Source: an uncultured Burkholderiales bacterium (GTDB lineage: Bacteria > Pseudomonadota > Gammaproteobacteria > Burkholderiales > Burkholderiaceae_C). From it: a DNA stretch of 64,000 nt. The notes beneath the pieces are model-generated. The model saw only the letters and a list, made by a program, of their open reading frames with translations. It made no database searches and was not told the DNA's origin. Positions 1-64,000 of this stretch are shown here, in pieces. Position numbers and translations under genes: made by a program. Numbering within the stretch: the stretch's first letter is position 1; every line of letters begins with the position of its first letter. The stretch spans positions 1 to 64,000 of the forward strand of contig CAITYM010000141.1 in NCBI GenBank assembly GCA_903896615.1, given 5' to 3'.

Positions 1-765
1 GTACACCATGCTGATGACTTATCAACAATGCAAATGCAACAATTTGCTAACTGGACTAATCTCTCTGAAACTACTTTCCTATTGAAACCCTCAAATCCAT
101 TGGCTGACTACAGAGTACGAATATTTACTCCTAGTGCAGAGTTGCCGTTTGCTGGACACCCTACTTTAGGTTCTTGTCACGCTTGGATGGCAAGTGGGGG
201 TAAGCCTAAATCGAACGACTTTATTTTCCAAGAGTGTGCCGTCGGGCTTATTAAAATTCGCATTGAGGGTGATTTATTGAGCTTTGCAGCTCCAAATCTA
301 ATAAGAACAGGTGCACTTGACGAAATGACCAGAACTCAATTAGCTGATGGTCTCAATATTATTCCAGATGATATTGTTATGCATCAGTGGGTGGACAACG
401 GTCCCGGTTGGTGCGCAGTCATGCTTAAGTCAGCAGATAAAGTGCTTTCCCTTAAACCAGATCTCGCCAAGTTAAAAGGATTTAAGGTTGGAGTTATAGG
501 ACCTTATCCCCCAAATAGTGAAGTAAATTTTGAGGTTAGGGCTTTCATTGTCCCTTATGGAATCAATGAGGATCCCGTAACTGGTAGTTTAAATGCTGGA
601 ATTGCCAAGTGGTTAATAAATGCAGGTTTAGTAGGCGAGGGCTATGTTGTCTCACAAGGTACTGCTCTGAGAAGGAAAGGCCGGGTATTTGTAAAAAGGG
701 TAGGGGAAGATATCTGGATAGGTGGTCACGTTACCCATTGCATTGAAGGTATGGTCCATATTTGA
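1..765 (+). CDS. PhzF-family isomerase/epimerase, 5' end outside window
   Basis: The reading frame is open from base 1 and ends with TGA at 763-765, so the first part of the gene lies outside the window. About 254 residues are visible; PhzF proteins are usually near 260-300, so only a short N-terminal piece is missing. Seen: NLSETTF, which holds the family's catalytic glutamate; FAGHPTLG; and EDPVTGS, the second conserved motif of the two-lobed diaminopimelate-epimerase-like fold. The family isomerises small substrates without a cofactor; the substrate here is unknown. It faces the nagR-like regulator tail to tail with 4 bp between them. Family assignment is firm, function is not. A link to salicylate metabolism would be only positional. 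Confidence 0.88.
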   Translation, partial: VHHADDLSTMQMQQFANWTNLSETTFLLKPSNPLADYRVRIFTPSAELPFAGHPTLGSCHAWMASGGKPKSNDFIFQECAVGLIKIRIEGDLLSFAAPNLIRTGALDEMTRTQLADGLNIIPDDIVMHQWVDNGPGWCAVMLKSADKVLSLKPDLAKLKGFKVGVIGPYPPNSEVNFEVRAFIVPYGINEDPVTGSLNAGIAKWLINAGLVGEGYVVSQGTALRRKGRVFVKRVGEDIWIGGHVTHCIEGMVHI

Positions 766-769
766 CGAT

Positions 770-1675
770 CTATTTTTCAGAAAATAGGGTAGCAATTAAG
801 TCCCGAAGCCAGATATTTCCAGGTTCTTGATTATATTTTGAATGCCAAAATAAGTTAATCGCTATCTCAGGCAGTTTAATGGGCAACTCAGATGTCGTTA
901 AGCCAAAAGGCGTTTGACATTTATCTGCGAATCTTTCTGGTACCGTTGCAATTAGATCTGAGCTTTGAAGAATATGTCCGACTGCTACAAAATGCGGCAC
1001 GTGTAGGGCTATATTTCTGTGAATTCCTTTGCGTTCTAATAATTGATCTAATTCGGCGTGTCCTGTATGTGCTGATGTTACCCCGACATGATTTAAAGTT
1101 TTATATTGATTGATTGAAATTGGTTTTTTAGCCACTGGGTGGTCTTTTCTAAACATGCAGACATATTTTTGTTTAAACAGCCTGCGTTGAAAAAACCCTG
1201 TTTTTAGGCTTGGAATCAATCCTATAGCAATATCGACGCTTCCTGACTCCATTTCATCCCTTAAATTAGCGGCATTATTTCTTAAAGTGCTTATCTTGAT
1301 ATTTGGAGCTAACTTTGCAAGAGCGCCGATAAGTGTTGGCATGAAATATATCTCGCCAATGTCCGTAATTGACAGGGCAAATGTCCTCTGGCTAGTCTGG
1401 GGAACAAATGAATCCCTCTGACTCAGTACACCTTGAAGCGTTCCTAGAGCATAACTCACTGGTTCGGCTAAATAAAGGGCATACGGAGTGGGCTCCATTC
1501 CGCGCGTTGTTCTTACAAATAATTCATCTTTAAGGATTGCCCTCAGTCTTTTTAAGGCGTTACTGGTTGCGGGTTGGGTTAACCCTAATTTTTCTGCTGC
1601 AACTGAGACCCTGCGGTCAATCAATAATTGGTTGAATATTACCAATAGGTTTAGATCTATTTGCCTTAAATCCAT
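770..1675 (-). CDS. nagR: LysR-type regulator of the NahR/NagR/DntR family
   Basis: A LysR-type regulator of 301 residues (NahR is 300). The N-terminal winged helix-turn-helix (about residues 1-62) carries IDLNLLVIFNQLL, LGLTQPATSNALKRLR and LFVRTTRGMEPTPYA, which agree almost residue for residue with remembered NahR/NagR. The rest is the effector domain, with TDIGEIYFMPTL, PHFVAVGHILQ and PEIAINLFWH also as in NahR. Family members bind salicylate or related aromatics and activate a divergent promoter. Here nagGH is the divergent neighbour, which fits salicylate sensing. I chose the ATG at 1675 because MDLRQIDLNLL matches the NahR N-terminus and a GGGG stretch sits 6 bases upstream. An in-frame ATG at 1687 would add four residues. 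Confidence 0.9.
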   Translation of the reverse strand: MDLRQIDLNLLVIFNQLLIDRRVSVAAEKLGLTQPATSNALKRLRAILKDELFVRTTRGMEPTPYALYLAEPVSYALGTLQGVLSQRDSFVPQTSQRTFALSITDIGEIYFMPTLIGALAKLAPNIKISTLRNNAANLRDEMESGSVDIAIGLIPSLKTGFFQRRLFKQKYVCMFRKDHPVAKKPISINQYKTLNHVGVTSAHTGHAELDQLLERKGIHRNIALHVPHFVAVGHILQSSDLIATVPERFADKCQTPFGLTTSELPIKLPEIAINLFWHSKYNQEPGNIWLRDLIATLFSEK

Positions 1676-1982
1676 CGTTGACCCCATTATTCATAATTGT
1701 GATTTTACTTATATGTTTAAGTGTATTTACATATAAAGATAGAGTCTTTAGAATTAACTTACTTAATTCCAAGGTTAATTGTTAAATGAAACTTTTCCCC
1801 AGTCCTACTAATTTTCCATTGTGTTAGAGACGGTCAGAGCTTATTAGGATTTTTAAACTCAAATAATATTTTAATGACAAACAGTTTTTTCTCAAGCAGG
1901 TTCAGTCATTTTTGATGAAGTTGATGAGCGGCGCTTGAGCTTAATACTGAAAAATTTAAAAAATGACGTTTTGATATTGATT

Positions 1983-2004
1983 CTTAAGTAATTGTTTACT
2001 TAAG
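1983..2004. repeat. Perfect 9-bp inverted repeat upstream of nagG
   Basis: The arms CTTAAGTAA and TTACTTAAG surround a TTGT centre. The dyad lies about 145 bases before the nagG start and on the nagR side of the NahR-box-like sequence. It could be a regulator operator, or a hairpin in a nagR or nagG leader. It is not followed by a T-run, so a terminator is unlikely. Confidence 0.5.
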
Positions 2005-2066
2005 ATAGAAATCTAAGAATAGGACTATTGACTGATTCAATTGAGCCCCGCACGGACAATTCAGAA

Positions 2067-2078
2067 ATTCATACTGAT
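2067..2078 (+). promoter_or_regulatory. Possible NagR (NahR-type) binding site
   Basis: ATTCATACT agrees with the first half of the NahR-family operator as I remember it (ATTCA-Y-R-CT-NN-TGAT). The second half is imperfect here (GATACC). The position, about 50-60 bases before a possible -10 element, suits a LysR activator. This is a weak motif match in AT-rich DNA. Confidence 0.35.
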
Positions 2079-2147
2079 ACCCATTATTCATTTTTAACTT
2101 ATCCCTATTTTTTAAAACACTCTTTTATACACAAAAGGACATAACCA

Positions 2148-3407
2148 ATGAAAAACACTTCGGTTTTTCCAATCAATCCTAAATGGGAAGGGGAGGGAAG
2201 TAGTCGAATCCCTTTTTGGGCCTACACAAGAGAGGATTTGTATAAAAAAGAGTTGGATAAATTTTTCTATTCCAACCACTGGTGCTATGTGGGTTTAGAG
2301 GCTGAAATTCCAAATCCAGGGGACTATCGGCGTACAGTAATTGGTGAGAGATCAGTAATCATGGTACGTGATCCAGACGGAGGAATAAACGTTATTGAGA
2401 ATGTATGTGCACATAGGGGAATGCGTTTTTGTAGGGAACGAAAAGGAAATGCAAAGGATTTCTTTTGTCCCTACCATCAGTGGAACTATAGTTTAAAGGG
2501 TGATTTACAGGGGATCCCTTTTAAGCGCGGTGTTAAACAAGACGGAAAAATAAACGGCGGTATGCCTAAGGACTTTAAGGTTGAAGACCACGGTCTAACA
2601 AAATTGAAAGTTGCTACCCGGGGTGGAGTGGTATTTGCATCCTTTGATCACGATATTGAGTCGTTAGAAGATTTTTTGGGGCCTGTTATTTTGGGTTACT
2701 TTGACCGAACATTTAATGGACGGACACTAAAAATACTCGGATATCGTCGTCAACGAATCCCAGGAAATTGGAAGTTAATGCAAGAAAATATCAAAGATCC
2801 TTACCATCCTGGACTCTTGCACACCTGGTTTTCTACATTTGGCCTTTGGCGTGCGGATAACAAGTCAGAACTTAAAATGGACTCTAAGTTTCGCCATGCT
2901 GCGATGATATCCACTAGAGGACAAGGTGGTAAAAATGAAGAAGTTGTATCAGGTGTTAATAGTTTCAAAGAAAAAATGACACTAAATGATCCAAGACTTT
3001 TAGACATAGTTCCTGAGGATTGGTGGGGTGGCCCCACCGCAATTATGACGACTATTTTCCCAAGCGTCATCCTTCAGCAACAAGTCAATAGCGTATCTAC
3101 GCGTCATATCCAGCCAAATGGCCATGGATCTTTTGATTTTGTTTGGACTCATTTTGGTTTTGAAGACGACACACAAGAAATGCAGGATCGTCGGCTAATT
3201 CAGGCAAATCTTTTTGGTCCTGCGGGGTTTGTTTCAGCAGACGACGGAGAGGTTATCGAATGGTCTCAAGAAGGATTTGAGCAAAAACCAATCCACCGCA
3301 CAGTTGTTGAAATGGGAGGTTATGAAATTGAAAACACAGATCACATGGTGACAGAGACTTTAATTCGCGGGATGTACGATTATTGGCGAAAGGTTATGGG
3401 TGAATAA
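2148..3407 (+). CDS. nagG: Salicylate 5-hydroxylase, large oxygenase subunit
   Basis: Alpha subunit of a Rieske non-haem iron oxygenase, 419 residues (NagG is about 423). It hydroxylates salicylate to gentisate with O2 and electrons from a ferredoxin and reductase. The Rieske [2Fe-2S] ligands are C87, H89, C107 and H110 in CAHRG and CPYHQW. The mononuclear iron site is in [12 protein letters not shown]: bridging D217, ligands H220 and H225. Long stretches such as [16 protein letters not shown] and [15 protein letters not shown] match remembered NagG; AndAc of anthranilate dioxygenase is the nearest alternative. It is followed after one base by nagH and lies divergent from the nagR-like regulator. 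The ferredoxin and reductase genes (nagAb, nagAa) are absent nearby and must be encoded elsewhere. Confidence 0.9.
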
Positions 3408-3408
3408 A

Positions 3409-3894
3409 ATGATTGACTTCAAAACTTATTTCGAATTATTAAATCTTTACAGTGACTATGCCATGGTCTGTGATTCCAATGAATGGGAGAAATGGCCAGA
3501 GTTCTTTGTTGATGATGCAAGTTATAAATTACAGCCTAGAGAAAATTTTGAGGATGGATTGCCTCTGTGTTTATTGGCACTGGAGAGTAAGGCAATGATC
3601 AAAGATCGAGTCTATGGTGTAAAAGAAACGTTGTATCACGATCCATATTATCAACGCCATATAGTTGGAACGCCAAGAGTCCTGTCGGTTGAGAGTAATG
3701 AACACGGCGAAATTATTAATTCTGAAGCTAATTACACTGTAATTCGCACAAAATTTGATGGTGAATCAACTATTTTAAGCGTTGGGTATTATCGTGATTT
3801 AATTATTCGAACCGCCGAGGGATTGAAGTTTCGCTCTCGATTGTGTGTATATGACAGTGAGATGATTGCCAATTCGATTATTTACCCAATATAG
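3409..3894 (+). CDS. nagH: Salicylate 5-hydroxylase, small oxygenase subunit
   Basis: Beta subunit of the ring-hydroxylating oxygenase, 161 residues, the same length as NagH. It is a cystatin/SnoaL-like structural subunit of the alpha3beta3 oxygenase. Conserved stretches: [20 protein letters not shown] near the start, [21 protein letters not shown], and [18 protein letters not shown] chose ATG 3409, one base after the nagG stop, because [10 protein letters not shown] matches the NagH N-terminus. A GTG at 3400 would overlap nagG. The two genes are clearly co-transcribed and translationally coupled. Confidence 0.88.
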
Positions 3895-3902
3895 GGAGAA
3901 CT

Positions 3903-4061
3903 GTGTGCCACAGAACGGGGTACCTCAATGCCTACAAAAAAAATCTTCTTGTTAGAGAAGTTTTAGCATTTAAGGTGACTGTTAAAGAGGTAGAGTTGTT
4001 CCAATTAGTGAGAATATATCCGCCAAAGATAACACACGCACTCACGGTCCTGCAAGTCTAA
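3903..4061 (+). CDS. Short ORF after nagH, possible remnant of an oxidoreductase
   Basis: A 52-residue frame beginning with GTG, with GGGAG four bases upstream that overlaps the nagH stop. It ends with TAA at 4059-4061. The stretch LLVREVLAFKVTVKEVELFQLVR loosely recalls the first strands of phthalate-dioxygenase-type reductases, and a reductase would be the expected partner of NagGH. The resemblance is weak and I cannot tell a real small protein from a decayed gene. No continuation in another frame is convincing. Confidence 0.25.
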   Translation: MCHRTGYLNAYKKNLLVREVLAFKVTVKEVELFQLVRIYPPKITHALTVLQV

Positions 4062-4244
4062 GTGACGGCTTTCTTGATGCAAATGAGGGTGAGTGCCGAC
4101 TCTACCCCGTGAGATCCAACGTTTGTACCCCAGAAACACTTTGCGTAACGTCAACGCAAAATGTATTTATTCATACTACACGCCTTGGTAATCACAGGAT
4201 GCTTATCAACACTTTTTGAAAATTCACTTCTTTAAATAGTGTAT
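4062..4244. other. Intergenic stretch between nagGH and the box/liv cluster
   Basis: With the short ORF before it, this makes up about 350 bases without a confident gene. It lies between the end of nagH and the end of the oppositely directed livF. I see no clear terminator hairpin with a T-run. Confidence 0.4.
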
Positions 4245-4964
4245 TTAAATTCCGAGACAGTTAATAAGTTCAGGGTTTTCAAGCAGATTATTGGAATTGC
4301 CCTGCAAGTGGACAAGCCCTTTTTGCAAAACAATCGCGCGGTTACTTTTTGATAAGACCTTGTGCCAGTCGCGGTCCACAATCAACACAGCGAGGCCATT
4401 TGCTTTAATCTCATCAATAACTCGCCAAACCTCAGCAACGATGAGTGGAGCCAATCCCTCAGTTGCTTCATCAAGAATAATCAAATCAGGGTGAGTCATC
4501 AAAGCGCGCCCAATGGAGAGCATTTGCTGTTCCCCCCCTGAGAGTTGATTGCCCTGGTTATTTAGGCGTGCGGCAAGGCGTGGAAATGTGTTTAGTACCC
4601 GCTCTAGCGTCCAGTCCTTTTGACCGTCCCGGCCACTACGAGCCGCCATGACCAAGTTTTCACGAACAGAGAGATTGCCAAAAATTCCCCTACCTTCCGG
4701 CACATAAGCGACCCCTTGGCGAGCGACTTCGTGGGGAGGCACTTTTGATATATCACGCCCAAATAGGCTAATACGCCCATCCCTTTGGGCTACATGCCCT
4801 AGTAATGATCGTATAAGAGTCGTTTTACCCATCCCATTGCGCCCAAGCAGGCCGACAGTCTCCCCCCTGCGGATATCTAGGCTTATTCCGTTGATAACGT
4901 GACTGCTACCGTACCATGCATGTACGTCATGAGCTTGCAAAATAATTTCATGATTACTTTGCAT
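4245..4964 (-). CDS. ABC transporter ATP-binding protein, LivF type (benzoate cluster)
   Basis: Second ATPase of a branched-chain-amino-acid-type (HAAT) importer, 239 residues. Walker A GRNGMGKT at 41-48, signature LSGGEQQ, Walker B LIILDEATEGLAP. It powers uptake together with the LivG, LivM, LivH and LivK homologues just upstream, with which it forms one leftward operon. Its ATG overlaps the livG stop (TGATG), with GGGAGAG upstream; a TTG at 4967 is an alternative. It is the last gene of the run that begins with the DUF4863 gene. The linkage to benzoate-CoA ligase and box genes points to benzoate or a related aromatic acid rather than amino acids; that is inference. Confidence 0.9.
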   Translation of the reverse strand: MQSNHEIILQAHDVHAWYGSSHVINGISLDIRRGETVGLLGRNGMGKTTLIRSLLGHVAQRDGRISLFGRDISKVPPHEVARQGVAYVPEGRGIFGNLSVRENLVMAARSGRDGQKDWTLERVLNTFPRLAARLNNQGNQLSGGEQQMLSIGRALMTHPDLIILDEATEGLAPLIVAEVWRVIDEIKANGLAVLIVDRDWHKVLSKSNRAIVLQKGLVHLQGNSNNLLENPELINCLGI

Positions 4965-5713
4965 CAATGCTCTCCCAAATATGCTGTGCGTACAACTGGA
5001 TTATTTCGAACTTCGGTGGCATTTCCTGACGCAATCACACTTCCATTGACCATGACTGTAATGCGTTCTGCAATTCGAAAAACTGCGTCCATATCGTGCT
5101 CAACTAATAAAATGGCGTGTTCTGGCTTTAGTTTTTCTAGCAAATTAAGCATTCGCTCAGTTTCCTCTGCTCCCATGCCGGCTAATGGCTCATCTAGGAG
5201 CAAGATTTTCGGGGCAGTCGACAGGCACATCGCGATCTCAAGTTGACGTTTTTGACCATGACTCAAGTAATCGGCTTGACAATCGAGTACATCACTTAAA
5301 CCCACAAGGTTCGCAGCTTCCCGAGCTAGGCTTAGGGTTTTTGAATCATTTTTTGCATCTCTCCAAAAAGCCCACACATTTTGAAATTGAGATTGGGCTG
5401 AGAGTCGACAATTCTCGAGAACTGTAAAACTTGGATAGATGGTGTTGCGTTGGTAACTGCGACCTAGTCCCGCTCTCGCTCTGCGCTCTTGGGACCAGTT
5501 AGAGACATCCTCTCCCAATAATTCAACATATCCCGCAGAAGGTTCGATCTCTCCTGATAACAAATTAATGAGCGTAGATTTACCTGCCCCGTTAGTTCCA
5601 ATCACTGCGTGCACACTACCTCGCTCCAACACCAATGAGACATCGTTGACCGCGATAACACCTTCCCAGCGACGAGTTAGGTTTTGGCATTTCAAGAGAA
5701 TGTCTTTATTCAT
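4964..5713 (-). CDS. ABC transporter ATP-binding protein, LivG type (benzoate cluster)
   Basis: First ATPase of the HAAT importer, 249 residues. Walker A GTNGAGKS at 39-46, signature LSHGQKRQLEIAM, Walker B KILLLDEPLAGMG, and LLVEHDMDAVF with the H-loop histidine. The signature reads SHGQ, a common LivG variant of SGGQ. The start ATG overlaps the livM stop in an ATGA arrangement, so translation is coupled. It is expected to form the ATPase heterodimer with the LivF homologue. Confidence 0.92.
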   Translation of the reverse strand: MNKDILLKCQNLTRRWEGVIAVNDVSLVLERGSVHAVIGTNGAGKSTLINLLSGEIEPSAGYVELLGEDVSNWSQERRARAGLGRSYQRNTIYPSFTVLENCRLSAQSQFQNVWAFWRDAKNDSKTLSLAREAANLVGLSDVLDCQADYLSHGQKRQLEIAMCLSTAPKILLLDEPLAGMGAEETERMLNLLEKLKPEHAILLVEHDMDAVFRIAERITVMVNGSVIASGNATEVRNNPVVRTAYLGEH

Positions 5714-6705
5714 GCTGGTCCAGACAAGGGAAGGGCAGTTCTACTGTTTGTTCGTCCTATTAGACGCTCAAGAAATTGACGCGGGAGTGCAACCAAGCCA
5801 TTGGGCATGAAGGCAACGCAAATAATGATGGTTAAGCCAAGTCCAAGATGCCAGTGTTTTGCGAAACTTCCAAACACAATTTCTGATTGAAATAACTCCT
5901 GTAAAAGCGCAAATGCAAATGCACCAACTATTGCGCCGTGAATTTTGCCTAGGCCTCCTAAAATTATCATAACTAGAACTACACCGCTTAGATGCCACCC
6001 AAGAAGCTCTGGATTAACAAATCCGTCTTTAACGGCAAACAAATAACCTGCCCAACCAGCAAGCGCACCTGATATGGTGAAAGCAGCCAGTTTATAGGGG
6101 AAAACCGAGAAACCTGTGGCTATCATGCGTTGTTCATTCACCCTAATACCTGATAGCGCACGTCCAAATGGTGAGCGAAGTAGTTGCGATAGGAAAAGAA
6201 ACCCTAACAAAAGACTGAGCCAAATAAATCCGTACATATGCATTGGATTTTCTAAGTTGATCAAACCCCAGTTTGGTTTGATGTACATGTAGATTCCATC
6301 TGTTCCTCCACCCAGGGGCGTATCATGCACTATGTAATATGCCATCTGAGAGAACGCTAAGGTGACCATAATGAAGTAGATTCCTTGAGTTCTAAGCGCT
6401 AAAGTACCGACCGCTATGGCAAAGATACCTGCCATAACTACAGATTCAAACAAACTTAACCAAAGTAGTGAGGCGCTACCATCTGCTGGCGCTAATAAAA
6501 CAGCAGCATAAGCACCAATTCCAAAAAAAGCAGCTTGTCCAAAGCATATCAATCCTGTGCTACCAACAAGTAGTTCTAGACTGAGCGCAAGTAATGCATA
6601 GATCATGATCTTTGCAACTAAGTCCGATCCGTAAGAGCTACTAATAAATGGCCAAATTGCCAATAGACCAAAAACAATAATCACAAATATTTTTTGATAG
6701 CGCAT
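5710..6705 (-). CDS. ABC transporter permease, LivM type (benzoate cluster)
   Basis: An inner-membrane permease of 331 residues with about nine or ten hydrophobic segments. It begins in the membrane right away (KIFVIIVFGLLAIWPFI). Family motifs: GLICFGQAAFFGIGAYAA near residue 50 and the cytoplasmic coupling region LRSPFGRALSGIRVNEQRMIATG. It pairs with the LivH homologue encoded 21 bases upstream in the same operon. The C-terminus is short and hydrophilic, with no fused ATPase, unlike the second LivM of this window. Confidence 0.9.
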   Translation of the reverse strand: MRYQKIFVIIVFGLLAIWPFISSSYGSDLVAKIMIYALLALSLELLVGSTGLICFGQAAFFGIGAYAAVLLAPADGSASLLWLSLFESVVMAGIFAIAVGTLALRTQGIYFIMVTLAFSQMAYYIVHDTPLGGGTDGIYMYIKPNWGLINLENPMHMYGFIWLSLLLGFLFLSQLLRSPFGRALSGIRVNEQRMIATGFSVFPYKLAAFTISGALAGWAGYLFAVKDGFVNPELLGWHLSGVVLVMIILGGLGKIHGAIVGAFAFALLQELFQSEIVFGSFAKHWHLGLGLTIIICVAFMPNGLVALPRQFLERLIGRTNSRTALPLSGPA

Positions 6706-6726
6706 AAGTTAGATTTTGGTTTAAAT

Positions 6727-7605
6727 TTAGACTTTAAATAAGCCTCTTGGGCGCCATAAAAGTATGAATGCCATCAATACATAAACCAATACGCCAGCCA
6801 TTTGAGGCAGTAATAACTTTCCAAATGTATCAACTAGGCCAATGAGCAGTGCAGCCAGCATTGCACCTTTTATGGACCCAACTCCTCCGATGATGACCAC
6901 TACGAAACAGATGATCAATACACCATCGCCCATTCCTGGGTATACACTGGAGATGGGCGCTGCAATCATGCCTGCAAATGCCGCTAGGGCAACTCCCGCG
7001 GCAAAGACAATCCTATACAGCAGCGTAATGTCGATCCCTAGGCTCTCAACCATTTCTCGGTTGGTCGTTCCAGCTCTGATCATCATGCCTAAGCGGGTAC
7101 GCGTAAATACGAACCACATTGCTAATGCAAGAAGTAGGCACACCGCGCTTATGAATAGTCGGTAAAGGGGATATGTCATCATGTCACTCAATGGAAGAGC
7201 TACATCTAAATAAGAAGGGATACTAACCCCGTGAACATCATCACCTACAAGCATACTGCGGAGTTCTTCAAATACCAAAATGAGCCCGTAGGTCATAAGT
7301 ACTTGCTGCAAATGTTCGCGCTTGTACAAGTAACTAAAGAAGGCCCACTCAAGGATGTAGCCCAGAATAATTGAAAAAATTAGTCCGACACCTATGGTAC
7401 TAAAAAATTCACCCCCAAAGCTTGCAGTTACCAATGGGGCTAGCGCGTAAGCTAGGTAGGCCCCAATCATATAGAAGCTACCGTGTGCTAAGTTGATCAC
7501 TCCCATAATTCCAAAAATGAGTGTCAAACCAGAGGCAATTAAAAATAGCAACAGCCCGTATTGCAATGCATTTAAGCATTGAATTAAAAAAGTAGCAAAA
7601 TCCAT
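6727..7605 (-). CDS. ABC transporter permease, LivH type (benzoate cluster)
   Basis: A hydrophobic permease of 292 residues with about eight membrane segments. It has the LivH N-terminal pattern (LQYGLLLFLIASGLTLIFG, then MGVINLAHGSFYMIGAYLAY) and the C-terminal GGVGSIKGAMLAALLIGLVDTFGK. It forms the channel with LivM. It lies between the binding-protein gene (77 bases away) and livM in the leftward operon. Confidence 0.9.
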   Translation of the reverse strand: MDFATFLIQCLNALQYGLLLFLIASGLTLIFGIMGVINLAHGSFYMIGAYLAYALAPLVTASFGGEFFSTIGVGLIFSIILGYILEWAFFSYLYKREHLQQVLMTYGLILVFEELRSMLVGDDVHGVSIPSYLDVALPLSDMMTYPLYRLFISAVCLLLALAMWFVFTRTRLGMMIRAGTTNREMVESLGIDITLLYRIVFAAGVALAAFAGMIAAPISSVYPGMGDGVLIICFVVVIIGGVGSIKGAMLAALLIGLVDTFGKLLLPQMAGVLVYVLMAFILLWRPRGLFKV

Positions 7606-7681
7606 TAAGTATTCAGAATTGGTTCAATGAAATACGAGCTGTTGTTCTATTAATCTACTAGAGCAAAGTGGGTTATGAAGA

Positions 7682-8851
7682 TTACATTTTGCAACCCAGA
7701 CCTGGATCAGCCAAGGCTTTGTGAGCTATGCTTTCCATCACATTTTCTTTACCGACTACTTTTCTAAGGTAGATGTCTTGAATGGGATTGTGACTGTTAG
7801 ATAAAGTGAATACGCCTCTAGGACTATCAATCTTTGCTGTGCGTAGGGCTTGTTCGAAGACTGTTATATTTTTAGCGTCCCCCTTTGTGGCATTAAGTCC
7901 GATGCTGAGCATTTGAGCCGCGTCAAACCCTTGAACTGCATATACGTCTGGCTGTAGTTTATAAGTTTTAGCATAAGCTAGGCGAAAGCTTTGATCGCGT
8001 TTGTTGTTTAAGTTGTCCGCGTAGTGTAGTGTGGTCAACAGTCCATCTGCATCAGAGCCTTGAGCTTCAAGGGTGCCATCAGTCAAAAAGCCAGTTCCGT
8101 AGAGCGGGATCTTTTTCTTTAAACCAGCTGCAGAGTAGTCTTTAACGAATTTAACAGCTCCTCCACCCGCAAAGAATGTAAATACCGCATCAGGTTTAAG
8201 CGCGGCAATCTCAGTTAGTAGTGCTTGAAATTCGACGTTAGGGAACGGCAAATTCAAGTCTTTAATCACTGTTCCGCCATTTTGTTCAAAACCGTCTTTA
8301 AATCCCTTTACGGACTCCTCGCCAGCAGCATATTTCCAAGTTATGGTCACAATTTTTTTATGCCCTTTCTTGGCTGCTATTTCACCCATGGCATATCCGG
8401 GTTGCCAATTCGAAAAGCTAGAGCGGAAAATGTTTGGGGCGCACATGGGCCCCGTTACCGCATTTGCACCGGCGTTTGGCACGATTAGCAGAGTGCCTGA
8501 CTCTTTTGCCGCTTTGGCCATCGCCATCGCTACGCCGCTGTGGACTGTACCGATGATGACATCAACATTGTCACGTTTGATTAGTTTATTGACATTATCA
8601 GTTGCTTTTGATGGATCACTCTCATCATCAACAGAGACATACTCGATTTCACGTCCTGCAATTTTCCCGCCTTGCTCATTCACGTATAAGCGAAAACCGT
8701 TCTCTATTGCTGACCCTAAGGAGGCAAATGTACCCGTCGCAGGGAGCATAAATCCTACTTTTAGTTTGCCTTGATTTTGTGCAAAAGTTAGAGGGGCTAT
8801 TGCAAGCAAGGAAGCAGCCAAAGCAAGCGTGCCGATTTGTCTTCTTTTCAT
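7682..8851 (-). CDS. Periplasmic binding protein, LivK-like (benzoate cluster)
   Basis: Type I periplasmic binding protein of 389 residues. A signal peptide is clear: MKRRQIG, a hydrophobic run, then cleavage near TFA-QNQ at about residue 25. The mature part starts with KLKVGFMLPATGTFASLG and holds the usual IGTVHSGVAMAMAK and GFDAAQMLSIGL segments. The AGREIEYVSVDDESDP region is typical of binding proteins found in aromatic clusters. It delivers the ligand to the LivHM permease encoded just downstream. Linkage to benzoate-CoA ligase suggests benzoate or a substituted aromatic acid, unproved. Confidence 0.9.
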   Translation of the reverse strand: MKRRQIGTLALAASLLAIAPLTFAQNQGKLKVGFMLPATGTFASLGSAIENGFRLYVNEQGGKIAGREIEYVSVDDESDPSKATDNVNKLIKRDNVDVIIGTVHSGVAMAMAKAAKESGTLLIVPNAGANAVTGPMCAPNIFRSSFSNWQPGYAMGEIAAKKGHKKIVTITWKYAAGEESVKGFKDGFEQNGGTVIKDLNLPFPNVEFQALLTEIAALKPDAVFTFFAGGGAVKFVKDYSAAGLKKKIPLYGTGFLTDGTLEAQGSDADGLLTTLHYADNLNNKRDQSFRLAYAKTYKLQPDVYAVQGFDAAQMLSIGLNATKGDAKNITVFEQALRTAKIDSPRGVFTLSNSHNPIQDIYLRKVVGKENVMESIAHKALADPGLGCKM

Positions 8852-8890
8852 GTGTTCTCCTAATTGTTATAAATATTGAGTTTTGAAAAT

Positions 8891-9691
8891 TTATTTATTT
8901 TGATTGTGCGAGTCGAAAAAATCTAAGCATATTTTGTTTAGCAATTCAGGCTGATCACGGTGAGGTGAGTGGGCGCAATTTGCTATTTCAAGAAGTTGCG
9001 TTTGGCTCGGGGGGAGCTTTTGCGCTATGCCTCGAATTTGTGCCATAGTTCCGTATTCGTCATTTTCACCTTGAATGGCTAATACCGGGCAGGTAATTGC
9101 CCTGATATCGGCTTCAATGCTCCAGTTTCGAAAGCTAGGGTTTAGCCAGATTTCGTTCCAACTCCAAAATGCTGAATCTACGTCATCATGATAACGACTT
9201 AAACGGTCACGTAAATTAGTGTTTACGAAGGCTTCACGGGCATTTTCTATGCTGTGCAAACAAACATCTTCGACCATGATGTGAGGTGCAAGCACTATAA
9301 GCCCAGAAACTGGATACCGCGAGGCGTGTAACAGCGCTATTGATCCCCCATCACTGTGTCCAAAGAGCCATGGTTTTTCGTCTATGGCTAGTTCGGTAAA
9401 TAGTGCCGGTAAAACTTCAAAAGCTTGCCGATGCATGAAATCCTTAGCCCACACTTTCTCAACTCCACTAGGTGAGGAGCGACCGTACCCAGGTCTAGAA
9501 TACATTAAACCCCTAACTTTAAGTGACTCACACAGTTGTTGCGGATAGTCTCTCCACATTGCAACAGATCCCAATCCCTCATGCAAAAAGACAAATAGAG
9601 GCGCTTCGGTTTTTTCACGGTTGAGCCACTGATATTCAATCTGAATTTGTTGATTCTGCCAGTTTATTTTGACAAAAGAACTTTCAGCCAT
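8891..9691 (-). CDS. Alpha/beta hydrolase of the box cluster
   Basis: Alpha/beta hydrolase of 266 residues. Nucleophile elbow GHSDGGS with S113, catalytic His in NCAHSPH (H241), oxyanion-region LHEGLGSVAMW near residue 37. The likely acid is D or E in QGENDEYGT. Such hydrolases are common in box clusters, where they may hydrolyse stray thioesters, lactones or esters; the exact substrate is not established. Five bases separate it from the benzoate-CoA ligase gene, so they are co-transcribed. The family call is safe, the substrate is not. Confidence 0.82.
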   Translation of the reverse strand: MAESSFVKINWQNQQIQIEYQWLNREKTEAPLFVFLHEGLGSVAMWRDYPQQLCESLKVRGLMYSRPGYGRSSPSGVEKVWAKDFMHRQAFEVLPALFTELAIDEKPWLFGHSDGGSIALLHASRYPVSGLIVLAPHIMVEDVCLHSIENAREAFVNTNLRDRLSRYHDDVDSAFWSWNEIWLNPSFRNWSIEADIRAITCPVLAIQGENDEYGTMAQIRGIAQKLPPSQTQLLEIANCAHSPHRDQPELLNKICLDFFDSHNQNK

Positions 9692-9696
9692 TTGTG

Positions 9697-11283
9697 CTAC
9701 TGCTCTTGAATACGAAGTTTAAAGCGCTGAATTTTGCCCGTAGCAGTTTTAGGCAATTCATCGACGAACGCTATCAGTCGCGGATATTTATAAGGCGCTA
9801 ATTTATCTTTGACAAATGCTTTTAGCTCATCCTCAGTTACCGAAGCCCCTGATTTAAGAACTACAAACGCCTTGGTTTTAGTAAGCCCTTCCAGATCGTT
9901 TACGCCAATGACAGCGGCCTCTAACACACTAGGATGTTGAATAAGGGTGGCTTCTACTTCAAATGGACTGACGTAAATTCCGCTTACCTTTAGCATGTCA
10001 TCTGAGCGACCTCCGTAGGTATATGTGCCGTCCTCATTTTGAACATATTTATCACCACTTTTCGTCCAGCCTCCTTGGAAAGTCTCCCTACTTTTTTCAC
10101 GGTTTCCCCAATACATAAGCGCTGATGATGGGCCTTTGATATACAAATCACCTTGCTCACCGACCTTGGCCGGTAAGCCGTCATCTCCTCTGAGTTCGAT
10201 CTCATAGCCTGGAACCGGCCAGCCCGTGGTTCCGTATTTAACCTGCGTAGGCCGGTTAGACAAGAAAATATGAAGCATCTCAGTAGAGCCAATTCCGTCC
10301 ACGATATTTACACCAAAGTGTTCGGTGAAGCGTTCTCCAAGTTCAGCCGGGAGTGCTTCACCCGCTGAGGAGACTAAGCGCAAGGCTACTTGTTGTTTAT
10401 CTGGTAAATTGGGGTGAGACAGCATACCGGCAAATCCCGTGGGTGCGCCGAAAAATACTGTCGGACGGACACCTCCGATACCGCCCGTCATCCTTTTGAA
10501 GGTTGCGTCCGGCGTAGGGCGCTCTGGCATCAAAATAGTACAAGCGCCAACTGTCATGGGAAAGGTAAGTCCGTTGCCTAAGCCGTAAGCAAAAAATAGC
10601 TTTGCAGCAGAGAAACAAACGTCATCTTCGGTGAGGTTCAAGATTCCCTTTCCGTAAAGCATCGATGTCCAATAAGGATTGGCATGAGAGTGCACGGTAC
10701 CCTTGGGACGACCTGTTGATCCAGAGGAATAAAGCCAAAAACCTGGATCATCTGCTTTAGTTTGAGCAGACTTCGTTAAGGGTTCGCATTCGTTTAGGAA
10801 CTCTTCAAATTCGACTTCCGACGGATGCAAGGGAGCGAGGGGTTTAGACACAATGACTTTGACAACTTCGTGGTCAGATCTGCTCATTGCGGCGGTCAAG
10901 GTTGGAAGTAGGCTGCCCGAGACCATTACTGCCTGAGCTCTTGAGTGTTCCAGCATATAGGCGTAGTCATCTGCAGTCAGTAACGTGTTGACAGCCACGG
11001 GGATTAAGCCTGCGTAGATGGCACCTAAAAAACTTACAGGCCAATCATTGCAGTCATGCATTAATAGTAAGACGCGCTCTTCGCGGCGCAAACCAAGACT
11101 TCGCAGGCTAGCTGAAAGAGTGCGTACGCGGGTGTCTAACTCACCGTAGCTTAGGACTCCTGAGTCATCTAAGAAGGCAGGGCGTTTTGCCCTTTTAAGG
11201 TTACAAGTAAGTAAGAAATCTGCGAAATTGAATTTTTCTGGTGGCGGCGCAACGCAGTCGTACTCAACGTAATTCGTGCTCAT
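9697..11283 (-). CDS. bclA: Benzoate-CoA ligase
   Basis: AMP-forming acyl-CoA synthetase of 528 residues, the usual length for benzoate-CoA ligases. It activates benzoate with ATP and CoA to benzoyl-CoA, the substrate of BoxAB. P-loop YSSGSTGRPKG at 185-195; adenylate site DGIGSTEMLHIFLSNRP, typical of the benzoate/4-hydroxybenzoate ligase branch; hinge YGGRSDDMLKVSGIYVSPFEVE begins the mobile domain; catalytic lysine K517 in TATGKIQRFK. I chose ATG 11283 (MSTNYVEYDC), with AGGA seven bases upstream; a TTG at 11304 would add seven residues. It sits between boxD and the hydrolase in one operon. 2-Aminobenzoate or hydroxybenzoate specificity cannot be excluded. Confidence 0.92.
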   Translation of the reverse strand: MSTNYVEYDCVAPPPEKFNFADFLLTCNLKRAKRPAFLDDSGVLSYGELDTRVRTLSASLRSLGLRREERVLLLMHDCNDWPVSFLGAIYAGLIPVAVNTLLTADDYAYMLEHSRAQAVMVSGSLLPTLTAAMSRSDHEVVKVIVSKPLAPLHPSEVEFEEFLNECEPLTKSAQTKADDPGFWLYSSGSTGRPKGTVHSHANPYWTSMLYGKGILNLTEDDVCFSAAKLFFAYGLGNGLTFPMTVGACTILMPERPTPDATFKRMTGGIGGVRPTVFFGAPTGFAGMLSHPNLPDKQQVALRLVSSAGEALPAELGERFTEHFGVNIVDGIGSTEMLHIFLSNRPTQVKYGTTGWPVPGYEIELRGDDGLPAKVGEQGDLYIKGPSSALMYWGNREKSRETFQGGWTKSGDKYVQNEDGTYTYGGRSDDMLKVSGIYVSPFEVEATLIQHPSVLEAAVIGVNDLEGLTKTKAFVVLKSGASVTEDELKAFVKDKLAPYKYPRLIAFVDELPKTATGKIQRFKLRIQEQ

Positions 11284-11320
11284 TGGAGTTCCTAAAAAAA
11301 GCAAGCCAGTTTGGCATTAT

Positions 11321-12895
11321 TCAATTGCTACTTGGTTTGAGTAGCGACAACACTGAGGTGCTTGCTTGTACAGCGGCTCGGCGGTGATAGAAATTAAGAG
11401 CGCGAAGCCCCCCAAGCTCCTCCCCACCGCCTGCTCTTCCAGGCCCCCCGTGAAGGGACTGTGGCATCACATTACCGTGCCCCGTATTCAAGGTGGAGAT
11501 ATCGGGCGAAATAACATGTATACGACCATGACTGTCGGTAAGTTCGGGAACTACTTTTGCCAATTCGCCGTGGTCATGCCCGTAGACCGATGTCACTAAA
11601 GATCCTTGGCCTCGTCGAATCAGTTGGAGTGCGTGGTCTAAATCGTTGTTTCGGTAGGGGACAATCGTAGCTACTGGACCAAATACCTCAGTGTCGTGAA
11701 CTCTGTCGGCGGCATCACTTCCGGTAGCGCTTCGTGTACCGAGTAAGGTCGGTCCGGTGCAACAAGAAGTCGTGGGGTCGGCTTCAATCAGGGTGTGTTT
11801 GCTTGCACTGTGTAGGACCTGTGTTTGCTCCTGTAAAAAAGCCAATCCACTTAGCACTGAGTTAAATTGTTCGCGGTTAACAACTGCTCCCATTCGAACG
11901 CTTTCATTGCGTGGATTGCCCACTGTTATTTTGTCCAAGCGAGCAGAGATTGCCTGAGCAACTGCTTCGTATAAGCTATCAGGCACAAATATGCGACGTA
12001 TAGCAGTGCATTTTTGTCCAGATTTAACAGTCATCTCTCGCGTAACTTCTTTTACGAGTAATTCAAATGACTCGTTGGCGCTACGCTCACTTGGTAGTAA
12101 TAGTGCTGAGTTAACGCTATCTGCTTCGATGTTCACGCGCACCGATTTTTGGGTCACTGCAGGGTGGGAGCGAATGATAGCTGCTGTTTCAGCTGAACCT
12201 GTGAAAGAGACCACATCAAAGGGCTCTAGTTGATCCATCAAGCCAGCGGAACTGCCGCAAATAATTGACAGTGCACCCACGGGAAAAATGCCTGCATCTA
12301 TTACATCTTTGACCATGCGTTGTGTGAGCCACGCCGTTGCTGTTGCAGGCTTGACAATAACAGGTACGCCGGATAATAGAGCTGGAGCAGCTTTCTCCCA
12401 TAATCCCCAAGAGGGGAAGTTAAAGGCGTTAATAAGCAGTGCTACGCCGCGCGTAGGAGTCAGCAAATGTTGTGATTGAAATAAGGGATCTTTTCCCAGC
12501 AGGGCTAAATCTCCGTCGAGCAGAAAATGACTTGCGCTCAAGCTAGCTCCGAGTTTTGCATAAGTGCTTAAGGTATAAATACCACCGTCCACATCAACTG
12601 CAGTATCATTTTTAACTGTCCCGCTATTTTTAAGTGAGATGTCGTAATAAAGGTCTTTGTTGGCCTGCAATACTTTTGATGCTGCTCCAAGCATCGCTGC
12701 ACGCTCTGGGTAGGTAAGGTGACGCAGGGCAGATCCGCCGTTGTTTCTTGCAAATGCAAATGCAGTTGCAAGATCAAGGCCAGTGGAGTCAACACGAACT
12801 AATTCAGTACCCAATACAGGATCAATCAAAGAATATCCGGTTCCATGGCCGCCTTGCCATTTACCAGCCGCGTAATTAGAGAGGAGTTCTATCAT
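11321..12895 (-). CDS. boxD: 3,4-dehydroadipyl-CoA semialdehyde dehydrogenase (NADP+)
   Basis: Aldehyde dehydrogenase of 524 residues, the length and type of BoxD. It oxidises 3,4-dehydroadipyl-CoA semialdehyde, made by BoxC ring cleavage, to the acid. Catalytic Cys C296 in SGQKCTA, general base E257 in VNIEAD, cofactor segment FTGSAET at about 231. The N-terminal LSNYAAGKWQGG and the HGNVMPQSLHGGPGRAGGGEE stretch near the C-terminus resemble the BoxD/PaaZ-type ALDH branch. It is divergent from boxR-boxCBA, downstream of the DUF4863 gene and upstream of the ligase. PaaZ is excluded because there is no C-terminal hydratase domain. Confidence 0.9.
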   Translation of the reverse strand: MIELLSNYAAGKWQGGHGTGYSLIDPVLGTELVRVDSTGLDLATAFAFARNNGGSALRHLTYPERAAMLGAASKVLQANKDLYYDISLKNSGTVKNDTAVDVDGGIYTLSTYAKLGASLSASHFLLDGDLALLGKDPLFQSQHLLTPTRGVALLINAFNFPSWGLWEKAAPALLSGVPVIVKPATATAWLTQRMVKDVIDAGIFPVGALSIICGSSAGLMDQLEPFDVVSFTGSAETAAIIRSHPAVTQKSVRVNIEADSVNSALLLPSERSANESFELLVKEVTREMTVKSGQKCTAIRRIFVPDSLYEAVAQAISARLDKITVGNPRNESVRMGAVVNREQFNSVLSGLAFLQEQTQVLHSASKHTLIEADPTTSCCTGPTLLGTRSATGSDAADRVHDTEVFGPVATIVPYRNNDLDHALQLIRRGQGSLVTSVYGHDHGELAKVVPELTDSHGRIHVISPDISTLNTGHGNVMPQSLHGGPGRAGGGEELGGLRALNFYHRRAAVQASTSVLSLLKPSSN

Positions 12896-12906
12896 GATGC
12901 CCTTAT

Positions 12907-13419
12907 TTATTTTGTAAATTCAATTGCGCCTTGAGGAAGAAGGTACAGCACAATTGCACGTCCCGAACTAACCGTTGGGCTGTGGGAGCTCCCTGGGGGG
13001 CATACAAACCAACCACCGGGATGCCCGTCAAACTTTGCTGATGCATCTATAGGCATGATTAAATCAATTTCACCGTGGGGGTGAGTGTGGTGCGGTCCAG
13101 CAATGTCTTCCATGAGAACTACATCAACCGAGAACCCATTTAATTCTTCACAAGGTTTGAAAATGCGACCGAATCGTATGCCGCTCATCTCTCGAGCACA
13201 TAGCCAGCCCTCAGCAACCCCGTTTTCGCAAGACTTTTTGAGTTCTCTATAAACACTGGTGTTAGCTCCCAGGTTTGTATTTAGCCAGTCCTGCAGACCC
13301 ACATCAATTACGCGTTGGTGGATTTGATTCGTTACGACAGCAATTTGTTTTTTAAACAGATCTTGAGCCAAAGTAATTTCTGTATTTATAGGCGTAGTGC
13401 TTGTCATAGTCTTTAACAT
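12907..13419 (-). CDS. DUF4863 protein of the box cluster
   Basis: A 170-residue protein of the DUF4863 family. That family includes 4-hydroxylaminobenzoate lyase (PnbB/NbaB) and also occurs in box operons. Seen: a helical N-terminal half, then a small cupin-like beta region with HTHPHGEIDLIMPID, GWFVCPPGSSHSPTV and GRAIVLYLLPQGAIEF. The histidine-rich HTHPHGE and SSHSP segments could bind metal. It is the first gene of the leftward benzoate operon. There is no nitrobenzoate reductase nearby, so lyase activity is doubtful and its box function remains open. The start is uncertain: ATG 13419 lies within an operator-like sequence, and ATG 13407 would shorten the protein by four residues. Neither has a clear ribosome binding site. 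Confidence 0.8.
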   Translation of the reverse strand: MLKTMTSTTPINTEITLAQDLFKKQIAVVTNQIHQRVIDVGLQDWLNTNLGANTSVYRELKKSCENGVAEGWLCAREMSGIRFGRIFKPCEELNGFSVDVVLMEDIAGPHHTHPHGEIDLIMPIDASAKFDGHPGGWFVCPPGSSHSPTVSSGRAIVLYLLPQGAIEFTK

Positions 13420-13432
13420 GTATTATTATGCA
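13419..13432. promoter_or_regulatory. BoxR operator-like site 1 (TGTA-N6-TGCA)
   Basis: TGTA TTATTA TGCA differs by one base from the TGCA-N6-TGCA palindrome known for BoxR/BzdR regulators. It lies in the boxR/DUF4863 intergenic region and touches the upstream ATG candidate of the DUF4863 gene. Binding here could affect both divergent promoters. Confidence 0.5.
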
Positions 13433-13467
13433 TACACGTAGATTAGCATGTTTTAAAAAGCACGTCT

Positions 13468-13481
13468 AGCATTATATTGCA
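13468..13481. promoter_or_regulatory. BoxR operator-like site 2 with embedded -10 box
   Basis: Read on the minus strand this is TGCA ATATAA TGCT, one base from TGCA-N6-TGCA and nearly identical to site 3. It contains TATAAT on the minus strand (13476-13471), a likely -10 element of the leftward benzoate operon. A bound repressor would then block RNA polymerase directly. Confidence 0.6.
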
Positions 13482-13522
13482 TGTTTTCGGGATAACCCCT
13501 ATTTTGAATGGTGTAAGCCAAG

Positions 13523-14404
13523 ATGATTGAAGTTGATGGAGTTAAAAACCCCTTTTTGGTGGCTTTAGGAGAACGAGTGCGTGCGTTAAGAGCCAGAAGG
13601 GGGCTTACTAGGAAGGTTCTAGCAATCAACGCTGAAGTGTCCGAGCGTCACTTGGCAAGCTTAGAGTACGGGGAGGGCAATGCATCCATTCTCGTGTTGC
13701 AGCAAGTAGCGGGCGCATTGCAGTGCTCACTGGCGGAGTTGATTGGGGATGTGACCACTTCGTCCCCTGAGTGGCTGTTGCTTAGGGAGATGTTAGGACA
13801 AAGAACAGAGGAGGATTTGCGGCGTGTGCGGGTGCAGATTGCTCAAATCTTCGGCTCTACTCATGATGATGCTCGAATCAACCGGATTGCCTTAATTGGG
13901 CTGCGCGGAGCTGGTAAAACAACTTTAGGCCAGCAATTAGCGAAGGATTTGGGTTACCCTTTTATTGAGCTTAGTCGGGAAATTGAAAAATTTGCTGGTT
14001 GCAGTATTAGTGAAATCCACAATCTTTACGGGACCCACGCATATCGTCGCTACGAGCGAAGAGCTCTAGAGGAGGCGATACAAATTTACCCTGAAGTTGT
14101 AATCGCAACACCGGGGGGGATAGTGTCCGATTCTGCAACCCTTAATGAGTTGTTATCTCACTGTTACACAGTGTGGCTTAAAGCAAAACCAGAGGAGCAT
14201 TTATCCCGAGTTGTGGCTCAGGGTGACATGCGTCCGATGGCTGGGAGTGCTCAAGCCATAGAGGACCTTAAGTTAATTTTAGAAGGGCGAACTCCCTTTT
14301 ATGCAAAGGCAGATACAACCTTTGATACGAGCGCTCAATCCCTAGAGGAAAGCTATAAGGCTCTGAGTTTTCAGTTTAAAAAGTTACTAAATCTGCTTGT
14401 TTAG
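13523..14404 (+). CDS. boxR: Benzoyl-CoA-responsive regulator BoxR (XRE HTH plus shikimate-kinase-like domain)
   Basis: A two-domain transcription factor of 293 residues. An XRE helix-turn-helix at about 15-75 (LGERVRALRARRGLTRKVLA, then VSERHLASLEYGEGNAS) is joined to a shikimate-kinase-like domain from about 118. Its P-loop is GLRGAGKT at 126-133. In BzdR and BoxR the second domain binds benzoyl-CoA, which releases the repressor from its operators. The family's short linker is present (LLLREMLGQRTEEDLRRVR). The gene lies between the two divergent box runs, with operator-like sites on both sides, so autoregulation is likely. ATG 13523 gives MIEVDGVKNPFLVALGERVR; upstream ribosome binding is weak. 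Confidence 0.93.
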   Translation: MIEVDGVKNPFLVALGERVRALRARRGLTRKVLAINAEVSERHLASLEYGEGNASILVLQQVAGALQCSLAELIGDVTTSSPEWLLLREMLGQRTEEDLRRVRVQIAQIFGSTHDDARINRIALIGLRGAGKTTLGQQLAKDLGYPFIELSREIEKFAGCSISEIHNLYGTHAYRRYERRALEEAIQIYPEVVIATPGGIVSDSATLNELLSHCYTVWLKAKPEEHLSRVVAQGDMRPMAGSAQAIEDLKLILEGRTPFYAKADTTFDTSAQSLEESYKALSFQFKKLLNLLV

Positions 14405-14477
14405 TCTAAGGATTGATCATCCTGTGTTATAGGTGTTTACCCTTTGTGGAATAGTATTGCATCTTAAAATCATTTTT

Positions 14478-14491
14478 TGCAATATAATGCA
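14478..14491. promoter_or_regulatory. BoxR operator, perfect TGCA-N6-TGCA, upstream of boxC
   Basis: TGCA ATATAA TGCA is a perfect match to the BzdR/BoxR palindrome. It embeds TATAAT (14483-14488), a likely -10 box for boxCBA. TTGCAT at 14457-14462 is a possible -35 but is spaced 20 bases away, longer than ideal. The sequence is almost the mirror of site 2, which supports shared control of both operons. Confidence 0.65.
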
Positions 14492-14563
14492 TAAATCACG
14501 AAGACTTCATTTGTCCCAATTTACGGGCATAGATGCCAGATTCCTAACTCCGGAGACCAATTT

Positions 14564-16231
14564 ATGAACCAACCCACACTCGTTAATTACCAAATTGAGC
14601 CGGGACAATACAAACACTGGTCGGTTAAATACGAGGGGGAAGTTGCAACCCTTCAACTGAATATTAACGAGGACGGTGGAATTCGACCTGGCTACAAGTT
14701 AAAGCTTAACAGCTACGATCTCGGGGTTGATATTGAGTTATACGACGCTTTAAACCGTATTCGATTCGAACATCCTGAGGTGAAGAGTGTCGTAGTAACG
14801 AGCTTGCGCGATCGCATCTTTTGCTCTGGTGCAAATATCTTTATGCTTGGCTTGTCGACGCATGCTTGGAAAGTGAACTTTTGTAAGTTCACCAACGAAA
14901 CACGTAACGGGATTGAGGACAGTAGCCGCTTTAGTGGTTTGAAATTTGTTGCTGCTGTAAATGGAGCTTGTGCTGGAGGGGGGTATGAGTTAGCCCTTGC
15001 TTGTGATGAGATCGTATTAGTAGATGATAGGTCGTCTGCAGTGTCTTTGCCTGAGGTACCACTTTTGGGTGTATTGCCTGGAACAGGTGGACTGACTCGT
15101 GTTACGGACAAACGCAAAGTCCGTCATGATCATGCTGATCTATTTTGTACCAGTGTTGAAGGTGTAAGGGGTCAACGTGCTGTGGATTGGCGATTGGTGG
15201 ATGAGGTCGCAAAGCCAGCTAAATTTGATGAAGCGGTTCAGATTAGAGTTAAAAATATTGCGGCCAACTCTAAGCGTCCGGGTATTTCCGCTTTGGGTAA
15301 AGGTGTGCAATTAACTCCCTTGAAGAAGAATTTGCAAGCAGACCGACTAACTTACGAATACGTTGACATTAGTATTGACCGTGCTAAACGAACGGCGACC
15401 TTGACTGTGCTGGCCCCTAAGTCAGAGCTCCCAACAACCATTGATAAGATACTCGCATCTGGCGCAAATTGGTATCCATTGCAAATGGCCCGTGAACTAG
15501 ATGATGCAATCTTAAGTCTTCGAACAAACGAACTTGATATAGGGACTTGGCTGTTAAAGACAGCAGGCGACAGCAAACTTGCGCTGCAGAGTGACGCAAT
15601 TTTGGTCGAACACAAGGATCATTGGTTTGTTAATGAAACCATTGGAATATTACGCCGTACGTTGGCGCGTATTGATGTTTCTTCCCGTTCTTTATTTGCG
15701 TTAATAGATGAGGGATCTTGTTTTGTAGGACTATTGGCAGAAATTGCATTTGCAGCCGATCGATCTTACATGCTTGTATTGCCCGACGCGGCTGACAAAG
15801 AGCCACACATTGCGTTAAGTGAGTTAAATTTTGGGTACTTCCCCATGGTCAATCATCAGACTCGCTTGCAACGACGCTTTTACGAAGAGGCTGAGCCGCT
15901 TGAGAAAATACGCTCAGTCGTTGGTCAGTTACTTAATGCTAATCAGGCTTTAACCCTTGGGTTGGTCACAGCTGCGCCAGATGATATTGATTGGGCCGAT
16001 GAAATACGTCTCGCAGTTGAGGAGCGATCAGCAATGTCTCCTGATAGTTTGACTGGACTAGAAGCCAATCTGCGCTTTTGTCAAAAAGAGTCAATGGAGA
16101 CGCGTATTTTTGGTCGATTGTCGGCTTGGCAAAACTGGATTTTTAATCGGCCCAATGCGGTCGGAGAAAAGGGTGCACTTAAGGTCTACGGCAAAGGCGA
16201 GAAGGCTGTATTTGATCTCAACCGTGTTTAA
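14564..16231 (+). CDS. boxC: 2,3-epoxybenzoyl-CoA dihydrolase (ring-opening)
   Basis: BoxC, 555 residues, the usual length. It hydrolyses 2,3-epoxybenzoyl-CoA with two waters, opening the ring and releasing formate, to give 3,4-dehydroadipyl-CoA semialdehyde. It has a long crotonase-like domain: FCSGANIFMLGLSTHAWKVNF around 85-105, then VAAVNGACAGGGYELALACD near 130-150, and LPEVPLLGVLPGTGGLTRV. The C-terminal half is a second degenerate crotonase-like region. The N-terminal YKHWSVKYEGEVATLQLNI resembles known BoxC. GGAG lies about ten bases before the ATG. First gene of the boxCBA operon, 24 bases before boxB. Confidence 0.95.
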   Translation: MNQPTLVNYQIEPGQYKHWSVKYEGEVATLQLNINEDGGIRPGYKLKLNSYDLGVDIELYDALNRIRFEHPEVKSVVVTSLRDRIFCSGANIFMLGLSTHAWKVNFCKFTNETRNGIEDSSRFSGLKFVAAVNGACAGGGYELALACDEIVLVDDRSSAVSLPEVPLLGVLPGTGGLTRVTDKRKVRHDHADLFCTSVEGVRGQRAVDWRLVDEVAKPAKFDEAVQIRVKNIAANSKRPGISALGKGVQLTPLKKNLQADRLTYEYVDISIDRAKRTATLTVLAPKSELPTTIDKILASGANWYPLQMARELDDAILSLRTNELDIGTWLLKTAGDSKLALQSDAILVEHKDHWFVNETIGILRRTLARIDVSSRSLFALIDEGSCFVGLLAEIAFAADRSYMLVLPDAADKEPHIALSELNFGYFPMVNHQTRLQRRFYEEAEPLEKIRSVVGQLLNANQALTLGLVTAAPDDIDWADEIRLAVEERSAMSPDSLTGLEANLRFCQKESMETRIFGRLSAWQNWIFNRPNAVGEKGALKVYGKGEKAVFDLNRV

Positions 16232-16254
16232 AGTTTAATTTCTTAAAGGAGTTT

Positions 16255-17685
16255 ATGATGTCAGCAATTAATTACAGCGACAAAATCCCAAATAACGTTA
16301 ATTTATCAGAAGACAGAACGCTTCAAAGAGCTTTGGAGCATTGGCAACCGAACTATTTGCAATGGTGGCAAGATATGGGCCCTGATGGTTCACAAAACTT
16401 TGATGTATATCTTCGCACTGCTGTTAGTGTTGACCCCCAGGGATGGGCGCAGTTTGGTCATGTAAAGATGCCTGATTATCGTTGGGGTATCTTTTTAAAT
16501 GCAGCAGAGCAAGACCGAAAAATTCATTTTGGTGATCATATTGGTGAGGCAGCATGGCAAGATGTGCCTGGCGAACACCGCGCAAATCTGCGCCGAATCA
16601 TTGTCACTCAAGGTGATACAGAGCCCGCCTCCGTTGAGCAGCAAAGGCATCTTGGTTTAACTGCACCTAGTCAATATGATCTGCGGAACTTGTTCCAAGT
16701 TAACGTAGAGGAGGGTCGTCATCTATGGGCAATGGTTTATTTATTACATAAGTACTTTGGTCGTGACGGAAGAGAAGAGGCTGAAGCGTTACTAGAGCGC
16801 AATAGTGGTAATGCTGATAATCCCCGCATATTGGAAGCCTTCAATGAAAAAACGCCTGATTGGTTAAGCTTTTTCATGTTTACATATTTTACCGATCGAG
16901 ACGGTAAATTCCAACTATGTGCTTTAGCTGAAAGTGCCTTTGATCCATTGGCACGCACTACTAAATTCATGTTGACCGAAGAAGCGCATCATATGTTTGT
17001 TGGCGAATCAGGGGTTGGACGAGTTATTCAGAGAACTGTTAACGCTATGAATCAACTTAAAACTGATGACGTGGGAAAGTTGCGTGCTGAGGGTGTAATT
17101 GATTTACCAACCATTCAGCGTTATATTAATTTTCACTTTAGCGTGACTATTGATTTGTTTGGTGCTGATCAATCCTCTAATGCTGCTACCTTCTACAGCT
17201 CTGGGCTTAAGGGACGCTACGAAGAAGGAAAACGCGTAGATGACCACATCTTAAAAGGAAATACATATAAAGTACTTGAGGTACATAACGGTCAATTGCT
17301 TGAAAAAGAAGTGCCGATGTTAAACGCTCTCAATGAGGTGCTTCGAGATGATTACATTACTGACTCTAAGGGTGGTGTTGATCGTTGGAACAGAATTATT
17401 GAGAAAGCAGGTATCCCTTTTAAACTAACTGTTCCTCATAAAGCCTTTCACCGTAACATCGGAACATTGGCTGGTGTTAAGGTCAGCCCAGATGGAAGAG
17501 TTGTTAACGAGCAAGAATGGAACCAAAAAGTAGAGGAGTGGTTACCAAGCGATCAAGACCGTGCCTATGTTGGTAGCCTGATGGGGCGTGTAACTGAAAC
17601 CGGTAAATTTGCTAATTGGATTGCACCGCCAGTTATGGGTATCAACCGTCAGCCCGTGGACTTTGAATATGTCCGTTTCAATTGA
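16255..17685 (+). CDS. boxB: Benzoyl-CoA 2,3-epoxidase, oxygenase subunit
   Basis: BoxB, 476 residues, a carboxylate-bridged diiron epoxidase that adds one oxygen across C2-C3 of benzoyl-CoA, with electrons from BoxA. Allowing for a three-residue offset, the iron ligands known for BoxB fall on E123, E153, H156, D214, E243 and H246; all six are present (EEGRH at 152-156, EEAHH at 242-246). No key residue is missing. AAAGGAG lies a few bases before the ATG; a second ATG follows at 16258. It sits between boxC and boxA, whose frames nearly abut. Confidence 0.96.
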   Translation: MMSAINYSDKIPNNVNLSEDRTLQRALEHWQPNYLQWWQDMGPDGSQNFDVYLRTAVSVDPQGWAQFGHVKMPDYRWGIFLNAAEQDRKIHFGDHIGEAAWQDVPGEHRANLRRIIVTQGDTEPASVEQQRHLGLTAPSQYDLRNLFQVNVEEGRHLWAMVYLLHKYFGRDGREEAEALLERNSGNADNPRILEAFNEKTPDWLSFFMFTYFTDRDGKFQLCALAESAFDPLARTTKFMLTEEAHHMFVGESGVGRVIQRTVNAMNQLKTDDVGKLRAEGVIDLPTIQRYINFHFSVTIDLFGADQSSNAATFYSSGLKGRYEEGKRVDDHILKGNTYKVLEVHNGQLLEKEVPMLNALNEVLRDDYITDSKGGVDRWNRIIEKAGIPFKLTVPHKAFHRNIGTLAGVKVSPDGRVVNEQEWNQKVEEWLPSDQDRAYVGSLMGRVTETGKFANWIAPPVMGINRQPVDFEYVRFN

Positions 17686-17706
17686 TTGATTAAAGCATTA
17701 GCCGCC

Positions 17707-18987
17707 ATGAACGCTCCTACCGAACTTATTCAACAGCATTTGATTGATCCCGAAATTTGTATTCGGTGCAATACCTGCGAAGCAACTTGTCCGGTAGGTG
17801 CAATAACCCATGACAGCCGCAATTACGTAGTCATTGCGGACAAATGTAATTTGTGTATGGCATGCGTACCCCCATGCCCGACTGGATCTATTGATAATTG
17901 GCGTACAAGGCCTAAGGCATCTGTTTTCTCAATAGAGGAGCAGTTATTATGGGATGAATTGCCAGCGGCTTTGTCTGATAGCGAATTGCAAACGTTGGGT
18001 GCTGGCAATTCAATTACCAATAGCCAACAAAGTCAAACCAAAACTCAATCAAATGCTGTGGATGCATTTGGATCACAAGATGTGGCCTTCAACTCTGCTA
18101 CGTACGGGTCCAGCTTACCCCCCTGGTCTGCTGCCCATGCCTACACGAACCTGTATGGCCCCAAAGCACCCATCACTGCAACTATTGTTGGAAATGTTCA
18201 AGTCAATGATGCGGGCACCGCGAATGAAACGCATCATATAGTTCTCGATTTTGGAGCTATGCCCTTTCCAGTGTTAGAGGGGCAGTCTATTGGAGTTATC
18301 CCGCCAGGTGTTGACGAGCAAGGCAAATCACATTTCGCTCGGCAATACTCAATTGCGAGTCCTCGAAACGGCGAACGAGCGGGCTATAACAATTTATCGC
18401 TGACTGTTAAACGAGTTACCGAGGATCATGAAGGTAAAGCAGTTAAGGGTGTTGCATCCAATTACTTGTGCAATTTGAAGGCAGGTGATAAAGTGCAGGT
18501 AATTGGGCCTTTTGGAAGTAGTTTTCTAATGCCTAATCATCCTAAGTCAAATATAGTCATGATTTGTACGGGTACAGGAAGTGCTCCTATGAGAGCTATG
18601 ACAGAGTGGAGACGTAGATTGCGTCAGAGTGGTAAATTTGAAGGAGGCAAATTACTTTTATTCTTTGGGGCAAGAACTCCAAAGGAATTGCCTTATTTCG
18701 GCCCATTACAAAAACTACCTAAAGATTTTATTGATATCAATTTTGCATTCTCGCGTGATAATTCTCAACCCAAAAAATATGTTCAAGACTTAGTTCGTGA
18801 ACGCAGCACTGATTTGGTTGCGCTCCTTAAAGATGCTAATACTTACATTTATGTATGTGGACTAAAAAGTATGGAGGAGGGTGTATTACTTGCCCTGCGC
18901 GATGTAATTAATAATGCCAATTTAAATTGGGAGAGTCTAACGAAATTGCTCAAACAAGAAGGTCGACTGCATTTGGAGACTTACTGA
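17707..18987 (+). CDS. boxA: Benzoyl-CoA epoxidase reductase subunit
   Basis: BoxA, about 426 residues. It transfers electrons from NADPH to BoxB. Two [4Fe-4S] ferredoxin motifs lie at the N-terminus: [14 protein letters not shown] and [14 protein letters not shown] (about residues 15-65). A linker of low complexity is followed by a ferredoxin-NADP reductase module with [13 protein letters not shown] for FAD and [10 protein letters not shown] and [11 protein letters not shown] for NADPH. I chose ATG 17707 because [21 protein letters not shown] resembles known BoxA N-termini. A TTG at 17686, directly after the boxB stop, would add seven residues. The last base overlaps the start of the next gene. 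Confidence 0.93.
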
Positions 18988-19787
18988 TGGTCAAGCAATT
19001 TGATACGATTCATATTACAGAGCGTTCCTCAGGAGTTGCTCAAATTACGATGGCTCGCCCTAAAGTCTTTAATGCTTTTGATGAGGTCATGATTGGTGAG
19101 TTGGATGTAGCCTTTACAGAATTAAGCCACGACTCTAGTGTGAGGGTAATAGTTCTGGCTGGAGAAGGTAAGCACTTCAGTGCTGGAGCAGATTTGCAGT
19201 GGATGCAACGAGCCAGTAAAGCCACTCTCGAATGGAATGTTTCTGATGCAAGGCGTTTTGCAGAAATGTTGAACCGCATTGCAACTTGTCCTAAACCCAC
19301 ATTAGCTCGGATACAAGGGGTTGCATTAGGTGGTGGTGTTGGGTTGACATGCGCTTGCGATATGGCAGTTGCCACTGAGGATGCTTCTTTTGCAGTTAGC
19401 GAGGCAAAATTTGGAATATTACCCGCTGTCATTGGCCCCTATGTCGTCAATGCAGTTGGCAAAAGGATGGCACGCTACTTGGCGCTGAGTACTACACGAA
19501 TCAACGCCCATTCAGCATTATCGATCGGTCTGGTGCAGCGCGTAGTACCTCAAGAATCATTGGATTTGGAAGTTGATTCATTAGTTCATGATTTGGTTGC
19601 AGGAGGACCGCAAGCACAGCAAGAGATTAAAAAACTTATGGATCAACTTGCTGTTTCAACGGTAACACCTGAGGTTCAAGAGCTTACAGCCCTGACCATT
19701 GCCCGTGTTCGCGGTACTGATGAGGCTAGAGAAGGTTTCGCTGCATTTTTAGAAAAACGTCCCGCAACGTGGATTCCAAAAAACTAA
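18987..19787 (+). CDS. Enoyl-CoA hydratase/isomerase at the end of the box operon
   Basis: Crotonase-family protein of 266 residues. Oxyanion-hole segments HFSAGADLQWMQRAS near residue 65 and RIQGVALGGGVGLTCACD near 110; the ISEAKFGILPA-type segment reads VSEAKFGILPAVIGPYV. Overall it resembles methylglutaconyl-CoA/short-chain hydratases. In a box operon it may hydrate 2,3-dehydroadipyl-CoA in the lower beta-oxidation; this is inference. The start ATG 18987 overlaps the boxA stop (TGATG). An earlier in-frame start within boxA gives an unlikely N-terminus. No 3-hydroxyadipyl-CoA dehydrogenase or thiolase follows. Confidence 0.85.
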   Translation: MVKQFDTIHITERSSGVAQITMARPKVFNAFDEVMIGELDVAFTELSHDSSVRVIVLAGEGKHFSAGADLQWMQRASKATLEWNVSDARRFAEMLNRIATCPKPTLARIQGVALGGGVGLTCACDMAVATEDASFAVSEAKFGILPAVIGPYVVNAVGKRMARYLALSTTRINAHSALSIGLVQRVVPQESLDLEVDSLVHDLVAGGPQAQQEIKKLMDQLAVSTVTPEVQELTALTIARVRGTDEAREGFAAFLEKRPATWIPKN

Positions 19788-19875
19788 TGGTTTTCAGCTA
19801 CTCACTTCCCTAAAATCCATTGGAATTTTTGTATTTGAACCACTACAGAAGCGATTAACTCATCATCAAACTGGA

Positions 19876-21282
19876 TTAAGTCTTCGATTTCTCTTTGTCT
19901 TTGATTTTTCGGTTACGAGCATCCCAATTCCGCTCAAGATTATTAATGAGAGCTTCGCTATAGTGACAATATGCTTGCTCTCTTGTATAGACGGCCATGT
20001 ATTTTCTGAAATTGTCTAAAGGTTCTTGATCAATTCGAAAAGATTTTCTATTTCCCGAAGCACTCACAACTCCGGAGGCCGTGATAGATTCTATTGTCTT
20101 TGCAATCGTTTCATCAATTTCGTTTGGCCCAACGACGTAATCGCAAATCATTCTGCCCTCTGGGCTATCGCAGTCTATCCTTTTCTCCATCATGATCGCT
20201 TGGCGTGCAATTCGGTCACCCACAAACCTGGGTAAGCGCATATTTGCGACGCCTGGGATGATGCCCTCTTTACGCGCGGGTAGGGTTAGGTAGGCGTCAT
20301 TTGCGGCTATATTGATATCAGTCACTAGTAGGTATTGACACCCTCCGCCAATTGCAAACTTATCCACTGCCGCGATCCAAAGCTTTTCTGTTGTACGACC
20401 AAGAATTTCACTAGGTGAGTAATGAGGACTTGCAACGCCGCGATATATTTTGTTAACAATACCCATGTCTCGTTCGATGTACCAAAGGTATGGGATTTTG
20501 CCGTTATATAGTCGAGTCAAGTTAATACCACTACAAAATACCCGACTTCCAGTGTATTTGCCTTCCTCTACCAAATCGCCTCGCATAACGGCAATACTAC
20601 TATTTGGATCTAGGACGGCTAAATCTGCGGCTATCTCAGTATTGTCAAGCGTGAAATCATCCTCCGCATTTAAATACTTTCCGTTTTTAAAATATAAATA
20701 GCAAGTTTTATCGCGTCTTTGTAAATTAACTCCCTCTAGCTCAAGATGACCGGTTCGTTCAAACTGTTCCTTGAACTCTTGGGTACGGGGATTTGGCAAT
20801 AATAATGTATGACACAGGTGAAGTCCGCATTCCTGATTAGCGAGTACATGGCTTAGGAAAATGCCCTGATTGATTTCGTGTCCCTCTTTCTGGCTCTGAA
20901 GTAGATCATTTTCTTTTGAAATAATCTCTTTACTGACTGTTAAACCAGGAACCAATTCGTTGGCAGCGAAAAGTAGTTCTTCTAATCTAATGAATTTTTG
21001 AAGGTTGTGGGTAATTTTTTTGTAAACAGTTTGTACATGTAGGTGTAAAAAGTCATCCCGTCTTGCCCTTGAGATCTCTAAGATGAATAGGGCAGCCTTG
21101 TGTTCTTCGGTTGTTCTTTTAAATTTTGGAGGTAACTTTTCTAATAGTTGATTCGCAGATTGCCAGAACTTGATACAACTATCCGCGTCCTTCTCATAAT
21201 TTCCAGACAGAGGTATCAATTTCTTATTGAGCTCATTTACCAAGGTCTGATCTAGTCCTAAGGATTCAAGTGGAGATTTCAT
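19876..21282 (-). CDS. DpgC-like cofactor-independent arylacetyl-CoA dioxygenase
   Basis: A crotonase-fold protein of 468 residues with a long helical N-terminal domain (about 1-180), the architecture of DpgC, the (3,5-dihydroxyphenyl)acetyl-CoA 1,2-dioxygenase of vancomycin-type pathways. DpgC uses O2 with no metal or cofactor to give arylglyoxylate and free CoA. DpgC-like stretches: LNAEDD 204-209, RVFCSGINL 247-255, MGIVNKIYRGV 273-283, AAVDKFAIGGGCQ 304-316, LPARKEGIIPG 334-344. The Glu of LNAED, Arg of KIYRG and Gln of GGGCQ, which I recall as active-site positions in DpgC, are kept. It is last in the leftward gene set, 67 bases after an acyl-CoA ligase. None of the usual glycopeptide genes (dpgA, dpgB, dpgD) is present, so a catabolic role is inferred. 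An ordinary hydratase is less likely given the N-terminal domain. Confidence 0.85.
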   Translation of the reverse strand: MKSPLESLGLDQTLVNELNKKLIPLSGNYEKDADSCIKFWQSANQLLEKLPPKFKRTTEEHKAALFILEISRARRDDFLHLHVQTVYKKITHNLQKFIRLEELLFAANELVPGLTVSKEIISKENDLLQSQKEGHEINQGIFLSHVLANQECGLHLCHTLLLPNPRTQEFKEQFERTGHLELEGVNLQRRDKTCYLYFKNGKYLNAEDDFTLDNTEIAADLAVLDPNSSIAVMRGDLVEEGKYTGSRVFCSGINLTRLYNGKIPYLWYIERDMGIVNKIYRGVASPHYSPSEILGRTTEKLWIAAVDKFAIGGGCQYLLVTDINIAANDAYLTLPARKEGIIPGVANMRLPRFVGDRIARQAIMMEKRIDCDSPEGRMICDYVVGPNEIDETIAKTIESITASGVVSASGNRKSFRIDQEPLDNFRKYMAVYTREQAYCHYSEALINNLERNWDARNRKIKDKEKSKT

Positions 21283-21348
21283 GAAAATATTTTTAAAAGT
21301 AGAAAATGAAAATTACAAAAAGTAAGCGTATTCAAAGCAAATTTGTAT

Positions 21349-23013
21349 CTAAGGATTAAGCTGAAATTCATTAATGACTATCTCGCGCATTTTGAATTTT
21401 TGAACTTTGCCAGATGCTGTGCTTGGGTAGTCATCTACGAAACGTATGTACTGGGGAATTTTGTAGGAAGCAATATTTCCTTTGCAGCGTAAACGAAGGC
21501 TTTCCTCATCAAGAGTGTGGCCTGGCCTCAATTTGATCCACGCGGCGAGTTGCTCACCATATAGCGAGTCAGGGACACCAAACACCTGTGCATCTGCAAT
21601 TTCTGGTAGCTGATGTAAAAATTCTTCTATCTCCCTGGGATAAATATTCTCCCCTGCGCGAATGACCATATCCTTAATTCGCCCAACTATACAAATGCAA
21701 CCATCCTCTCGCATTTGAGCTAAATCACCAGAGTGCATCCACCCCTCTTCATCTATTGCTTCTTTTGTCGCTTCTGGATTTTTCCAATATCCAAGCATGA
21801 CGGAATAACCCCTTACGCAAAGCTCCCCTGGCTTACCCAAAGCTACTGTTGTTCCGTCCAAGGGATCTATTATTTTTATTTCAATATGGGGGTGAACAAT
21901 GCCAACTGTATTAGACCGTTGCTCCATTGTCTGTGTTGGTATACATTGCAATGACATGGGCGATGTCTCAGTCATTCCGTAGCTAGAGCAAAGTCCGACG
22001 ATATGCATTTTTTCTATAGCTGCTTTAAAAACCTCTGAAGGGCAGGGAGCAGCGCCCATTAAGCCAGTTCTTAGAGATTTCATTTTATTACTATCGAAAC
22101 TTGGGTGATTCAGGATTGCAATGTACATCATAGGCACGCCGTAAAAAACCGTACATTGCTCGAATTCGATGGCTTTGATACTCTGCTCAACATCAAAACT
22201 CTCAGTTGGGAAGACGACGGATGAGCCGTGAGCAAAAGCCGCAATCACGCCTACAACGCTGCCAAAACAGTGGAACATGGGAACCGGCAAACAAATAATA
22301 TCTGCAGGCGTAAATCCAAATCGAATTCCTATTTGAATTGCGTTATTGACCATGTTGTATTGAGAAAGCGTGGCCCCTTTGGGTTGCCCCGTAGTTCCTG
22401 ATGTGTACTGAATACTTGCAGCACTTTTTGCATCAATTGATTGCGCAAGTTCATCAAGGTATTTATCATTGGCTTGGGTTGGATAATTTAGAAATTCATT
22501 CCAACTTAATAAATTTGGAGGATGAAAGCTGGTCTTTTGAATTAAATCAAAATCAATAATCTGCTCTAAACAAGGTTGCCGTTTTTGTACGCTAATTGCA
22601 AAACTCAAGCAATCATAAGACCGGAATTTGGGAGTTAAAAAAAGTACCTTGCAGCCTGAATGATTTATCGTATATTCAAGTTCACTTTCTTTGTATGCGG
22701 GATTAATATGAACCAAGATTGCCCCGATTCTTGCAACGGCAAATTGCATTACTATCCACTCAGTCCGGTTTGTGCTCCAGATTCCAACTCTATCACCGCT
22801 TTTGATACCCAATCCAAGAAGGGATTGACTGGCTTTTATCACTAAAGCGTGTAGCTCAATAAAATTTAGCTTATGGTTTTGTAGGACACTGACAACTGCA
22901 GTATTTGAACCAAATTTCTGTTTTGCATTATCTAATAACTGCCCCATTGTTAGTTTTACTAAAGCGCAAGTATCATCCCCTTTCACATAAGAGAGCTTAG
23001 TGATTGCTTTCAT
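21349..23013 (-). CDS. Acyl-CoA ligase (AMP-forming), probable arylacetate/aryl acid ligase
   Basis: Adenylate-forming ligase of 554 residues. P-loop IQYTSGTTGQPKGATLS near 200, adenylate motif SSYGMTETSPMS, hinge GRIKDMVIRAGENIYPREIE, and the C-terminal lysine in TASGKVQKFKMREI. The overall form resembles FadD/medium-chain-type ligases such as those used for cyclohexane carboxylate or aryl acids. It would make the CoA thioester required by the DpgC-like dioxygenase encoded immediately downstream. Substrate choice (phenylacetate, hydroxyphenylacetate, fatty acid) cannot be read from the sequence. It follows the thioesterase gene after 84 bases. Confidence 0.85.
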   Translation of the reverse strand: MKAITKLSYVKGDDTCALVKLTMGQLLDNAKQKFGSNTAVVSVLQNHKLNFIELHALVIKASQSLLGLGIKSGDRVGIWSTNRTEWIVMQFAVARIGAILVHINPAYKESELEYTINHSGCKVLFLTPKFRSYDCLSFAISVQKRQPCLEQIIDFDLIQKTSFHPPNLLSWNEFLNYPTQANDKYLDELAQSIDAKSAASIQYTSGTTGQPKGATLSQYNMVNNAIQIGIRFGFTPADIICLPVPMFHCFGSVVGVIAAFAHGSSVVFPTESFDVEQSIKAIEFEQCTVFYGVPMMYIAILNHPSFDSNKMKSLRTGLMGAAPCPSEVFKAAIEKMHIVGLCSSYGMTETSPMSLQCIPTQTMEQRSNTVGIVHPHIEIKIIDPLDGTTVALGKPGELCVRGYSVMLGYWKNPEATKEAIDEEGWMHSGDLAQMREDGCICIVGRIKDMVIRAGENIYPREIEEFLHQLPEIADAQVFGVPDSLYGEQLAAWIKLRPGHTLDEESLRLRCKGNIASYKIPQYIRFVDDYPSTASGKVQKFKMREIVINEFQLNP

Positions 23014-23097
23014 CTGACGTTTCTCTAAAAGTTATATAGAAGCTTGATGTATACAAAAAGACTTTAAAAGCGCTCATACTCTGAAGTACTAAAGTCT

Positions 23098-23517
23098 TTA
23101 CTGACAAAGATCCTTGATGTCCTTAGGTACCGGAACGATTTTTATTTTCTTTGGATCCTCAGGATGTTTAATGCAAAATGCTCTTGTCTCTAATCCAATG
23201 CACAACACCTCTGAACCTCTTTTTACTATATGCTCTTGTATAAATATTTTTTCACGCCACTCTTTAACACAAGTATGAATCTGAATCTGTTCTCCGTAAG
23301 TAGCAGATATTAAAAATTTCGTATTAATTTCAAGCAGAGGGGTTCCTATAATTCCATTAATTTTTGTTAATTCACGCCAAATTGGAACCCCGTTCTTTAC
23401 GAAAAAGTTTAGAGACGACGAATCCATCCATTTTGAATAATTAGGAAAAAAAACAATACCAGCAGGGTCACAGTCCCCAAAATTTATATCAACGTTATAA
23501 ACGATTGTGTGAGCCAT
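23098..23517 (-). CDS. 4-hydroxybenzoyl-CoA thioesterase-like hotdog protein
   Basis: Hotdog-fold thioesterase of 139 residues. The N-terminal FGDCDPAGIVFFPNYSKWMD is the hallmark of the Pseudomonas-type 4-hydroxybenzoyl-CoA thioesterase; the catalytic Asp falls at D17, the same number as in that enzyme. The rest follows family length and pattern. It hydrolyses aroyl-CoA to the free acid and CoA. Next to a 2-oxoacid oxidoreductase and a DpgC-like enzyme it could release a hydroxybenzoate from hydroxybenzoyl-CoA; DpgC chemistry itself needs no separate thioesterase. It follows the TRAP permease gene closely (27 bases), so it is in the same operon. Confidence 0.87.
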   Translation of the reverse strand: MAHTIVYNVDINFGDCDPAGIVFFPNYSKWMDSSSLNFFVKNGVPIWRELTKINGIIGTPLLEINTKFLISATYGEQIQIHTCVKEWREKIFIQEHIVKRGSEVLCIGLETRAFCIKHPEDPKKIKIVPVPKDIKDLCQ

Positions 23518-23544
23518 AATTTCTTTAATTTGGTCAATAATTCA

Positions 23545-24849
23545 CTACATCTTGCTCGGCAACCATAAGGCAATCGCCGGAAACGCTATAAGTATTACTA
23601 ATCTACAAATGTCTGTAAGAATGAAAGGAATTACTCCTCTAAAAATTGTTAAAAAACTAACATCTTTTACTACGCTTTTTATAACAAAAACATTCATTCC
23701 AACTGGAGGGTGAATGAGTCCTAATTCAACTGTCATTACAATGATTACACCAAACCAAATCGGATCAAATCCAAGTTGTAATATAACTGGATAAATAATT
23801 GGGACGGTTAATATAATCATTGCCATTGAATCCATCAAGCATCCTAGGATTAAATACATTAGCATGATTAAAGCCAATACACCGTATGAACCTAGTCCTA
23901 AATTCGTTAATATAAGCGTGACTTTTTGAGGCACCTGGGTGATTGTTAAAAAGTAACCAAATAATAGTGCTCCAATTAAGACTGTGAAAACAGCCGCTGC
24001 GGTACGAGTTGCTGAAAGTAAAGCTTCCTTTATGGATTCTAAATTTAACTTACCCCTTACCACTCCTAATAAAAATGCACCTGTTGCACCAACACCTCCA
24101 GCTTCAGTTGGCGTGAAAAATCCACCGTATAAACCTCCGATAACAAATATAAACAATACTATTGGAGCCCAAATGGCCTTGATTCCATCCCTACGCTGAG
24201 CCCAACTTTGATCCTCACCCTTCGGTAGCCAAGATGGCTTAACTTTAACAATAATAAATATGGTGACCACATACATTAAGATTGCAAAAATACCAGGAAT
24301 AACCCCGGCCATAAAAAGTTTTCCAATATCTTGTTGCGTTAAAATTGCATACACAGCCAGTACAGTCGAAGGAGGAAGCATTGCACCCAGTGTTCCACCA
24401 GCTGCTATGACGCCTGTTGCAAATGATTGTGGATAACCGTAACGTCTCATCTCAGGATAAGCTACAGAGGAAAAAGTTGCGGCAGTAGCAACACTTGAAC
24501 CGCAAATAGCAGCAAATCCACCGCATGCAATAATGGTTGCTACGCCCAAGCCACCTCTTAAATGACCAATAAATGCATTAGCGGCACGAAAAAGTTCTTT
24601 GCTTACACCAGAGACAGACACAAAGGCCCCCATTAGCATAAACATGGGGATTACTCCAAAGGTGTAGTCCGTTACCGTTCGCATTGAAGTTTGACCGATT
24701 AGTTTTAGGGCTGCGTGGGGACCTGCCATATAACTGTACCCACACATACCTACCAATCCCATTGCCATACCCACGGGCACTCTAAGAATCATTAATAGGA
24801 AAAGACAAGCAAATCCTATGATGGCAATCCAGTCTGGTGAGAGTTCCAT
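23545..24849 (-). CDS. TRAP transporter large permease (DctM type)
   Basis: A very hydrophobic protein of 434 residues with about 12 membrane segments: the large, ion-coupled subunit of a TRAP transporter. Family motifs include LRVPVGMAMGLVG near residue 22, GSSVATAATFSSVAYPEM and GVIAAGGTLGAMLPPSTVLAVY near 150. It imports an organic acid with the DctQ and DctP homologues encoded just upstream in the same operon. The gap to dctQ is 17 bases. Confidence 0.92.
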   Translation of the reverse strand: MELSPDWIAIIGFACLFLLMILRVPVGMAMGLVGMCGYSYMAGPHAALKLIGQTSMRTVTDYTFGVIPMFMLMGAFVSVSGVSKELFRAANAFIGHLRGGLGVATIIACGGFAAICGSSVATAATFSSVAYPEMRRYGYPQSFATGVIAAGGTLGAMLPPSTVLAVYAILTQQDIGKLFMAGVIPGIFAILMYVVTIFIIVKVKPSWLPKGEDQSWAQRRDGIKAIWAPIVLFIFVIGGLYGGFFTPTEAGGVGATGAFLLGVVRGKLNLESIKEALLSATRTAAAVFTVLIGALLFGYFLTITQVPQKVTLILTNLGLGSYGVLALIMLMYLILGCLMDSMAMIILTVPIIYPVILQLGFDPIWFGVIIVMTVELGLIHPPVGMNVFVIKSVVKDVSFLTIFRGVIPFILTDICRLVILIAFPAIALWLPSKM

Positions 24850-24866
24850 ATTGAAATTAGTATGTA

Positions 24867-25367
24867 TCAGTGATCATTATTCTGATCGTTATTGCGAATA
24901 AGTCTGTATGTTCTTATCGCTATTAACAAAACAGCAGAAATATCTCCACACCATGCTACGGCAAAGAATGGCCAAGTAGGTAAGTTAAGGTCGTATGTTA
25001 AAACGTGATCATCATAGGTGCCTTTTACTTTGTCAAATAGCATGAACGTTTGAACGCTCACTACAAGCAAAAGTACCAGAGTTGCAAATATATCAATTAA
25101 TCTTTGAATCTTCGGTTTGCTGATGCTCCATAGTAAATCAACAGTTATGTGTGTGCCGCGATAACTAGTCGCGGCAATCCCCCAAAATATCAAAATACCT
25201 AAAAACATACGACCAAAGTCATAGCTATCAGGAATTGAGGTGTTGAAAAACTTTCTCAAAAACACAGACAAGAAGATATTGACTGCCACTAGACCTACAA
25301 AAATAGCTGCAGCCCATTCAATCAAGTCAATGATTTGGTCAAAAGGATTTTTTTTAAACTTAAACAA
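24867..25367 (-). CDS. TRAP transporter small permease (DctQ type)
   Basis: A 166-residue membrane protein with four hydrophobic segments: the small TRAP subunit. Seen: IEWAAAIFVGLVAVNIFLSVFLRKFF and DFGRMFLGILIFWGIAATSYRGTHI, the latter with the family's RGxHI pattern. No ATG precedes the conserved part, so I take the TTG at 25367; there is no clear ribosome binding site. It lies between dctP and dctM. Confidence 0.88.
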   Translation of the reverse strand: MFKFKKNPFDQIIDLIEWAAAIFVGLVAVNIFLSVFLRKFFNTSIPDSYDFGRMFLGILIFWGIAATSYRGTHITVDLLWSISKPKIQRLIDIFATLVLLLVVSVQTFMLFDKVKGTYDDHVLTYDLNLPTWPFFAVAWCGDISAVLLIAIRTYRLIRNNDQNNDH

Positions 25368-25394
25368 GTTAATTGCGATCTGAACAAGTGTCGG

Positions 25395-26444
25395 TTATTG
25401 AAGTAACGATTTGTACTTTGTCAAAGTTTGACGCAGACTGCTCATTAGGGCAGTGGGATCCTCCCCACGTTTTTTTACTTCATCAGCCCATTGCTTTTCT
25501 AGGGGTTGAGTAGCTTTTTTCCAAGTTGTAAGTTGCTCGGGTGTTAGTTTATAAACCTCTCTGCCAGGATCTGCCGAAAGTTTGTTGTGCCCACTAATTT
25601 CAAAGTCAGCCCATGCGGATCCTACTTTTTCTGCCCATTCGCTTGTGCAGTGACTATCAACTACTTTTTTCTGTGCAGGCGACATAGATTCATACTTATC
25701 TTTATTCATAGCCCAAATGAACGGAGTGACGTACAAAGGGGTATCCATGTGGTATTTAACCACCTTGTCAATGCCAAATAGGCTTAATGATCCCCATGGG
25801 AAAGTAATTGCTTCCGCCACACCTCGCTCAAGCATGTCTCGTGATTCTGGCGCTGAGGCTTGTACGTTGGTGCCTCCCAATAGAGTGATCATCTGGCCGA
25901 TGGTCGCAGTTGCAGGTCGTACTTTCATTCCCTGTATATCAGTTGGTAAAAGTATCTTTTTACGTGAATGAAAGGTACCAGGGTCATGAGCAAAAGCGAA
26001 GCAAAAGTGAATGTCTTTCATCTCCTTTGCCGCATATGGTCTGTACCAAGCATCCATAGCTGCTGAGCCAGCTTTTGCGTTGCTAATTAAGAACGGTAAG
26101 GAGAGGGCAGAGAAGATTGGAAATCTACCTGGTTGATAGCCAGGATTTACATAAGAAAAGTCAGCGATTCCATCCTTTGCCATATCGTAATGGTCAAATG
26201 CTTTACCTAGTTGTTCTGAGGGAAATAATGTAGAAGTCAGTGTCCCACCAGATGCGGCTTTAAGATCGTCAGCCCATGCTTGTAGCGCTGGATTCAATGC
26301 GTGCTGAGCAGGCACCCAACTCGAGAGTTTTAGAGCAACAGGCTTATCGGTTGTTTGAGCTTGTACCTGGCCTACAGAAATAATCCCAAGTGCAATAGAA
26401 CTAACAATTGTGCAAAGTCTCTTATTGATCCTGTTTTTTTTCAT
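25395..26444 (-). CDS. TRAP transporter substrate-binding protein (DctP type)
   Basis: Periplasmic TRAP binding protein, 349 residues, with a signal peptide (positively charged start, then SSIALGIISVGQVQA, cleavage near QAQ). DctP features: LKLSSWVPAQHALNPALQAWADDL, the substrate-clamping Arg region KVRPATATIGQMITLLGGTNVQ and GVAEAITFPWGSLSLFG. TRAP proteins of this group often bind aromatic or other carboxylates; the ligand is not predictable. ATG 26444 is chosen over the GTG at 26447; GAAGG lies about ten bases upstream. It follows iorB by about 170 bases, so it may have its own promoter. Confidence 0.9.
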   Translation of the reverse strand: MKKNRINKRLCTIVSSIALGIISVGQVQAQTTDKPVALKLSSWVPAQHALNPALQAWADDLKAASGGTLTSTLFPSEQLGKAFDHYDMAKDGIADFSYVNPGYQPGRFPIFSALSLPFLISNAKAGSAAMDAWYRPYAAKEMKDIHFCFAFAHDPGTFHSRKKILLPTDIQGMKVRPATATIGQMITLLGGTNVQASAPESRDMLERGVAEAITFPWGSLSLFGIDKVVKYHMDTPLYVTPFIWAMNKDKYESMSPAQKKVVDSHCTSEWAEKVGSAWADFEISGHNKLSADPGREVYKLTPEQLTTWKKATQPLEKQWADEVKKRGEDPTALMSSLRQTLTKYKSLLQ

Positions 26445-26524
26445 CACTGATAGCCTTCATCTTGGATAGTTAAAAAATTTATAAAACCCATTCTCCAAAA
26501 AGGACTTTGGGTCGCTTAGTTTTG

Positions 26525-26549
26525 AATTATCTATTTAATTTGGATAATT
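26525..26549. repeat. Inverted repeat upstream of the TRAP operon
   Basis: Arms AATTATC and GATAATT are separated by 11 bases in the iorB-dctP gap. The position about 80-105 bases before the dctP start suits an operator, but the region is so AT-rich that chance is possible. Confidence 0.3.
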
Positions 26550-26613
26550 ACATATATAGGTTAATACTAGGTTTTTATACAAATTTGCAGTTACTTTAAA
26601 ACACCTACGCCCC

Positions 26614-28260
26614 TTAACTTGGCGCGACACTTGTCGGACGTTTCATCCACCTTATTGGCTGCTCCTTGAGTGGACGGGTAGGTGCTCCGATTCCTCTCAT
26701 AAAAGCATCCAAGGGTTTGCCCGACTCATCTTTTAAAGCGTTTTGTCGGGCTTGTTTGACTATTTCTGCTTTTGTCAGGGTGGGGCTAACTATTTGTCCA
26801 TTTGTAAGTGAATCTAGGATGTAATTCAAATTTTCATGAGCCCGAAGATTGGTGCTTCCATATCCTTTAATTAATCGACCGCAAGCGGCAACTTCTTGAC
26901 CCAGAGCGATATCCTCCATGGTGGATTGAATTACGCAGTTTAGCCAGGAATTAATTTCCAATTGTTCAAAGTGATATCTCCTTCCCAGTTTTCTTAACCA
27001 TTTGAGATTTGATAAAAGTTTAAGAATTAATGTGCCAGAGATGCTTGTTGTAATTAATTTTATCTTCAACTCTAGTGGAGACCGTCCATTTTTAATTCGC
27101 TTTTCTTCCCATTTCAATATTAAATCCCCAATGCGTTTTGGTAGCAGTCCAGCTAATTCAGGTACTCCAGGCTTGAAGTGATCATATACTCGGATTATTT
27201 CATCACTCTTTGCGTTTACATCTTTTTTGATTTGTTCAAAACGATTTTGCTTGATCTTAAGTTCTGCAACTCTGACAATGTCATCAAAAGCCATCCAAAG
27301 CGCAGTCCACCGCGCTGATTCATTCGTAATATTCCAATGATTGAGTGGATTATTCGATAACGTATTGATAGTCGATTGTGTGGCTTTCTTCTCAGCCGCA
27401 TATACACTCTTGATTCTTTTTAAATAAAGTTCAGCGTAATCCTTGTTTTGGTACTCTATCAATCGAGAGTATCCTAAATTAAGGATTTCATGGGTTTCAA
27501 CTGGAAAATCACTCAAGTCTGGTTGTATATGATTTAATTTGAAATGCTCATTGTTTTTTGATGCTGATTGAGCATCTATTGATTGAATCAATTTATCTAC
27601 AAATTGAGTGTTTTTGGTTTGCTTTTCAACTGCATCCCATCCTTGGCTGAAGCCCTTAAGACTTGCAATTTGCGCGGCGGATAAGACTTCATTTGCTCCT
27701 TTGATCGCACTCTCATAGTCTTCCCTTTTGAAGGGCAAAAGCCTACTTGCCCCTATACACCCTAACATGACTGAACTAATGATGGTGCCTGATTGTTTGG
27801 CTAGAAGTCCCATATCGACAATGTGATGCGATTTAGAGAATTGTTGAATTAATTCAATCAATGAATGCTCAGGTACTCGACTATCTCCTAGTCCCATTCT
27901 TTCCAAAGTTGTTAGTGTTCGATTAGACGCACTTATCACGCAGGTTTGTTCGGGATTTGACATCCCATTACTGATTTGACGCCCTGTCTCAAGAAGTTCG
28001 GATGAAATTAAAAGATCGATTTGACCTGGTACTGGACTGAGGCCAAATATCGGATTGATTCCTACAACTTGAGTGGAGATAGGTTCCATCAACTCTATGT
28101 AATAAGTCGTTGCACCAGTCCTTTGAGCTACTCCCGGTATTGAGGTTGCCTGGACATGTGCTTTCGCAATTTTGGCGGCGTTGACAAGCCAGTCAGTAAG
28201 GACGCCACCGCCTTCTCCGCCGAGGGCGCAAATTAGTATAGTAAAAGGTTTTCTCATCAT
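26614..28260 (-). CDS. Indolepyruvate-type 2-oxoacid oxidoreductase, beta subunit (IorB, long form)
   Basis: A 548-residue subunit. The first ~200 residues are a pyruvate-ferredoxin-oxidoreductase gamma-like domain (ALGGEGGGVLTDWLVNAAK, then VVGINPIFGLSPVPGQIDLL). A long helical C-terminal extension of the type seen in aerobic proteobacterial IorB proteins follows. With IorA it decarboxylates an aryl-2-oxoacid and makes the acyl-CoA. In this context the substrate could be an arylpyruvate, giving arylacetyl-CoA, or an arylglyoxylate, giving aroyl-CoA. The ATG overlaps the iorA stop (TAATG), so the two are coupled. The gene encodes no separate ferredoxin. Confidence 0.87.
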   Translation of the reverse strand: MMRKPFTILICALGGEGGGVLTDWLVNAAKIAKAHVQATSIPGVAQRTGATTYYIELMEPISTQVVGINPIFGLSPVPGQIDLLISSELLETGRQISNGMSNPEQTCVISASNRTLTTLERMGLGDSRVPEHSLIELIQQFSKSHHIVDMGLLAKQSGTIISSVMLGCIGASRLLPFKREDYESAIKGANEVLSAAQIASLKGFSQGWDAVEKQTKNTQFVDKLIQSIDAQSASKNNEHFKLNHIQPDLSDFPVETHEILNLGYSRLIEYQNKDYAELYLKRIKSVYAAEKKATQSTINTLSNNPLNHWNITNESARWTALWMAFDDIVRVAELKIKQNRFEQIKKDVNAKSDEIIRVYDHFKPGVPELAGLLPKRIGDLILKWEEKRIKNGRSPLELKIKLITTSISGTLILKLLSNLKWLRKLGRRYHFEQLEINSWLNCVIQSTMEDIALGQEVAACGRLIKGYGSTNLRAHENLNYILDSLTNGQIVSPTLTKAEIVKQARQNALKDESGKPLDAFMRGIGAPTRPLKEQPIRWMKRPTSVAPS

Positions 28261-30431
28261 TAAGCTGTTTGGAGTAAGCGAATAAGAGGGGTGCGCAAAA
28301 AGTTTAGTAGTTTTTCTGCAAGTGTTGGGTTTTGAATGATTTCAGTACGGAAAAAAGAAGGGCAAAGAGTGGCTGCGTGAGCATTCTCTCCACAAAGTCC
28401 GCACCCTACACATCCTTCTATGACGCTTGCAACTGGGTCAAGTTTTAGGGGATCAGGATTTTCTTTCAAGGTGAGCGTAGGACAGCCAGAAAGCCTGATA
28501 CAAGCGTGATCGCCATTACAAACATCAGCGTCGACACCGTACTTGACTTTCATTACGCGTTTGCCAGCTTTAAGCATTGAGGTCAACCAAGGTTTAATTC
28601 TTCGCTGGCGCTCTAACTGGCATTCTCCTTCTGCTATGATGACTTTTAGGCCGTTATAACTACTTGTAAATGCCTCTATCAATGTTTTGCGAACACGATC
28701 GACCTCGTAAGTATTCACTGATTTAAGCCATTGCACGCCTAAACCTTGGAGTGTATTTTCAATTGATTGGTTTGTGTGTACAAGACTTTGCAGTTTATCG
28801 GTAGCATCATTTTTTTCAAAGATACTAGGCGTTGACAGAATGTCTTGTGTACCTGTTGCTGATGTATAGCCGTTTTTGAATATCAGGAGTACTGCATCGT
28901 CTCCATTAAAAAGAGCACTTTGTACGCCTGTAAGTAAGCCGTTGTGCCAAAAGCCCCCGTCTCCCATAATAGAGAGAACTCTTCTTTGCATGTTCGGTGA
29001 GACTCCTGCGCGACTGGCTAAACTCATACCGTACCCTAAAATCGTATGTCCTGTAGAGAACGGCGGAAATGTGCCAAATGAATGGCAACCAATATCTGCA
29101 GAAATATGAATATCTCCAACTGTCCTTTGAGAAAGCTTTATTGCCGAGAAAACAGGCCTCTCGGGACAGCCGATACAAAAACCTGGAGGACGGGGTGGCA
29201 GGGCTACAGAGTCTTCAATTAGTTTAGAAGCAATTAATTTCTTTCTATCATCAAAGTTTTTAATTAATTGACTAGCTCCTACTAAAGCGTCGTGGCATTC
29301 GTTTACCAGGTACTTATTAACAAAAGTAATTAAACCTCGAATCATCACATCTGCGTTGTATTCGCCTGCATTTTGAAAAATATCTTTGCCGTGAATGGGC
29401 GTGTTGATATTTAATCGACGAAGTGCTAAGCAAATTTCTTGTTCGATATATTCTGGTTGCCCTTCTTCGATTATTATTACTGCATCTTTATTTGAGCAAA
29501 ATTTTTCAATTTGATTTGGAACTAGTGGATAAACTACATTTAATACGTAGATTGGAATTTTTGTATTTCCATATACATCTGCTAGATCAAACTGATTAAG
29601 TACACGGATTAAAGTGTTATAAAGTCCGCCTTGTACAATAATTCCAAAATTGTGTAATTCCCCATCAAATAGTTCGTTTAAATTATGCTCAGTAATGTAC
29701 TTTTGAGCAGCAGGTATTCTGCTTTGGTATTTAAGCTTTTCATGTATAAATGTAACGGGAGGATGCGCGAGTTTTTCGTAGTTAAAACTCGCTGGCTCAT
29801 TTAATAAATGATTCGATGAAATTGTGGGGGCAATATTATTTTTAGCTTCAAACATTCCCTTCACATGGCATGCTCTAATTCTGAGCTCCATCATAGCGGG
29901 CATGTTTGAACATTCTGATAATGCAAAAGCATGCTCAACCATATTTACCATTTGAGCAAGATTTGGTCTTGGATCAACCAATATCATGCTTGATTTCATT
30001 GCGTAGGCATGAGTCCTCTCCTGAATTACAGAAGCACCTTCTCCGTAGTCCTCCCCGACTACTATTAAAACACCGCCAACAACACCAGCAGAGGATAGAT
30101 TGCTAAGTGCATCCGCAGCTACGTTAGTACCAACGATTGACTTCCAGGTTACAGCTCCACGCATAGGGTAGTGAATGGAGGCACCAAGCATTGCTGCTGC
30201 TGAGGCCTCGTTGGAGCACGCTTCAACATGAACACCAAGTGTGGATAGATACTCCTTGGCTTGCACCATCACATCCAATAAATGCGAAACGGGGGCGCCT
30301 TGATAACCACCAATGTAAGAAACACCGGACTGAAGTAAGGCCTTGGTAATGGCAAGGATCCCTTCGCCGTGAAATTCTTCACCTTTACCAAGTTGAAGTA
30401 ACTTTATTTCTTCGTGAAATGACACTTCCAT
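28260..30431 (-). CDS. Indolepyruvate-type 2-oxoacid oxidoreductase, alpha subunit (IorA)
   Basis: IorA homologue of 723 residues (archaeal IorA is near 620-650). Order: PP-like domain (GGYQGAPVSHLLDV, SNEASAAAMLGASIHYP), transketolase C-like domain, the TPP-binding domain with CIGCPERPVF and GDGGFWHNGLLTG...N, then a C-terminal ferredoxin domain with CNGDHACIRLSGCP and CVGCGLCGENAHAATLCPSF for two [4Fe-4S] clusters. It is the catalytic subunit that decarboxylates the aryl-2-oxoacid. I chose ATG 30431 (MEVSFHEE); a TTG at 30440 would add three residues. First gene of the leftward set; its promoter must lie in the 470-base gap to the flavin reductase gene. Confidence 0.9.
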   Translation of the reverse strand: MEVSFHEEIKLLQLGKGEEFHGEGILAITKALLQSGVSYIGGYQGAPVSHLLDVMVQAKEYLSTLGVHVEACSNEASAAAMLGASIHYPMRGAVTWKSIVGTNVAADALSNLSSAGVVGGVLIVVGEDYGEGASVIQERTHAYAMKSSMILVDPRPNLAQMVNMVEHAFALSECSNMPAMMELRIRACHVKGMFEAKNNIAPTISSNHLLNEPASFNYEKLAHPPVTFIHEKLKYQSRIPAAQKYITEHNLNELFDGELHNFGIIVQGGLYNTLIRVLNQFDLADVYGNTKIPIYVLNVVYPLVPNQIEKFCSNKDAVIIIEEGQPEYIEQEICLALRRLNINTPIHGKDIFQNAGEYNADVMIRGLITFVNKYLVNECHDALVGASQLIKNFDDRKKLIASKLIEDSVALPPRPPGFCIGCPERPVFSAIKLSQRTVGDIHISADIGCHSFGTFPPFSTGHTILGYGMSLASRAGVSPNMQRRVLSIMGDGGFWHNGLLTGVQSALFNGDDAVLLIFKNGYTSATGTQDILSTPSIFEKNDATDKLQSLVHTNQSIENTLQGLGVQWLKSVNTYEVDRVRKTLIEAFTSSYNGLKVIIAEGECQLERQRRIKPWLTSMLKAGKRVMKVKYGVDADVCNGDHACIRLSGCPTLTLKENPDPLKLDPVASVIEGCVGCGLCGENAHAATLCPSFFRTEIIQNPTLAEKLLNFLRTPLIRLLQTA

Positions 30432-30903
30432 AATTAACAATACCTAAGTAAAAAATAAAAATATTTGAATTTTAAAAATTTGCTCAATAATTACATATAT
30501 TCATTTGTTTGCTAGGTGAAGAATTTCTGATCTTATGTATTAAGCATTGTTCTGTGAAATCGTACTTTAGTGTCTAAACAATGGCTTATATTAATTAACA
30601 CATTCTATCTACAAAGAACTATTGAATCTGGGTAAGTCAAATGTAAAAAGCAAGGGTTTGTACTGCCTTTGTATTTTGTACTTAATCATTAGAGTGAAAC
30701 TGAATTTAATTCTATTTAAAGATATTTGATAAGATCGTTTTAGTTCATCTAATCATTTGATTGGTTGGAATTAGTTATTGATATTTTGTTGAGAATTCTG
30801 TTTGCTGAATTTATAATGAATATAGAATAGCTATTCTTATAAAATTTTGCAAAACTGCACAAATTTATTAACTTAGGAATTACATTAGACTTAGGATTAA
30901 TTT
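30432..30903. promoter_or_regulatory. Divergent intergenic region between iorA and flavin reductase genes
   Basis: About 470 very AT-rich bases without a credible gene. It separates two divergent transcription units and should hold both promoters. Two small palindromes are seen: AATCATTTGATT at 30751-30762 and AGAATAGCTATTCT at 30824-30837. No known regulator motif is recognised. Confidence 0.45.
30824..30837. repeat. 14-bp perfect palindrome before the flavin reductase gene
   Basis: AGAATAGCTATTCT is self-complementary and lies 67 bases upstream of the flavin reductase start. That placing suits an operator. No family assignment is possible. Confidence 0.4.
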
Positions 30904-31581
30904 ATGTTTTACCAACCTGGAATTACGCCCCATGGACTCCCACGGGATCCTTTTAAGTCCTGCGTTGTTCCTCGGCCAATTGGATGGATTTCTACGGTCA
31001 ATCAGCTTGGACAAGATAATTTGGCTCCATTCAGCCAGTTTCAAAATGTGACTTTTGATCCGCCTATAGTCATGTTTAGTTCGAATCAGGATACAGAAGG
31101 TAATCAAAAAGATACTGCTCGCAATGCCGAGCGAACCGGTGAGTTTGTATGGAATATGGCTACCTATGATTTAAGGGAGGCCGTCAATATTAGCGCTGAG
31201 GAATTGCCTGACGGTGTCGATGAGTTCGTTCGAGCAGGATTAGAAAAGTTACCAAGTAAACTTGTTAAACCAATGAGAGTTAAAAAGTCTCCAATTCAGT
31301 TTGAATGTACTTATTTAAATACACTAAGATTCCCCGGGGCTTCGCCAATGGGATCTGTGGATGTAATATTTGGAAAAGTTATAGCCATTCATATTGACGA
31401 TGAAGTTATAGACAAAAATGGAATGATAGATATTTTAAAAATCAAGCCTTTGGCACGGATGGGTTACTACGATTACACCTACGTAGACAAAAAGTTCCAA
31501 ATGGTAATACCTGGAGGCAGCAAAGGGTTATTAGCCGGGCTAGAAGGGTCTCCCGATAAAGCAATTAATGCGCTTAAATAA
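30904..31581 (+). CDS. Flavin reductase-like (DIM6/NTAB) FMN-binding protein
   Basis: A 225-residue protein of the flavin-reductase-like split-barrel family. The N-terminal CVVPRPIGWISTVNQLGQDNLAPFS and FDPPIVMFSS match the family's FMN-binding entry; ERTGEFVWNMATYDL and GSVDVIFGKVIAIHIDD follow. It may reduce flavin for a monooxygenase or act as a flavoprotein on its own; no partner monooxygenase is in sight. Members of this family often sit in aromatic catabolic clusters. It stands alone between iorA (divergent) and the amidohydrolase gene (convergent). ATG with AGGA about 8 bases upstream. Confidence 0.82.
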   Translation: MFYQPGITPHGLPRDPFKSCVVPRPIGWISTVNQLGQDNLAPFSQFQNVTFDPPIVMFSSNQDTEGNQKDTARNAERTGEFVWNMATYDLREAVNISAEELPDGVDEFVRAGLEKLPSKLVKPMRVKKSPIQFECTYLNTLRFPGASPMGSVDVIFGKVIAIHIDDEVIDKNGMIDILKIKPLARMGYYDYTYVDKKFQMVIPGGSKGLLAGLEGSPDKAINALK

Positions 31582-31640
31582 TAATTATTTCAATTAGAAA
31601 TTTTGCAGCGCTTTGGTGAACAAATTGTATTTGATTACTT

Positions 31641-32504
31641 TTAGTCAAGCCCTAATAATCTAACAGCATTATTTTTTAGAATGCCTGGCATGACTTCAGG
31701 CTTAAAACCAGCAACTTCAAAATCTTTCATCCACCGCTCAGGCGTTATAAGCGGATAGTCGCTTCCAAATAGAATCCGATCTTTAAGTAATGTATTTGCA
31801 TATTGGATCAATTGCTTGGGGAAATATTTTGGACTCCATCCTGAAAGATCAATCCATACATTGGGTTTATGAGTAGCTACGCTCAAAGCTTCATCTTGCC
31901 AGGGAAAACTTGGGTGCGCCATAACAATTTGCATATCTGGCCAGTCAATGGCTACATCATCAAGGTGCATTGGATTGCTGTATGCAAGTCGCAACCCACC
32001 TCCACAACGCATACCGCTACCAATTCCACTATGTCCTGTGTGGAAAATAGCTGGTAGCTTATGCTCATTGATAACATCATAGATAGGCCAAGCCATTTTG
32101 TCGTAAGGGTGATAGCCTTGTACGGTTGGATGAAACTTGAACCCTTTGACTCCTTCCTCTTTAATTAGTCTCTCAGCTTCACGAGCTCCCATTCTTCCTT
32201 TGTGAGGGTCTATGCTTGCAAAAGCAATCATCATGTCGCTATTTTTTTTTGCAGCCTCAGCAATTTCCTCGTTGGGTATGCGCCTTCTGCCGATTTGTGA
32301 TTCACTGTCAACAGTAAACATTACCAAACCAATCTTTTTTTCTCTGTAATAGGCAATAGTTTCATCAATTGTTGGACGTTTGCTAAAACCAAAGTATTTG
32401 TCTGCGGCTCGGTCATATTCTTCCGCGTAATTATCAAATGGGCTTCGACAACTGACTTCTGCGTGAGTGTGAATGTCAATAGCGATGAGGTTTTTGTGAT
32501 CCAT
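31641..32504 (-). CDS. Amidohydrolase-2 family protein, CouO-like beta-ketoacyl-CoA hydrolase candidate
   Basis: Metal-dependent amidohydrolase of 287 residues. Metal ligands H12 and H14 in DIHTH; later FHP, FHTGHSG, MAHPSFPW and the catalytic Asp in LFGSDYPL. The type is that of ACMSD-like decarboxylases and hydrolases. It is divergent from a hydratase and a feruloyl-CoA-synthase-like gene. In Rhodococcus a CouO amidohydrolase in the p-coumarate cluster is assigned the cleavage of the beta-ketoacyl-CoA to hydroxybenzoate; the same role is the best guess here. A decarboxylase role is the alternative. GGAGATATCAG precedes the ATG. Confidence 0.75.
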   Translation of the reverse strand: MDHKNLIAIDIHTHAEVSCRSPFDNYAEEYDRAADKYFGFSKRPTIDETIAYYREKKIGLVMFTVDSESQIGRRRIPNEEIAEAAKKNSDMMIAFASIDPHKGRMGAREAERLIKEEGVKGFKFHPTVQGYHPYDKMAWPIYDVINEHKLPAIFHTGHSGIGSGMRCGGGLRLAYSNPMHLDDVAIDWPDMQIVMAHPSFPWQDEALSVATHKPNVWIDLSGWSPKYFPKQLIQYANTLLKDRILFGSDYPLITPERWMKDFEVAGFKPEVMPGILKNNAVRLLGLD

Positions 32505-32555
32505 CTGATATCTCCTAATTATCTTGTCTATTCTTAAGGGTAAATCCCAGTAAAT

Positions 32556-32587
32556 TAGTTATTAAATATAACTATAGTGCATAACTA
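32556..32587. promoter_or_regulatory. Operator-like palindrome between amidohydrolase and hydratase genes
   Basis: TAGTTAT and ATAACTA form a perfect 7-bp inverted repeat with a TAAAT centre (32556-32574). A further copy of the half-site ATAACTA lies at 32581-32587. The site is central in the divergent promoter region, about 50-80 bases from each start codon. A MarR-family regulator is encoded at the end of the rightward run and is the natural candidate to bind it. Confidence 0.5.
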
Positions 32588-32636
32588 GATTGAAATCAAC
32601 CCCTAATAAACCCTAGCTAATCTAAGCAACTCTACT

Positions 32637-33416
32637 ATGCAAAATAATCAAGATATCCAATTTGAAATGCGAGAAGAAATTGCACTTATATCACTCACTC
32701 GCCCAACAAAGCGTAATGCCTTAAATGATGCATTGATAGCTTCACTCAAGCATATATTTGAAAATCTTCCTGAGATCACTCGAGCAGCTGTGATAACTGG
32801 TCAAGGCGAGCATTTCTGTGCTGGTTTGGATCTGAGTGATTTGAAAGAAAGAGATGCGGGGCAAGGAATGCATCATTCTCGCTCTTGGCATTTTGCTTTA
32901 GAACGCGTACAGTTTGGTCCAGTGCCCGTAGTCGCAGCTTTGCAAGGCGCAGTTGTTGGCGGTGGGCTTGAGTTGGCGAGTGCGTGTCATATTAGAGTTG
33001 CAGATGAAACAACATTTTTCGCGCTACCGGAGGGTACTCGAGGTATTTTCGTAGGAGGAGGTGGGTCAGTTCGCATTCCAAAACTTATCGGTGTTGCTCG
33101 AATGACAGACATGATGATGACTGGACGTGTCTATAACGCTGTTGACGCAGAGCGAATTGGGCTGGCTCAGTATTTAGTTCCAAGTGGCGAAGCCTTGAAC
33201 AAGGCATTTGAGCTTGCCAAAAAAATTGGCTCCAATGCACCAATGACAAATTATGCTCTTATGCACGCCCTACCTAGGATCGCTGAGCAACCAGCCGATC
33301 AAGGTTTTATTACGGAATCCTTGATCTCCGGGATTGCCCAATCTACACCTCTTGCCAAGCAACGGGTTCGTGATTTTTTAGAAGGACGTGCCAATAAAGT
33401 TTCTAAAAGTAACTAA
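32637..33416 (+). CDS. Enoyl-CoA hydratase (CouM-like, phenylpropanoid beta-oxidation)
   Basis: Crotonase-fold protein of 259 residues. Oxyanion-hole segments EHFCAGLDLSDLKERD near residue 58 and ALQGAVVGGGLELASACHIRVAD near 102; FALPEGTRGIFVGGGGSVRIP in place of the usual PE-x-GxxPG region. Likely hydrates a cinnamoyl-type CoA thioester made by the ligase encoded seven bases before the ligase's earliest possible start. The sequence does not look like classical Ech (feruloyl-CoA hydratase-lyase), which supports a beta-oxidative route. First gene of the rightward operon. Confidence 0.82.
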   Translation: MQNNQDIQFEMREEIALISLTRPTKRNALNDALIASLKHIFENLPEITRAAVITGQGEHFCAGLDLSDLKERDAGQGMHHSRSWHFALERVQFGPVPVVAALQGAVVGGGLELASACHIRVADETTFFALPEGTRGIFVGGGGSVRIPKLIGVARMTDMMMTGRVYNAVDAERIGLAQYLVPSGEALNKAFELAKKIGSNAPMTNYALMHALPRIAEQPADQGFITESLISGIAQSTPLAKQRVRDFLEGRANKVSKSN

Positions 33417-33464
33417 TACTTAATGACAGTATTTGATAAATTTGAATTCAGTCGGAGGTATAGG

Positions 33465-35321
33465 ATGAGCGTAACAAAATTTCGAGATATCAAATTCGGA
33501 GTAACCCGAGTAAAACTAAAACAAGGTGTGCCTGGTGTTGAGTATTTAAGCGCTGAAATACCCTTAGAGAAGTTTGCCGATCGAATGGCAGATCAATTGA
33601 AATTTTGGGCCTCAAAAACTCCAGAGCGAATTTTGTTTGCAAGAAGGATCAAACTCGCTGACGGTACTTCTGGGGATTGGAAGCACATCACATATGGTCA
33701 AGCATTCACATACGCAAGACATATAGCTCAAGGGTTAATTGATCGAAAGTTAAATGAGCAACACCCAGTATTGATTTTATCTGAGAATGACCTTGAGCAC
33801 GCTCTGATTTCTTTAGGGTGTATGTTGGCTGGTATTCCGTTTTGTGCAGCGTCGCCTGCTTACTCAACTATTAGCCAAGATTTCGATAAACTTCGACACA
33901 TCATAAGTACCATAACTCCAGGTTTGGTGTTCGCTGCAAATAGTGCTAAGTTTGCCAAGGCGATTGCAAACGCAGTTCCATTGAATACTGAAATTGTTTT
34001 GACTGAGGGTTTTTTAGATACGCATAAAACAACTTCATTTGAACAGTTGATAAATACACCAATTACACAAGCCGTTGATGAACATTACGAAGCTACTGGT
34101 CCAAATACGATTGTTAAATTTTTATTTACATCTGGATCTACCAAATTACCAAAGGCCGTGATTAACACAAACTTAATGTGGTGTGCGAATCAGCAACAAA
34201 TGCGTCAATCCATGCCACTGTTGGCTGAAGCTCCTCCCGTTTTAGTGGATTGGTTGCCCTGGAATCACACCTTTGGAGGAAATCACAACTTTGGATTGGT
34301 TATTTATAACGGTGGAACTCTTTATATTGATGACGGTAAGCCTACGCCATTACTAATGCATGAAACTTTGCGTAATTTGCGAGAAATTGCACCTACTGTC
34401 TACTTCAATGTTCCAACAGGTTTTGAAGAAATTGCAAAAGTAATGAAAACAGATGATGTTCTTAGAAAAAATTTACTTAGCAAAGTCAAAATGTTTTTCT
34501 ATGCTGGTGCTTCTTTGGCGCAGCCCATATGGGATAGCCTTTATGAAAGTCAGGAAAAGGAGATTGGGGAGAGGATTGCAATGACAACTGGCCTGGGTAT
34601 GACGGAATCTGGTCCCTTCGCACTGTTTGTAACCAATCCTAATGTTAGAGCTGCAGATCTTGGTGTTCCTGCACCAGGGCTTGAGATTAAATTGGTCAAA
34701 GACAAAGATAAAACTGAAGTACGCTATAAAGGACCAAACGTTACTCCAGGATATTGGAGATCGCCTGAGGAGACTAAAGCGCACTTTGATGAAGAAGGTT
34801 TTTTTTGTACAGGTGATGCAGTTAAATGGATAGATGAGAAGGATATTCACCAAGGCTTGAGATTTGATGGACGAATTGCTGAAGACTTTAAACTTGCAAC
34901 AGGTACTTTTGTAAGCGTAGGACCGCTGCGTGCAAAAATCATATCCACCTGTTCACCTTTTATCCAAGATGCCGTCATAACTGGTCTGGATCAGCACGAG
35001 GTTGGCGCTATGATTTTTACGACCCCTTTGGTTCGAAATTTAACCGATCTACCTTCATCGGCACCCATTTCTGAAGTTTTAGAGTGTCCTAAAGTATTGG
35101 CTTATTTTCAGGATAAATTAAATTATTTGTCTAAGTCTTCAACTGGAAGTGCAACAAGAGTTGCTCGCTTAATATTATTGAGTGAGCCGCCATCAATAGA
35201 CAAAGGTGAAATTACGGATAAAGGATCAATTAATCAACGTGCAGTTCTAAAGCATAGAGAGAAATTGGTTCAAGGCTTGCACGCTGGGACATTAAGGAAT
35301 ATTCTTAATGCTGGTGATTGA
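33465..35321 (+). CDS. Feruloyl-CoA synthase-like aryl acid ligase
   Basis: An AMP-forming ligase of 618 residues, the length of feruloyl-CoA synthases, which are longer than most ligases. Family features: MADQLKFWASKTPERILFARR, P-loop LFTSGSTKLPKAVINTN (the usual G after ST is K here), LVDWLPWNHTFGGNHNFGLV, MTTGLGMTESGPFA and a C-terminal GRIAEDFKLATGTFVSVG. That last segment replaces the common hinge motif, as in Fcs. It should activate hydroxycinnamates or similar acids. ATG 33465 is chosen because GGAGG sits six bases upstream; an ATG at 33423 would add 14 residues. Ligase, hydratase and SDR are in one operon. Exact substrate unknown. Confidence 0.88.
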   Translation: MSVTKFRDIKFGVTRVKLKQGVPGVEYLSAEIPLEKFADRMADQLKFWASKTPERILFARRIKLADGTSGDWKHITYGQAFTYARHIAQGLIDRKLNEQHPVLILSENDLEHALISLGCMLAGIPFCAASPAYSTISQDFDKLRHIISTITPGLVFAANSAKFAKAIANAVPLNTEIVLTEGFLDTHKTTSFEQLINTPITQAVDEHYEATGPNTIVKFLFTSGSTKLPKAVINTNLMWCANQQQMRQSMPLLAEAPPVLVDWLPWNHTFGGNHNFGLVIYNGGTLYIDDGKPTPLLMHETLRNLREIAPTVYFNVPTGFEEIAKVMKTDDVLRKNLLSKVKMFFYAGASLAQPIWDSLYESQEKEIGERIAMTTGLGMTESGPFALFVTNPNVRAADLGVPAPGLEIKLVKDKDKTEVRYKGPNVTPGYWRSPEETKAHFDEEGFFCTGDAVKWIDEKDIHQGLRFDGRIAEDFKLATGTFVSVGPLRAKIISTCSPFIQDAVITGLDQHEVGAMIFTTPLVRNLTDLPSSAPISEVLECPKVLAYFQDKLNYLSKSSTGSATRVARLILLSEPPSIDKGEITDKGSINQRAVLKHREKLVQGLHAGTLRNILNAGD

Positions 35322-35349
35322 TTGATAAATTTATCAGGATATTATTTGT

Positions 35350-36114
35350 ATGGATATTAAAGGACAAGTAGCAATTGTTACAGGTGGTGCGTCGGGACTG
35401 GGTGAGGCGACAGCGATTGAGTTGGCTCGGTTGGGCGCTAAAGTTGCAATATTTGATGTAAATTTGGAGGCTGCAAAAAGGGTCGCTGAGCAAACAAATG
35501 GGATCGCCTGTCAATGCGATATTACTAACTCCGAGAGTGTTGAGGCTGCACTTGAGAAAGCAACTCAAGCTCTCGGTCCTGCTCGTATTTTGATGAACGT
35601 TGCAGGTATTGGCACTGCGAAGCGCATCGTTGCTAAGGACGGAAGTGCAGCGCCACTAGAAGAGTTTGTTAGAGTCATCAATGTTAATTTAATAGGTGTC
35701 TATAACATCAGTCGATTATTTGCCGCCCACTGCGCAAGTCTAATTCCTGGGGAAGATGGTCAAAGGGGAGTAATGATTTTTACTGCCTCTGTTGCAGCCT
35801 TTGATGGTCAAGTTGGGCAACAAGCCTATAGTGCATCTAAGGGCGGGTTGGTTAGTATGACTCTACCTATGGCTCGCGATTTAGCTCAACACGGAATAAG
35901 GGTCTGTACCATAGCACCGGGACTATTTGCGACTCCCCTGATGAAAACACTTCCCGAGCCAGTTCAAGAATCCTTGGCTGCTTCAATTCCTTTTCCCTCT
36001 AGACTGGGGAAACCTTCGGAGTTTGCAGAGTTGGCCTGCCACATAGTGACTAATAATCACCTAAATGGGGAGGTTATACGACTCGACGGTGCACTCAGAA
36101 TGGCGCCGCGATAG
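35350..36114 (+). CDS. SDR-family 3-hydroxyacyl-CoA dehydrogenase
   Basis: Short-chain dehydrogenase of 254 residues. NAD-binding TGGASGLGEATA at about 11-22, NVAGIG, catalytic Ser near TASVAAFDG, and YSASKGG with the Tyr and Lys. It resembles type II 3-hydroxyacyl-CoA dehydrogenase (HSD17B10-like): FDGQVGQQAYSASKGG and CTIAPGLFATPLMKTLPE are typical. It would oxidise the 3-hydroxy-3-arylpropanoyl-CoA made by the hydratase, setting up cleavage by the amidohydrolase. It sits between the ligase and the ABC binding-protein gene. Confidence 0.88.
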   Translation: MDIKGQVAIVTGGASGLGEATAIELARLGAKVAIFDVNLEAAKRVAEQTNGIACQCDITNSESVEAALEKATQALGPARILMNVAGIGTAKRIVAKDGSAAPLEEFVRVINVNLIGVYNISRLFAAHCASLIPGEDGQRGVMIFTASVAAFDGQVGQQAYSASKGGLVSMTLPMARDLAQHGIRVCTIAPGLFATPLMKTLPEPVQESLAASIPFPSRLGKPSEFAELACHIVTNNHLNGEVIRLDGALRMAPR

Positions 36115-36151
36115 TTTTGTTTTAGTAAGATATTTAAACGGAGACTCAATC

Positions 36152-37291
36152 ATGAAATTCAAATTACGCTTTTTTTCTATCGCAACGGCAGTTTTAATTT
36201 CCTCAAATGCTATTGCGGATATCAATATTGGAGTTAGCTTGTCCTTGACTGGGCCTGGATCTGGGTTAGGCATTCCCATGCAGAATCAATACAAGTTATT
36301 CCCCAAAACGATTGGTGGTGAAAAAATCAATTTAATTATTTTGGATGATGCAACCGATCCAGGAAAGGGATCCTCCAATGCCAGACGTTTTGTGACGGAT
36401 GACAAGGTTGATTTAATCATTGGATCTTGCATAACAACAGTTGCTGCAGCCATGACCGATATTGCGTCTGAGGCGGGAACTGTTCAATTGGCTGGGTCAC
36501 CAGTTGGGGTTCCAGCTGGAAAAGATAAGTGGCTCTTCCGGTTACCTCAATCCAATACCGTCATGGGGCATGCGGTAGTTCAGCACATGGTCAAACTAGG
36601 CATTAAGACGGTTGGATTCTTGGGCTACACGGATGCGTATGGTGAGCAATGGCTAAAGGAAATTACTCCCCAATTCGAAAAAGCGGGTATTAAATTAATT
36701 GCAACAGAGCGTTTTGCCAGAACTGACTCTGGTGTCACTCCACAAGCATTAAAATTAAACGCAGCAAATCCAGATGCTATTTTGGTCGTTGCAACTGGAA
36801 GTGGGGCAGCTATGCCCGAGCTCGGACTGCTTGATAGGGGATATAAAGGAAAGATATATCAAACACACGCAGCCGCTACTCAGGATTTAATGAGAGTGGG
36901 TGGTAAGGCCGTAGACGGCACTTACGTGGTTTCCGGACCTGCTGTCATCGCGGAGCAGTTACCTGATAGTCATCCCTCTAAGAAGGTATCAATTGCATTT
37001 GTGCAGCAGTATGAAAAAGAGATGGGGCCCAATACTCGCAATCAGTTTGCAGGCCATGCTTATGATTCAATCATAGCACTAGAAAAAGCAATACCCATGG
37101 CGTTAAAAAAGGCAAAGCCAGGAACCTCCGAGTTTCGCTCAGCACTGCGTGATAGTCTAGAGACAATGGGGAGAACTATTTTTTCACACGGCGTAATGAA
37201 TTGGACTGCCAGTGATCACTGGGGTTATACATTGGAGACAGGTGTAATCTTAAAAGTCGTAGATGGTCAATTTAAGGTCGAAAGTAATTAA
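36152..37291 (+). CDS. Periplasmic binding protein, LivK-like (phenylpropanoid cluster)
   Basis: Type I periplasmic binding protein of 379 residues. Signal peptide MKFKLRFFSIATAVLISSNAIA, cleavage before DINIG. Then GVSLSLTGPGSGLGIPMQN, LDDATDPGKGSSNARRF and AGHAYDSIIALEKA, the usual segments. It feeds the permeases encoded directly downstream. The position within a hydroxycinnamate-type cluster suggests a phenylpropanoid ligand. ATG 36152 follows ACGGAGAC at good spacing; an earlier in-frame start inside the SDR gene would destroy the signal peptide. Confidence 0.9.
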   Translation: MKFKLRFFSIATAVLISSNAIADINIGVSLSLTGPGSGLGIPMQNQYKLFPKTIGGEKINLIILDDATDPGKGSSNARRFVTDDKVDLIIGSCITTVAAAMTDIASEAGTVQLAGSPVGVPAGKDKWLFRLPQSNTVMGHAVVQHMVKLGIKTVGFLGYTDAYGEQWLKEITPQFEKAGIKLIATERFARTDSGVTPQALKLNAANPDAILVVATGSGAAMPELGLLDRGYKGKIYQTHAAATQDLMRVGGKAVDGTYVVSGPAVIAEQLPDSHPSKKVSIAFVQQYEKEMGPNTRNQFAGHAYDSIIALEKAIPMALKKAKPGTSEFRSALRDSLETMGRTIFSHGVMNWTASDHWGYTLETGVILKVVDGQFKVESN

Positions 37292-37362
37292 TCTCTCAGG
37301 TTATTGGAGCGCCTATTTTTAGGCATTCCAATACACTTAATTTTTAGTGTGAGGCCATATCA

Positions 37363-38403
37363 ATGGACTTTTCAATATTCAGTATCCTGATGCTAGACGG
37401 CATAACCAATGGGGCCGTTTACGGCTTACTTGGTCTTGCTACAGTTCTGGTATTTACTGTAACAAGGGTGATATTTATTGCTCAAGGAGAGTTCGTTGCT
37501 TATGGCGCGCTGACACTTGCAGTGTTCCAAACAGGTAAAGTTCCGGGAACAGTTTGGTTGTTGCTTATCGCAGCTATATTGGCCGCAGTAATGGAGTTCA
37601 CCAATCGATTTCAACAAGGTGAAAATATTAAGAGTGCATTGACCGCATCAGTTCGACTTTTGATTTTTCCATTTCTCATCTCCCTTTTATCTCTTTGGGC
37701 TGCTCCGTTGCATCTGCCACTCGCCGTTCAATCGATACTTACAGTTGCAATCGTCTCCGCCTTTGGTCCTTTGTTGTACCGAATCGCCTATCAGTCCTTA
37801 GAGTCTGAATCCTCATTGGTGTTATTGATCGTATCTGTAGGCGTTCATTTTGGGATGAGCGGACTGGGATTATTGTTCTTTGGTGCTGAGGGTTATCGTA
37901 ACCCTAGTTTTTGGGACCTTAATTTGGTCCTGGGTCCAGTTAATTTAAATGGACAAACGATCATTATTTTCTGTACAGCTCTGACTTTAATTGTGATGCT
38001 GTGGCTATTTTTTGAGCGCACACTATACGGAAAAGCGCTACGGGCCACCGCAGTTAACAGGAACGGCGCGCGCTTAATGGGTATTTCAACACATACAAGT
38101 GGACAACTCACGTTTACGATGGCCGCTATGATCGGTTCTATATCAGGACTGTTGATTGGGCCCTCAACAACAGTTTTTTATGATTCGGGATTCTTAATCG
38201 GATTAAAGGGATTTGTAGCTGCTGTTATTGCTGGGTTAGCAAGCTATCCAATTGCAATGATAGGTGCACTTGGCGTAGGTATTGTGGAGTCCTTTGGCTC
38301 CTTTTGGACTAGCGCTTTTAAGGAGGTCATTGTCTTCACGCTCGTCTTGCCAGTTCTTTTATGGCTTTCATTAAAAAATCGCCATTTAGATGGAGAAAAT
38401 TAA
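37363..38403 (+). CDS. ABC transporter permease, LivH type (phenylpropanoid cluster)
   Basis: Inner-membrane permease of 346 residues with about nine hydrophobic segments. It begins LMLDGITNGAVYGLLGLATVLVF, then VIFIAQGEFVAYGALTLAVF, the LivH pattern. It is longer than the first LivH of the window, with an extra loop near residues 75-110 (FQQGENIKSALTASVRL). Its stop codon overlaps the start of the next gene (TAATG). Confidence 0.88.
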   Translation: MDFSIFSILMLDGITNGAVYGLLGLATVLVFTVTRVIFIAQGEFVAYGALTLAVFQTGKVPGTVWLLLIAAILAAVMEFTNRFQQGENIKSALTASVRLLIFPFLISLLSLWAAPLHLPLAVQSILTVAIVSAFGPLLYRIAYQSLESESSLVLLIVSVGVHFGMSGLGLLFFGAEGYRNPSFWDLNLVLGPVNLNGQTIIIFCTALTLIVMLWLFFERTLYGKALRATAVNRNGARLMGISTHTSGQLTFTMAAMIGSISGLLIGPSTTVFYDSGFLIGLKGFVAAVIAGLASYPIAMIGALGVGIVESFGSFWTSAFKEVIVFTLVLPVLLWLSLKNRHLDGEN

Positions 38404-40154
38404 TGAAGTGGATTATTTTATTTGGATTCGTCGCACTTACTGTCGTACTTCCACTGCCTGATTTTTGGATATTTCAACTTAATTACATAGGGCTTTATGC
38501 ACTGACTTGCTTAGGATTGGTACTCTTGACGGGAATCACTGGTTTAACTTCATTTGGACAGGCTGCGTTTGTAGGTATAGGTGCATACACTACAGCATTT
38601 TTGACACTGAATTTGGGTATATCGCCTTGGATGACCTTAGGCATCGGTCTCATCATTACAGCACTAAGTTCTATCATCTTGGGACTGATTACGCTTAGGA
38701 TGTCTGGACATTATCTGCCTTTAGCGACCATCTCTTGGGGACTTGCGTTGTATTACCTCATGGGCAATTTAGAAGCGCTTGGTAAATATGACGGATTACT
38801 GGGGCTCAAGAGTTTGGCTGTTGGAGAATTCGAAATAGGGCAAGGCCGCTCATTCTTTGTACTAACTTGGATTATCTTGATTGCTTCAGTGTTTTGCCTT
38901 AACAACTTACTTGACTCTCAAGTAGGGCGTGCTATTCGCTCCTTAAAAAGTGGAACTCAATTGGCTGAGGCTATGGGAATTAACACATTTCGTTACAAGG
39001 TAACAGTTTTTGTTTTATCTGCTTTGCTAGCTTGTGTGTCAGGGTGGTTAATGGCCCATTTTCAAAGAACAGTAAATCCATCTGCATTTGGATTAAAAAT
39101 GGGTATTGAATATTTATTCATGACTGTCGTCGGGGGAGTTGGTTATGTTTGGGGGGCATTGATTGGTGCGGGAATTATTAAACTCTTAGATGATCAGTTG
39201 CAAGTCTTACTTCCCCGCTTAATTGGCACAAGCGGAAGTTATGAGATCATCGTCTTTGGGATAATTTTGGTTTCAATTCTTAAGTTCCTGCCTAATGGGT
39301 TATGGTCTTTAGTGAGCAGATATTTCCCAATAGCAAGAAGGCAAGAAAATTGGGCTCAAGCGGATACATTGCCAGAACGAACTATGCCTGTCAAAGGGGA
39401 GACAGTTCTTGATGTGATTGGTATCACTAAAAGATTTGGTGGCTTACTAGCAGTCAACGAAGTTAACTTTCAAATACAAGCAGGCCAAATAGTTGGTTTG
39501 ATTGGTCCTAATGGTGCAGGAAAATCTACGACTTTTAATCTAATTACAGGTCTATTGCCGCCCTCTAGCGGTGAGGTAAGGTTTAGGGGGGAGTTGATAA
39601 GTGGACATTCTTCACGTGAAATCTCCTTAAAGGGTGTGGCGCGAACTTTTCAACATGTCAAGATGATTCCCGATATGACTGTATTGGAGAATGTAGCGCT
39701 GGGGGCATACGCACGAGGATACAGCAGCGTGTTCTCAGCGATGATGCGACTTAATCTAAGCCAAGAGCAAAGTTTATTCAAAGAAGCTCAGAGGCAAATT
39801 GAGCGAATTGGTATCCGACACTGTATGCATGAGTTGGCTGGTAATCTGGCAATGGGCCAGCAAAGATTAATGGAAATAGCACGGGCACTTTGCGCCGATC
39901 CCTCGCTTCTTTTGTTAGACGAGCCAGCAGCCGGACTCAGGCATAAGGAGAAAATAGCATTAGCTAGTGTTTTACGCCAAATTAGTTCTGAAGGCGTGAG
40001 TATTTTATTGGTTGAGCATGACATGGATTTAGTTATGGAAGTTTGCGAAAACTTGGTCGTAATGGAGTTTGGAAACTTACTAATTCAAGGCTCCCCCCGG
40101 GAAATACAAGAAAGCCCACTTGTCCGTGCTGCTTATTTAGGGACCGAGCATTAA
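38403..40154 (+). CDS. LivM-LivG fusion: ABC permease joined to ATPase
   Basis: A 583-residue fusion. Residues ~1-320 are a LivM-type permease (GLTSFGQAAFVGIGAYTTAFL near 45; the coupling region LDSQVGRAIRSLKSGTQLAEAMGI; GGVGYVWGALIGAGIIKL). After a linker, residues ~335-583 are a LivG ATPase: Walker A GPNGAGKS, LAMGQQRLMEIAR as signature, Walker B LLLLDEPAAGL, and LVEHDMDLVME. Natural fusions of this kind are known in HAAT transporters. The first importer of this window has the two parts separate. ATG 38403 overlaps the previous stop; an earlier in-frame start inside the previous gene is less likely. Confidence 0.92.
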   Translation: MKWIILFGFVALTVVLPLPDFWIFQLNYIGLYALTCLGLVLLTGITGLTSFGQAAFVGIGAYTTAFLTLNLGISPWMTLGIGLIITALSSIILGLITLRMSGHYLPLATISWGLALYYLMGNLEALGKYDGLLGLKSLAVGEFEIGQGRSFFVLTWIILIASVFCLNNLLDSQVGRAIRSLKSGTQLAEAMGINTFRYKVTVFVLSALLACVSGWLMAHFQRTVNPSAFGLKMGIEYLFMTVVGGVGYVWGALIGAGIIKLLDDQLQVLLPRLIGTSGSYEIIVFGIILVSILKFLPNGLWSLVSRYFPIARRQENWAQADTLPERTMPVKGETVLDVIGITKRFGGLLAVNEVNFQIQAGQIVGLIGPNGAGKSTTFNLITGLLPPSSGEVRFRGELISGHSSREISLKGVARTFQHVKMIPDMTVLENVALGAYARGYSSVFSAMMRLNLSQEQSLFKEAQRQIERIGIRHCMHELAGNLAMGQQRLMEIARALCADPSLLLLDEPAAGLRHKEKIALASVLRQISSEGVSILLVEHDMDLVMEVCENLVVMEFGNLLIQGSPREIQESPLVRAAYLGTEH

Positions 40155-40163
40155 AGGTTAATC

Positions 40164-40898
40164 ATGACTAATTCCATACTGGAGATTCGCCGGCTAAGTG
40201 CCGGATACGGTAAGGCCCAGGTCTTATATGATCTGAGTTTAAAAGCTGACAAAGGTGAAGTTATTACAGTCATTGGACCCAATGGTGCAGGTAAATCAAC
40301 ATTACTTAATTGTGTCATGGGGATTATTCCTAGTAGTGGCGATATTTTTTACAAAGATGCAAATATCAATCGTCTATCCCTTGAAGAGCGGGTATTGATG
40401 GGAATTGCATTAGTACCTGAGACTCGAGAGTTATTTGGGAGCATGAGTGTCGAAGATAACCTAGAGTTAGGTGGATTCCGACAAATGCGATTGGGTAATC
40501 GCCAATGGCGTCATGTGATGGGGGATGTTTATAGGCTATTTCCTAAGCTAAAGGAGCGAAGAAAGCAACTGGCCGGTACCTTGTCAGGAGGAGAGCGCCA
40601 AATGTTGGCGATAGCTCGTTCCTTGATGTCCCAACCTGAGGTACTCATGTTAGACGAGCCGAGTATTGGTCTTGCGCCGCTCATCGTCAAAGAAATCTTT
40701 TCAATCATACAGACGTTGCGTGAAACAGGGGTAACTATCATTTTGGTCGAGCAAAATGCGCGAGCCGCGCTAGCCGTCGCTGATAAAGGATACGTATTGG
40801 AAATGGGTGAATTTAGTCTTAAAGGTCCAGCAACAGACTTAGCTCAGGATTCGCGGGTGATTGAAACCTATTTAGGCGCCGCTAAAAGTCATCATTAA
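40164..40898 (+). CDS. ABC transporter ATP-binding protein, LivF type (phenylpropanoid cluster)
   Basis: ATPase of 244 residues. Walker A GPNGAGKS at about 38-45, signature LSGGERQMLAIARSL, Walker B VLMLDEPSIGLAP, and LVEQNARAAL, the LivF form of the H-loop region. It completes the second aromatic-acid importer with the fused LivMG protein. AAAGG lies before the ATG. Confidence 0.92.
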   Translation: MTNSILEIRRLSAGYGKAQVLYDLSLKADKGEVITVIGPNGAGKSTLLNCVMGIIPSSGDIFYKDANINRLSLEERVLMGIALVPETRELFGSMSVEDNLELGGFRQMRLGNRQWRHVMGDVYRLFPKLKERRKQLAGTLSGGERQMLAIARSLMSQPEVLMLDEPSIGLAPLIVKEIFSIIQTLRETGVTIILVEQNARAALAVADKGYVLEMGEFSLKGPATDLAQDSRVIETYLGAAKSHH

Positions 40899-40912
40899 AT
40901 TTATTTAAAGTC

Positions 40913-42625
40913 ATGAATTCATACACTCCTCAAACCCAGGATATTATGTTTATTTTGGAAGATGTGCTGCACGCATCGCAACAAATTTCTGAAATGCAGG
41001 TATTTAAGGATGTTGATTCAGATCTGTTAAATCAAGTACTTGAAGAAGCTAGTAAATTCGTTAAGAATCAAATTGCACCACTTAATCAAATTGGAGATGA
41101 ACAGGGCGCACAACTTAAGGACGGAGTGGTTACTATGCCGCCCGGGTTTAAAGTTGCTTATGAATCTTTTTGGCAGTCAGGCTGGGCTTCTTTAAGTACT
41201 GCTGAGCAAGACGGCGGACAATCTTTACCCGTAGTCCTTGATAGCGTCCTATACGAGTGGCTTTCTGCAGCTAATCATGGATGGACCATGGCGCCAGGAC
41301 TCCTACATGGAGCCTATGAATGTATCAAGAATTACGCATCTCAGGAATTAAAAGATATTTATTTGAGTAAAGTTGGCACGGGTGAATGGTTGGCAACAAT
41401 GTGTTTAACCGAGCCACATGCGGGTAGTGATCTAGGGTTGGTGTCTACTCGCGCTACACCGTTTTTGGATTCTCAGTATTTAATCAGAGGTACAAAAATA
41501 TTCATATCAGGTGGAGAACATGATTTAACAGAAAATATTATTCATCTTGTTTTAGCAAGATTGCCAGATGCGCCACCTGGACCTAAAGGATTGTCCCTAT
41601 TTTTAGTCCCCAAATATTACCCAGACTCAACTAAGAGTAAAGTTTACTGTGAACGTATAGAAGAAAAAATGGGGATCCATGCAAGCCCTACCTGTGTACT
41701 TAGATTTGACGACGCAAAGGGTTATCTCATCGGGGAGGAGGGCAGAGGCCTAAATGCTATGTTCGTGATGATGAATGCCGCTCGTCTTCATGTGGCTTTA
41801 CAGGGCGTGGGGCTGTTAGATGCTTCCTGGCAAAAAGCAAATGCATATGCACGTGAACGAACTCAAATGCGAGCACCAAAGCTAGTTGGCGAAAAGAGTG
41901 CGTCTGCTGATTTAATCATAGAACACCCTGCAATTAAAAGAAAATTAGATACACAAAGGGCATGGATTGACGGATCCAGGGTTCTCGCCTATCAAACTGG
42001 ATTGTATTTAGATATCGCAAAATATCATCCAAACTCCGCTCGGTGTGAGTTTGCAAAAGTTTGGTGTAGCCTAATAACTCCAGTCTTAAAAGCGACCTGC
42101 ACAGAGCAAGGATTTAATGGTGCAAGCGAATGTCTGCAGGTTTTTGGAGGACACGGCTACATTCGTGAGTGGGGTATTGAACAAAACGTACGCGACGCAC
42201 GTATAGCCATGATTTATGAGGGGACTAATGAGATTCAGGCCATTGACTTGTTGATGCGCAAAGTGTTAGGGGACCGTGGCTTGGGTTTGAGCACAATTAT
42301 CGATGAGTTATCTTTAAGTTTAAATAATTCAATTCCAAATCAGCAAATCGTTCTTAGTATGTTCGAGAAGTTACAAGAAATCAGCAAAGCTGCAATTCAG
42401 GTGAATGAACTTAAGGGGGGTGCAGTAACCTTGAGTTGGATTTCAGGAGACTATTTAAGACTAACAGCAATTGCATTTCTATCCTGGGCATGGTCTCGTA
42501 TTGAGGCAACAACACATCTTAATACAGAACGTTGGGGGGGGGGCGCAAAAGCATTAAAGGCTTGGGTGCAGCCCGAATTTAATATGCGATACAACATAAT
42601 AAAAGAACAATTCGAAATTTTATGA
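40913..42625 (+). CDS. Acyl-CoA dehydrogenase, long form (DmdC/AidB-like branch)
   Basis: An FAD acyl-CoA dehydrogenase of 570 residues, larger than the common 380-400 form. The N-terminal MNSYTPQTQDIMFILEDVL resembles the long 3-methylmercaptopropionyl-CoA-dehydrogenase-like branch. FAD/substrate segments MCLTEPHAGSDLG and IFISGGEHDLTENI; catalytic Glu in MIYEGTNEIQAIDLL; a C-terminal extension of about 120 residues. In this cluster it may dehydrogenate arylpropanoyl-CoA to the cinnamoyl-CoA (dihydrocinnamates entering the pathway); the substrate is inferred. Its stop overlaps the start of the MarR gene (ATGA), so the regulator is part of the operon. A G-rich run near 42536-42543 is present but the frame stays intact. 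Confidence 0.87.
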   Translation: MNSYTPQTQDIMFILEDVLHASQQISEMQVFKDVDSDLLNQVLEEASKFVKNQIAPLNQIGDEQGAQLKDGVVTMPPGFKVAYESFWQSGWASLSTAEQDGGQSLPVVLDSVLYEWLSAANHGWTMAPGLLHGAYECIKNYASQELKDIYLSKVGTGEWLATMCLTEPHAGSDLGLVSTRATPFLDSQYLIRGTKIFISGGEHDLTENIIHLVLARLPDAPPGPKGLSLFLVPKYYPDSTKSKVYCERIEEKMGIHASPTCVLRFDDAKGYLIGEEGRGLNAMFVMMNAARLHVALQGVGLLDASWQKANAYARERTQMRAPKLVGEKSASADLIIEHPAIKRKLDTQRAWIDGSRVLAYQTGLYLDIAKYHPNSARCEFAKVWCSLITPVLKATCTEQGFNGASECLQVFGGHGYIREWGIEQNVRDARIAMIYEGTNEIQAIDLLMRKVLGDRGLGLSTIIDELSLSLNNSIPNQQIVLSMFEKLQEISKAAIQVNELKGGAVTLSWISGDYLRLTAIAFLSWAWSRIEATTHLNTERWGGGAKALKAWVQPEFNMRYNIIKEQFEIL

Positions 42626-43059
42626 CTGAACTGATTGATACTAGTTATCTAGAATCTTTGATTGGCTATAACGCAAGGCGAGCAACGCTGTCAATTATTA
42701 GTTCATTTATTGAAAAGATGACTGAGTTCAATATTCGCCCTGTTGATTTCTCTATACTTTCTTTGATTGCACATAATCCAAATATTACATCGCGTCAGTT
42801 ATGTAGAACCCTTAATATTCAGCCATCCAACATGGTGATATTTATTAAGGATTTTGAAGCCAAAGGTTTGATACAACGTAAAGCACATCCAACAGACGGA
42901 CGAGCTGTAGGAGTGATCTTAAGTGTCAAAGGTAAGGCACTGATGAAAAAAGCCGAAAAAATGGCAACTCAATCTGAGATGAATTTTGTTTCTAAATTAA
43001 CTGCAGATGAAGTTAAGGTATTGATTACTTTACTAAAAAAAGTTTACAAAACCATATAA
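42622..43059 (+). CDS. MarR-family regulator of the phenylpropanoid cluster
   Basis: A 145-residue MarR-type regulator. The winged helix-turn-helix spans about 35-105, with VDFSILSLIAHNPNITSRQLCRTLNIQPSNMVIFIKDFEAKGLIQRKAHPTDGRA split over recognition helix and wing (DGRA is the wing signature). CouR, FerR and HcaR, which sense hydroxycinnamoyl-CoA thioesters, belong to this family. The gene is translationally coupled to the acyl-CoA dehydrogenase. A likely target is the TAGTTAT/ATAACTA palindrome at 32556-32574. Confidence 0.85.
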   Translation: MTELIDTSYLESLIGYNARRATLSIISSFIEKMTEFNIRPVDFSILSLIAHNPNITSRQLCRTLNIQPSNMVIFIKDFEAKGLIQRKAHPTDGRAVGVILSVKGKALMKKAEKMATQSEMNFVSKLTADEVKVLITLLKKVYKTI

Positions 43060-43336
43060 CTTAATACTTATCTGCTTTGCTTAAATGCATTGACAAGATA
43101 TTATTAGTTAAGCTGATCTTCTTTAGAAAAGATAATGTGATACAGCTATGTTCGTTTTCAAATTTTTCCGTTTCACTACCTTGACGCACATTAATCAAGT
43201 AACTGCTTTTGAATCAATTTGATTTTACAAATTTCAGTTGTCTTGTATTTGTGTACTAAGTAGTTGAAGATGAGTCTTCGTTGCCCGTGTTCTTTGTGAT
43301 TAAAGTTCCTGATAAAAGGATCTACCGGTTGCGAAT

Positions 43337-44041
43337 TTATTTAAGCCGTTTTGAGTTGATAATGTATGATGCAGTTGCACTCAGGTCCGCGGCTAATGCT
43401 TTGCGAGCTTTGATTGGATCTCTTAGCTTTAAGGCTTTGATCATTTGCGCGTGATGTGATATTGCAGGCCCGGAAGTTAGCCTTTTGGGTTCAGACCGTA
43501 AATCAAGATTTAGCACGGGTCCGATCTGGAGCCAAAGACCTTCTATGATATTTAATAGGCTAGGTAACTTAGCTGCCTTGTAGGTGGCGAAATGCAATCT
43601 CATATTTGCCTCGATAGCAACGCTTACGTCGGGCTTTCTTTTGGCACTTTCCATTAGATAAATAGAGTGTTGTCTCTCAAGCTCTAATAATTCATCATTG
43701 GTTATTACGCGTGCAGCCTCCTCAACCGCAAGACCTTCAAGTGCCTGTCTAATTTGCAGCAATTCATTGAATTTATCTGTTGTCATAATCGGCACTCGAA
43801 TAGATCTATTAGGCATAAACTCAAGAGCTCCCTCTGCGGCAAGTTGTCTGAGCGCTTCCCTAACTGGCATCTGGCTAGTTCCAAGTGCATCTGCTAAGGA
43901 CTTAAGTGTTAGTTTTTGTCCAGGTTCGACTTTGCCGCCCATAATCAAATCTTTTAAATCTTTATATACTCTTTGAGACATAGTCTCATGTTCTATTTTT
44001 TGGATTTGAATAAAGTTATTCATGATCAGGGTAAACACCAT
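43337..44041 (-). CDS. GntR-family (FadR/FCD) regulator
   Basis: A transcription factor of about 234 residues. N-terminal winged helix with SQRVYKDLKDLIMGGKVEPGQKL, LADALGTSQMPVREALRQLAAEGALE and RSIRVP; then a helical FCD ligand domain with HFATYK and ISHHAQMIKALKLRD, which holds metal-binding His residues. It is divergent from the 3-hydroxyacid dehydrogenase gene and probably controls that operon. The start is uncertain: TTG 44044, ATG 44041 and ATG 44023 are all in frame and none has a clear ribosome binding site. Confidence 0.85.
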   Translation of the reverse strand: MVFTLIMNNFIQIQKIEHETMSQRVYKDLKDLIMGGKVEPGQKLTLKSLADALGTSQMPVREALRQLAAEGALEFMPNRSIRVPIMTTDKFNELLQIRQALEGLAVEEAARVITNDELLELERQHSIYLMESAKRKPDVSVAIEANMRLHFATYKAAKLPSLLNIIEGLWLQIGPVLNLDLRSEPKRLTSGPAISHHAQMIKALKLRDPIKARKALAADLSATASYIINSKRLK

Positions 44042-44076
44042 CAATATTGGATTGACATAATTGTTGCATAGAAATA

Positions 44077-44097
44077 TATTTGATCAAAGATCAAATA
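44077..44097. promoter_or_regulatory. Operator-like 9-bp inverted repeat in the GntR divergent promoter
   Basis: TATTTGATC and GATCAAATA form a perfect dyad around AAA, about 36 bases before the GntR start and about 140 before the dehydrogenase. This is the best candidate for an autoregulatory site. A second, looser pair (TTTGTATCC near 44167 and GGATACACAAA near 44207) lies closer to the dehydrogenase gene. Confidence 0.5.
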
Positions 44098-44239
44098 GTA
44101 TTATTACTTAGAGATCCTCTTGATTTTGAGTCCATTGAGTTTCTTGACGTTTAGTTGACAATATTTTGTATCCAAATTAATTTGAGTCACTTGCAGTGTG
44201 ATTTAGGATACACAAATAATATAGATTTGAATTAATGCA

Positions 44240-45184
44240 ATGAAAGATATTCAAGGTGTAAAAGTAGCTGTCATAGGATCTGGCTTGATAGGCAGGGCAT
44301 GGGCAATTGTTTTTTCAAGAGCTGGACTTGATGTTAATATTTATGACCAAAGTAAGGATGCATTAAATGATTGCTTGGAATTAACGAAGAGTTTGCTTGA
44401 AGACGCCGTAAAAGCGGGGCTAATTAGCGAATCAATTCATTCAATACTTAATAGAATTCATCTTGTTGAATCTCTAGAGCAAGCGTGTGAGGGGGCTTAT
44501 CTTGTACAAGAAAATATTCGCGAAACATTGCAAGCAAAATTAGCTATATTTTCTGAATTAGACAAACTGGCGCCTAAGTCAGCCATACTCGCAAGCTCCA
44601 CATCATGGTTGCCCACTTCTCTTTTTACAGAAAAACTGAGTGGCCGTGCCCGTTGTCTAGTTGCGCACCCAACAAATCCTCCATATCTGATACCCCTAGT
44701 GGAAGTGAGTCCTGCGCCTTGGACAAGTACTGAAGTGCTTGATAAAGCCATGGCGTTTTATAAAGCGGTGCACCAAGAGCCCGTATTGGTTAAAAAGGAG
44801 ATTCACGGCTTCTTACTCAACAGGGTACAGGGGGCTGTACTGAATGAACTTCTTAATCTCTATGAAGAAGGTTATGCAAGCTCAGCAGATCTAGATAAAG
44901 TAATGAAGTTTGGACTAGGTTTGCGTTGGTCATTTATGGGACCGTTTGAAACCATAGATTTAAACGCGCCTGATGGGATTGCTGATTATGCTTCAAGATA
45001 TGGACAGACATACGCAGAGGTCTCAAAAACTCAAAAAGATAATAATTGGAATGAGCAAATAATTTCAAAAATTGAATCCGAAAGAAGAGATATTTTAGCT
45101 AAAGATCAGTTGGAGGAACGATCTCGCTGGCGAGACAATCGTTTGATGAGTTTACGCAAACACCAGCTAAGTCAACCCAAATAA
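44240..45184 (+). CDS. 3-hydroxyacid/3-hydroxyacyl-CoA dehydrogenase (lambda-crystallin/CRYL1-like)
   Basis: NAD-dependent dehydrogenase of 314 residues. Rossmann motif GSGLIG at 13-18; then SSTSWLPTSLF, HPTNPPYLIPLVEVSPAPWTS, KKEIHGFLLNRVQGAVLNE and FGLGLRWSFMGPFETIDLN. These are signatures of the CRYL1 (L-gulonate 3-dehydrogenase) and carnitine 3-dehydrogenase branch, which act on free 3-hydroxy acids. Followed by a beta-keto acid cleavage enzyme, the pair would oxidise a 3-hydroxy acid and then cleave the 3-keto acid, as in carnitine degradation. Substrate unknown. Confidence 0.85.
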   Translation: MKDIQGVKVAVIGSGLIGRAWAIVFSRAGLDVNIYDQSKDALNDCLELTKSLLEDAVKAGLISESIHSILNRIHLVESLEQACEGAYLVQENIRETLQAKLAIFSELDKLAPKSAILASSTSWLPTSLFTEKLSGRARCLVAHPTNPPYLIPLVEVSPAPWTSTEVLDKAMAFYKAVHQEPVLVKKEIHGFLLNRVQGAVLNELLNLYEEGYASSADLDKVMKFGLGLRWSFMGPFETIDLNAPDGIADYASRYGQTYAEVSKTQKDNNWNEQIISKIESERRDILAKDQLEERSRWRDNRLMSLRKHQLSQPK

Positions 45185-45249
45185 TCAAAAAATTAATTTC
45201 TCGTATATCAGTTATTTTTAATCTTTAATATTTATAAAAGGACTATCAA

Positions 45250-46176
45250 ATGCCTCGTAAAGTCATTATCACTTGTGCAGTTACTGGTGCTATACACACG
45301 CCAACAATGTCGGACTATTTGCCTATTTCGGCCCAGGAGATAACTGATGCGGCAATAGGTGCTGCTAAGGCTGGGGCCTCGATTGTTCATCTTCATGCAA
45401 GAGAGCATGCAAATGGAAAACCATCTCAGGAACCGGCATTATTTAAGCAATTTTTGCCTCAAATTAAGGCTGCCAGCGATGTTGTGATCAACCTAACCAC
45501 GGGTGGAGCTCCAACTATGCCGATTGAGGAGAGATTAAAACCTGCACATTACTTCAAACCCGAGGTTGCTTCACTTAATATGGGATCTATGAATTTTGGT
45601 CTTTATGAAATGATTAAAAGATACAAAACATTTAAATATGACTGGGAGAGGCCTTATCTTGAGGGTAGTGACGATAGAGTTTTCAAGAATACTTTCAAAG
45701 ATATTGCATATATTCTGGAGTCTTGTAGCGATAACCAGACTAGATTTGAAATTGAATGTTATGACATAGGCCATTTGTATACTGCCGCCCATTTTATTGA
45801 TCGCGGTCTTATCAAAGCTCCATTCCTGATTCAATCCGTTTTCGGGTTACTAGGAGGTATTGGCCCTCATCCTGAAGATGTAATTCATATGAAACGCACC
45901 GCAGATAGGCTATTTGGGGATTCTTATGTTTGGTCAGTTCTTGGAGCAGGAAAGAATCAAATTCCTATCGCAACTATGTCAGCAGCGATGGGTGGTAACG
46001 TGCGGGTTGGTTTAGAGGACTCGTTGTGGGACGGTCCAGGGAATTTGGCTAAAACAAATGCTGCACAAGTTACACGTATGAGGCAGATTATTGAAGGATT
46101 ATCGTTGGAGGTAGCTACTCCTGCAGAGGCCAGAGAAATCTTGAAATTAAAAGGCGGAAACAATGTTAATTTTTAA
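45250..46176 (+). CDS. Beta-keto acid cleavage enzyme (BKACE, DUF849)
   Basis: A 308-residue BKACE-family TIM-barrel enzyme. VHLHARE at 46-52 contains the zinc ligands H47 and H49; KVIITCAVTGAIHTP at the start and VGLEDSLWDGPGNLAKTNA near 255 are family-typical. Members condense a beta-keto acid with acetyl-CoA, giving acetoacetate and a new acyl-CoA. It would act on the product of the dehydrogenase encoded 65 bases upstream. Specificity is not readable here; 3-dehydrocarnitine cleavage is one known member reaction. Confidence 0.9.
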   Translation: MPRKVIITCAVTGAIHTPTMSDYLPISAQEITDAAIGAAKAGASIVHLHAREHANGKPSQEPALFKQFLPQIKAASDVVINLTTGGAPTMPIEERLKPAHYFKPEVASLNMGSMNFGLYEMIKRYKTFKYDWERPYLEGSDDRVFKNTFKDIAYILESCSDNQTRFEIECYDIGHLYTAAHFIDRGLIKAPFLIQSVFGLLGGIGPHPEDVIHMKRTADRLFGDSYVWSVLGAGKNQIPIATMSAAMGGNVRVGLEDSLWDGPGNLAKTNAAQVTRMRQIIEGLSLEVATPAEAREILKLKGGNNVNF

Positions 46177-46237
46177 TAAATTTTTAAAAATTACTCCTTC
46201 GTATAAAGTTTAACACTGTAAAAAAATGGAGAACAAA

Positions 46238-47254
46238 ATGGATCGTCGATCAGTAATAAAAGTTTTGACTGCAACTACTCAAGTGGCAGGCCTTAATTGT
46301 CTTTCCAGCCTGGGGATTTCACCAGCAAGTGCTCAAACCAATACCGGACCCTATCCAAATCGGCCCATTAAGTTTATAGTGCCTTTTCCTGCTGGAATAT
46401 CTCCAGATGTAATTGCTAGATTAATTAGTGATCGCTTATCTCAATCCCTTGGGCAGCCCGTGATAGTAGATAACAGACCAGGTGCTGGCGGAATGATTGG
46501 AGCAGAGGCTGCAGCGATCACTCCTGGAGATGGCTATAACATATTCTTTGCTGTCAAATCAGTTATGGCGATTGCCCCTCATGTCTACAGTACAGCTAAA
46601 TATAACCCTTTGCGAGACTTTAAATCTGTTTGTCAGATTTTAACGGTGCCACACGTAATTACAGCTGCTCCAAATGTTCCATACAACAACTTAAAAGAAT
46701 TGGTTGAATATGCCAAGAAAAATCCTGGAAAAATTGATTATGCTTCATTAGGAGTTGGTTCACAGCCTCATATTGCGATGGAAGCGTGGGCACAAAAGTT
46801 GGGCATCAAACTTACGCACATCCCGTACAAGTCAAATCCAGCAGCAGACGTCATGAGCGGGGTAGTGAGTCTTTCGCTGGAGGCTTCCACCACGGCTATC
46901 CCATCAATTAAAGCTGGAAAAATTAAAGGAATAGCAATATCAGGTAATAGTCGAATTGATTCGTTACCCGATGTACCGACTGTGACTGAGTTTGGAAGTA
47001 CTTTGGATGTTAATGGAAACATTGGAAACTCTTGGCACGGTATTTTTGCCCCTGTAAGCACGCCAGACTCAGTGATTACGAGACTTAATACTGAAATTGT
47101 CAAAATCGTAAAGACTCCTGAAGTTCAAGAACGTATGCGGTCTTTAGGATTAACACCAACTGGTACTTCGGCTACTGCACTTGCCTCTGCTATGGCAACT
47201 GATTATGCTTTTTGGGGACAACTGATCCGTGATTTAGACATTAAAGTTGAGTGA
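46238..47254 (+). CDS. Bug-family (TctC-like) periplasmic binding protein
   Basis: Periplasmic binding protein of about 338 residues of the Bug family. The signal region MDRRSVIKVL looks twin-arginine-like, and cleavage is likely near ASA-QT. The mature part has YPNRPIKFIVPFPAGISPDVIAR (Bug signature) and NRPGAGGMIGAEAAA. No tctA or tctB permease gene is near, which is usual for Bug proteins. Start ATG 46238 has GGAG six bases upstream; the upstream ATG at 46226 contributes that GGAG itself. It lies between BKACE and the E1 genes and may bind the carboxylate they degrade. Confidence 0.87.
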   Translation: MDRRSVIKVLTATTQVAGLNCLSSLGISPASAQTNTGPYPNRPIKFIVPFPAGISPDVIARLISDRLSQSLGQPVIVDNRPGAGGMIGAEAAAITPGDGYNIFFAVKSVMAIAPHVYSTAKYNPLRDFKSVCQILTVPHVITAAPNVPYNNLKELVEYAKKNPGKIDYASLGVGSQPHIAMEAWAQKLGIKLTHIPYKSNPAADVMSGVVSLSLEASTTAIPSIKAGKIKGIAISGNSRIDSLPDVPTVTEFGSTLDVNGNIGNSWHGIFAPVSTPDSVITRLNTEIVKIVKTPEVQERMRSLGLTPTGTSATALASAMATDYAFWGQLIRDLDIKVE

Positions 47255-47269
47255 TCGACTTAAATCACT

Positions 47270-48274
47270 ATGACTTTTATTGATCAAAATGATGCCCCAA
47301 CAGTAGATGAAGTTCTACACATGATCACTACCATGGCCTTAATTAGGGAGTTTGAGGAAGTAGCTGCTCAATCCCTTTTTAGTGGCGAGGTCAGGGGGTC
47401 CGTGCATCAATATAGTGGACAAGAGGCAATAGCTGCTGGTGTTTGTTATTACTTAAATCAAAGTGACTTTGTTTCAAGTAATCACAGAGGACATGGGCAC
47501 GCAATTGCTAAGGGAGTATCTTGCGAAAAAATGATGTGTGAACTCTTTGGTAAATCTGCAGGTACTTCAGGAGGCAAGGGTGGATCCATGCATATTGCTG
47601 ACTTTTCCTGTGGAATGTTAGGGGCTAATGGAGTCGTTCCTGACGGGGTAACCATTGCAGTTGGTGCTGCACACGCCATAAAAATGCAGAGAAGGGGCGA
47701 GATAGTGGTCGCTTTTTTTGGTGATGGAGCTTTGAATAGAGGGCCGCTATTTGAGGCGTTCAACTGGGCGACGCTATTTAAACTTCCAGTACTTTTTGTG
47801 TGTGAAGACAACTCGTACTCTGTAACGCTTCAAACTAAAACCGTAACAGGCGGACCGGATCCGATTGAGAGAGTGCGTTCATTTGGAATTCCAAGTCATG
47901 AGGTCAACGGAAATAATGTAGTAGAGGTTAGCGCAGTATCTAAGAAGCTAATTGATTTAATTAGAAAAGGCTCAGGCCCACAGTTTTTACGTGCAAAGAC
48001 ATACCGATGGTTTGGTCATTTAGCTCATGATAAGGGCTTATACAGGGACTCTGCTGAAGTTGAGAATGCATTAAAGGATGACCCTATTAAGAATGCCAGC
48101 TCATGGCTGAAATCTAAGAATGTGAATATCGAGCGCGTTCAAAACTGTATCCAAAATGCAAGAAACGTTATTTTTGATTCGTTAACCATGGCCCGCCAAT
48201 CACCGTTTCCTTTAGAAAGTTCTGCGTTTGAAGATATTCAGGATGCAAATCAGGAAGTCGATTTAGAACTATGA
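47270..48274 (+). CDS. TPP-dependent dehydrogenase E1 alpha subunit
   Basis: E1 alpha, 334 residues, of the pyruvate/acetoin/branched-chain dehydrogenase type. GSVHQYSGQEAIAAGVCYYL, HRGHGHAIAKG, GTSGGKGGSMHIAD and the TPP motif GDGALNRGPLFEAFNWA are all present; SYSV is the usual segment after. It decarboxylates a 2-oxoacid or cleaves acetoin, passing the acyl group to an E2. It is paired with E1 beta (ATGA overlap). No E2 or E3 gene is in the window, so partners lie elsewhere or the pair acts differently. Which substrate is unclear. Confidence 0.85.
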   Translation: MTFIDQNDAPTVDEVLHMITTMALIREFEEVAAQSLFSGEVRGSVHQYSGQEAIAAGVCYYLNQSDFVSSNHRGHGHAIAKGVSCEKMMCELFGKSAGTSGGKGGSMHIADFSCGMLGANGVVPDGVTIAVGAAHAIKMQRRGEIVVAFFGDGALNRGPLFEAFNWATLFKLPVLFVCEDNSYSVTLQTKTVTGGPDPIERVRSFGIPSHEVNGNNVVEVSAVSKKLIDLIRKGSGPQFLRAKTYRWFGHLAHDKGLYRDSAEVENALKDDPIKNASSWLKSKNVNIERVQNCIQNARNVIFDSLTMARQSPFPLESSAFEDIQDANQEVDLEL

Positions 48275-49296
48275 ATGATTCCTCAAACAGTGCTGAGAAA
48301 CAACCCTTTGCATCTTTTCAATCAATGACTTATGCGCAAGCCGGTTGTCTTGCTCTAGACTTAGAGATGCAAGCGAATCCATTGGTTTGGGCTTTAGGCG
48401 AAGACCTGGGGCCAGAGGGAGGAGTTGCTGGACAGTACAAAGGATTACAAAGTAAATTTGGCAAAGAAAGAATTGTTGACACGCCCATTTCAGAATCTAT
48501 GATTATGGCTGCGGCAATAGGTTCTTCACTTATGGGGATGAGGCCAGTCGCCGAGCTGCGATATGCCGACTTTGCATTTTGCGCAGCAGATGAAATTATC
48601 AACCAAGCCGCAAAAATTAGGTATATGCTAGGTGGCCAAGTTAAGGTCCCAATGGTTATTCGACAACCCATTGGAATGCGTTGGGGAATGGCTGCCCAGC
48701 ATAGTCAAAGCAATGAGAACCTCTGGGTTAATACAGCCGGACTGGTTGTAGTGGCGCCATCGACTCCGCAGGATAACTTCGATTTACTTCGCGCAAGTAT
48801 TCAAAGTGATGATCCAGTTGTTTACATGGAGCACAAGGAGTTGTGGCTAGAAACTGCTGAAGTTGATACCCAAAAAGAGGTCGTTCCAATTGGGAAGGGT
48901 AGGATTAGGTGCTACGGGCAAGATATTACCCTTGTAAGTTGGTCTAAAACTGCTAATGATTGCGTTACTGCAGCTAGCGAATTGGGTCACTTAGGTATTG
49001 GTGCAGAAGTCCTTGATTTAAGAACTCTTTGGCCCTGGGATAAGCAAATGGTCTGGGAGTCGATATTAAAGACTAAGCGAGTTTTAATCGCGCACGAATC
49101 TACGGAGATTGGGGGATTTGGCGGTGAATTGCTTGCTGAAATCAGCCAAACTTTCTGGGGCAGGTTGAAAGCTGCTCCGAGGCGTTTAGGCAGTCCTCGC
49201 ATTCCCGTTCCCTACACAAAGCCGTTGGAGGATTTGTGCAGGGTATCAGCGCATAAAATAGTGCATACAGTTAAGGAAATAATGCAAGTTTCATAA
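48271..49296 (+). CDS. TPP-dependent dehydrogenase E1 beta subunit
   Basis: E1 beta, 341 residues. LGEDLGPEGGVAGQYKGLQ, VDTPISESMIMAAAIGSSL, RPVAELRYADFAFCAADEI and EVLDLRTLWPWDKQMV are family segments; the Glu of the ISE segment activates TPP. Forms the heterotetramer with the preceding subunit, to which it is translationally coupled. Last gene of the rightward set that began with the 3-hydroxyacid dehydrogenase. Confidence 0.87.
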   Translation: MNDSSNSAEKQPFASFQSMTYAQAGCLALDLEMQANPLVWALGEDLGPEGGVAGQYKGLQSKFGKERIVDTPISESMIMAAAIGSSLMGMRPVAELRYADFAFCAADEIINQAAKIRYMLGGQVKVPMVIRQPIGMRWGMAAQHSQSNENLWVNTAGLVVVAPSTPQDNFDLLRASIQSDDPVVYMEHKELWLETAEVDTQKEVVPIGKGRIRCYGQDITLVSWSKTANDCVTAASELGHLGIGAEVLDLRTLWPWDKQMVWESILKTKRVLIAHESTEIGGFGGELLAEISQTFWGRLKAAPRRLGSPRIPVPYTKPLEDLCRVSAHKIVHTVKEIMQVS

Positions 49297-49322
49297 GCAA
49301 GTCAAAATTGAGCTAGTATGGT

Positions 49323-50306
49323 TTAGGAATGTCGTTTTGCATACTTATTTGCCAAAATGGAGCAAATAATCAATTGAACTTGATGGTAAAGAATGATTGG
49401 CAACATAATTAACCCTAGCGCCGGGTGGTTGCCAAAAATTAATTTTGCCATCGGAATTCCTGACGCAAGCGTCTTTTTGGAGCCGCAAAAAACCGCCGCT
49501 ATTTCATCCTCAGTATTGAAGTTTAGACGCCTAGATATCCAAGTTGTTAGAACCAGTACGATGTAGAGCAATGCCGATACGCCAAGCAATACCAATGCAA
49601 TCATTCCTAGGCCATTGTTACGCCAAAGACCTGAACTAACCGAATCACTGAAGGCAGAAAAAATAAGCATCAGTATTACGATTCTGTCTGTTGAGTTAGT
49701 GATTGCTTTATATCGATTATGAAGACTCTCTAAAAAGGGCCTTGTTAATTGTCCTAAAACCAGGGGTAAGAGAAGGAGCTTTGCAATTCCTATGACGGCT
49801 GTTTCAAATGAAATACCTTCTCCACTAAAGCCAACGAATAAGGCAATTAAAAATGGTGTGGCAACAATTCCGATTAAGCCAGAAATTGTTGCGTTAAAGA
49901 TTGCCGCAGGAATATTTCCTTTGCCGATGGCCGTCATAGCAACTGAGGAAGAAACTGTTGAGGGAAGTGCGCACAGATAACACAAGCCCAGCAATAGGCC
50001 TTTGTCTATATATTCACCAAACATATAGTTGCCTATGAAGAAAATTAGCGGAAATACAATATATGTGGTCAACTGAACTAATATATGCACCCGCCATGTC
50101 GTGAGTCCTTGCTTTAATTTGTGGAAGGACAGTCCTAAGCCGTGCAAGAAAAAAACCAAAGCTATACCAATGTTTGATATTTTGTTAATTTGAAGTAAAC
50201 CATCTGTTTTACCAATCTCTGGATTTATTGAGGCAATTAAAATTAAGGCAAACATTGCAAATAAAAACCATTGCTTATGTATAAAGCTTTTGATACTTGA
50301 AATCAT
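49323..50306 (-). CDS. Bile acid:sodium symporter (BASS) family transporter
   Basis: A membrane protein of 327 residues with about nine or ten hydrophobic segments. IALVFFLHGLGLSFHKL, LCALPSTVSSSVAMTAIGKGN and GSKKTLASGIPMAKLIF are typical of the YfeH/PanS branch of the BASS family. It should be a sodium-coupled carrier of an organic anion; ligand unknown. It is convergent with the E1 genes (26 bases apart) and precedes no clear operon partner. Confidence 0.88.
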   Translation of the reverse strand: MISSIKSFIHKQWFLFAMFALILIASINPEIGKTDGLLQINKISNIGIALVFFLHGLGLSFHKLKQGLTTWRVHILVQLTTYIVFPLIFFIGNYMFGEYIDKGLLLGLCYLCALPSTVSSSVAMTAIGKGNIPAAIFNATISGLIGIVATPFLIALFVGFSGEGISFETAVIGIAKLLLLPLVLGQLTRPFLESLHNRYKAITNSTDRIVILMLIFSAFSDSVSSGLWRNNGLGMIALVLLGVSALLYIVLVLTTWISRRLNFNTEDEIAAVFCGSKKTLASGIPMAKLIFGNHPALGLIMLPIILYHQVQLIICSILANKYAKRHS

Positions 50307-50459
50307 ATTTAGTTAAGGGATGTTAATTTTGGATAGGCTAGCCAACACTAATTTAGCATTTAGTGTTCTAACTAAAAAATATTAAATATTTTTTCCTCAG
50401 ACTCGCCAATTCTAATCACATAATTAGCTCTATTTTGCAAAAGTGTAGACTGAATTCCT

Positions 50460-51218
50460 CTACCTCCCAGGAATAAGATCCATCCCTCCTTTTTGGATGG
50501 CACTTGATGCGTTTTTGGAACTTAAAAATGTAATAAGCTTCAATGCATTAGCCATCTGATTCGATTCCTTTGTCGCTGCAACTGCAAAGATTTGAAGCAG
50601 TTGGACCTCTGCTGGGAGACGTCCAATCATTTCTATGCCTGGTGCAAACATGAGTTCACTTGTAGGTAGTATCGCAAAATCTGCTTTTTTAGAAGCGAGC
50701 ATTTCTACTGCCTGGCTACCTCTTTCAGACTTCACAACTGATATTTTGTCGGATATTCCCATTCTTGGGAATACATCATTAACTAGAAATATCCCGCTTG
50801 TACTTCCAGGTACGGATATTAATTTTGTATTAAGGAGTGCAAATTTTAATTTTTCAACAGTACTTATATCAGGCTTTGCCGCACCTTCAGGGACAGCTGC
50901 CGCTAACGGGGCAATCCCGAGGTCGCGGTCAGTGCCCGCCGATATGCGCCCTGATTCAATTAATTCTGTAAGTCCTTCTCTTGACAAAATCACAACATCA
51001 ACATGTACACCTTTTTCAAGTTGAGATTTGATAGTAAGTGGACCATTTCCTTGTGAAGCACCGGAAAGGGTCTTGACGTTTATCCCTGTCGATCGTTCAA
51101 ATTCGGGTAAGAGCAGCTTATAAGGATTAGTAAATCCACCTGACATCATGACTGTGAGCTGTGCAAAGCAAGTGCTATTGAGAGTCAGAACGGTTAACGC
51201 AAGTAATATTCTTTTCAT
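50460..51218 (-). CDS. ModA-like periplasmic solute-binding protein, orphan
   Basis: Secreted binding protein of 252 residues. Signal peptide MKRILLALTVLTLNSTCFA with cleavage after CFA. Mature segments LTVMMSGGFTNPYKLLLPEFERSTGI, LTELIESGRI and KKADFAILPTSELM match molybdate-binding-protein-like (SBP type 2) proteins. No modB or modC gene is nearby. The molybdate-binding residues cannot be confirmed; orphan ModA-like proteins near catabolic genes may bind other anions. Confidence 0.78.
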   Translation of the reverse strand: MKRILLALTVLTLNSTCFAQLTVMMSGGFTNPYKLLLPEFERSTGINVKTLSGASQGNGPLTIKSQLEKGVHVDVVILSREGLTELIESGRISAGTDRDLGIAPLAAAVPEGAAKPDISTVEKLKFALLNTKLISVPGSTSGIFLVNDVFPRMGISDKISVVKSERGSQAVEMLASKKADFAILPTSELMFAPGIEMIGRLPAEVQLLQIFAVAATKESNQMANALKLITFLSSKNASSAIQKGGMDLIPGR

Positions 51219-51328
51219 TTGATTAATAAAGGTTTAAAGTGAACGGGTGATTATGTAAATGACTAAACAATTCTTAACATTTTAGAACTAGTAAATAAAC
51301 CTGGTGATAAGAGTTTGGTATAGCGCTG

Positions 51329-52318
51329 CTATGAGAGTTTTACGACTTGTTTACCAAAATTGTTTCCCTTTAGTAAATCGATGAGCGCTTTGGGTGCATT
51401 TTCGATTCCGTCTACTTGCGAGAGCTTGTATTTCAAATGACCTTGTAAATATGCTTGTTTTAACTCCTTGATTATTGCAGGCCAAGTCTCCAACTTATCA
51501 GTAACTATAAAACCTTGAAATTTAATTCTGTTAATTAAGATGGATCTAAGGCAGCGATTGCCGTAAGGGTTAACGTTGTACTCGGATACTAAGCCGCAAA
51601 GTGCTATGCGCGAGAAAGGATTCATGAGAAGCAGTAGGGTTTCAAATATCTCCCCTCCAACATTTTCAAATAAACAATCAATTCCCTTGGGGAGGATATT
51701 TTTAATTTGATCTTTAAAGTCTGGTGCTTGGTGATTTATACAGGCATTAAATCCTAATTCCTCTACAACATAATTGCATTTTTCTACACTTCCGGCAATT
51801 CCAATTACATGGCATCCCCTAGCCAGTGCTAGTTGACCGACAACGCTACCTACCGCTCCTGAAGCAGCATCTACAACAACTGTTTCACCTCTTTTTGCCT
51901 CACATATATCGATCAATCCAGTCCAAGCCGTTACACCTGGCATGCCTAGCACTCCGAGGTAGGCGTGCTCAGGGATTTCTGACGTATCAATGGCTTTGAG
52001 CTCAGTGTCTTTACAAATCCCATGGGTTTGCCAGCCTAGTGTATTTAAAACAGTGTCACCGGGCCTAAACTTGTTACTTCTGGACTCTATAACGACACCT
52101 GTGCACGATCCCACCATTACTTGTCCAAGTTCAGCGCTGGGTGCATAGGATTTAGAGCCCGAAAGACGACCTCGCATATAAGGATCAAGTGATAAGAAGC
52201 GATTTTCAATTAATACTTCGCTTTCACCCGGTTTTGCAATCGGAACCTGTCTATATTCAAAATTTGACTCTTGCAGCCATCCGACGGGATAATTTTTAAC
52301 GATGATTTGATGATTCAT
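51329..52318 (-). CDS. NADP-dependent zinc-independent MDR oxidoreductase (CurA-like)
   Basis: Medium-chain reductase of 329 residues in the leukotriene B4 dehydrogenase/CurA branch. LSLDPYMRGRLSG near residue 50, AYLGVLGMPGVTAWTGL, the nucleotide motif AASGAVGSVVGQLA, and GIDCLFENVGGEIFE. No zinc-binding pattern is seen. Members reduce the double bond of alpha,beta-unsaturated ketones or similar compounds using NADPH. It stands alone, facing away from the acyl-CoA dehydrogenase operon, with which it shares a 535-base divergent region. Confidence 0.87.
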   Translation of the reverse strand: MNHQIIVKNYPVGWLQESNFEYRQVPIAKPGESEVLIENRFLSLDPYMRGRLSGSKSYAPSAELGQVMVGSCTGVVIESRSNKFRPGDTVLNTLGWQTHGICKDTELKAIDTSEIPEHAYLGVLGMPGVTAWTGLIDICEAKRGETVVVDAASGAVGSVVGQLALARGCHVIGIAGSVEKCNYVVEELGFNACINHQAPDFKDQIKNILPKGIDCLFENVGGEIFETLLLLMNPFSRIALCGLVSEYNVNPYGNRCLRSILINRIKFQGFIVTDKLETWPAIIKELKQAYLQGHLKYKLSQVDGIENAPKALIDLLKGNNFGKQVVKLS

Positions 52319-52853
52319 ATGGATAATTTAGGCATTTAAAAATTGGGTCTGGAATCAACAAATAAAGGATCTGATGTTTACGGGAGTAATTGTTCTGTGA
52401 AAAATCTTTAAGACTCGCTTCCTAGAAATACTGCAGCATTACTTAGATATAACTGCAATTAAACTAGATCATTTTTACACTGTGATTAGCATAAACCGCG
52501 CTCTCTTTTCGCTCAAAGCTTCGGCAATTTGAGCCCATAGATCTCGTGAACTTGCGGTTTTCAACATTTTCCACGTAAAGACCAAACAATACTTTATCAC
52601 CTACGATTTACTTCCTCATAATTTGTCTTTTAATTATCCAAAATGTTGTTAGTTTAAAGGGATATGCCGAGCTGGGTTGCTTTGTAAGTTTAAGGGGTTA
52701 AAAATATAGTGCCACAACAGTGCATTTGATTTTGATTAGGTTAAACCCTAGACAAGAAGCCTAACTACTCAATAGGTATAAAAAATGTACTTTCACGTTG
52801 TAAATCATACTTAGAATGATATATCTTTGATCACATCACTTACGGAGTATATT
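52319..52853. promoter_or_regulatory. Divergent intergenic region before the acyl-CoA dehydrogenase operon
   Basis: About 535 AT-rich bases with no gene I trust. A roughly 30-codon open stretch on the minus strand (around 52470-52565) reads like a short helix (LWAQIAEALSEKRARF) but is too short to call. Promoters for the MDR gene and the acyl-CoA dehydrogenase operon should lie here. Confidence 0.4.
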
Positions 52854-54056
52854 TTGGAGCTAAGTTTCTCTCGGGAGGAGGTGGAGTTTAGGGCTGAGGT
52901 AAAAGCTTTTCTACAAACTCATGTTCCAGTCAAGGCGGCAAAACGAGTCTCCTTGGGATTGCCGGTAAAACGCGAAGATGTGGTCGAGTGGCAAAAAATT
53001 CTTTACAACAAAGGCTGGGGCGCTGCCGCTTGGCCTATTGAGTTCGGTGGAACGGGATGGACTGCTACGCAGCAATTTATTTTTGAAGAGGAGTGCGCAT
53101 TAGCCAATACCCCGCTTCAACCTGCCTTCGGTCTCAAAATGGTTGCTCCAGTCATAATGGCTTTTGGAACTACTTCGCAAAAAGCTTACTACTTACCTAA
53201 AATCATCTCAGGTGAAGACTGGTGGTGCCAGGGATATTCTGAACCTGGATCCGGATCGGATCTTGCATCCCTTAAAACACAGGCCCAAAGAGTGGGTCAG
53301 AACTATGTTGTTAATGGTCAAAAGACATGGACTACGCTCGCACAGTACGCAAATATGATTTTTTGCCTTGTACGAACAAACTTGGACGCAAGAAAACAGG
53401 AGGGCATTTCGTTCTTGCTCATTGATATGAAATCACCTGGAGTTAGCGTACGTCCTATAACGATGCTAGACGGGGAGCATGAGATCAATGAGGTATGGTT
53501 TGACAATGTTAAGGTTCCAGTTGAAAATTTGGTAGGTGAAGAAAATAAAGGGTGGACTTATGCGAAATACTTACTCGCTCATGAGAGAACTAATATCGCA
53601 CAGGTTGGCAAATCTAAGCGAGAATTGAAGAGTTTAATCACGATTGCTAGTCAACACGATGGTGCTGGTCGCAGGTTAATCGAGGATTCTCGATTTCGAG
53701 ACCAGATTGCCAAACTGGAGATTGAACTTAATGCCCTTGAGATTACAAATCTAAGAGTAATTTCAGATTACAACAAAGGCGGTATCGGTCCAAAGGCGTC
53801 TCTTCTCAAAATCAAAGGTGCTGAGATACAACAACAACTTACCGAATTGAAAATGCAAGTTCTGGGTCCTTACAGTGCTGCCCACATAAGGGAAGGTTTA
53901 GAGATTGATTGGAAAAAACCTGATGGACTGGTTGGATATCCTGAATATGGTCCTGCATTAAGCGGTGCTTATTTTAATTACAGAAAGACCACAATCTATG
54001 GGGGATCCAATGAAATACAAAGAAACATCATCTCAAAAATGATGCTTGATCTTTAG
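52854..54056 (+). CDS. Acyl-CoA dehydrogenase, alpha-like subunit of a pair
   Basis: Acyl-CoA dehydrogenase of 400 residues. ELSFSREEVEFRAEVKAFL at the start, WCQGYSEPGSGSDLASLKTQA for FAD, TIYGGSNEIQRNII near the end. The usual catalytic Glu position (EGTNEIQR) is Gly here, as in subunits of alpha2beta2 steroid-type dehydrogenases. The TTG at 52854 is the likely start: GGAG lies six bases before it and the resulting N-terminus fits the family; a TTG at 52827 would add nine residues. The next gene starts 15 bases later and encodes a second dehydrogenase. Substrate unknown. Confidence 0.87.
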   Translation: MELSFSREEVEFRAEVKAFLQTHVPVKAAKRVSLGLPVKREDVVEWQKILYNKGWGAAAWPIEFGGTGWTATQQFIFEEECALANTPLQPAFGLKMVAPVIMAFGTTSQKAYYLPKIISGEDWWCQGYSEPGSGSDLASLKTQAQRVGQNYVVNGQKTWTTLAQYANMIFCLVRTNLDARKQEGISFLLIDMKSPGVSVRPITMLDGEHEINEVWFDNVKVPVENLVGEENKGWTYAKYLLAHERTNIAQVGKSKRELKSLITIASQHDGAGRRLIEDSRFRDQIAKLEIELNALEITNLRVISDYNKGGIGPKASLLKIKGAEIQQQLTELKMQVLGPYSAAHIREGLEIDWKKPDGLVGYPEYGPALSGAYFNYRKTTIYGGSNEIQRNIISKMMLDL

Positions 54057-54071
54057 CGAATGGAGTCAAAA

Positions 54072-55280
54072 ATGAATTTTGACTATTCACCGGTGCAAGT
54101 TGAGCTACGAAATAGTTTAACTAAATATTTTGAAAAAAACTATAGCTTTGAAAATAGGCAGCAATACTCAAGTCAATCGATTGGTTTTAGCGAGAGAGTT
54201 TGGCAGCATTTTGCTCAAATCGGACTTTTAGGGTTAACAGTACCTGTGTCCTACGGTGGTTTTTGCGAAGTGAATGAGTCTTCTTTGTTAAGCCTAGAAG
54301 CAAGTAATGCAGTAGATGCGATGTGGATTATGGAGATCTTTGGCTCTGTGCTATGCCTTGAGCCCTATATTTCTTCGGTAGTGATGGGTGTTGGGGCGTT
54401 ACTGCAAGCTGGATCAATGAAACAAAAGCAAGACTTAATTCCTAAAATCTCAGCGGGCCAATTACGCATAGCATGTGCCATCTTAGAGCCTACTTCGCGG
54501 TATTCTTACGAGCATGTAGCTATGAATGCCAAGTTAGAGTGCAGGGACAGTAGTTCCAATAAATCATGGCTGCTTACGGGACTAAAGTCTGTTGTACTAT
54601 GCGCAAATTCAGCTCATTTTTTCATGGTGTCCGCCAGAACTTCCGGTGAGAAGTCTGACACTCACGGTATATCCCTATTTTGTATACCAGCCGATACCCC
54701 AGGTATTTCCTTATCTAGTTACCCTACCCACGACGGCTCTCGTGCGAGCGACATAGCATTTGATGGTGTTCAAGTGACTGAAGATAATTTGGTTGGAAAA
54801 ATAGATGAGGGATTTGATGTAATTGAGAATATGATTGCCCGTGCTAACGCCGCTTTGTGTGCTGAAGCTGTAGGTGTGATGAGCAGACTTTGTGATTTAA
54901 CCTTGAGGTATTTGAAAACTCGCCAACAGTTTGGCGTAACTATTGGCAACTTTCAGGCACTTCAGCACCGAATGGCTGACATGATTGTTGCCACTGAACA
55001 GGCTCGTTCTATGGCCTTTTTGGCTGCGCAATCTTTTGCAAATTCAGATCGTAAGAAAAAGTTAAGGGATGTAAGTGCTGCCAAAGCCTATATAAGTAGC
55101 GCAGGGCGATTGGTCGCTCAAGAGGCTATTCAAATGCACGGAGGCATAGGCGTTACAAACGAATTAAGTGTCGGACACTACTTTAAGCGGATGACTTTAA
55201 TTACGCATTCTTTTGGAGATTTCAATCACCATATAGGCGTTGTAAGTGATTACTTGCTTTTGCAATCAGTAAATCATTAA
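54072..55280 (+). CDS. Acyl-CoA dehydrogenase, beta-like subunit of a pair
   Basis: Acyl-CoA dehydrogenase of about 402 residues. MNFDYSPVQVELRNSL at the start, RQQFGVTIGNFQALQHRMADM and QMHGGIGVTNELSVGHYFKRM near the end. That ending is typical of the second subunit in paired dehydrogenases; no EGTNEIQ motif is present. ATG 54072 has GGAG six bases upstream, itself part of the earlier ATG at 54060. With the previous gene it probably forms a heterotetramer, as FadE28/FadE29-type enzymes do. Confidence 0.87.
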   Translation: MNFDYSPVQVELRNSLTKYFEKNYSFENRQQYSSQSIGFSERVWQHFAQIGLLGLTVPVSYGGFCEVNESSLLSLEASNAVDAMWIMEIFGSVLCLEPYISSVVMGVGALLQAGSMKQKQDLIPKISAGQLRIACAILEPTSRYSYEHVAMNAKLECRDSSSNKSWLLTGLKSVVLCANSAHFFMVSARTSGEKSDTHGISLFCIPADTPGISLSSYPTHDGSRASDIAFDGVQVTEDNLVGKIDEGFDVIENMIARANAALCAEAVGVMSRLCDLTLRYLKTRQQFGVTIGNFQALQHRMADMIVATEQARSMAFLAAQSFANSDRKKKLRDVSAAKAYISSAGRLVAQEAIQMHGGIGVTNELSVGHYFKRMTLITHSFGDFNHHIGVVSDYLLLQSVNH

Positions 55281-55297
55281 AAAAAGGAGTAGTAAAG

Positions 55298-55765
55298 TTG
55301 GTATCAAATTTTAAATATTATTGGGAAGACTTTGTAGCTGGACAAGCCAAAGAGTTCGGTGGGATACAAGTATCAGAGGAAGATATTTTGAATTTTGCGA
55401 AAGTGTACGATCCCCAGTCTTTTCATGTCAACAAGGAAGCTGCTGAGCAAACAATCTTTAAGGGATTAATCGCTAGTGGCTGGCAGACTTGTGCATTCAT
55501 GATGCGAATGATTTGTGATGATTATTTGCTCGATTCCTCCAGTCAAGGCTCACCAGGGTTAGATTTCGTTAAATGGCTAAAGCCTGTCAGGCCTGGTGAC
55601 ACACTTAGGGTTCGCAGTACAGTACTAGATACGCGCGTTATGAATAGCAAACCTCATCTTGGTATTGTTAAACTGTCTTGGGAGTGTTTGAATCAAACTA
55701 ATGAAGTTGTAACGACTATGCAAGGTAGTCTTATATTTATAAAAAGAAACTCCACGCCTGCTTGA
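55298..55765 (+). CDS. MaoC-family hotdog dehydratase/hydratase
   Basis: A 155-residue MaoC-like protein. The hydratase-2 motif region is FAKVYDPQSFHVNKEAAEQTIFKGLIASGWQT, with D and H in the usual spacing near residues 37-42. It would hydrate the enoyl-CoA formed by the dehydrogenase pair. It starts with TTG at 55298 after a strong AAAGGAG. Same operon as the two dehydrogenases. Confidence 0.85.
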   Translation: MVSNFKYYWEDFVAGQAKEFGGIQVSEEDILNFAKVYDPQSFHVNKEAAEQTIFKGLIASGWQTCAFMMRMICDDYLLDSSSQGSPGLDFVKWLKPVRPGDTLRVRSTVLDTRVMNSKPHLGIVKLSWECLNQTNEVVTTMQGSLIFIKRNSTPA

Positions 55766-55796
55766 GCACTAGTAGGTTTTTACTCAAAGGTTATTA

Positions 55797-56816
55797 TTAT
55801 TCCGCCTTGACCCCCGCATTAGTTATCACCTTAGACCATTTAAGGATCTCTTCGTCTAAGAATCTTCCCGCTTCAGTGGGAGTATTGCCGATGGGTTCAA
55901 TAGCTAATTCTTCAAACTTCTGAGTTATCTCAGTGGATCGAATGGCTTTAGCTATTTCACCCGAAAGCTTGTTCACAATTTCTTTGGGTACTCCAGTTGG
56001 ACCTAGAAACAAAACCCAAGTTGAGCCTTCAATTGCTGGTCCACCCGATTCTTGTATTGTGGGTATTTCTTCGATGCCTTTGACCCTTTTAGGTGAAAAA
56101 ACTGCTATGGGTTTAATTTTTCCACTTTTTACAAAAGGCATCAGGGCACTTGGTGTGTCAGTCATGATTTGAATATTCCCTCCTATCAAATCAGCCAAAG
56201 CAGGGGCTGTACCTTTGTAAGGCGCGTGGATTGCATCTATTGAGCTTACTTGCTTGAGTAGTTCAAATGTGAGGTGAGAGGCCGAGCCAATACCCGACGA
56301 GCCATAAGAAACTTTATTGGGATTGCTCTTCGCAAACGCAATCATTTCTTTAACGTTTTTAAAGGGAGCGTTAACGTTTGCAGTCATCAATAAGGGTGTT
56401 ATTCCAACTAAAGAAATTGGAGTAAAGCTCTTAACCGGATCATAGGGAAGTCGCCCTGCGTAAAGTGTTGCATTTGCTGCGTGAGCACCGATGACTGTAA
56501 GAAAGGTATATCCATCTGGCACAGACTTCGCGGCAATATCAGCACCTAGGATTGAGTTTGCCCCGGGTTTATTTTCAATAATAAAATTCCACCCTAAATC
56601 GTTCTGTACTTTTTGTAAGACCATGCGAGTGGCGCTATCTGTTATACCCCCAGGGGTATAGGGTATGATCCAGCGAATTGGTTTATTCGGCCAACTTGAG
56701 TTTGTCGCACTATTACTTTGAGCAAAGGGTAGAGTGTGAATAAGTCCTAACAGTAATCCTACCAATATGATTTTCTTGGAATAGATTCCGAATATGTTTA
56801 AATTTTTAGTTTTCAA
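55797..56816 (-). CDS. Bug-family (TctC-like) periplasmic binding protein
   Basis: Periplasmic binding protein of 339 residues. Signal peptide with KKIILVGLLLGLIHTLPFAQ, then the Bug signature WPNKPIRWIIPYTPGGITDSATRMV and ENKPGANSILGADIAAK. It is convergent with the MaoC gene (31 bases apart). No permease genes are near. The start appears to be TTG at 56816 because no in-frame ATG precedes the signal peptide; no clear ribosome binding site is seen. Confidence 0.85.
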   Translation of the reverse strand: MKTKNLNIFGIYSKKIILVGLLLGLIHTLPFAQSNSATNSSWPNKPIRWIIPYTPGGITDSATRMVLQKVQNDLGWNFIIENKPGANSILGADIAAKSVPDGYTFLTVIGAHAANATLYAGRLPYDPVKSFTPISLVGITPLLMTANVNAPFKNVKEMIAFAKSNPNKVSYGSSGIGSASHLTFELLKQVSSIDAIHAPYKGTAPALADLIGGNIQIMTDTPSALMPFVKSGKIKPIAVFSPKRVKGIEEIPTIQESGGPAIEGSTWVLFLGPTGVPKEIVNKLSGEIAKAIRSTEITQKFEELAIEPIGNTPTEAGRFLDEEILKWSKVITNAGVKAE

Positions 56817-57405
56817 GATGTGATTAAAGTCGTATTGAATATCTTTATTTTTTTTGTTTAAATTTCATTTAATTGTGAAAAAAATGTGACTAAATATTAA
56901 ATATTGCACTTATTTATGAACTGGTGTTGACGCTCATGTAAGACTAGATTAACTCTTTATTTGAGTCAATAGAAAAAGCCCCTAGATCGATATCAGTTGA
57001 TAATAATTCTTCTTTGTGTTAATTTGGATACTTGAGTATCTAATTTTTTCGATACTGCTGCGCTGCGCAGGGCGCTCAATCTGTTTCGGATTAATCTCCC
57101 ACTCAAATATTTGGATCAAAGCCTAGTTCTGGTTCCAGTTTTAGGTCTAGGGTTAACAGCATACCCGATAATTTTTTCAAGGCTAAACTGCTTCATTATT
57201 TGCTTGAACGATTGGCTGGGCTTTGTGGTTACAGTTTGTAACGGCAAATCGAGCAATATGACCGTTTTAGTCACCTGGCTATTAGGGGGCGGCCAACGCT
57301 GTTAGGAGGGGGATGTGTGGGAGGAGAATGACAAATTTAAATCTCCCAGGTGTCGAATTTTTTGGTGTTTATTAGGTGAAAGCTAATAATTAAGTTAAGG
57401 CAACA
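56817..57405. other. Long intergenic region before the small conserved ORF
   Basis: Almost 590 bases. It carries a 64-codon open frame (57111-57305, TTG start) that I do not believe is a gene: composition and N-terminus look random and no ribosome binding site is evident. No RNA gene, insertion sequence or clear terminator is recognised. Confidence 0.4.
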
Positions 57406-57627
57406 TTGTTCAAAATCTTCTTTAAAAAAAGACAGGATCTCACTGATCTAGAGCGAGCCCGTGCGTTGATAGGCGCTATTGATCGGGGCGGCATTCCATT
57501 AAATGCAGCTCGAGTCAACGCAATTGGACGCAGTCTGGGGCTAGAGGTGTCCATTTCTGCTCCAACGTCACAAACCATTGAGCGGATCCGAGCCGCATTA
57601 GAGCGAGCGGACAAATCAAATGTTTAA
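57406..57627 (+). CDS. Small conserved-looking protein of unknown function
   Basis: A 73-residue protein: a basic start (FKIFFKKRQ), then LTDLERARALIGAIDRGGIP, LNAARVNAIGRSLGLEVS and PTSQTIERIRAALERAD. The regular amphipathic pattern and codon use look genuine; similar short proteins are known to me from Burkholderiales as hypothetical proteins. The start is TTG with AAGG five bases upstream. Function unknown. The minus-strand frame over the same bases is a shadow. Confidence 0.6.
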   Translation: MFKIFFKKRQDLTDLERARALIGAIDRGGIPLNAARVNAIGRSLGLEVSISAPTSQTIERIRAALERADKSNV

Positions 57628-57819
57628 TAAATTATTTCATTTTTAAAATCGGGCATCTCCTTAAGTTCGATACCTCGGGGTTTATCCTAGCATTGCAAAA
57701 GCGACCACCTCTCACTAAACCCCATTGACAAGCCCTACAGATCGGAGATAGTAAGGGGGTGGACGCGTGCGCAGAACTGTTGCGCCGTAAAGTTTAATAA
57801 CTAAACTGGAGATTGTGAA

Positions 57820-59028
57820 ATGTTAAAGTGTTTGAAGCCTATTCCGCTTGCGATATCTGTTCTTTTGGGGTTATCTTTGAGCAACGCCTTGGTAGCTCAT
57901 GCTGAAGATAAACTAAAAATTGGATTCATCACCGATATGTCAGGGCTTTATGCTGACGCTGAGGGCAAGAACGGTGCTGTTGCCATTCAAATGGCAATTG
58001 ATGATTTCGGCGGAAAGGTGCTGGGCATGCCTATTGAACTGTTAACTGCAGATCATCAAAATAAGCCGGACGTTACTTCTGCAAAAGTTCGAGAGTGGAT
58101 TGACACGGACGCTGTATCCTTGGTTTTTAGTGGCACCAATTCTGCAACCGCATTAGCTGCAGCCGCTGTTGCCCAGGAGAAAAAACGGGTACATATTAAT
58201 AGTGGCTCTGGCTCATCCGTGCTAACCAACGCTCAGTGTTCTCCCTACACAGTCCATTATGCTTACGACACTGTTGCACAGGCTAAAGGCACTGCGTCTG
58301 CGGTAGTTGATGGGGGCGGAAAGAGTTGGTATTTCCTAACTGCTGATTACGCTTTTGGCCAAGCTTTAGAGGCGGACACGACAGCCGTAGTCAAAGCGAA
58401 GGGCGGTCAAGTCCTAGGAAGCGTACGCCACCCCTTAAATGCTTCTGATTTTTCCTCCTTTTTGCTTCAAGCTCAAAGCTCTAAAGCACAGGTTTTGGGA
58501 ATGGCAAATGCTAGTACAGATACGATGAATGCAGTAAAAGCTGCACAAGAGTTCGGACTTAACAAGACGATGAAAATTGCAGGTCTTTTGGTATTCATTA
58601 CCGATATACATGCACTTGGGCTAAAAAGTACTCAAGGTATGTTGATGACGGTCAGTTGGTATTGGGATCTGAACGATGAAACCAGGAAGTTTGCAGCTCG
58701 CTTTTTTGAGAAAACAAAGCGAATGCCCACTGCTATCCAGGCCGCAGATTACTCAGCTACTATGAATTATTTAAAAGCAGTTCAAACTGCTAAGACTACA
58801 GATGCGGATAAAGTGATGACGACCTGGAAGGGTATGAAAATGAAGGATATGTACGGTTCAGGTCAAATTAGAGCCGATGGAAGCTATATTCATGACATGT
58901 ACTTGGTACAAGTAAAAACCCCGGCAGAATCAGTCAAGCCCTGGGATTACTTTAAAGTGGTTAAAAAGATGCCAGGAGATGATATTTTTACAACCAAGGC
59001 TGAGAGTAAGTGTCCTTTATGGAAATAA
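57820..59028 (+). CDS. LivK-like periplasmic binding protein, orphan
   Basis: Type I periplasmic binding protein of 402 residues. Signal peptide MLKCLKPIPLAISVLLGLSLSNALVAHA, cleavage before EDKLKIGF. FITDMSGLYADAEGKNGAVAIQMA, NSGSGSSVLTNAQCSPYTVHYAYD and TADYAFGQALEADT are typical of the branch found in betaproteobacteria with aromatic or amide ligands. No permease or ATPase gene adjoins it, so it may share a transporter encoded elsewhere. CTGGAGA precedes the ATG. It ends CPLWK. Confidence 0.88.
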   Translation: MLKCLKPIPLAISVLLGLSLSNALVAHAEDKLKIGFITDMSGLYADAEGKNGAVAIQMAIDDFGGKVLGMPIELLTADHQNKPDVTSAKVREWIDTDAVSLVFSGTNSATALAAAAVAQEKKRVHINSGSGSSVLTNAQCSPYTVHYAYDTVAQAKGTASAVVDGGGKSWYFLTADYAFGQALEADTTAVVKAKGGQVLGSVRHPLNASDFSSFLLQAQSSKAQVLGMANASTDTMNAVKAAQEFGLNKTMKIAGLLVFITDIHALGLKSTQGMLMTVSWYWDLNDETRKFAARFFEKTKRMPTAIQAADYSATMNYLKAVQTAKTTDADKVMTTWKGMKMKDMYGSGQIRADGSYIHDMYLVQVKTPAESVKPWDYFKVVKKMPGDDIFTTKAESKCPLWK

Positions 59029-59072
59029 ATAGTTTTCCAGGTGTCGCGTAAAAATCGCGGTCTAAAGTAGCC

Positions 59073-59101
59073 GTCGGATAGGGTCATTGGCCTTATCCGG
59101 C
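59073..59101 (+). other. Stem-loop after the orphan LivK-like gene
   Basis: GTCGGATAGGG and CCTTATCCGGC can pair as an 11-bp stem (two G-U pairs) around a 7-base loop, 45 bases after the stop. It could be a transcription terminator or RNA processing site. No T-run follows, so intrinsic termination is uncertain. A smaller CGCG-loop-CGCG hairpin lies at about 59045-59060. Confidence 0.4.
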
Positions 59102-59213
59102 CATCAGGAACGGAGTATATTAAAACGCAATTTTCTTGCTAAGCCTGGATTAAACCGCGCAAATCAGGCATCAGGATATACTCTGCTTTGTAGTCAATAA
59201 AATCTAACAACTC

Positions 59214-59522
59214 ATGCAGTACTCTTTTTCAAAATATATCCTATTTGCAGTAATTTTTGCGGAGCTAGCACTTAACTTAAGCGGATGCGCGACACATACC
59301 AACTACGTTAAAGAGGCAGGGGACTACGAAACAGACAGCGCACAGTGCAAGGAGGAGGAGTTGGCCGCAATTAGTAAGAACGGCGACTTAGATAAGCCAA
59401 ATGAGTTAAATACGCCAAAGGATGTTAAATACGTAAGTCCCTTTGAATCTTGTATGGTTTCAAAGGGATGGCATCCAGAGAAAACTGAATTTAGGTTAAA
59501 TTATTTCAAAATGACTTGGTAA
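59214..59522 (+). CDS. Small lipoprotein of unknown function
   Basis: A 102-residue protein with a lipoprotein signal: hydrophobic YILFAVIFAELALN, then lipobox LSGC at about 22-25. The mature part is hydrophilic, with cysteines at CKEE and SCMVSKGW. The ESCMVSKGWH ending is like many small proteobacterial envelope lipoproteins. Probably membrane-anchored; function unknown. It converges with the next gene, 5 bases away. Confidence 0.72.
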   Translation: MQYSFSKYILFAVIFAELALNLSGCATHTNYVKEAGDYETDSAQCKEEELAAISKNGDLDKPNELNTPKDVKYVSPFESCMVSKGWHPEKTEFRLNYFKMTW

Positions 59523-59527
59523 TCAAA

Positions 59528-59875
59528 TTAGTTCTTGGCTTTTGGTTTTACTTTAGATTTCTTTTGGAGTGCTTCAAACGAAGCAACTTCCTTATTTAAT
59601 TCATCAAGTTGAGTGCTAAGTTCTTTGTTGGCTTGTGAGAACTTGTCAATCGATGCGTTAGCCTCATCATTTTTCGCTTGTAGTTCTTTAACTTTAGCAT
59701 CAAGCTCCTTTATTTTTCCGCCGGCACTTTCAATTTCTTCTTTTTGTTGTGCCAATTCGGACTGTGCTTGACGTGCTTGGTTAAAGCAATAATAGGTCGT
59801 CCCTGCGCCTGCCAGGGCCAGAACAGTTGCAAATCCAGAGATAATTTTAAAAACTGCAGTAGAACTAATTTTCAT
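59528..59875 (-). CDS. Membrane-anchored coiled-coil protein, unknown function
   Basis: A 115-residue protein. One N-terminal transmembrane helix (IISGFATVLALAGAGTTYYCF, about 10-30) is followed by a long, charged coiled coil (about 33-105) and a lysine-rich end. No catalytic motif. Such proteins can scaffold envelope structures; nothing more can be said. Lies between the lipoprotein (convergent) and the ParA-like gene. Confidence 0.68.
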   Translation of the reverse strand: MKISSTAVFKIISGFATVLALAGAGTTYYCFNQARQAQSELAQQKEEIESAGGKIKELDAKVKELQAKNDEANASIDKFSQANKELSTQLDELNKEVASFEALQKKSKVKPKAKN

Positions 59876-60039
59876 AAAAATAAAAGGTGGTTACTAGGGG
59901 TAGATTAACTTTAAAAAGGGTTTCGCAAACACATGCAAAAAAATAACAGAGGGTTATTTTAACAACAAGGAATTGATTTTGGCATTTTTTGATTAATGTA
60001 ACTGATTAAAGCTAGGTTGGGGCAAGTTAAAGGCTGGTT

Positions 60040-60663
60040 TTAGTTATCTAACCACTCACATAGTGGCCCCCACTGCTCATAGTCGCTTGGAAATGCAGAT
60101 GCTTCAACATCAAACAAGGTTGTGCCTTGACTGGAGAAGCGACTGTAATTTTGAGTGTCCCGTATGTAAGTGAGCAGGAATATGTTCATCTTCTCAGCAA
60201 AGTCCATCAGTTGATGCCAAGCCTTGGTTCTAGGATTGACTCGCATGGCAATAACTTGAACTTTTTCTTGTTCCTTTGATTTCTTACTTTTTAAAAACTG
60301 AATGAAATCATAGGTTGCATGTATGTCAAAGAAATTAGGCTGTAGGGGGACAACTATTTTGTCAGCTCGCTCTATCAACTTATCTAACCTCCAGCCAGCC
60401 ACACTGGCAGCCGTATCAATTACTAAATGCGTGGTATTTGCGGGAGGCTTTGCTGTTATGACCAAATCAGCCGGGTAATCCCACGTGTTGATTGCTGCAA
60501 GGGAGGGGGGACGAATGGAAAGCCATTTTTTGGAAGATTGCTGTATATCTGTATCTCCCAATAGGACGGTATGATTGCGGGTTGCAAAATAGCCGGCAAT
60601 GTTCGTGGACAAAGTAGATTTGCCAACTCCTCCCTTGGGGTTCATTACAACAACGGACTTCAT
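60040..60663 (-). CDS. ParA/MinD-like ATPase
   Basis: P-loop ATPase of 207 residues. Deviant Walker A NPKGGVGKSTLSTNIAGYFA at 9-28 (KGGVGKS); LLGDTDIQQSSKKWL as the A-prime region; VIDTAASVAG and VPLQPNFFDIHATYDF. It resembles short orphan ParA proteins, with no ParB nearby and no sign of a plasmid. It may position a cargo protein on the nucleoid. Cargo unknown. Confidence 0.85.
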   Translation of the reverse strand: MKSVVVMNPKGGVGKSTLSTNIAGYFATRNHTVLLGDTDIQQSSKKWLSIRPPSLAAINTWDYPADLVITAKPPANTTHLVIDTAASVAGWRLDKLIERADKIVVPLQPNFFDIHATYDFIQFLKSKKSKEQEKVQVIAMRVNPRTKAWHQLMDFAEKMNIFLLTYIRDTQNYSRFSSQGTTLFDVEASAFPSDYEQWGPLCEWLDN

Positions 60664-60786
60664 GAGAAAATTCGATACTTTATATGGATGGTCAACTCCG
60701 ATTTGATTAGCAGTCGAAAATGAATGCTCAATGAGATCGGGGACCTATCTTCTTATTATCGGAGCCATCGGGGTTCTCTTTAATGT

Positions 60787-61068
60787 TTATTCCTGTATTT
60801 TTACCTCTTTCCAGAATGCGAAATACCCTTTAATTTGCTCCGCCTCTGGTCTGGGGTCTGGGTAGTACCACGCAGCGTCTGAGAGCATTTCACCATTTAC
60901 GCACAATGACTTGTAACTGGCTTGCCCCTTCAGTGGGCAGCTAGTTTTGTGGTTGCTAAACGTGAAGTACTCTTGAATTATAGATTCTGGGGGGAAGTAA
61001 TGATTCCCTTCTAAAAGAATGGTTTTTTCGCTCTGCGCAATTACTATATCTTTCCAAACCGCCTGCAT
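60787..61068 (-). CDS. DUF427 family protein
   Basis: A 93-residue DUF427 protein. Typical pattern: WKDIVIAQSEKTILLEGNHYFPPESI, then TSCPLKGQASYKSL and AAWYYPDPRPEAEQIKGYFAFW. The family is common in bacteria and its function is unknown. Divergent from the MaoC-Pta gene. AGGAGG about 5 bases upstream of the start. Confidence 0.88.
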   Translation of the reverse strand: MQAVWKDIVIAQSEKTILLEGNHYFPPESIIQEYFTFSNHKTSCPLKGQASYKSLCVNGEMLSDAAWYYPDPRPEAEQIKGYFAFWKEVKIQE

Positions 61069-61143
61069 GTAAACCTCCTTAAGTAAAGAAATTATTTTTT
61101 TATCTTCCGAATAAGGCTTGACTGTACCCTAGTATTGGTTTTT

Positions 61144-61157
61144 TTGATTTGGATCAA
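61144..61157. promoter_or_regulatory. FNR/Anr-type box before the MaoC-Pta gene
   Basis: TTGAT TTGG ATCAA is a perfect match to the FNR consensus TTGAT-N4-ATCAA. Its centre is about 150 bases before the gene start. TATCAT at 61184-61189 could be the -10 box, which would place the box near -45, suitable for class II activation. It suggests induction of acetate metabolism when oxygen is low. Confidence 0.65.
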
Positions 61158-61299
61158 CGTAATAAGCGGTCCTCTGATGGCGGTATCATTTGACACACGA
61201 CTAGAATTCCTAATGCCATTTTTTCATTACAAATTGGGATACTCAGACACCAAAGTAATGTTTGATAAATTAAATCTCAATTATCAAGAGTAACAAGTT

Positions 61300-62715
61300 A
61301 TGCAAAATGTGATCAAAATTGACCCTCAGTGGATGACTAGCTATACCTACGAGCAGATCACTATAGGGGATACCGCAAAAGTTGTGCGGACTCTAACGCT
61401 GGAAGATATTCAAGCTTTTGCCGCCGTCTCAGGCGATACAAACCCAGCCCATTTGGATCCCGCTTTTGCAGGGGCCTCTATTTTTCACGGAGTCATTGCA
61501 CACGGAATGTGGGGAGGAGCACTCATATCAAGCGTACTTGGAACTTCATTTCCGGGGCCAGGGACTATCTATTTAGAGCAAAAGCTACACTTTTCTCGTC
61601 CTATACGCATCGGAGACACGGTAACGGTTAGTGTGACCTGTAGTACCAAGGATGATGTAAAAAAAGTGCTTGAACTCGACTGTTTGATCGTTAATCAAGA
61701 CGGTGCCAAAGTTATGTCAGGGGTAGCCAAGGTTTTAGCCCCCTCCCAAGCGCTCAAAATGCCGCGAGTTCAGGCCTCCCATATTACCCTCTTTAATCCT
61801 GAAGCTAGGCACCACGATCTTTTGAATCTAGGCGTGAGTTTAGATCCTGTAAGTTGTGGGGTTGTTCACCCCTGCGATGAGGAGTCCCTAAAGGGCGCTG
61901 TTGACTCTCACAAAGCGGGTTTGATAAAAGCGATAGTTATCGGACCAGAGGCGAGAATTAGAGCACTCGCAGAGCAGTTTGGCATTGATTTGGAGGGAGT
62001 TAAATTTATAGATACCCCTCACAGTCATGCATCTGCTGCTCTTGCAGCGGAGATGGCCGCTAGCGGTGAAGTTGAGTGCTTAATGAAGGGAAGCTTGCAT
62101 ACTGATGAAGTCATACACGCCGTTTTAGGGCAAGTCAAACTGCGAACGGCAAGAAGGATGTCTCACGTTTTTCGCTTCGATGTGCCTATGTATTCCAAAC
62201 CTTTGTTTATTACGGACGCAGCTCTCAACATCGCACCCAACCTCATGGAGAAAAAAGATATTGTTCAAAACGCAGTTTCTTTGTGTGAGATTTTGGGGCA
62301 AACACTGCCGCGCGTAGCTATATTGGCAGCTGTGGAGACGGTGAATATGGGTATGCCATCCACCCTGGACGCGGCGGCACTTTGCAAAATGGCCGATCGA
62401 GGTCAAATCACAGGAGCAATACTGGACGGACCCTTAGCGTTTGACAACGCAGTGTCTCCTCATGCATTGCAAATCAAACACATACAATCCTCTGTAGCAG
62501 GGCAGGCGGATATTTTGGTAGCGCCTGATTTGGAATCAGGAAACATGATGGCCAAGCAATTAGAGTACTTAGCGGGGGCAACTGCTTGCGGAATTGTATT
62601 AGGAGCACGCGTGCCGATAGCGCTTACAAGTCGGGCTGATACGGCCAATACGCGCGCCGCCTCAGCGCTACTTGCTAAACTTTGTGCGCACCATTACAGG
62701 AAACACCCACTTTGA
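61300..62715 (+). CDS. Bifunctional MaoC hydratase / phosphate acetyltransferase
   Basis: A 471-residue fusion. The N-terminal MaoC-like hydratase (~1-150) carries AAVSGDTNPAHLDPAFAGASIF and HGVIAHGMWGGALIS. The C-terminal phosphate acetyl/butyryltransferase (~170-470) has SHKAGLIKAIVIGPEARI, ECLMKGSLHTDEVIHAVL and SGNMMAKQLEYLAGA. This fused form is annotated in many proteobacteria as bifunctional enoyl-CoA hydratase/phosphate acetyltransferase. With acetate kinase 105 bases downstream it should make acetyl (or acyl) phosphate and ATP. An FNR-type box lies upstream. Confidence 0.92.
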   Translation: MQNVIKIDPQWMTSYTYEQITIGDTAKVVRTLTLEDIQAFAAVSGDTNPAHLDPAFAGASIFHGVIAHGMWGGALISSVLGTSFPGPGTIYLEQKLHFSRPIRIGDTVTVSVTCSTKDDVKKVLELDCLIVNQDGAKVMSGVAKVLAPSQALKMPRVQASHITLFNPEARHHDLLNLGVSLDPVSCGVVHPCDEESLKGAVDSHKAGLIKAIVIGPEARIRALAEQFGIDLEGVKFIDTPHSHASAALAAEMAASGEVECLMKGSLHTDEVIHAVLGQVKLRTARRMSHVFRFDVPMYSKPLFITDAALNIAPNLMEKKDIVQNAVSLCEILGQTLPRVAILAAVETVNMGMPSTLDAAALCKMADRGQITGAILDGPLAFDNAVSPHALQIKHIQSSVAGQADILVAPDLESGNMMAKQLEYLAGATACGIVLGARVPIALTSRADTANTRAASALLAKLCAHHYRKHPL

Positions 62716-62819
62716 GAGGCTAAGGGCTATTTAAGTTGTGAATTGATCTGAGATTATTTAGAGGGCAGTATGAGCGAATATTTTTATTGCCAAATCCTAT
62801 AAACCGAAGTTTTAAAAAT

Positions 62820-64000
62820 ATGGCCGTTTTATCTGTCAACGCTGGTTCCTCAAGTCTTAAATTCGCTTTATACCCGCTTGATTCTGACGCTCTAGGGGAG
62901 CCACTACTGATTGGGCAGTTTGAGCGCCTTGAGGCATGGGATGTGTCTATAGACCATCACGCTGCTCCGCCAAGAATTGCAACTCTAAAGTACAACCTCC
63001 TGGGTAAAGCGTTTATTACACGTGAGATTCCCTTAACCCAGGAGCGGGACCCCTTTGACTCTGCTATCAATGTACTAAAGAGTTTGATTGACGAGAGTCT
63101 TGGTCAAATGGACAATTTAACAAGATCTTTGACTGCAATTTCTCACCGAGTTGTACACGGTGGATATTTATTCAAGTCAAGTGTAGTTGTAACGAATGAA
63201 GTTTTAGCACAGTTAAGCGCTTTAAATTCTCTTGCGCCCTTGCATCAACCTCACAACATAGCAGGTATCGAATCCTTTATACGCTCATTCCCATCGATAC
63301 CACAAGTAGCTTGTTTTGATACGAGCTTTCATAAATCATTGTCAGCGCTTGAGACTACTTTTGCAATCGATCAAAAGTTAACGCAATCTGGCATTAAGCG
63401 TTATGGATTTCATGGCTTGTCCTATCAATACATTACCCAAAGACTCACACAGTTAACGAAAACCTCAAGTGGTAAAGTAATTCTTGCTCATTTGGGAAAT
63501 GGAGCAAGCCTTTGCGCAACCAAGGAGCATAAAAGCGTTGCAACAACGATGGGATTTTCAGCTCTAGACGGACTCATGATGGGTACTCGAAGTGGATCTG
63601 TGGATCCTGGAGTTCTACTTTATCTCATGGATCAAGGTTGGAGCGCAAGGGACATAGAGGCCTCCTTGTACAAAAAAAGTGGTTTGCTTGGTGTCTCCGG
63701 CCAAAGTGCTGACGTAAGAACCCTAAGGTCTTCTAAGGAGTTTGGGGCTGTATTCGCATTAGAGCTCTTTACTCACCGCGTTGTAAAAGAGATGGGGGCG
63801 CTCACTGCAGTGTTAGGGGGACTTGATTTAATTTGTTTCTCGGGTGGCATTGGTGAACACGACAACGTTCTCAGGCGAGAGGTATGCAACCAATTATCAT
63901 GGCTTGGTATTGAGATTGATGAGTCTACCAATCAGATCGCAACCAAAGATAAGGCAATGCTAATCAGTCAAAAAAACAGTCGCGTTCAAGTGTGGGTTGT
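62820..64000 (+). CDS. ackA: Acetate kinase, 3' end outside window
   Basis: The frame is open from ATG 62820 to the window end, 393 complete codons; acetate kinases are about 400 residues, so only the last few are missing. VNAGSSSLKFALYPL at 5-19 is the first ASKHA phosphate motif; SHRVVHGG (about 109-116), KRYGFHGLSYQYI, AHLGNGASLCA, MGFSALDGLMMGTRSG and FSGGIGEHD follow. It converts acetyl phosphate and ADP to acetate and ATP, coupled to the MaoC-Pta gene upstream. The ribosome binding site is weak, so it probably depends on the upstream transcript. Confidence 0.95.
   Translation, partial: MAVLSVNAGSSSLKFALYPLDSDALGEPLLIGQFERLEAWDVSIDHHAAPPRIATLKYNLLGKAFITREIPLTQERDPFDSAINVLKSLIDESLGQMDNLTRSLTAISHRVVHGGYLFKSSVVVTNEVLAQLSALNSLAPLHQPHNIAGIESFIRSFPSIPQVACFDTSFHKSLSALETTFAIDQKLTQSGIKRYGFHGLSYQYITQRLTQLTKTSSGKVILAHLGNGASLCATKEHKSVATTMGFSALDGLMMGTRSGSVDPGVLLYLMDQGWSARDIEASLYKKSGLLGVSGQSADVRTLRSSKEFGAVFALELFTHRVVKEMGALTAVLGGLDLICFSGGIGEHDNVLRREVCNQLSWLGIEIDESTNQIATKDKAMLISQKNSRVQVWV

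Follow-up and report, generated by a model that had tools for sequence, protein, structure and literature searches.

Phenylacetate holds a central position in aromatic catabolism. For its aerobic, CoA-dependent degradation, passages of PMC9765128 name the PaaABCE epoxide route, and our searches of the open-access literature found no second route of this type. Without O2, the Pad pathway of Thauera, Azoarcus and Aromatoleum proceeds from phenylacetyl-CoA through phenylglyoxylate to benzoyl-CoA, according to passages of PMC9765128 and PMC2755013, by means of a membrane-bound molybdenum enzyme and a phenylglyoxylate:acceptor oxidoreductase. In 3,5-dihydroxyphenylglycine (DPG) biosynthesis, DpgC converts arylacetyl-CoA to arylglyoxylate (PMC3849588, in part), and the L-phenylglycine operon pglA-E of pristinamycin likewise leads from phenylacetyl-CoA to phenylglyoxylate (extracts of PMC7089894).

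Here we describe a locus in a stretch of 64,000 nucleotides (the window) from an uncultured Burkholderiales bacterium (the host) that partially resembles each of these systems. Its predicted route would be an aerobic mirror of the Pad pathway, sharing the same intermediates, but with a cofactor-free dioxygenase and a box sink proposed in place of the oxygen-independent enzymes. With the DPG system the window protein shares full-length DpgC homology and active-site residues, whereas no DpgA, transaminase or NRPS was found beside the window gene, and degradation rather than antibiotic synthesis is proposed. Like the window operon, the pgl operon combines a 2-oxoacid decarboxylating enzyme with a thioesterase; unlike our proposal, its 2-oxoacid enzyme precedes the oxidation and an aminotransferase terminates the route (PMC7089894, in the parts available). 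At one public locus (L012), a DpgC-family gene occupies the pglA position in a pglABCD-mbtH-E-like order, which by analogy would be a precedent for a DpgC-family protein acting at phenylacetyl-CoA. The Paa pathway (PaaABCE/PaaK) begins with CoA activation, as proposed here, and many DpgC relatives adjoin a PaaK-group ligase; there the ring is epoxidized, whereas we propose side-chain oxidation. Finally, indolepyruvate:ferredoxin oxidoreductase (IOR) and the window IorAB have in common a TPP/Fe-S subunit and a gamma-type subunit with DUF6537, but the window IorA falls far below the IOR cut-off, has only three cysteines in its first Fe-S motif and is proposed to act on arylglyoxylate.

We propose, with a probability of roughly 0.7, that the locus encodes an aerobic alpha-oxidation pathway for arylacetates in which a DpgC-family protein, IorAB and the box enzymes act in series. 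Most likely, the operon would let this bacterium degrade phenylacetate-type acids by the loss of one carbon and pass the remainder to its benzoate machinery. An arylacetate route via a DpgC-family oxygenase, standing in for the usual route, appears to be new.

Organization of the locus

Eight ORFs, all open and on the minus strand, span positions 19876-30440 in the order IorA, IorB, DctPQM, thioesterase, CoA ligase and DpgC-like gene, reading from 30431 to 19876 (Table 1). The IorA and IorB frames share a single base, and the subsequent intergenic distances are 166, 27, 17, 27, 84 and 66 bases. Because these gaps are short, the eight genes likely form a single operon. The mechanical ORF of IorA begins with TTG at 30440; we place the start at the ATG at 30431, which is also where the closest homologue begins (MEVSFHEE...). 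The box cluster adjoins the operon in convergent orientation, and the models for boxA, boxB, boxC, boxD, boxR and benzoate-CoA ligase each exceed their NCBIfam cut-offs. Thus, both the eight gene names on one strand and the neighboring box cluster given in the initial annotation hold, since every frame is open and is matched by its family model.

Table 1. Features of the operon and of the adjoining box cluster, with supporting models and structures.
Feature	Positions	Strand	Matches
IorA-like TPP subunit, aryl-2-oxoacid:acceptor oxidoreductase (putative)	28260..30431	-	TIGR03336, TPP_enzyme_C
IorB-like subunit (POR + DUF6537)	26614..28260	-	PRK08312; PF20169, PF01558
DctP, TRAP solute-binding protein (putative importer)	25395..26447	-	PF03480; TRAP_S1; PDB 7nqg
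DctQ, TRAP small permease	24867..25367	-	PF04290
DctM, TRAP large permease	23545..24849	-	PF06808; TIGR00786, 331.2 bits (above cut-off 268.45)
4-hydroxybenzoyl-CoA-type thioesterase, putative hydroxybenzoyl-CoA outlet	23098..23517	-	PDB 1bvq; PF13279 (4HBT_2)
AMP-forming acyl-CoA ligase, putative arylacetate-CoA ligase	21349..23013	-	PRK12583; Pfam AMP-binding and C domain
DpgC-family cofactor-free dioxygenase (putative)	19876..21282	-	PDB DpgC 5kag/2np9, E=1.1e-87; NF042432
boxC, boxB, boxA	14564..18987	+	TIGR03222, TIGR03225, TIGR03224, all above cut-offs
Benzoate-CoA ligase, boxD, PnbB-like, boxR	within 9697..14404	-, except boxR (+)	TIGR02262, PRK11903, PRK08154, above cut-offs
PnbB-like protein	12907..13419	-	PF16155

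Among the 42 scanned of the window's 58 ORFs of at least 120 amino acids, no match to dpgA, to an NRPS or to the PadBCD molybdenum enzyme is listed, and the DpgB and DpgD models hit crotonases with scores that stay far under the respective cut-offs.

The DpgC-like protein

The NF042432 model scores 384.8 bits over residues 43-451 of the 468-residue DpgC-like protein. Because this score lies below the equivalog cut-off of 530, we classify the protein as a relative of DpgC and not as the DPG enzyme itself. Residues 42-449 align with 24-429 of the 5kag structure, the N-terminal part included. The DpgC residues E189, I235, R254, G296, Q299, A319 and I324 are all kept in the window protein (as E207, I253, R271, G313, Q316, A336 and I341) and are near-invariant across the 84 homologue rows counted, and V425 is replaced by Leu. 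Located through the structure alignment, the kept positions presumably correspond to the oxyanion hole, the ring contact and the O2 pocket. We therefore regard the protein, as judged from these alignments, as a full-length DpgC homologue whose active site is kept.

The Pfam label of this protein is ECH_1 and generic hydratase models match it weakly, which would suit an ordinary enoyl-CoA hydratase/isomerase in a side branch of beta-oxidation. Such an identity is very improbable: the DpgC N-terminal part is covered, the match to the DpgC structures exceeds the hydratase matches by about 250 bits, and Gln316 and Ala336 occupy the hydratase glutamate sites in 84 of the 84 rows counted, sites which we take to hold the catalytic glutamates of hydratases. 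On the basis of DpgC homology and these two residues, we reject a hydratase or isomerase function from sequence.

Proposed pathway

In the proposed route, the TRAP system would import the aryl acid; its DctP component scores 76.9 bits with TRAP_S1 (cut-off 50) and matches PDB 7nqg at E=1.1e-133. The AMP-forming ligase, judged from its family (PRK12583, 674.3 bits, below the cut-off of 832), would convert arylacetate to arylacetyl-CoA. The DpgC-family protein would then remove the acidic alpha proton and add O2 without a cofactor, yielding arylglyoxylate and free CoA, a step proposed from homology, the conserved active site and comparative genomics. In the weakest step of the scheme, IorAB would oxidatively decarboxylate arylglyoxylate to aroyl-CoA and CO2, thereby saving the thioester bond. 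Benzoyl-CoA would enter the adjoining box pathway, and 4-hydroxybenzoyl-CoA would pass by way of the 4HBT thioesterase to PobA. The module would in this manner take over the role of phenylacetyl-CoA epoxidase (PaaABCE). The substrate may be phenylacetate, 4-hydroxyphenylacetate or both, and IorAB may act after DpgC, before it or at both places.

A TPP domain (PF02775), a POR domain (PF01558) and the two-subunit arrangement place the oxidoreductase among IorAB-type enzymes. IorB exceeds its cut-off (PRK08312, 494.1 bits versus 348), IorA scores 253.6 bits with TIGR03336, short of the 650.9 set for IOR alpha equivalogs, and Cys641/647/653 and Cys677/680/683 are kept in an alignment of IorA with six relatives. 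The thioesterase aligns with PDB 1bvq over residues 1-138 of 139 (E=6.8e-36) and has in common with it Asp17, which we presume to be functional, as befits a Pseudomonas-type 4-hydroxybenzoyl-CoA thioesterase. For a route that yields benzoyl-CoA alone such an enzyme would be wasteful, a point against the pathway. The host PobA gene resides on another contig (C73:4730-5899), and PobA directly follows the DpgC gene at two public loci (L054 and L069, confirmed for L069) whose genomes are both without BoxB.

Distribution of DpgC, BoxB and PaaA

In a sample of 200 genomes from the host's order (host included), BoxB is present in all nine DpgC-positive genomes versus 34 of the 191 others (Fisher test, 4.8e-7, kinship ignored). 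Within the BoxB-positive genomes of this sample, PaaA occurs in 0/9 with DpgC versus 23/34 without (3.0e-4, kinship again ignored); over all 200 genomes the PaaA difference (0/9 versus 31/191) does not reach significance by itself (p=0.36). Because DpgC-positive genomes in this sample all carry BoxB and none carries PaaA, DpgC seems to take the place of PaaABCE ahead of the box pathway, as far as gene content can indicate. In a control sample from the phylum, BoxB is found in 13 and PaaA in 28 of 200 genomes, and ten of the 13 with BoxB also have PaaA.

Across 51 DpgC-positive genomes, host included, 42 carry BoxB and PaaA is unmatched in 50 at E<=1e-40, the host genome (G000) among them. The nine genomes lacking BoxB include the one with PaaA (G390, locus L035).

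Gene neighborhoods and the order of steps

A CoA ligase is the immediate neighbor of the DpgC-like gene at 42 of 79 scored public loci and is absent from that position at 37, as counted with a simple gene caller that left the DpgC gene of L072 uncalled. The neighboring ligases comprise 32 of the PaaK group and ten of a PRK12583-like group, and three of four PaaK-type examples tested passed the PaaK equivalog cut-off. PaaK also adjoins DpgC in six of eight further DpgC-positive genomes of the host's order. An IOR-type enzyme flanks DpgC at 16 of 80 public loci (the other 64 have none in the flank, and many contigs are short): 13 are IorAB of the window type, L050 has another IOR plus a Kor-type enzyme, and L084 and L085 have a fused IOR. 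The whole eight-gene module recurs in L014, L015, L016 and L089, and partially at other loci; because of this recurrence, the gene association is more than chance. Three clades of DpgC include members with adjoining box genes (window and L089; L064; L076), and 29 of 88 labelled DpgC rows, including the entire Reyranella-type clade, have no scored partner. The check for joint conservation called for by the initial annotation thus did not refute it, and these comparisons support its series of ligase, DpgC and IorAB as a one-carbon shortening toward box.

Copies of IorA near DpgC do not form a single group in the IorA tree. Separate-subunit IorA is absent from 11 of 59 DpgC-positive genomes and present in ten of 21 genomes with BoxB and PaaA but no DpgC. 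IorAB is not specific to DpgC-positive genomes, and for this reason its step and substrate in our scheme are ones that we infer. Furthermore, in 40 regions where IorAB is distant from DpgC (L165 and L171 being the L021 and L048 loci again), its contexts are varied, which weakens its specificity for the route. A 4HBT-type gene adjoins IorB in five of these 40 (L135, weakly, L161 and L168-L170), and no IOR genes were found near box in 20 box regions of DpgC-positive genomes.

The steps could also run in reverse. IorAB would then turn arylpyruvate derived from either phenylalanine or tyrosine into arylacetyl-CoA, from which the DpgC-like protein would form arylglyoxylate; another enzyme would finish the route, and the ligase would merely salvage free arylacetate. 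Aromatoleum IorAB converts phenylpyruvate to phenylacetyl-CoA (PMC9765128, in part), and the phenylglycine operon, which L012 fits, follows the same sequence with a pyruvate-dehydrogenase-like enzyme (PMC7089894, in part). IorAB also exists without DpgC, and the host has other candidate 2-oxoacid enzymes: a pdhA/pdhB-like pair at 47270-49296 of the window, and, on contig C20, a TPP enzyme similar to the one encoded near DpgC at L024 (571 bits). We nevertheless consider this order unlikely. The ligase is the commonest immediate neighbor of DpgC whether or not an IOR is present, the company of box and the absence of PaaA demand a step from arylglyoxylate to benzoyl-CoA for which the operon offers no better candidate than IorAB, and a thioesterase within the IorAB operon better fits an aroyl-CoA product.

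IorAB-type enzymes are general aryl-2-oxoacid enzymes, and a single IorAB could act on both arylpyruvate and arylglyoxylate, such that the operon would serve arylpyruvates derived from amino acids as well as free arylacetates. The varied neighborhoods of the same IorAB subtype are in keeping with this dual role, but the adjacency of the ligase suggests free acids, and we judge it improbable.

Broader occurrence

Returning to the preferred order, with IorAB after DpgC, we somewhat favor an extended form of it: a widespread proteobacterial, O2-dependent alpha-oxidation of phenylacetate and 4-hydroxyphenylacetate that recruited IOR more than once, drains to box or to thioesterase, PobA and protocatechuate, and replaces PaaABCE in box-bearing genomes, which would be the first catabolic role for the DpgC family. 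If true, this would show a way in which box-bearing Proteobacteria without PaaA could use arylacetates, would mean that DpgC dioxygenases are active beyond antibiotic synthesis, and would imply that the labels 'enoyl-CoA hydratase' and 'indolepyruvate oxidoreductase' conceal a pathway.

A search of viral contigs found no DpgC-like relatives. In a plasmid collection, 15 records carry them, 14 actinobacterial and one from Tistrella; four were inspected, of which only L012 had annotated neighbors. On the Tistrella plasmid (ten ORFs scanned), a fatty-acyl-AMP ligase and an acyl-CoA dehydrogenase-like gene precede the DpgC-like gene, whose product sits on a very long branch in the tree.

Gene set and proposed route

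The initial annotation placed an IorAB-type oxidoreductase, a TRAP transporter, a thioesterase, a CoA ligase and a DpgC-like protein on a single strand beside a box (aerobic benzoyl-CoA pathway) cluster, and both parts of this description are borne out. Eight closely spaced minus-strand genes form the set, and the box models of the adjoining cluster all score above their NCBIfam cut-offs. An 88-base gap separates the end of the DpgC-like gene from the crotonase gene, convergent with it, that closes the box cluster. Genes, homologies, conserved residues, neighborhoods and genome profiles, including those of the host (3.18 Mb, 173 contigs, 99.86% complete), were established computationally.

Features of the window
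Feature	Position	Strand	Details
Operon	30431 to 19876	minus	iorA, iorB, dctP, dctQ, dctM, 4HBT thioesterase, AMP-forming CoA ligase, DpgC-like gene, in this order
iorA	28260-30431	minus	first motif of C-terminal Fe-S region keeps three cysteines only (C641, C647, C653)
boxC, boxB, boxA, boxR		plus	box cluster
boxD, benzoate-CoA ligase		minus	box cluster
PnbB (4-hydroxylaminobenzoate lyase) family gene	12907-13419	minus	between boxD and boxR
Ring-hydroxylating dioxygenase, large and small subunits	2148-3894	plus	AndAc-like; 370.3 bits, far below cut-off 750
Second CoA-dependent aromatic-type gene row	32637-43059	plus	crotonase, PRK12582-type ligase, SDR, branched-chain-type ABC transporter, acyl-CoA dehydrogenase-like gene, regulator
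BKACE enzyme	45250-46176	plus	541.2 bits, cut-off 430, on 3,5-dioxohexanoate:acetyl-CoA acetone transferase model
BKACE gene row	44240-49296		also 3-hydroxyacyl-CoA dehydrogenase, TctC binding protein, pdhA/pdhB-like E1 genes
pdhA/pdhB-like pair	47270-49296		candidate 2-oxoacid enzyme

Homologues of the PnbB-family gene (53-59% identity) also lie in the box clusters of three other regions (L127, L128, L131), a link to box.

In the proposed route, the ligase would be specific for an arylacetate, the DpgC-like enzyme would act on phenylacetyl-CoA or 4-hydroxyphenylacetyl-CoA, and IorAB would act on the arylglyoxylate; the ligand of the TRAP transporter is likewise a prediction. Such a route would spare the separate, ATP-costly activation of benzoate. 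The chemistry of the DpgC step has precedents. According to PMC3849588, DpgC converts an arylacetyl-CoA, the 3,5-dihydroxy compound, to the arylglyoxylate without metal or cofactor. PMC7089894 assigns the conversion of phenylacetyl-CoA, with its unsubstituted ring, to phenylglyoxylate to the pglA-E phenylglycine operon, and terms PglA both a dioxygenase and a phenylglycine dehydrogenase. In a Streptomyces locus (L012), the pglA position is taken by a DpgC-family gene, after which come pdhA, a gene for a beta subunit, then hydrolase, MbtH and aminotransferase genes; we infer that this locus is such an operon. The anaerobic phenylacetate alpha-oxidation (Pad) pathway, as described in PMC9765128 and PMC2755013, passes through the same intermediates as the window route, namely phenylacetyl-CoA, phenylglyoxylate and benzoyl-CoA. 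The window route would be an O2-using mirror of Pad in which IorAB stands in for phenylglyoxylate:acceptor oxidoreductase. Searches of open-licence papers yielded no described catabolic pathway of the arylacetate-ligase-DpgC-IorAB kind; most subscription papers lay outside this search.

The DpgC-like protein and its neighbors

A PDB search aligns residues 42-449 of the window protein with DpgC (E=1.1e-87), and the best ordinary hydratase match reaches E=8.8e-11. Its score on the DpgC equivalog model (384.8 bits, cut-off 530) marks the protein as a DpgC relative and not as the vancomycin enzyme. The residues that we take to form the oxyanion hole, ring contacts and O2 pocket of DpgC (E189, I235, R254, G296, Q299, A319 and I324) are all kept, aligning with E207, I253, R271, G313, Q316, A336 and I341, and these seven positions are near-invariant among 84 counted rows, a count that leaves out four further rows with other labels. 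DpgC V425 is replaced by Leu in the window protein and in 83 of the 84 rows, the remaining one being gapped. The two catalytic glutamates of ordinary hydratases presumably align with Gln316 and Ala336 of this family, positions that carry Gln and Ala in 84/84 rows.

A class-wide draw of 369 genomes contained the gene (E<=1e-30) once, in the host itself. A pattern-based scan of 84,980 species genomes gave 282 relatives. The best 80 of these, our comparison set (L014-L093), are for the most part MAGs from Burkholderiales, Hyphomicrobiales, Rhodospirillales, Reyranella and similar groups; the closest to the window protein among them are MAGs of uncultured Burkholderiales.

With neighbors counted by a simple custom gene caller, a CoA ligase lies directly beside the DpgC-like gene in the window and in 42 of 79 public loci, or 43 of the 80 called rows in all. 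The earlier pairing of DpgC with a ligase holds beyond the host. Since 32 of these ligases belong to the PaaK group and 11, including that of the window, to a PRK12583-like group, two different ligase groups share one place beside DpgC. Three of four PaaK examples (684.9, 661.9 and 663.1 bits) pass the equivalog cut-off of 646.3 and one (610.8) falls below it. PaaK also adjoins DpgC in six of eight further DpgC-positive genomes of the host's order. Thioesterases of the 4HBT type occur in the flanks of L014, L015, L016, L037, L045 and L089, and FlK-type thioesterases flank DpgC in ten loci, one of them (L021) confirmed by Pfam. One DpgC clade, of Reyranella type (L026, L030-L032, L034, L038-L040, L051, L053), has a conserved neighborhood with neither ligase nor indolepyruvate oxidoreductase (IOR); nine of its ten genomes were examined, and all nine carry BoxB and lack PaaA.

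Association with box and two possible outlets

The DpgC-like gene goes with box, and almost never with the phenylacetyl-CoA epoxidase subunit PaaA. In an even sample of 200 genomes of the host's order, the host among them, BoxB is present in 43, PaaA in 31 and the DpgC-like gene (E<=1e-60) in nine, which are spread over four families. All nine have BoxB, compared with 34 of the 191 others (Fisher 4.8e-7, kinship ignored). Within the BoxB-positive genomes, PaaA is found in 0/9 with DpgC and 23/34 without (Fisher 3.0e-4, kinship ignored), and 11 have neither PaaA nor DpgC; over all 200 genomes the PaaA difference (0/9 versus 31/191) reaches p=0.36 only. A wider set of 51 DpgC-positive genomes comprises the host and the genomes of 50 of our 80 loci, 11 of which were hand-picked. 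BoxB is detected at E<=1e-40 in 42 of them and passes its cut-off in 38; the single genome with PaaA (G390) lacks BoxB. A phylum control of 200 genomes, again with the host, has BoxB in 13 and PaaA in 28, including 10 of those 13. This distribution is as expected if the DpgC-like enzyme provides an alternative path from phenylacetyl-CoA to benzoyl-CoA.

A lower-scoring BoxB type (742.7-767.2 versus about 900 bits), possibly a second box subfamily, occurs in eight of the nine DpgC-positive order genomes, all except the host (G609, G621, G654, G660, G665, G708, G736, G746). Both types stand side by side in G609 and in the DpgC-negative G697.

The DpgC-like gene has box genes beside it in the window and in L089, L064 (boxR, boxC, boxB, PaaK, DpgC) and L076 (boxB, PaaK, DpgC), which represent three separate DpgC clades and two ligase groups. 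A PobA homologue (643.9 bits in L069, cut-off 538.7) directly follows DpgC in L054 and L069, where PaaK and TRAP genes lie on the opposite side of DpgC, and neither genome gave a BoxB match. PobA exceeds its cut-off in 34/51 DpgC-positive genomes versus 44/200 of the phylum control; the host copy is on contig C73. Together with the window thioesterase, which is closest to 4-hydroxybenzoyl-CoA thioesterase, this placement and these counts suggest two outlets, in which benzoyl-CoA would enter box and 4-hydroxybenzoyl-CoA would pass to thioesterase and PobA.

The IorAB step and the order of reactions

Window-type iorA and iorB lie in the examined flank of 13 of the 80 public loci. The IOR pair of L050 is of another kind, which we read as archaeal-like, and this locus also has a Kor-type 2-oxoacid:acceptor oxidoreductase at a distance of one gene from DpgC. 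Fused IOR genes occur in L084 (1386.4 bits on PRK13030) and L085. In total, at least 16 of the 80 loci have an IOR-type enzyme, and the short length of many contigs makes this count a minimum. By a rough estimate that assumes two IOR copies per 4 Mb, about one in 80 loci would have one by chance. The L050 relative differs from window IorA in the first Fe-S motif. IOR-bearing loci fall in three places of the DpgC tree, at one of which window-type and fused IOR occur together, and in quick trees the DpgC-adjacent IorA copies do not form one clade.

The association of DpgC with IorAB in the initial annotation stands in these flanks, but IorAB also occurs in genomes that lack DpgC. Separate-subunit IorA, counted by eye from a table, is present in 48/59 DpgC-positive genomes (two of the 48 probably have another IorA type) versus 10/21 genomes with BoxB and PaaA but no DpgC (Fisher 0.005). 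These ten genomes, and the varied neighborhoods of IorAB away from DpgC, weaken its specificity for the DpgC route. Of the proposed steps, the one assigned to IorAB is the weakest. In five of 40 examined IorAB regions (L135, weakly, L161 and L168-L170), iorB has a 4HBT-type gene as its neighbor; the last three come from Reyranella-type DpgC-positive genomes in which DpgC stands alone.

The main rival to an IorAB step after DpgC is the reverse order, with IorAB acting before DpgC. This order has precedent in the action of IorAB on phenylpyruvate, described in PMC9765128, and the host has other candidate 2-oxoacid enzymes, the pdhA/pdhB-like pair and a TPP enzyme on contig C20. In another public locus (L024, 6469-9805), the DpgC-like gene is directly preceded by genes for a TPP enzyme (PRK08199, 834.6 bits) and an aldehyde dehydrogenase, perhaps a decarboxylase-plus-dehydrogenase exit from arylglyoxylate.
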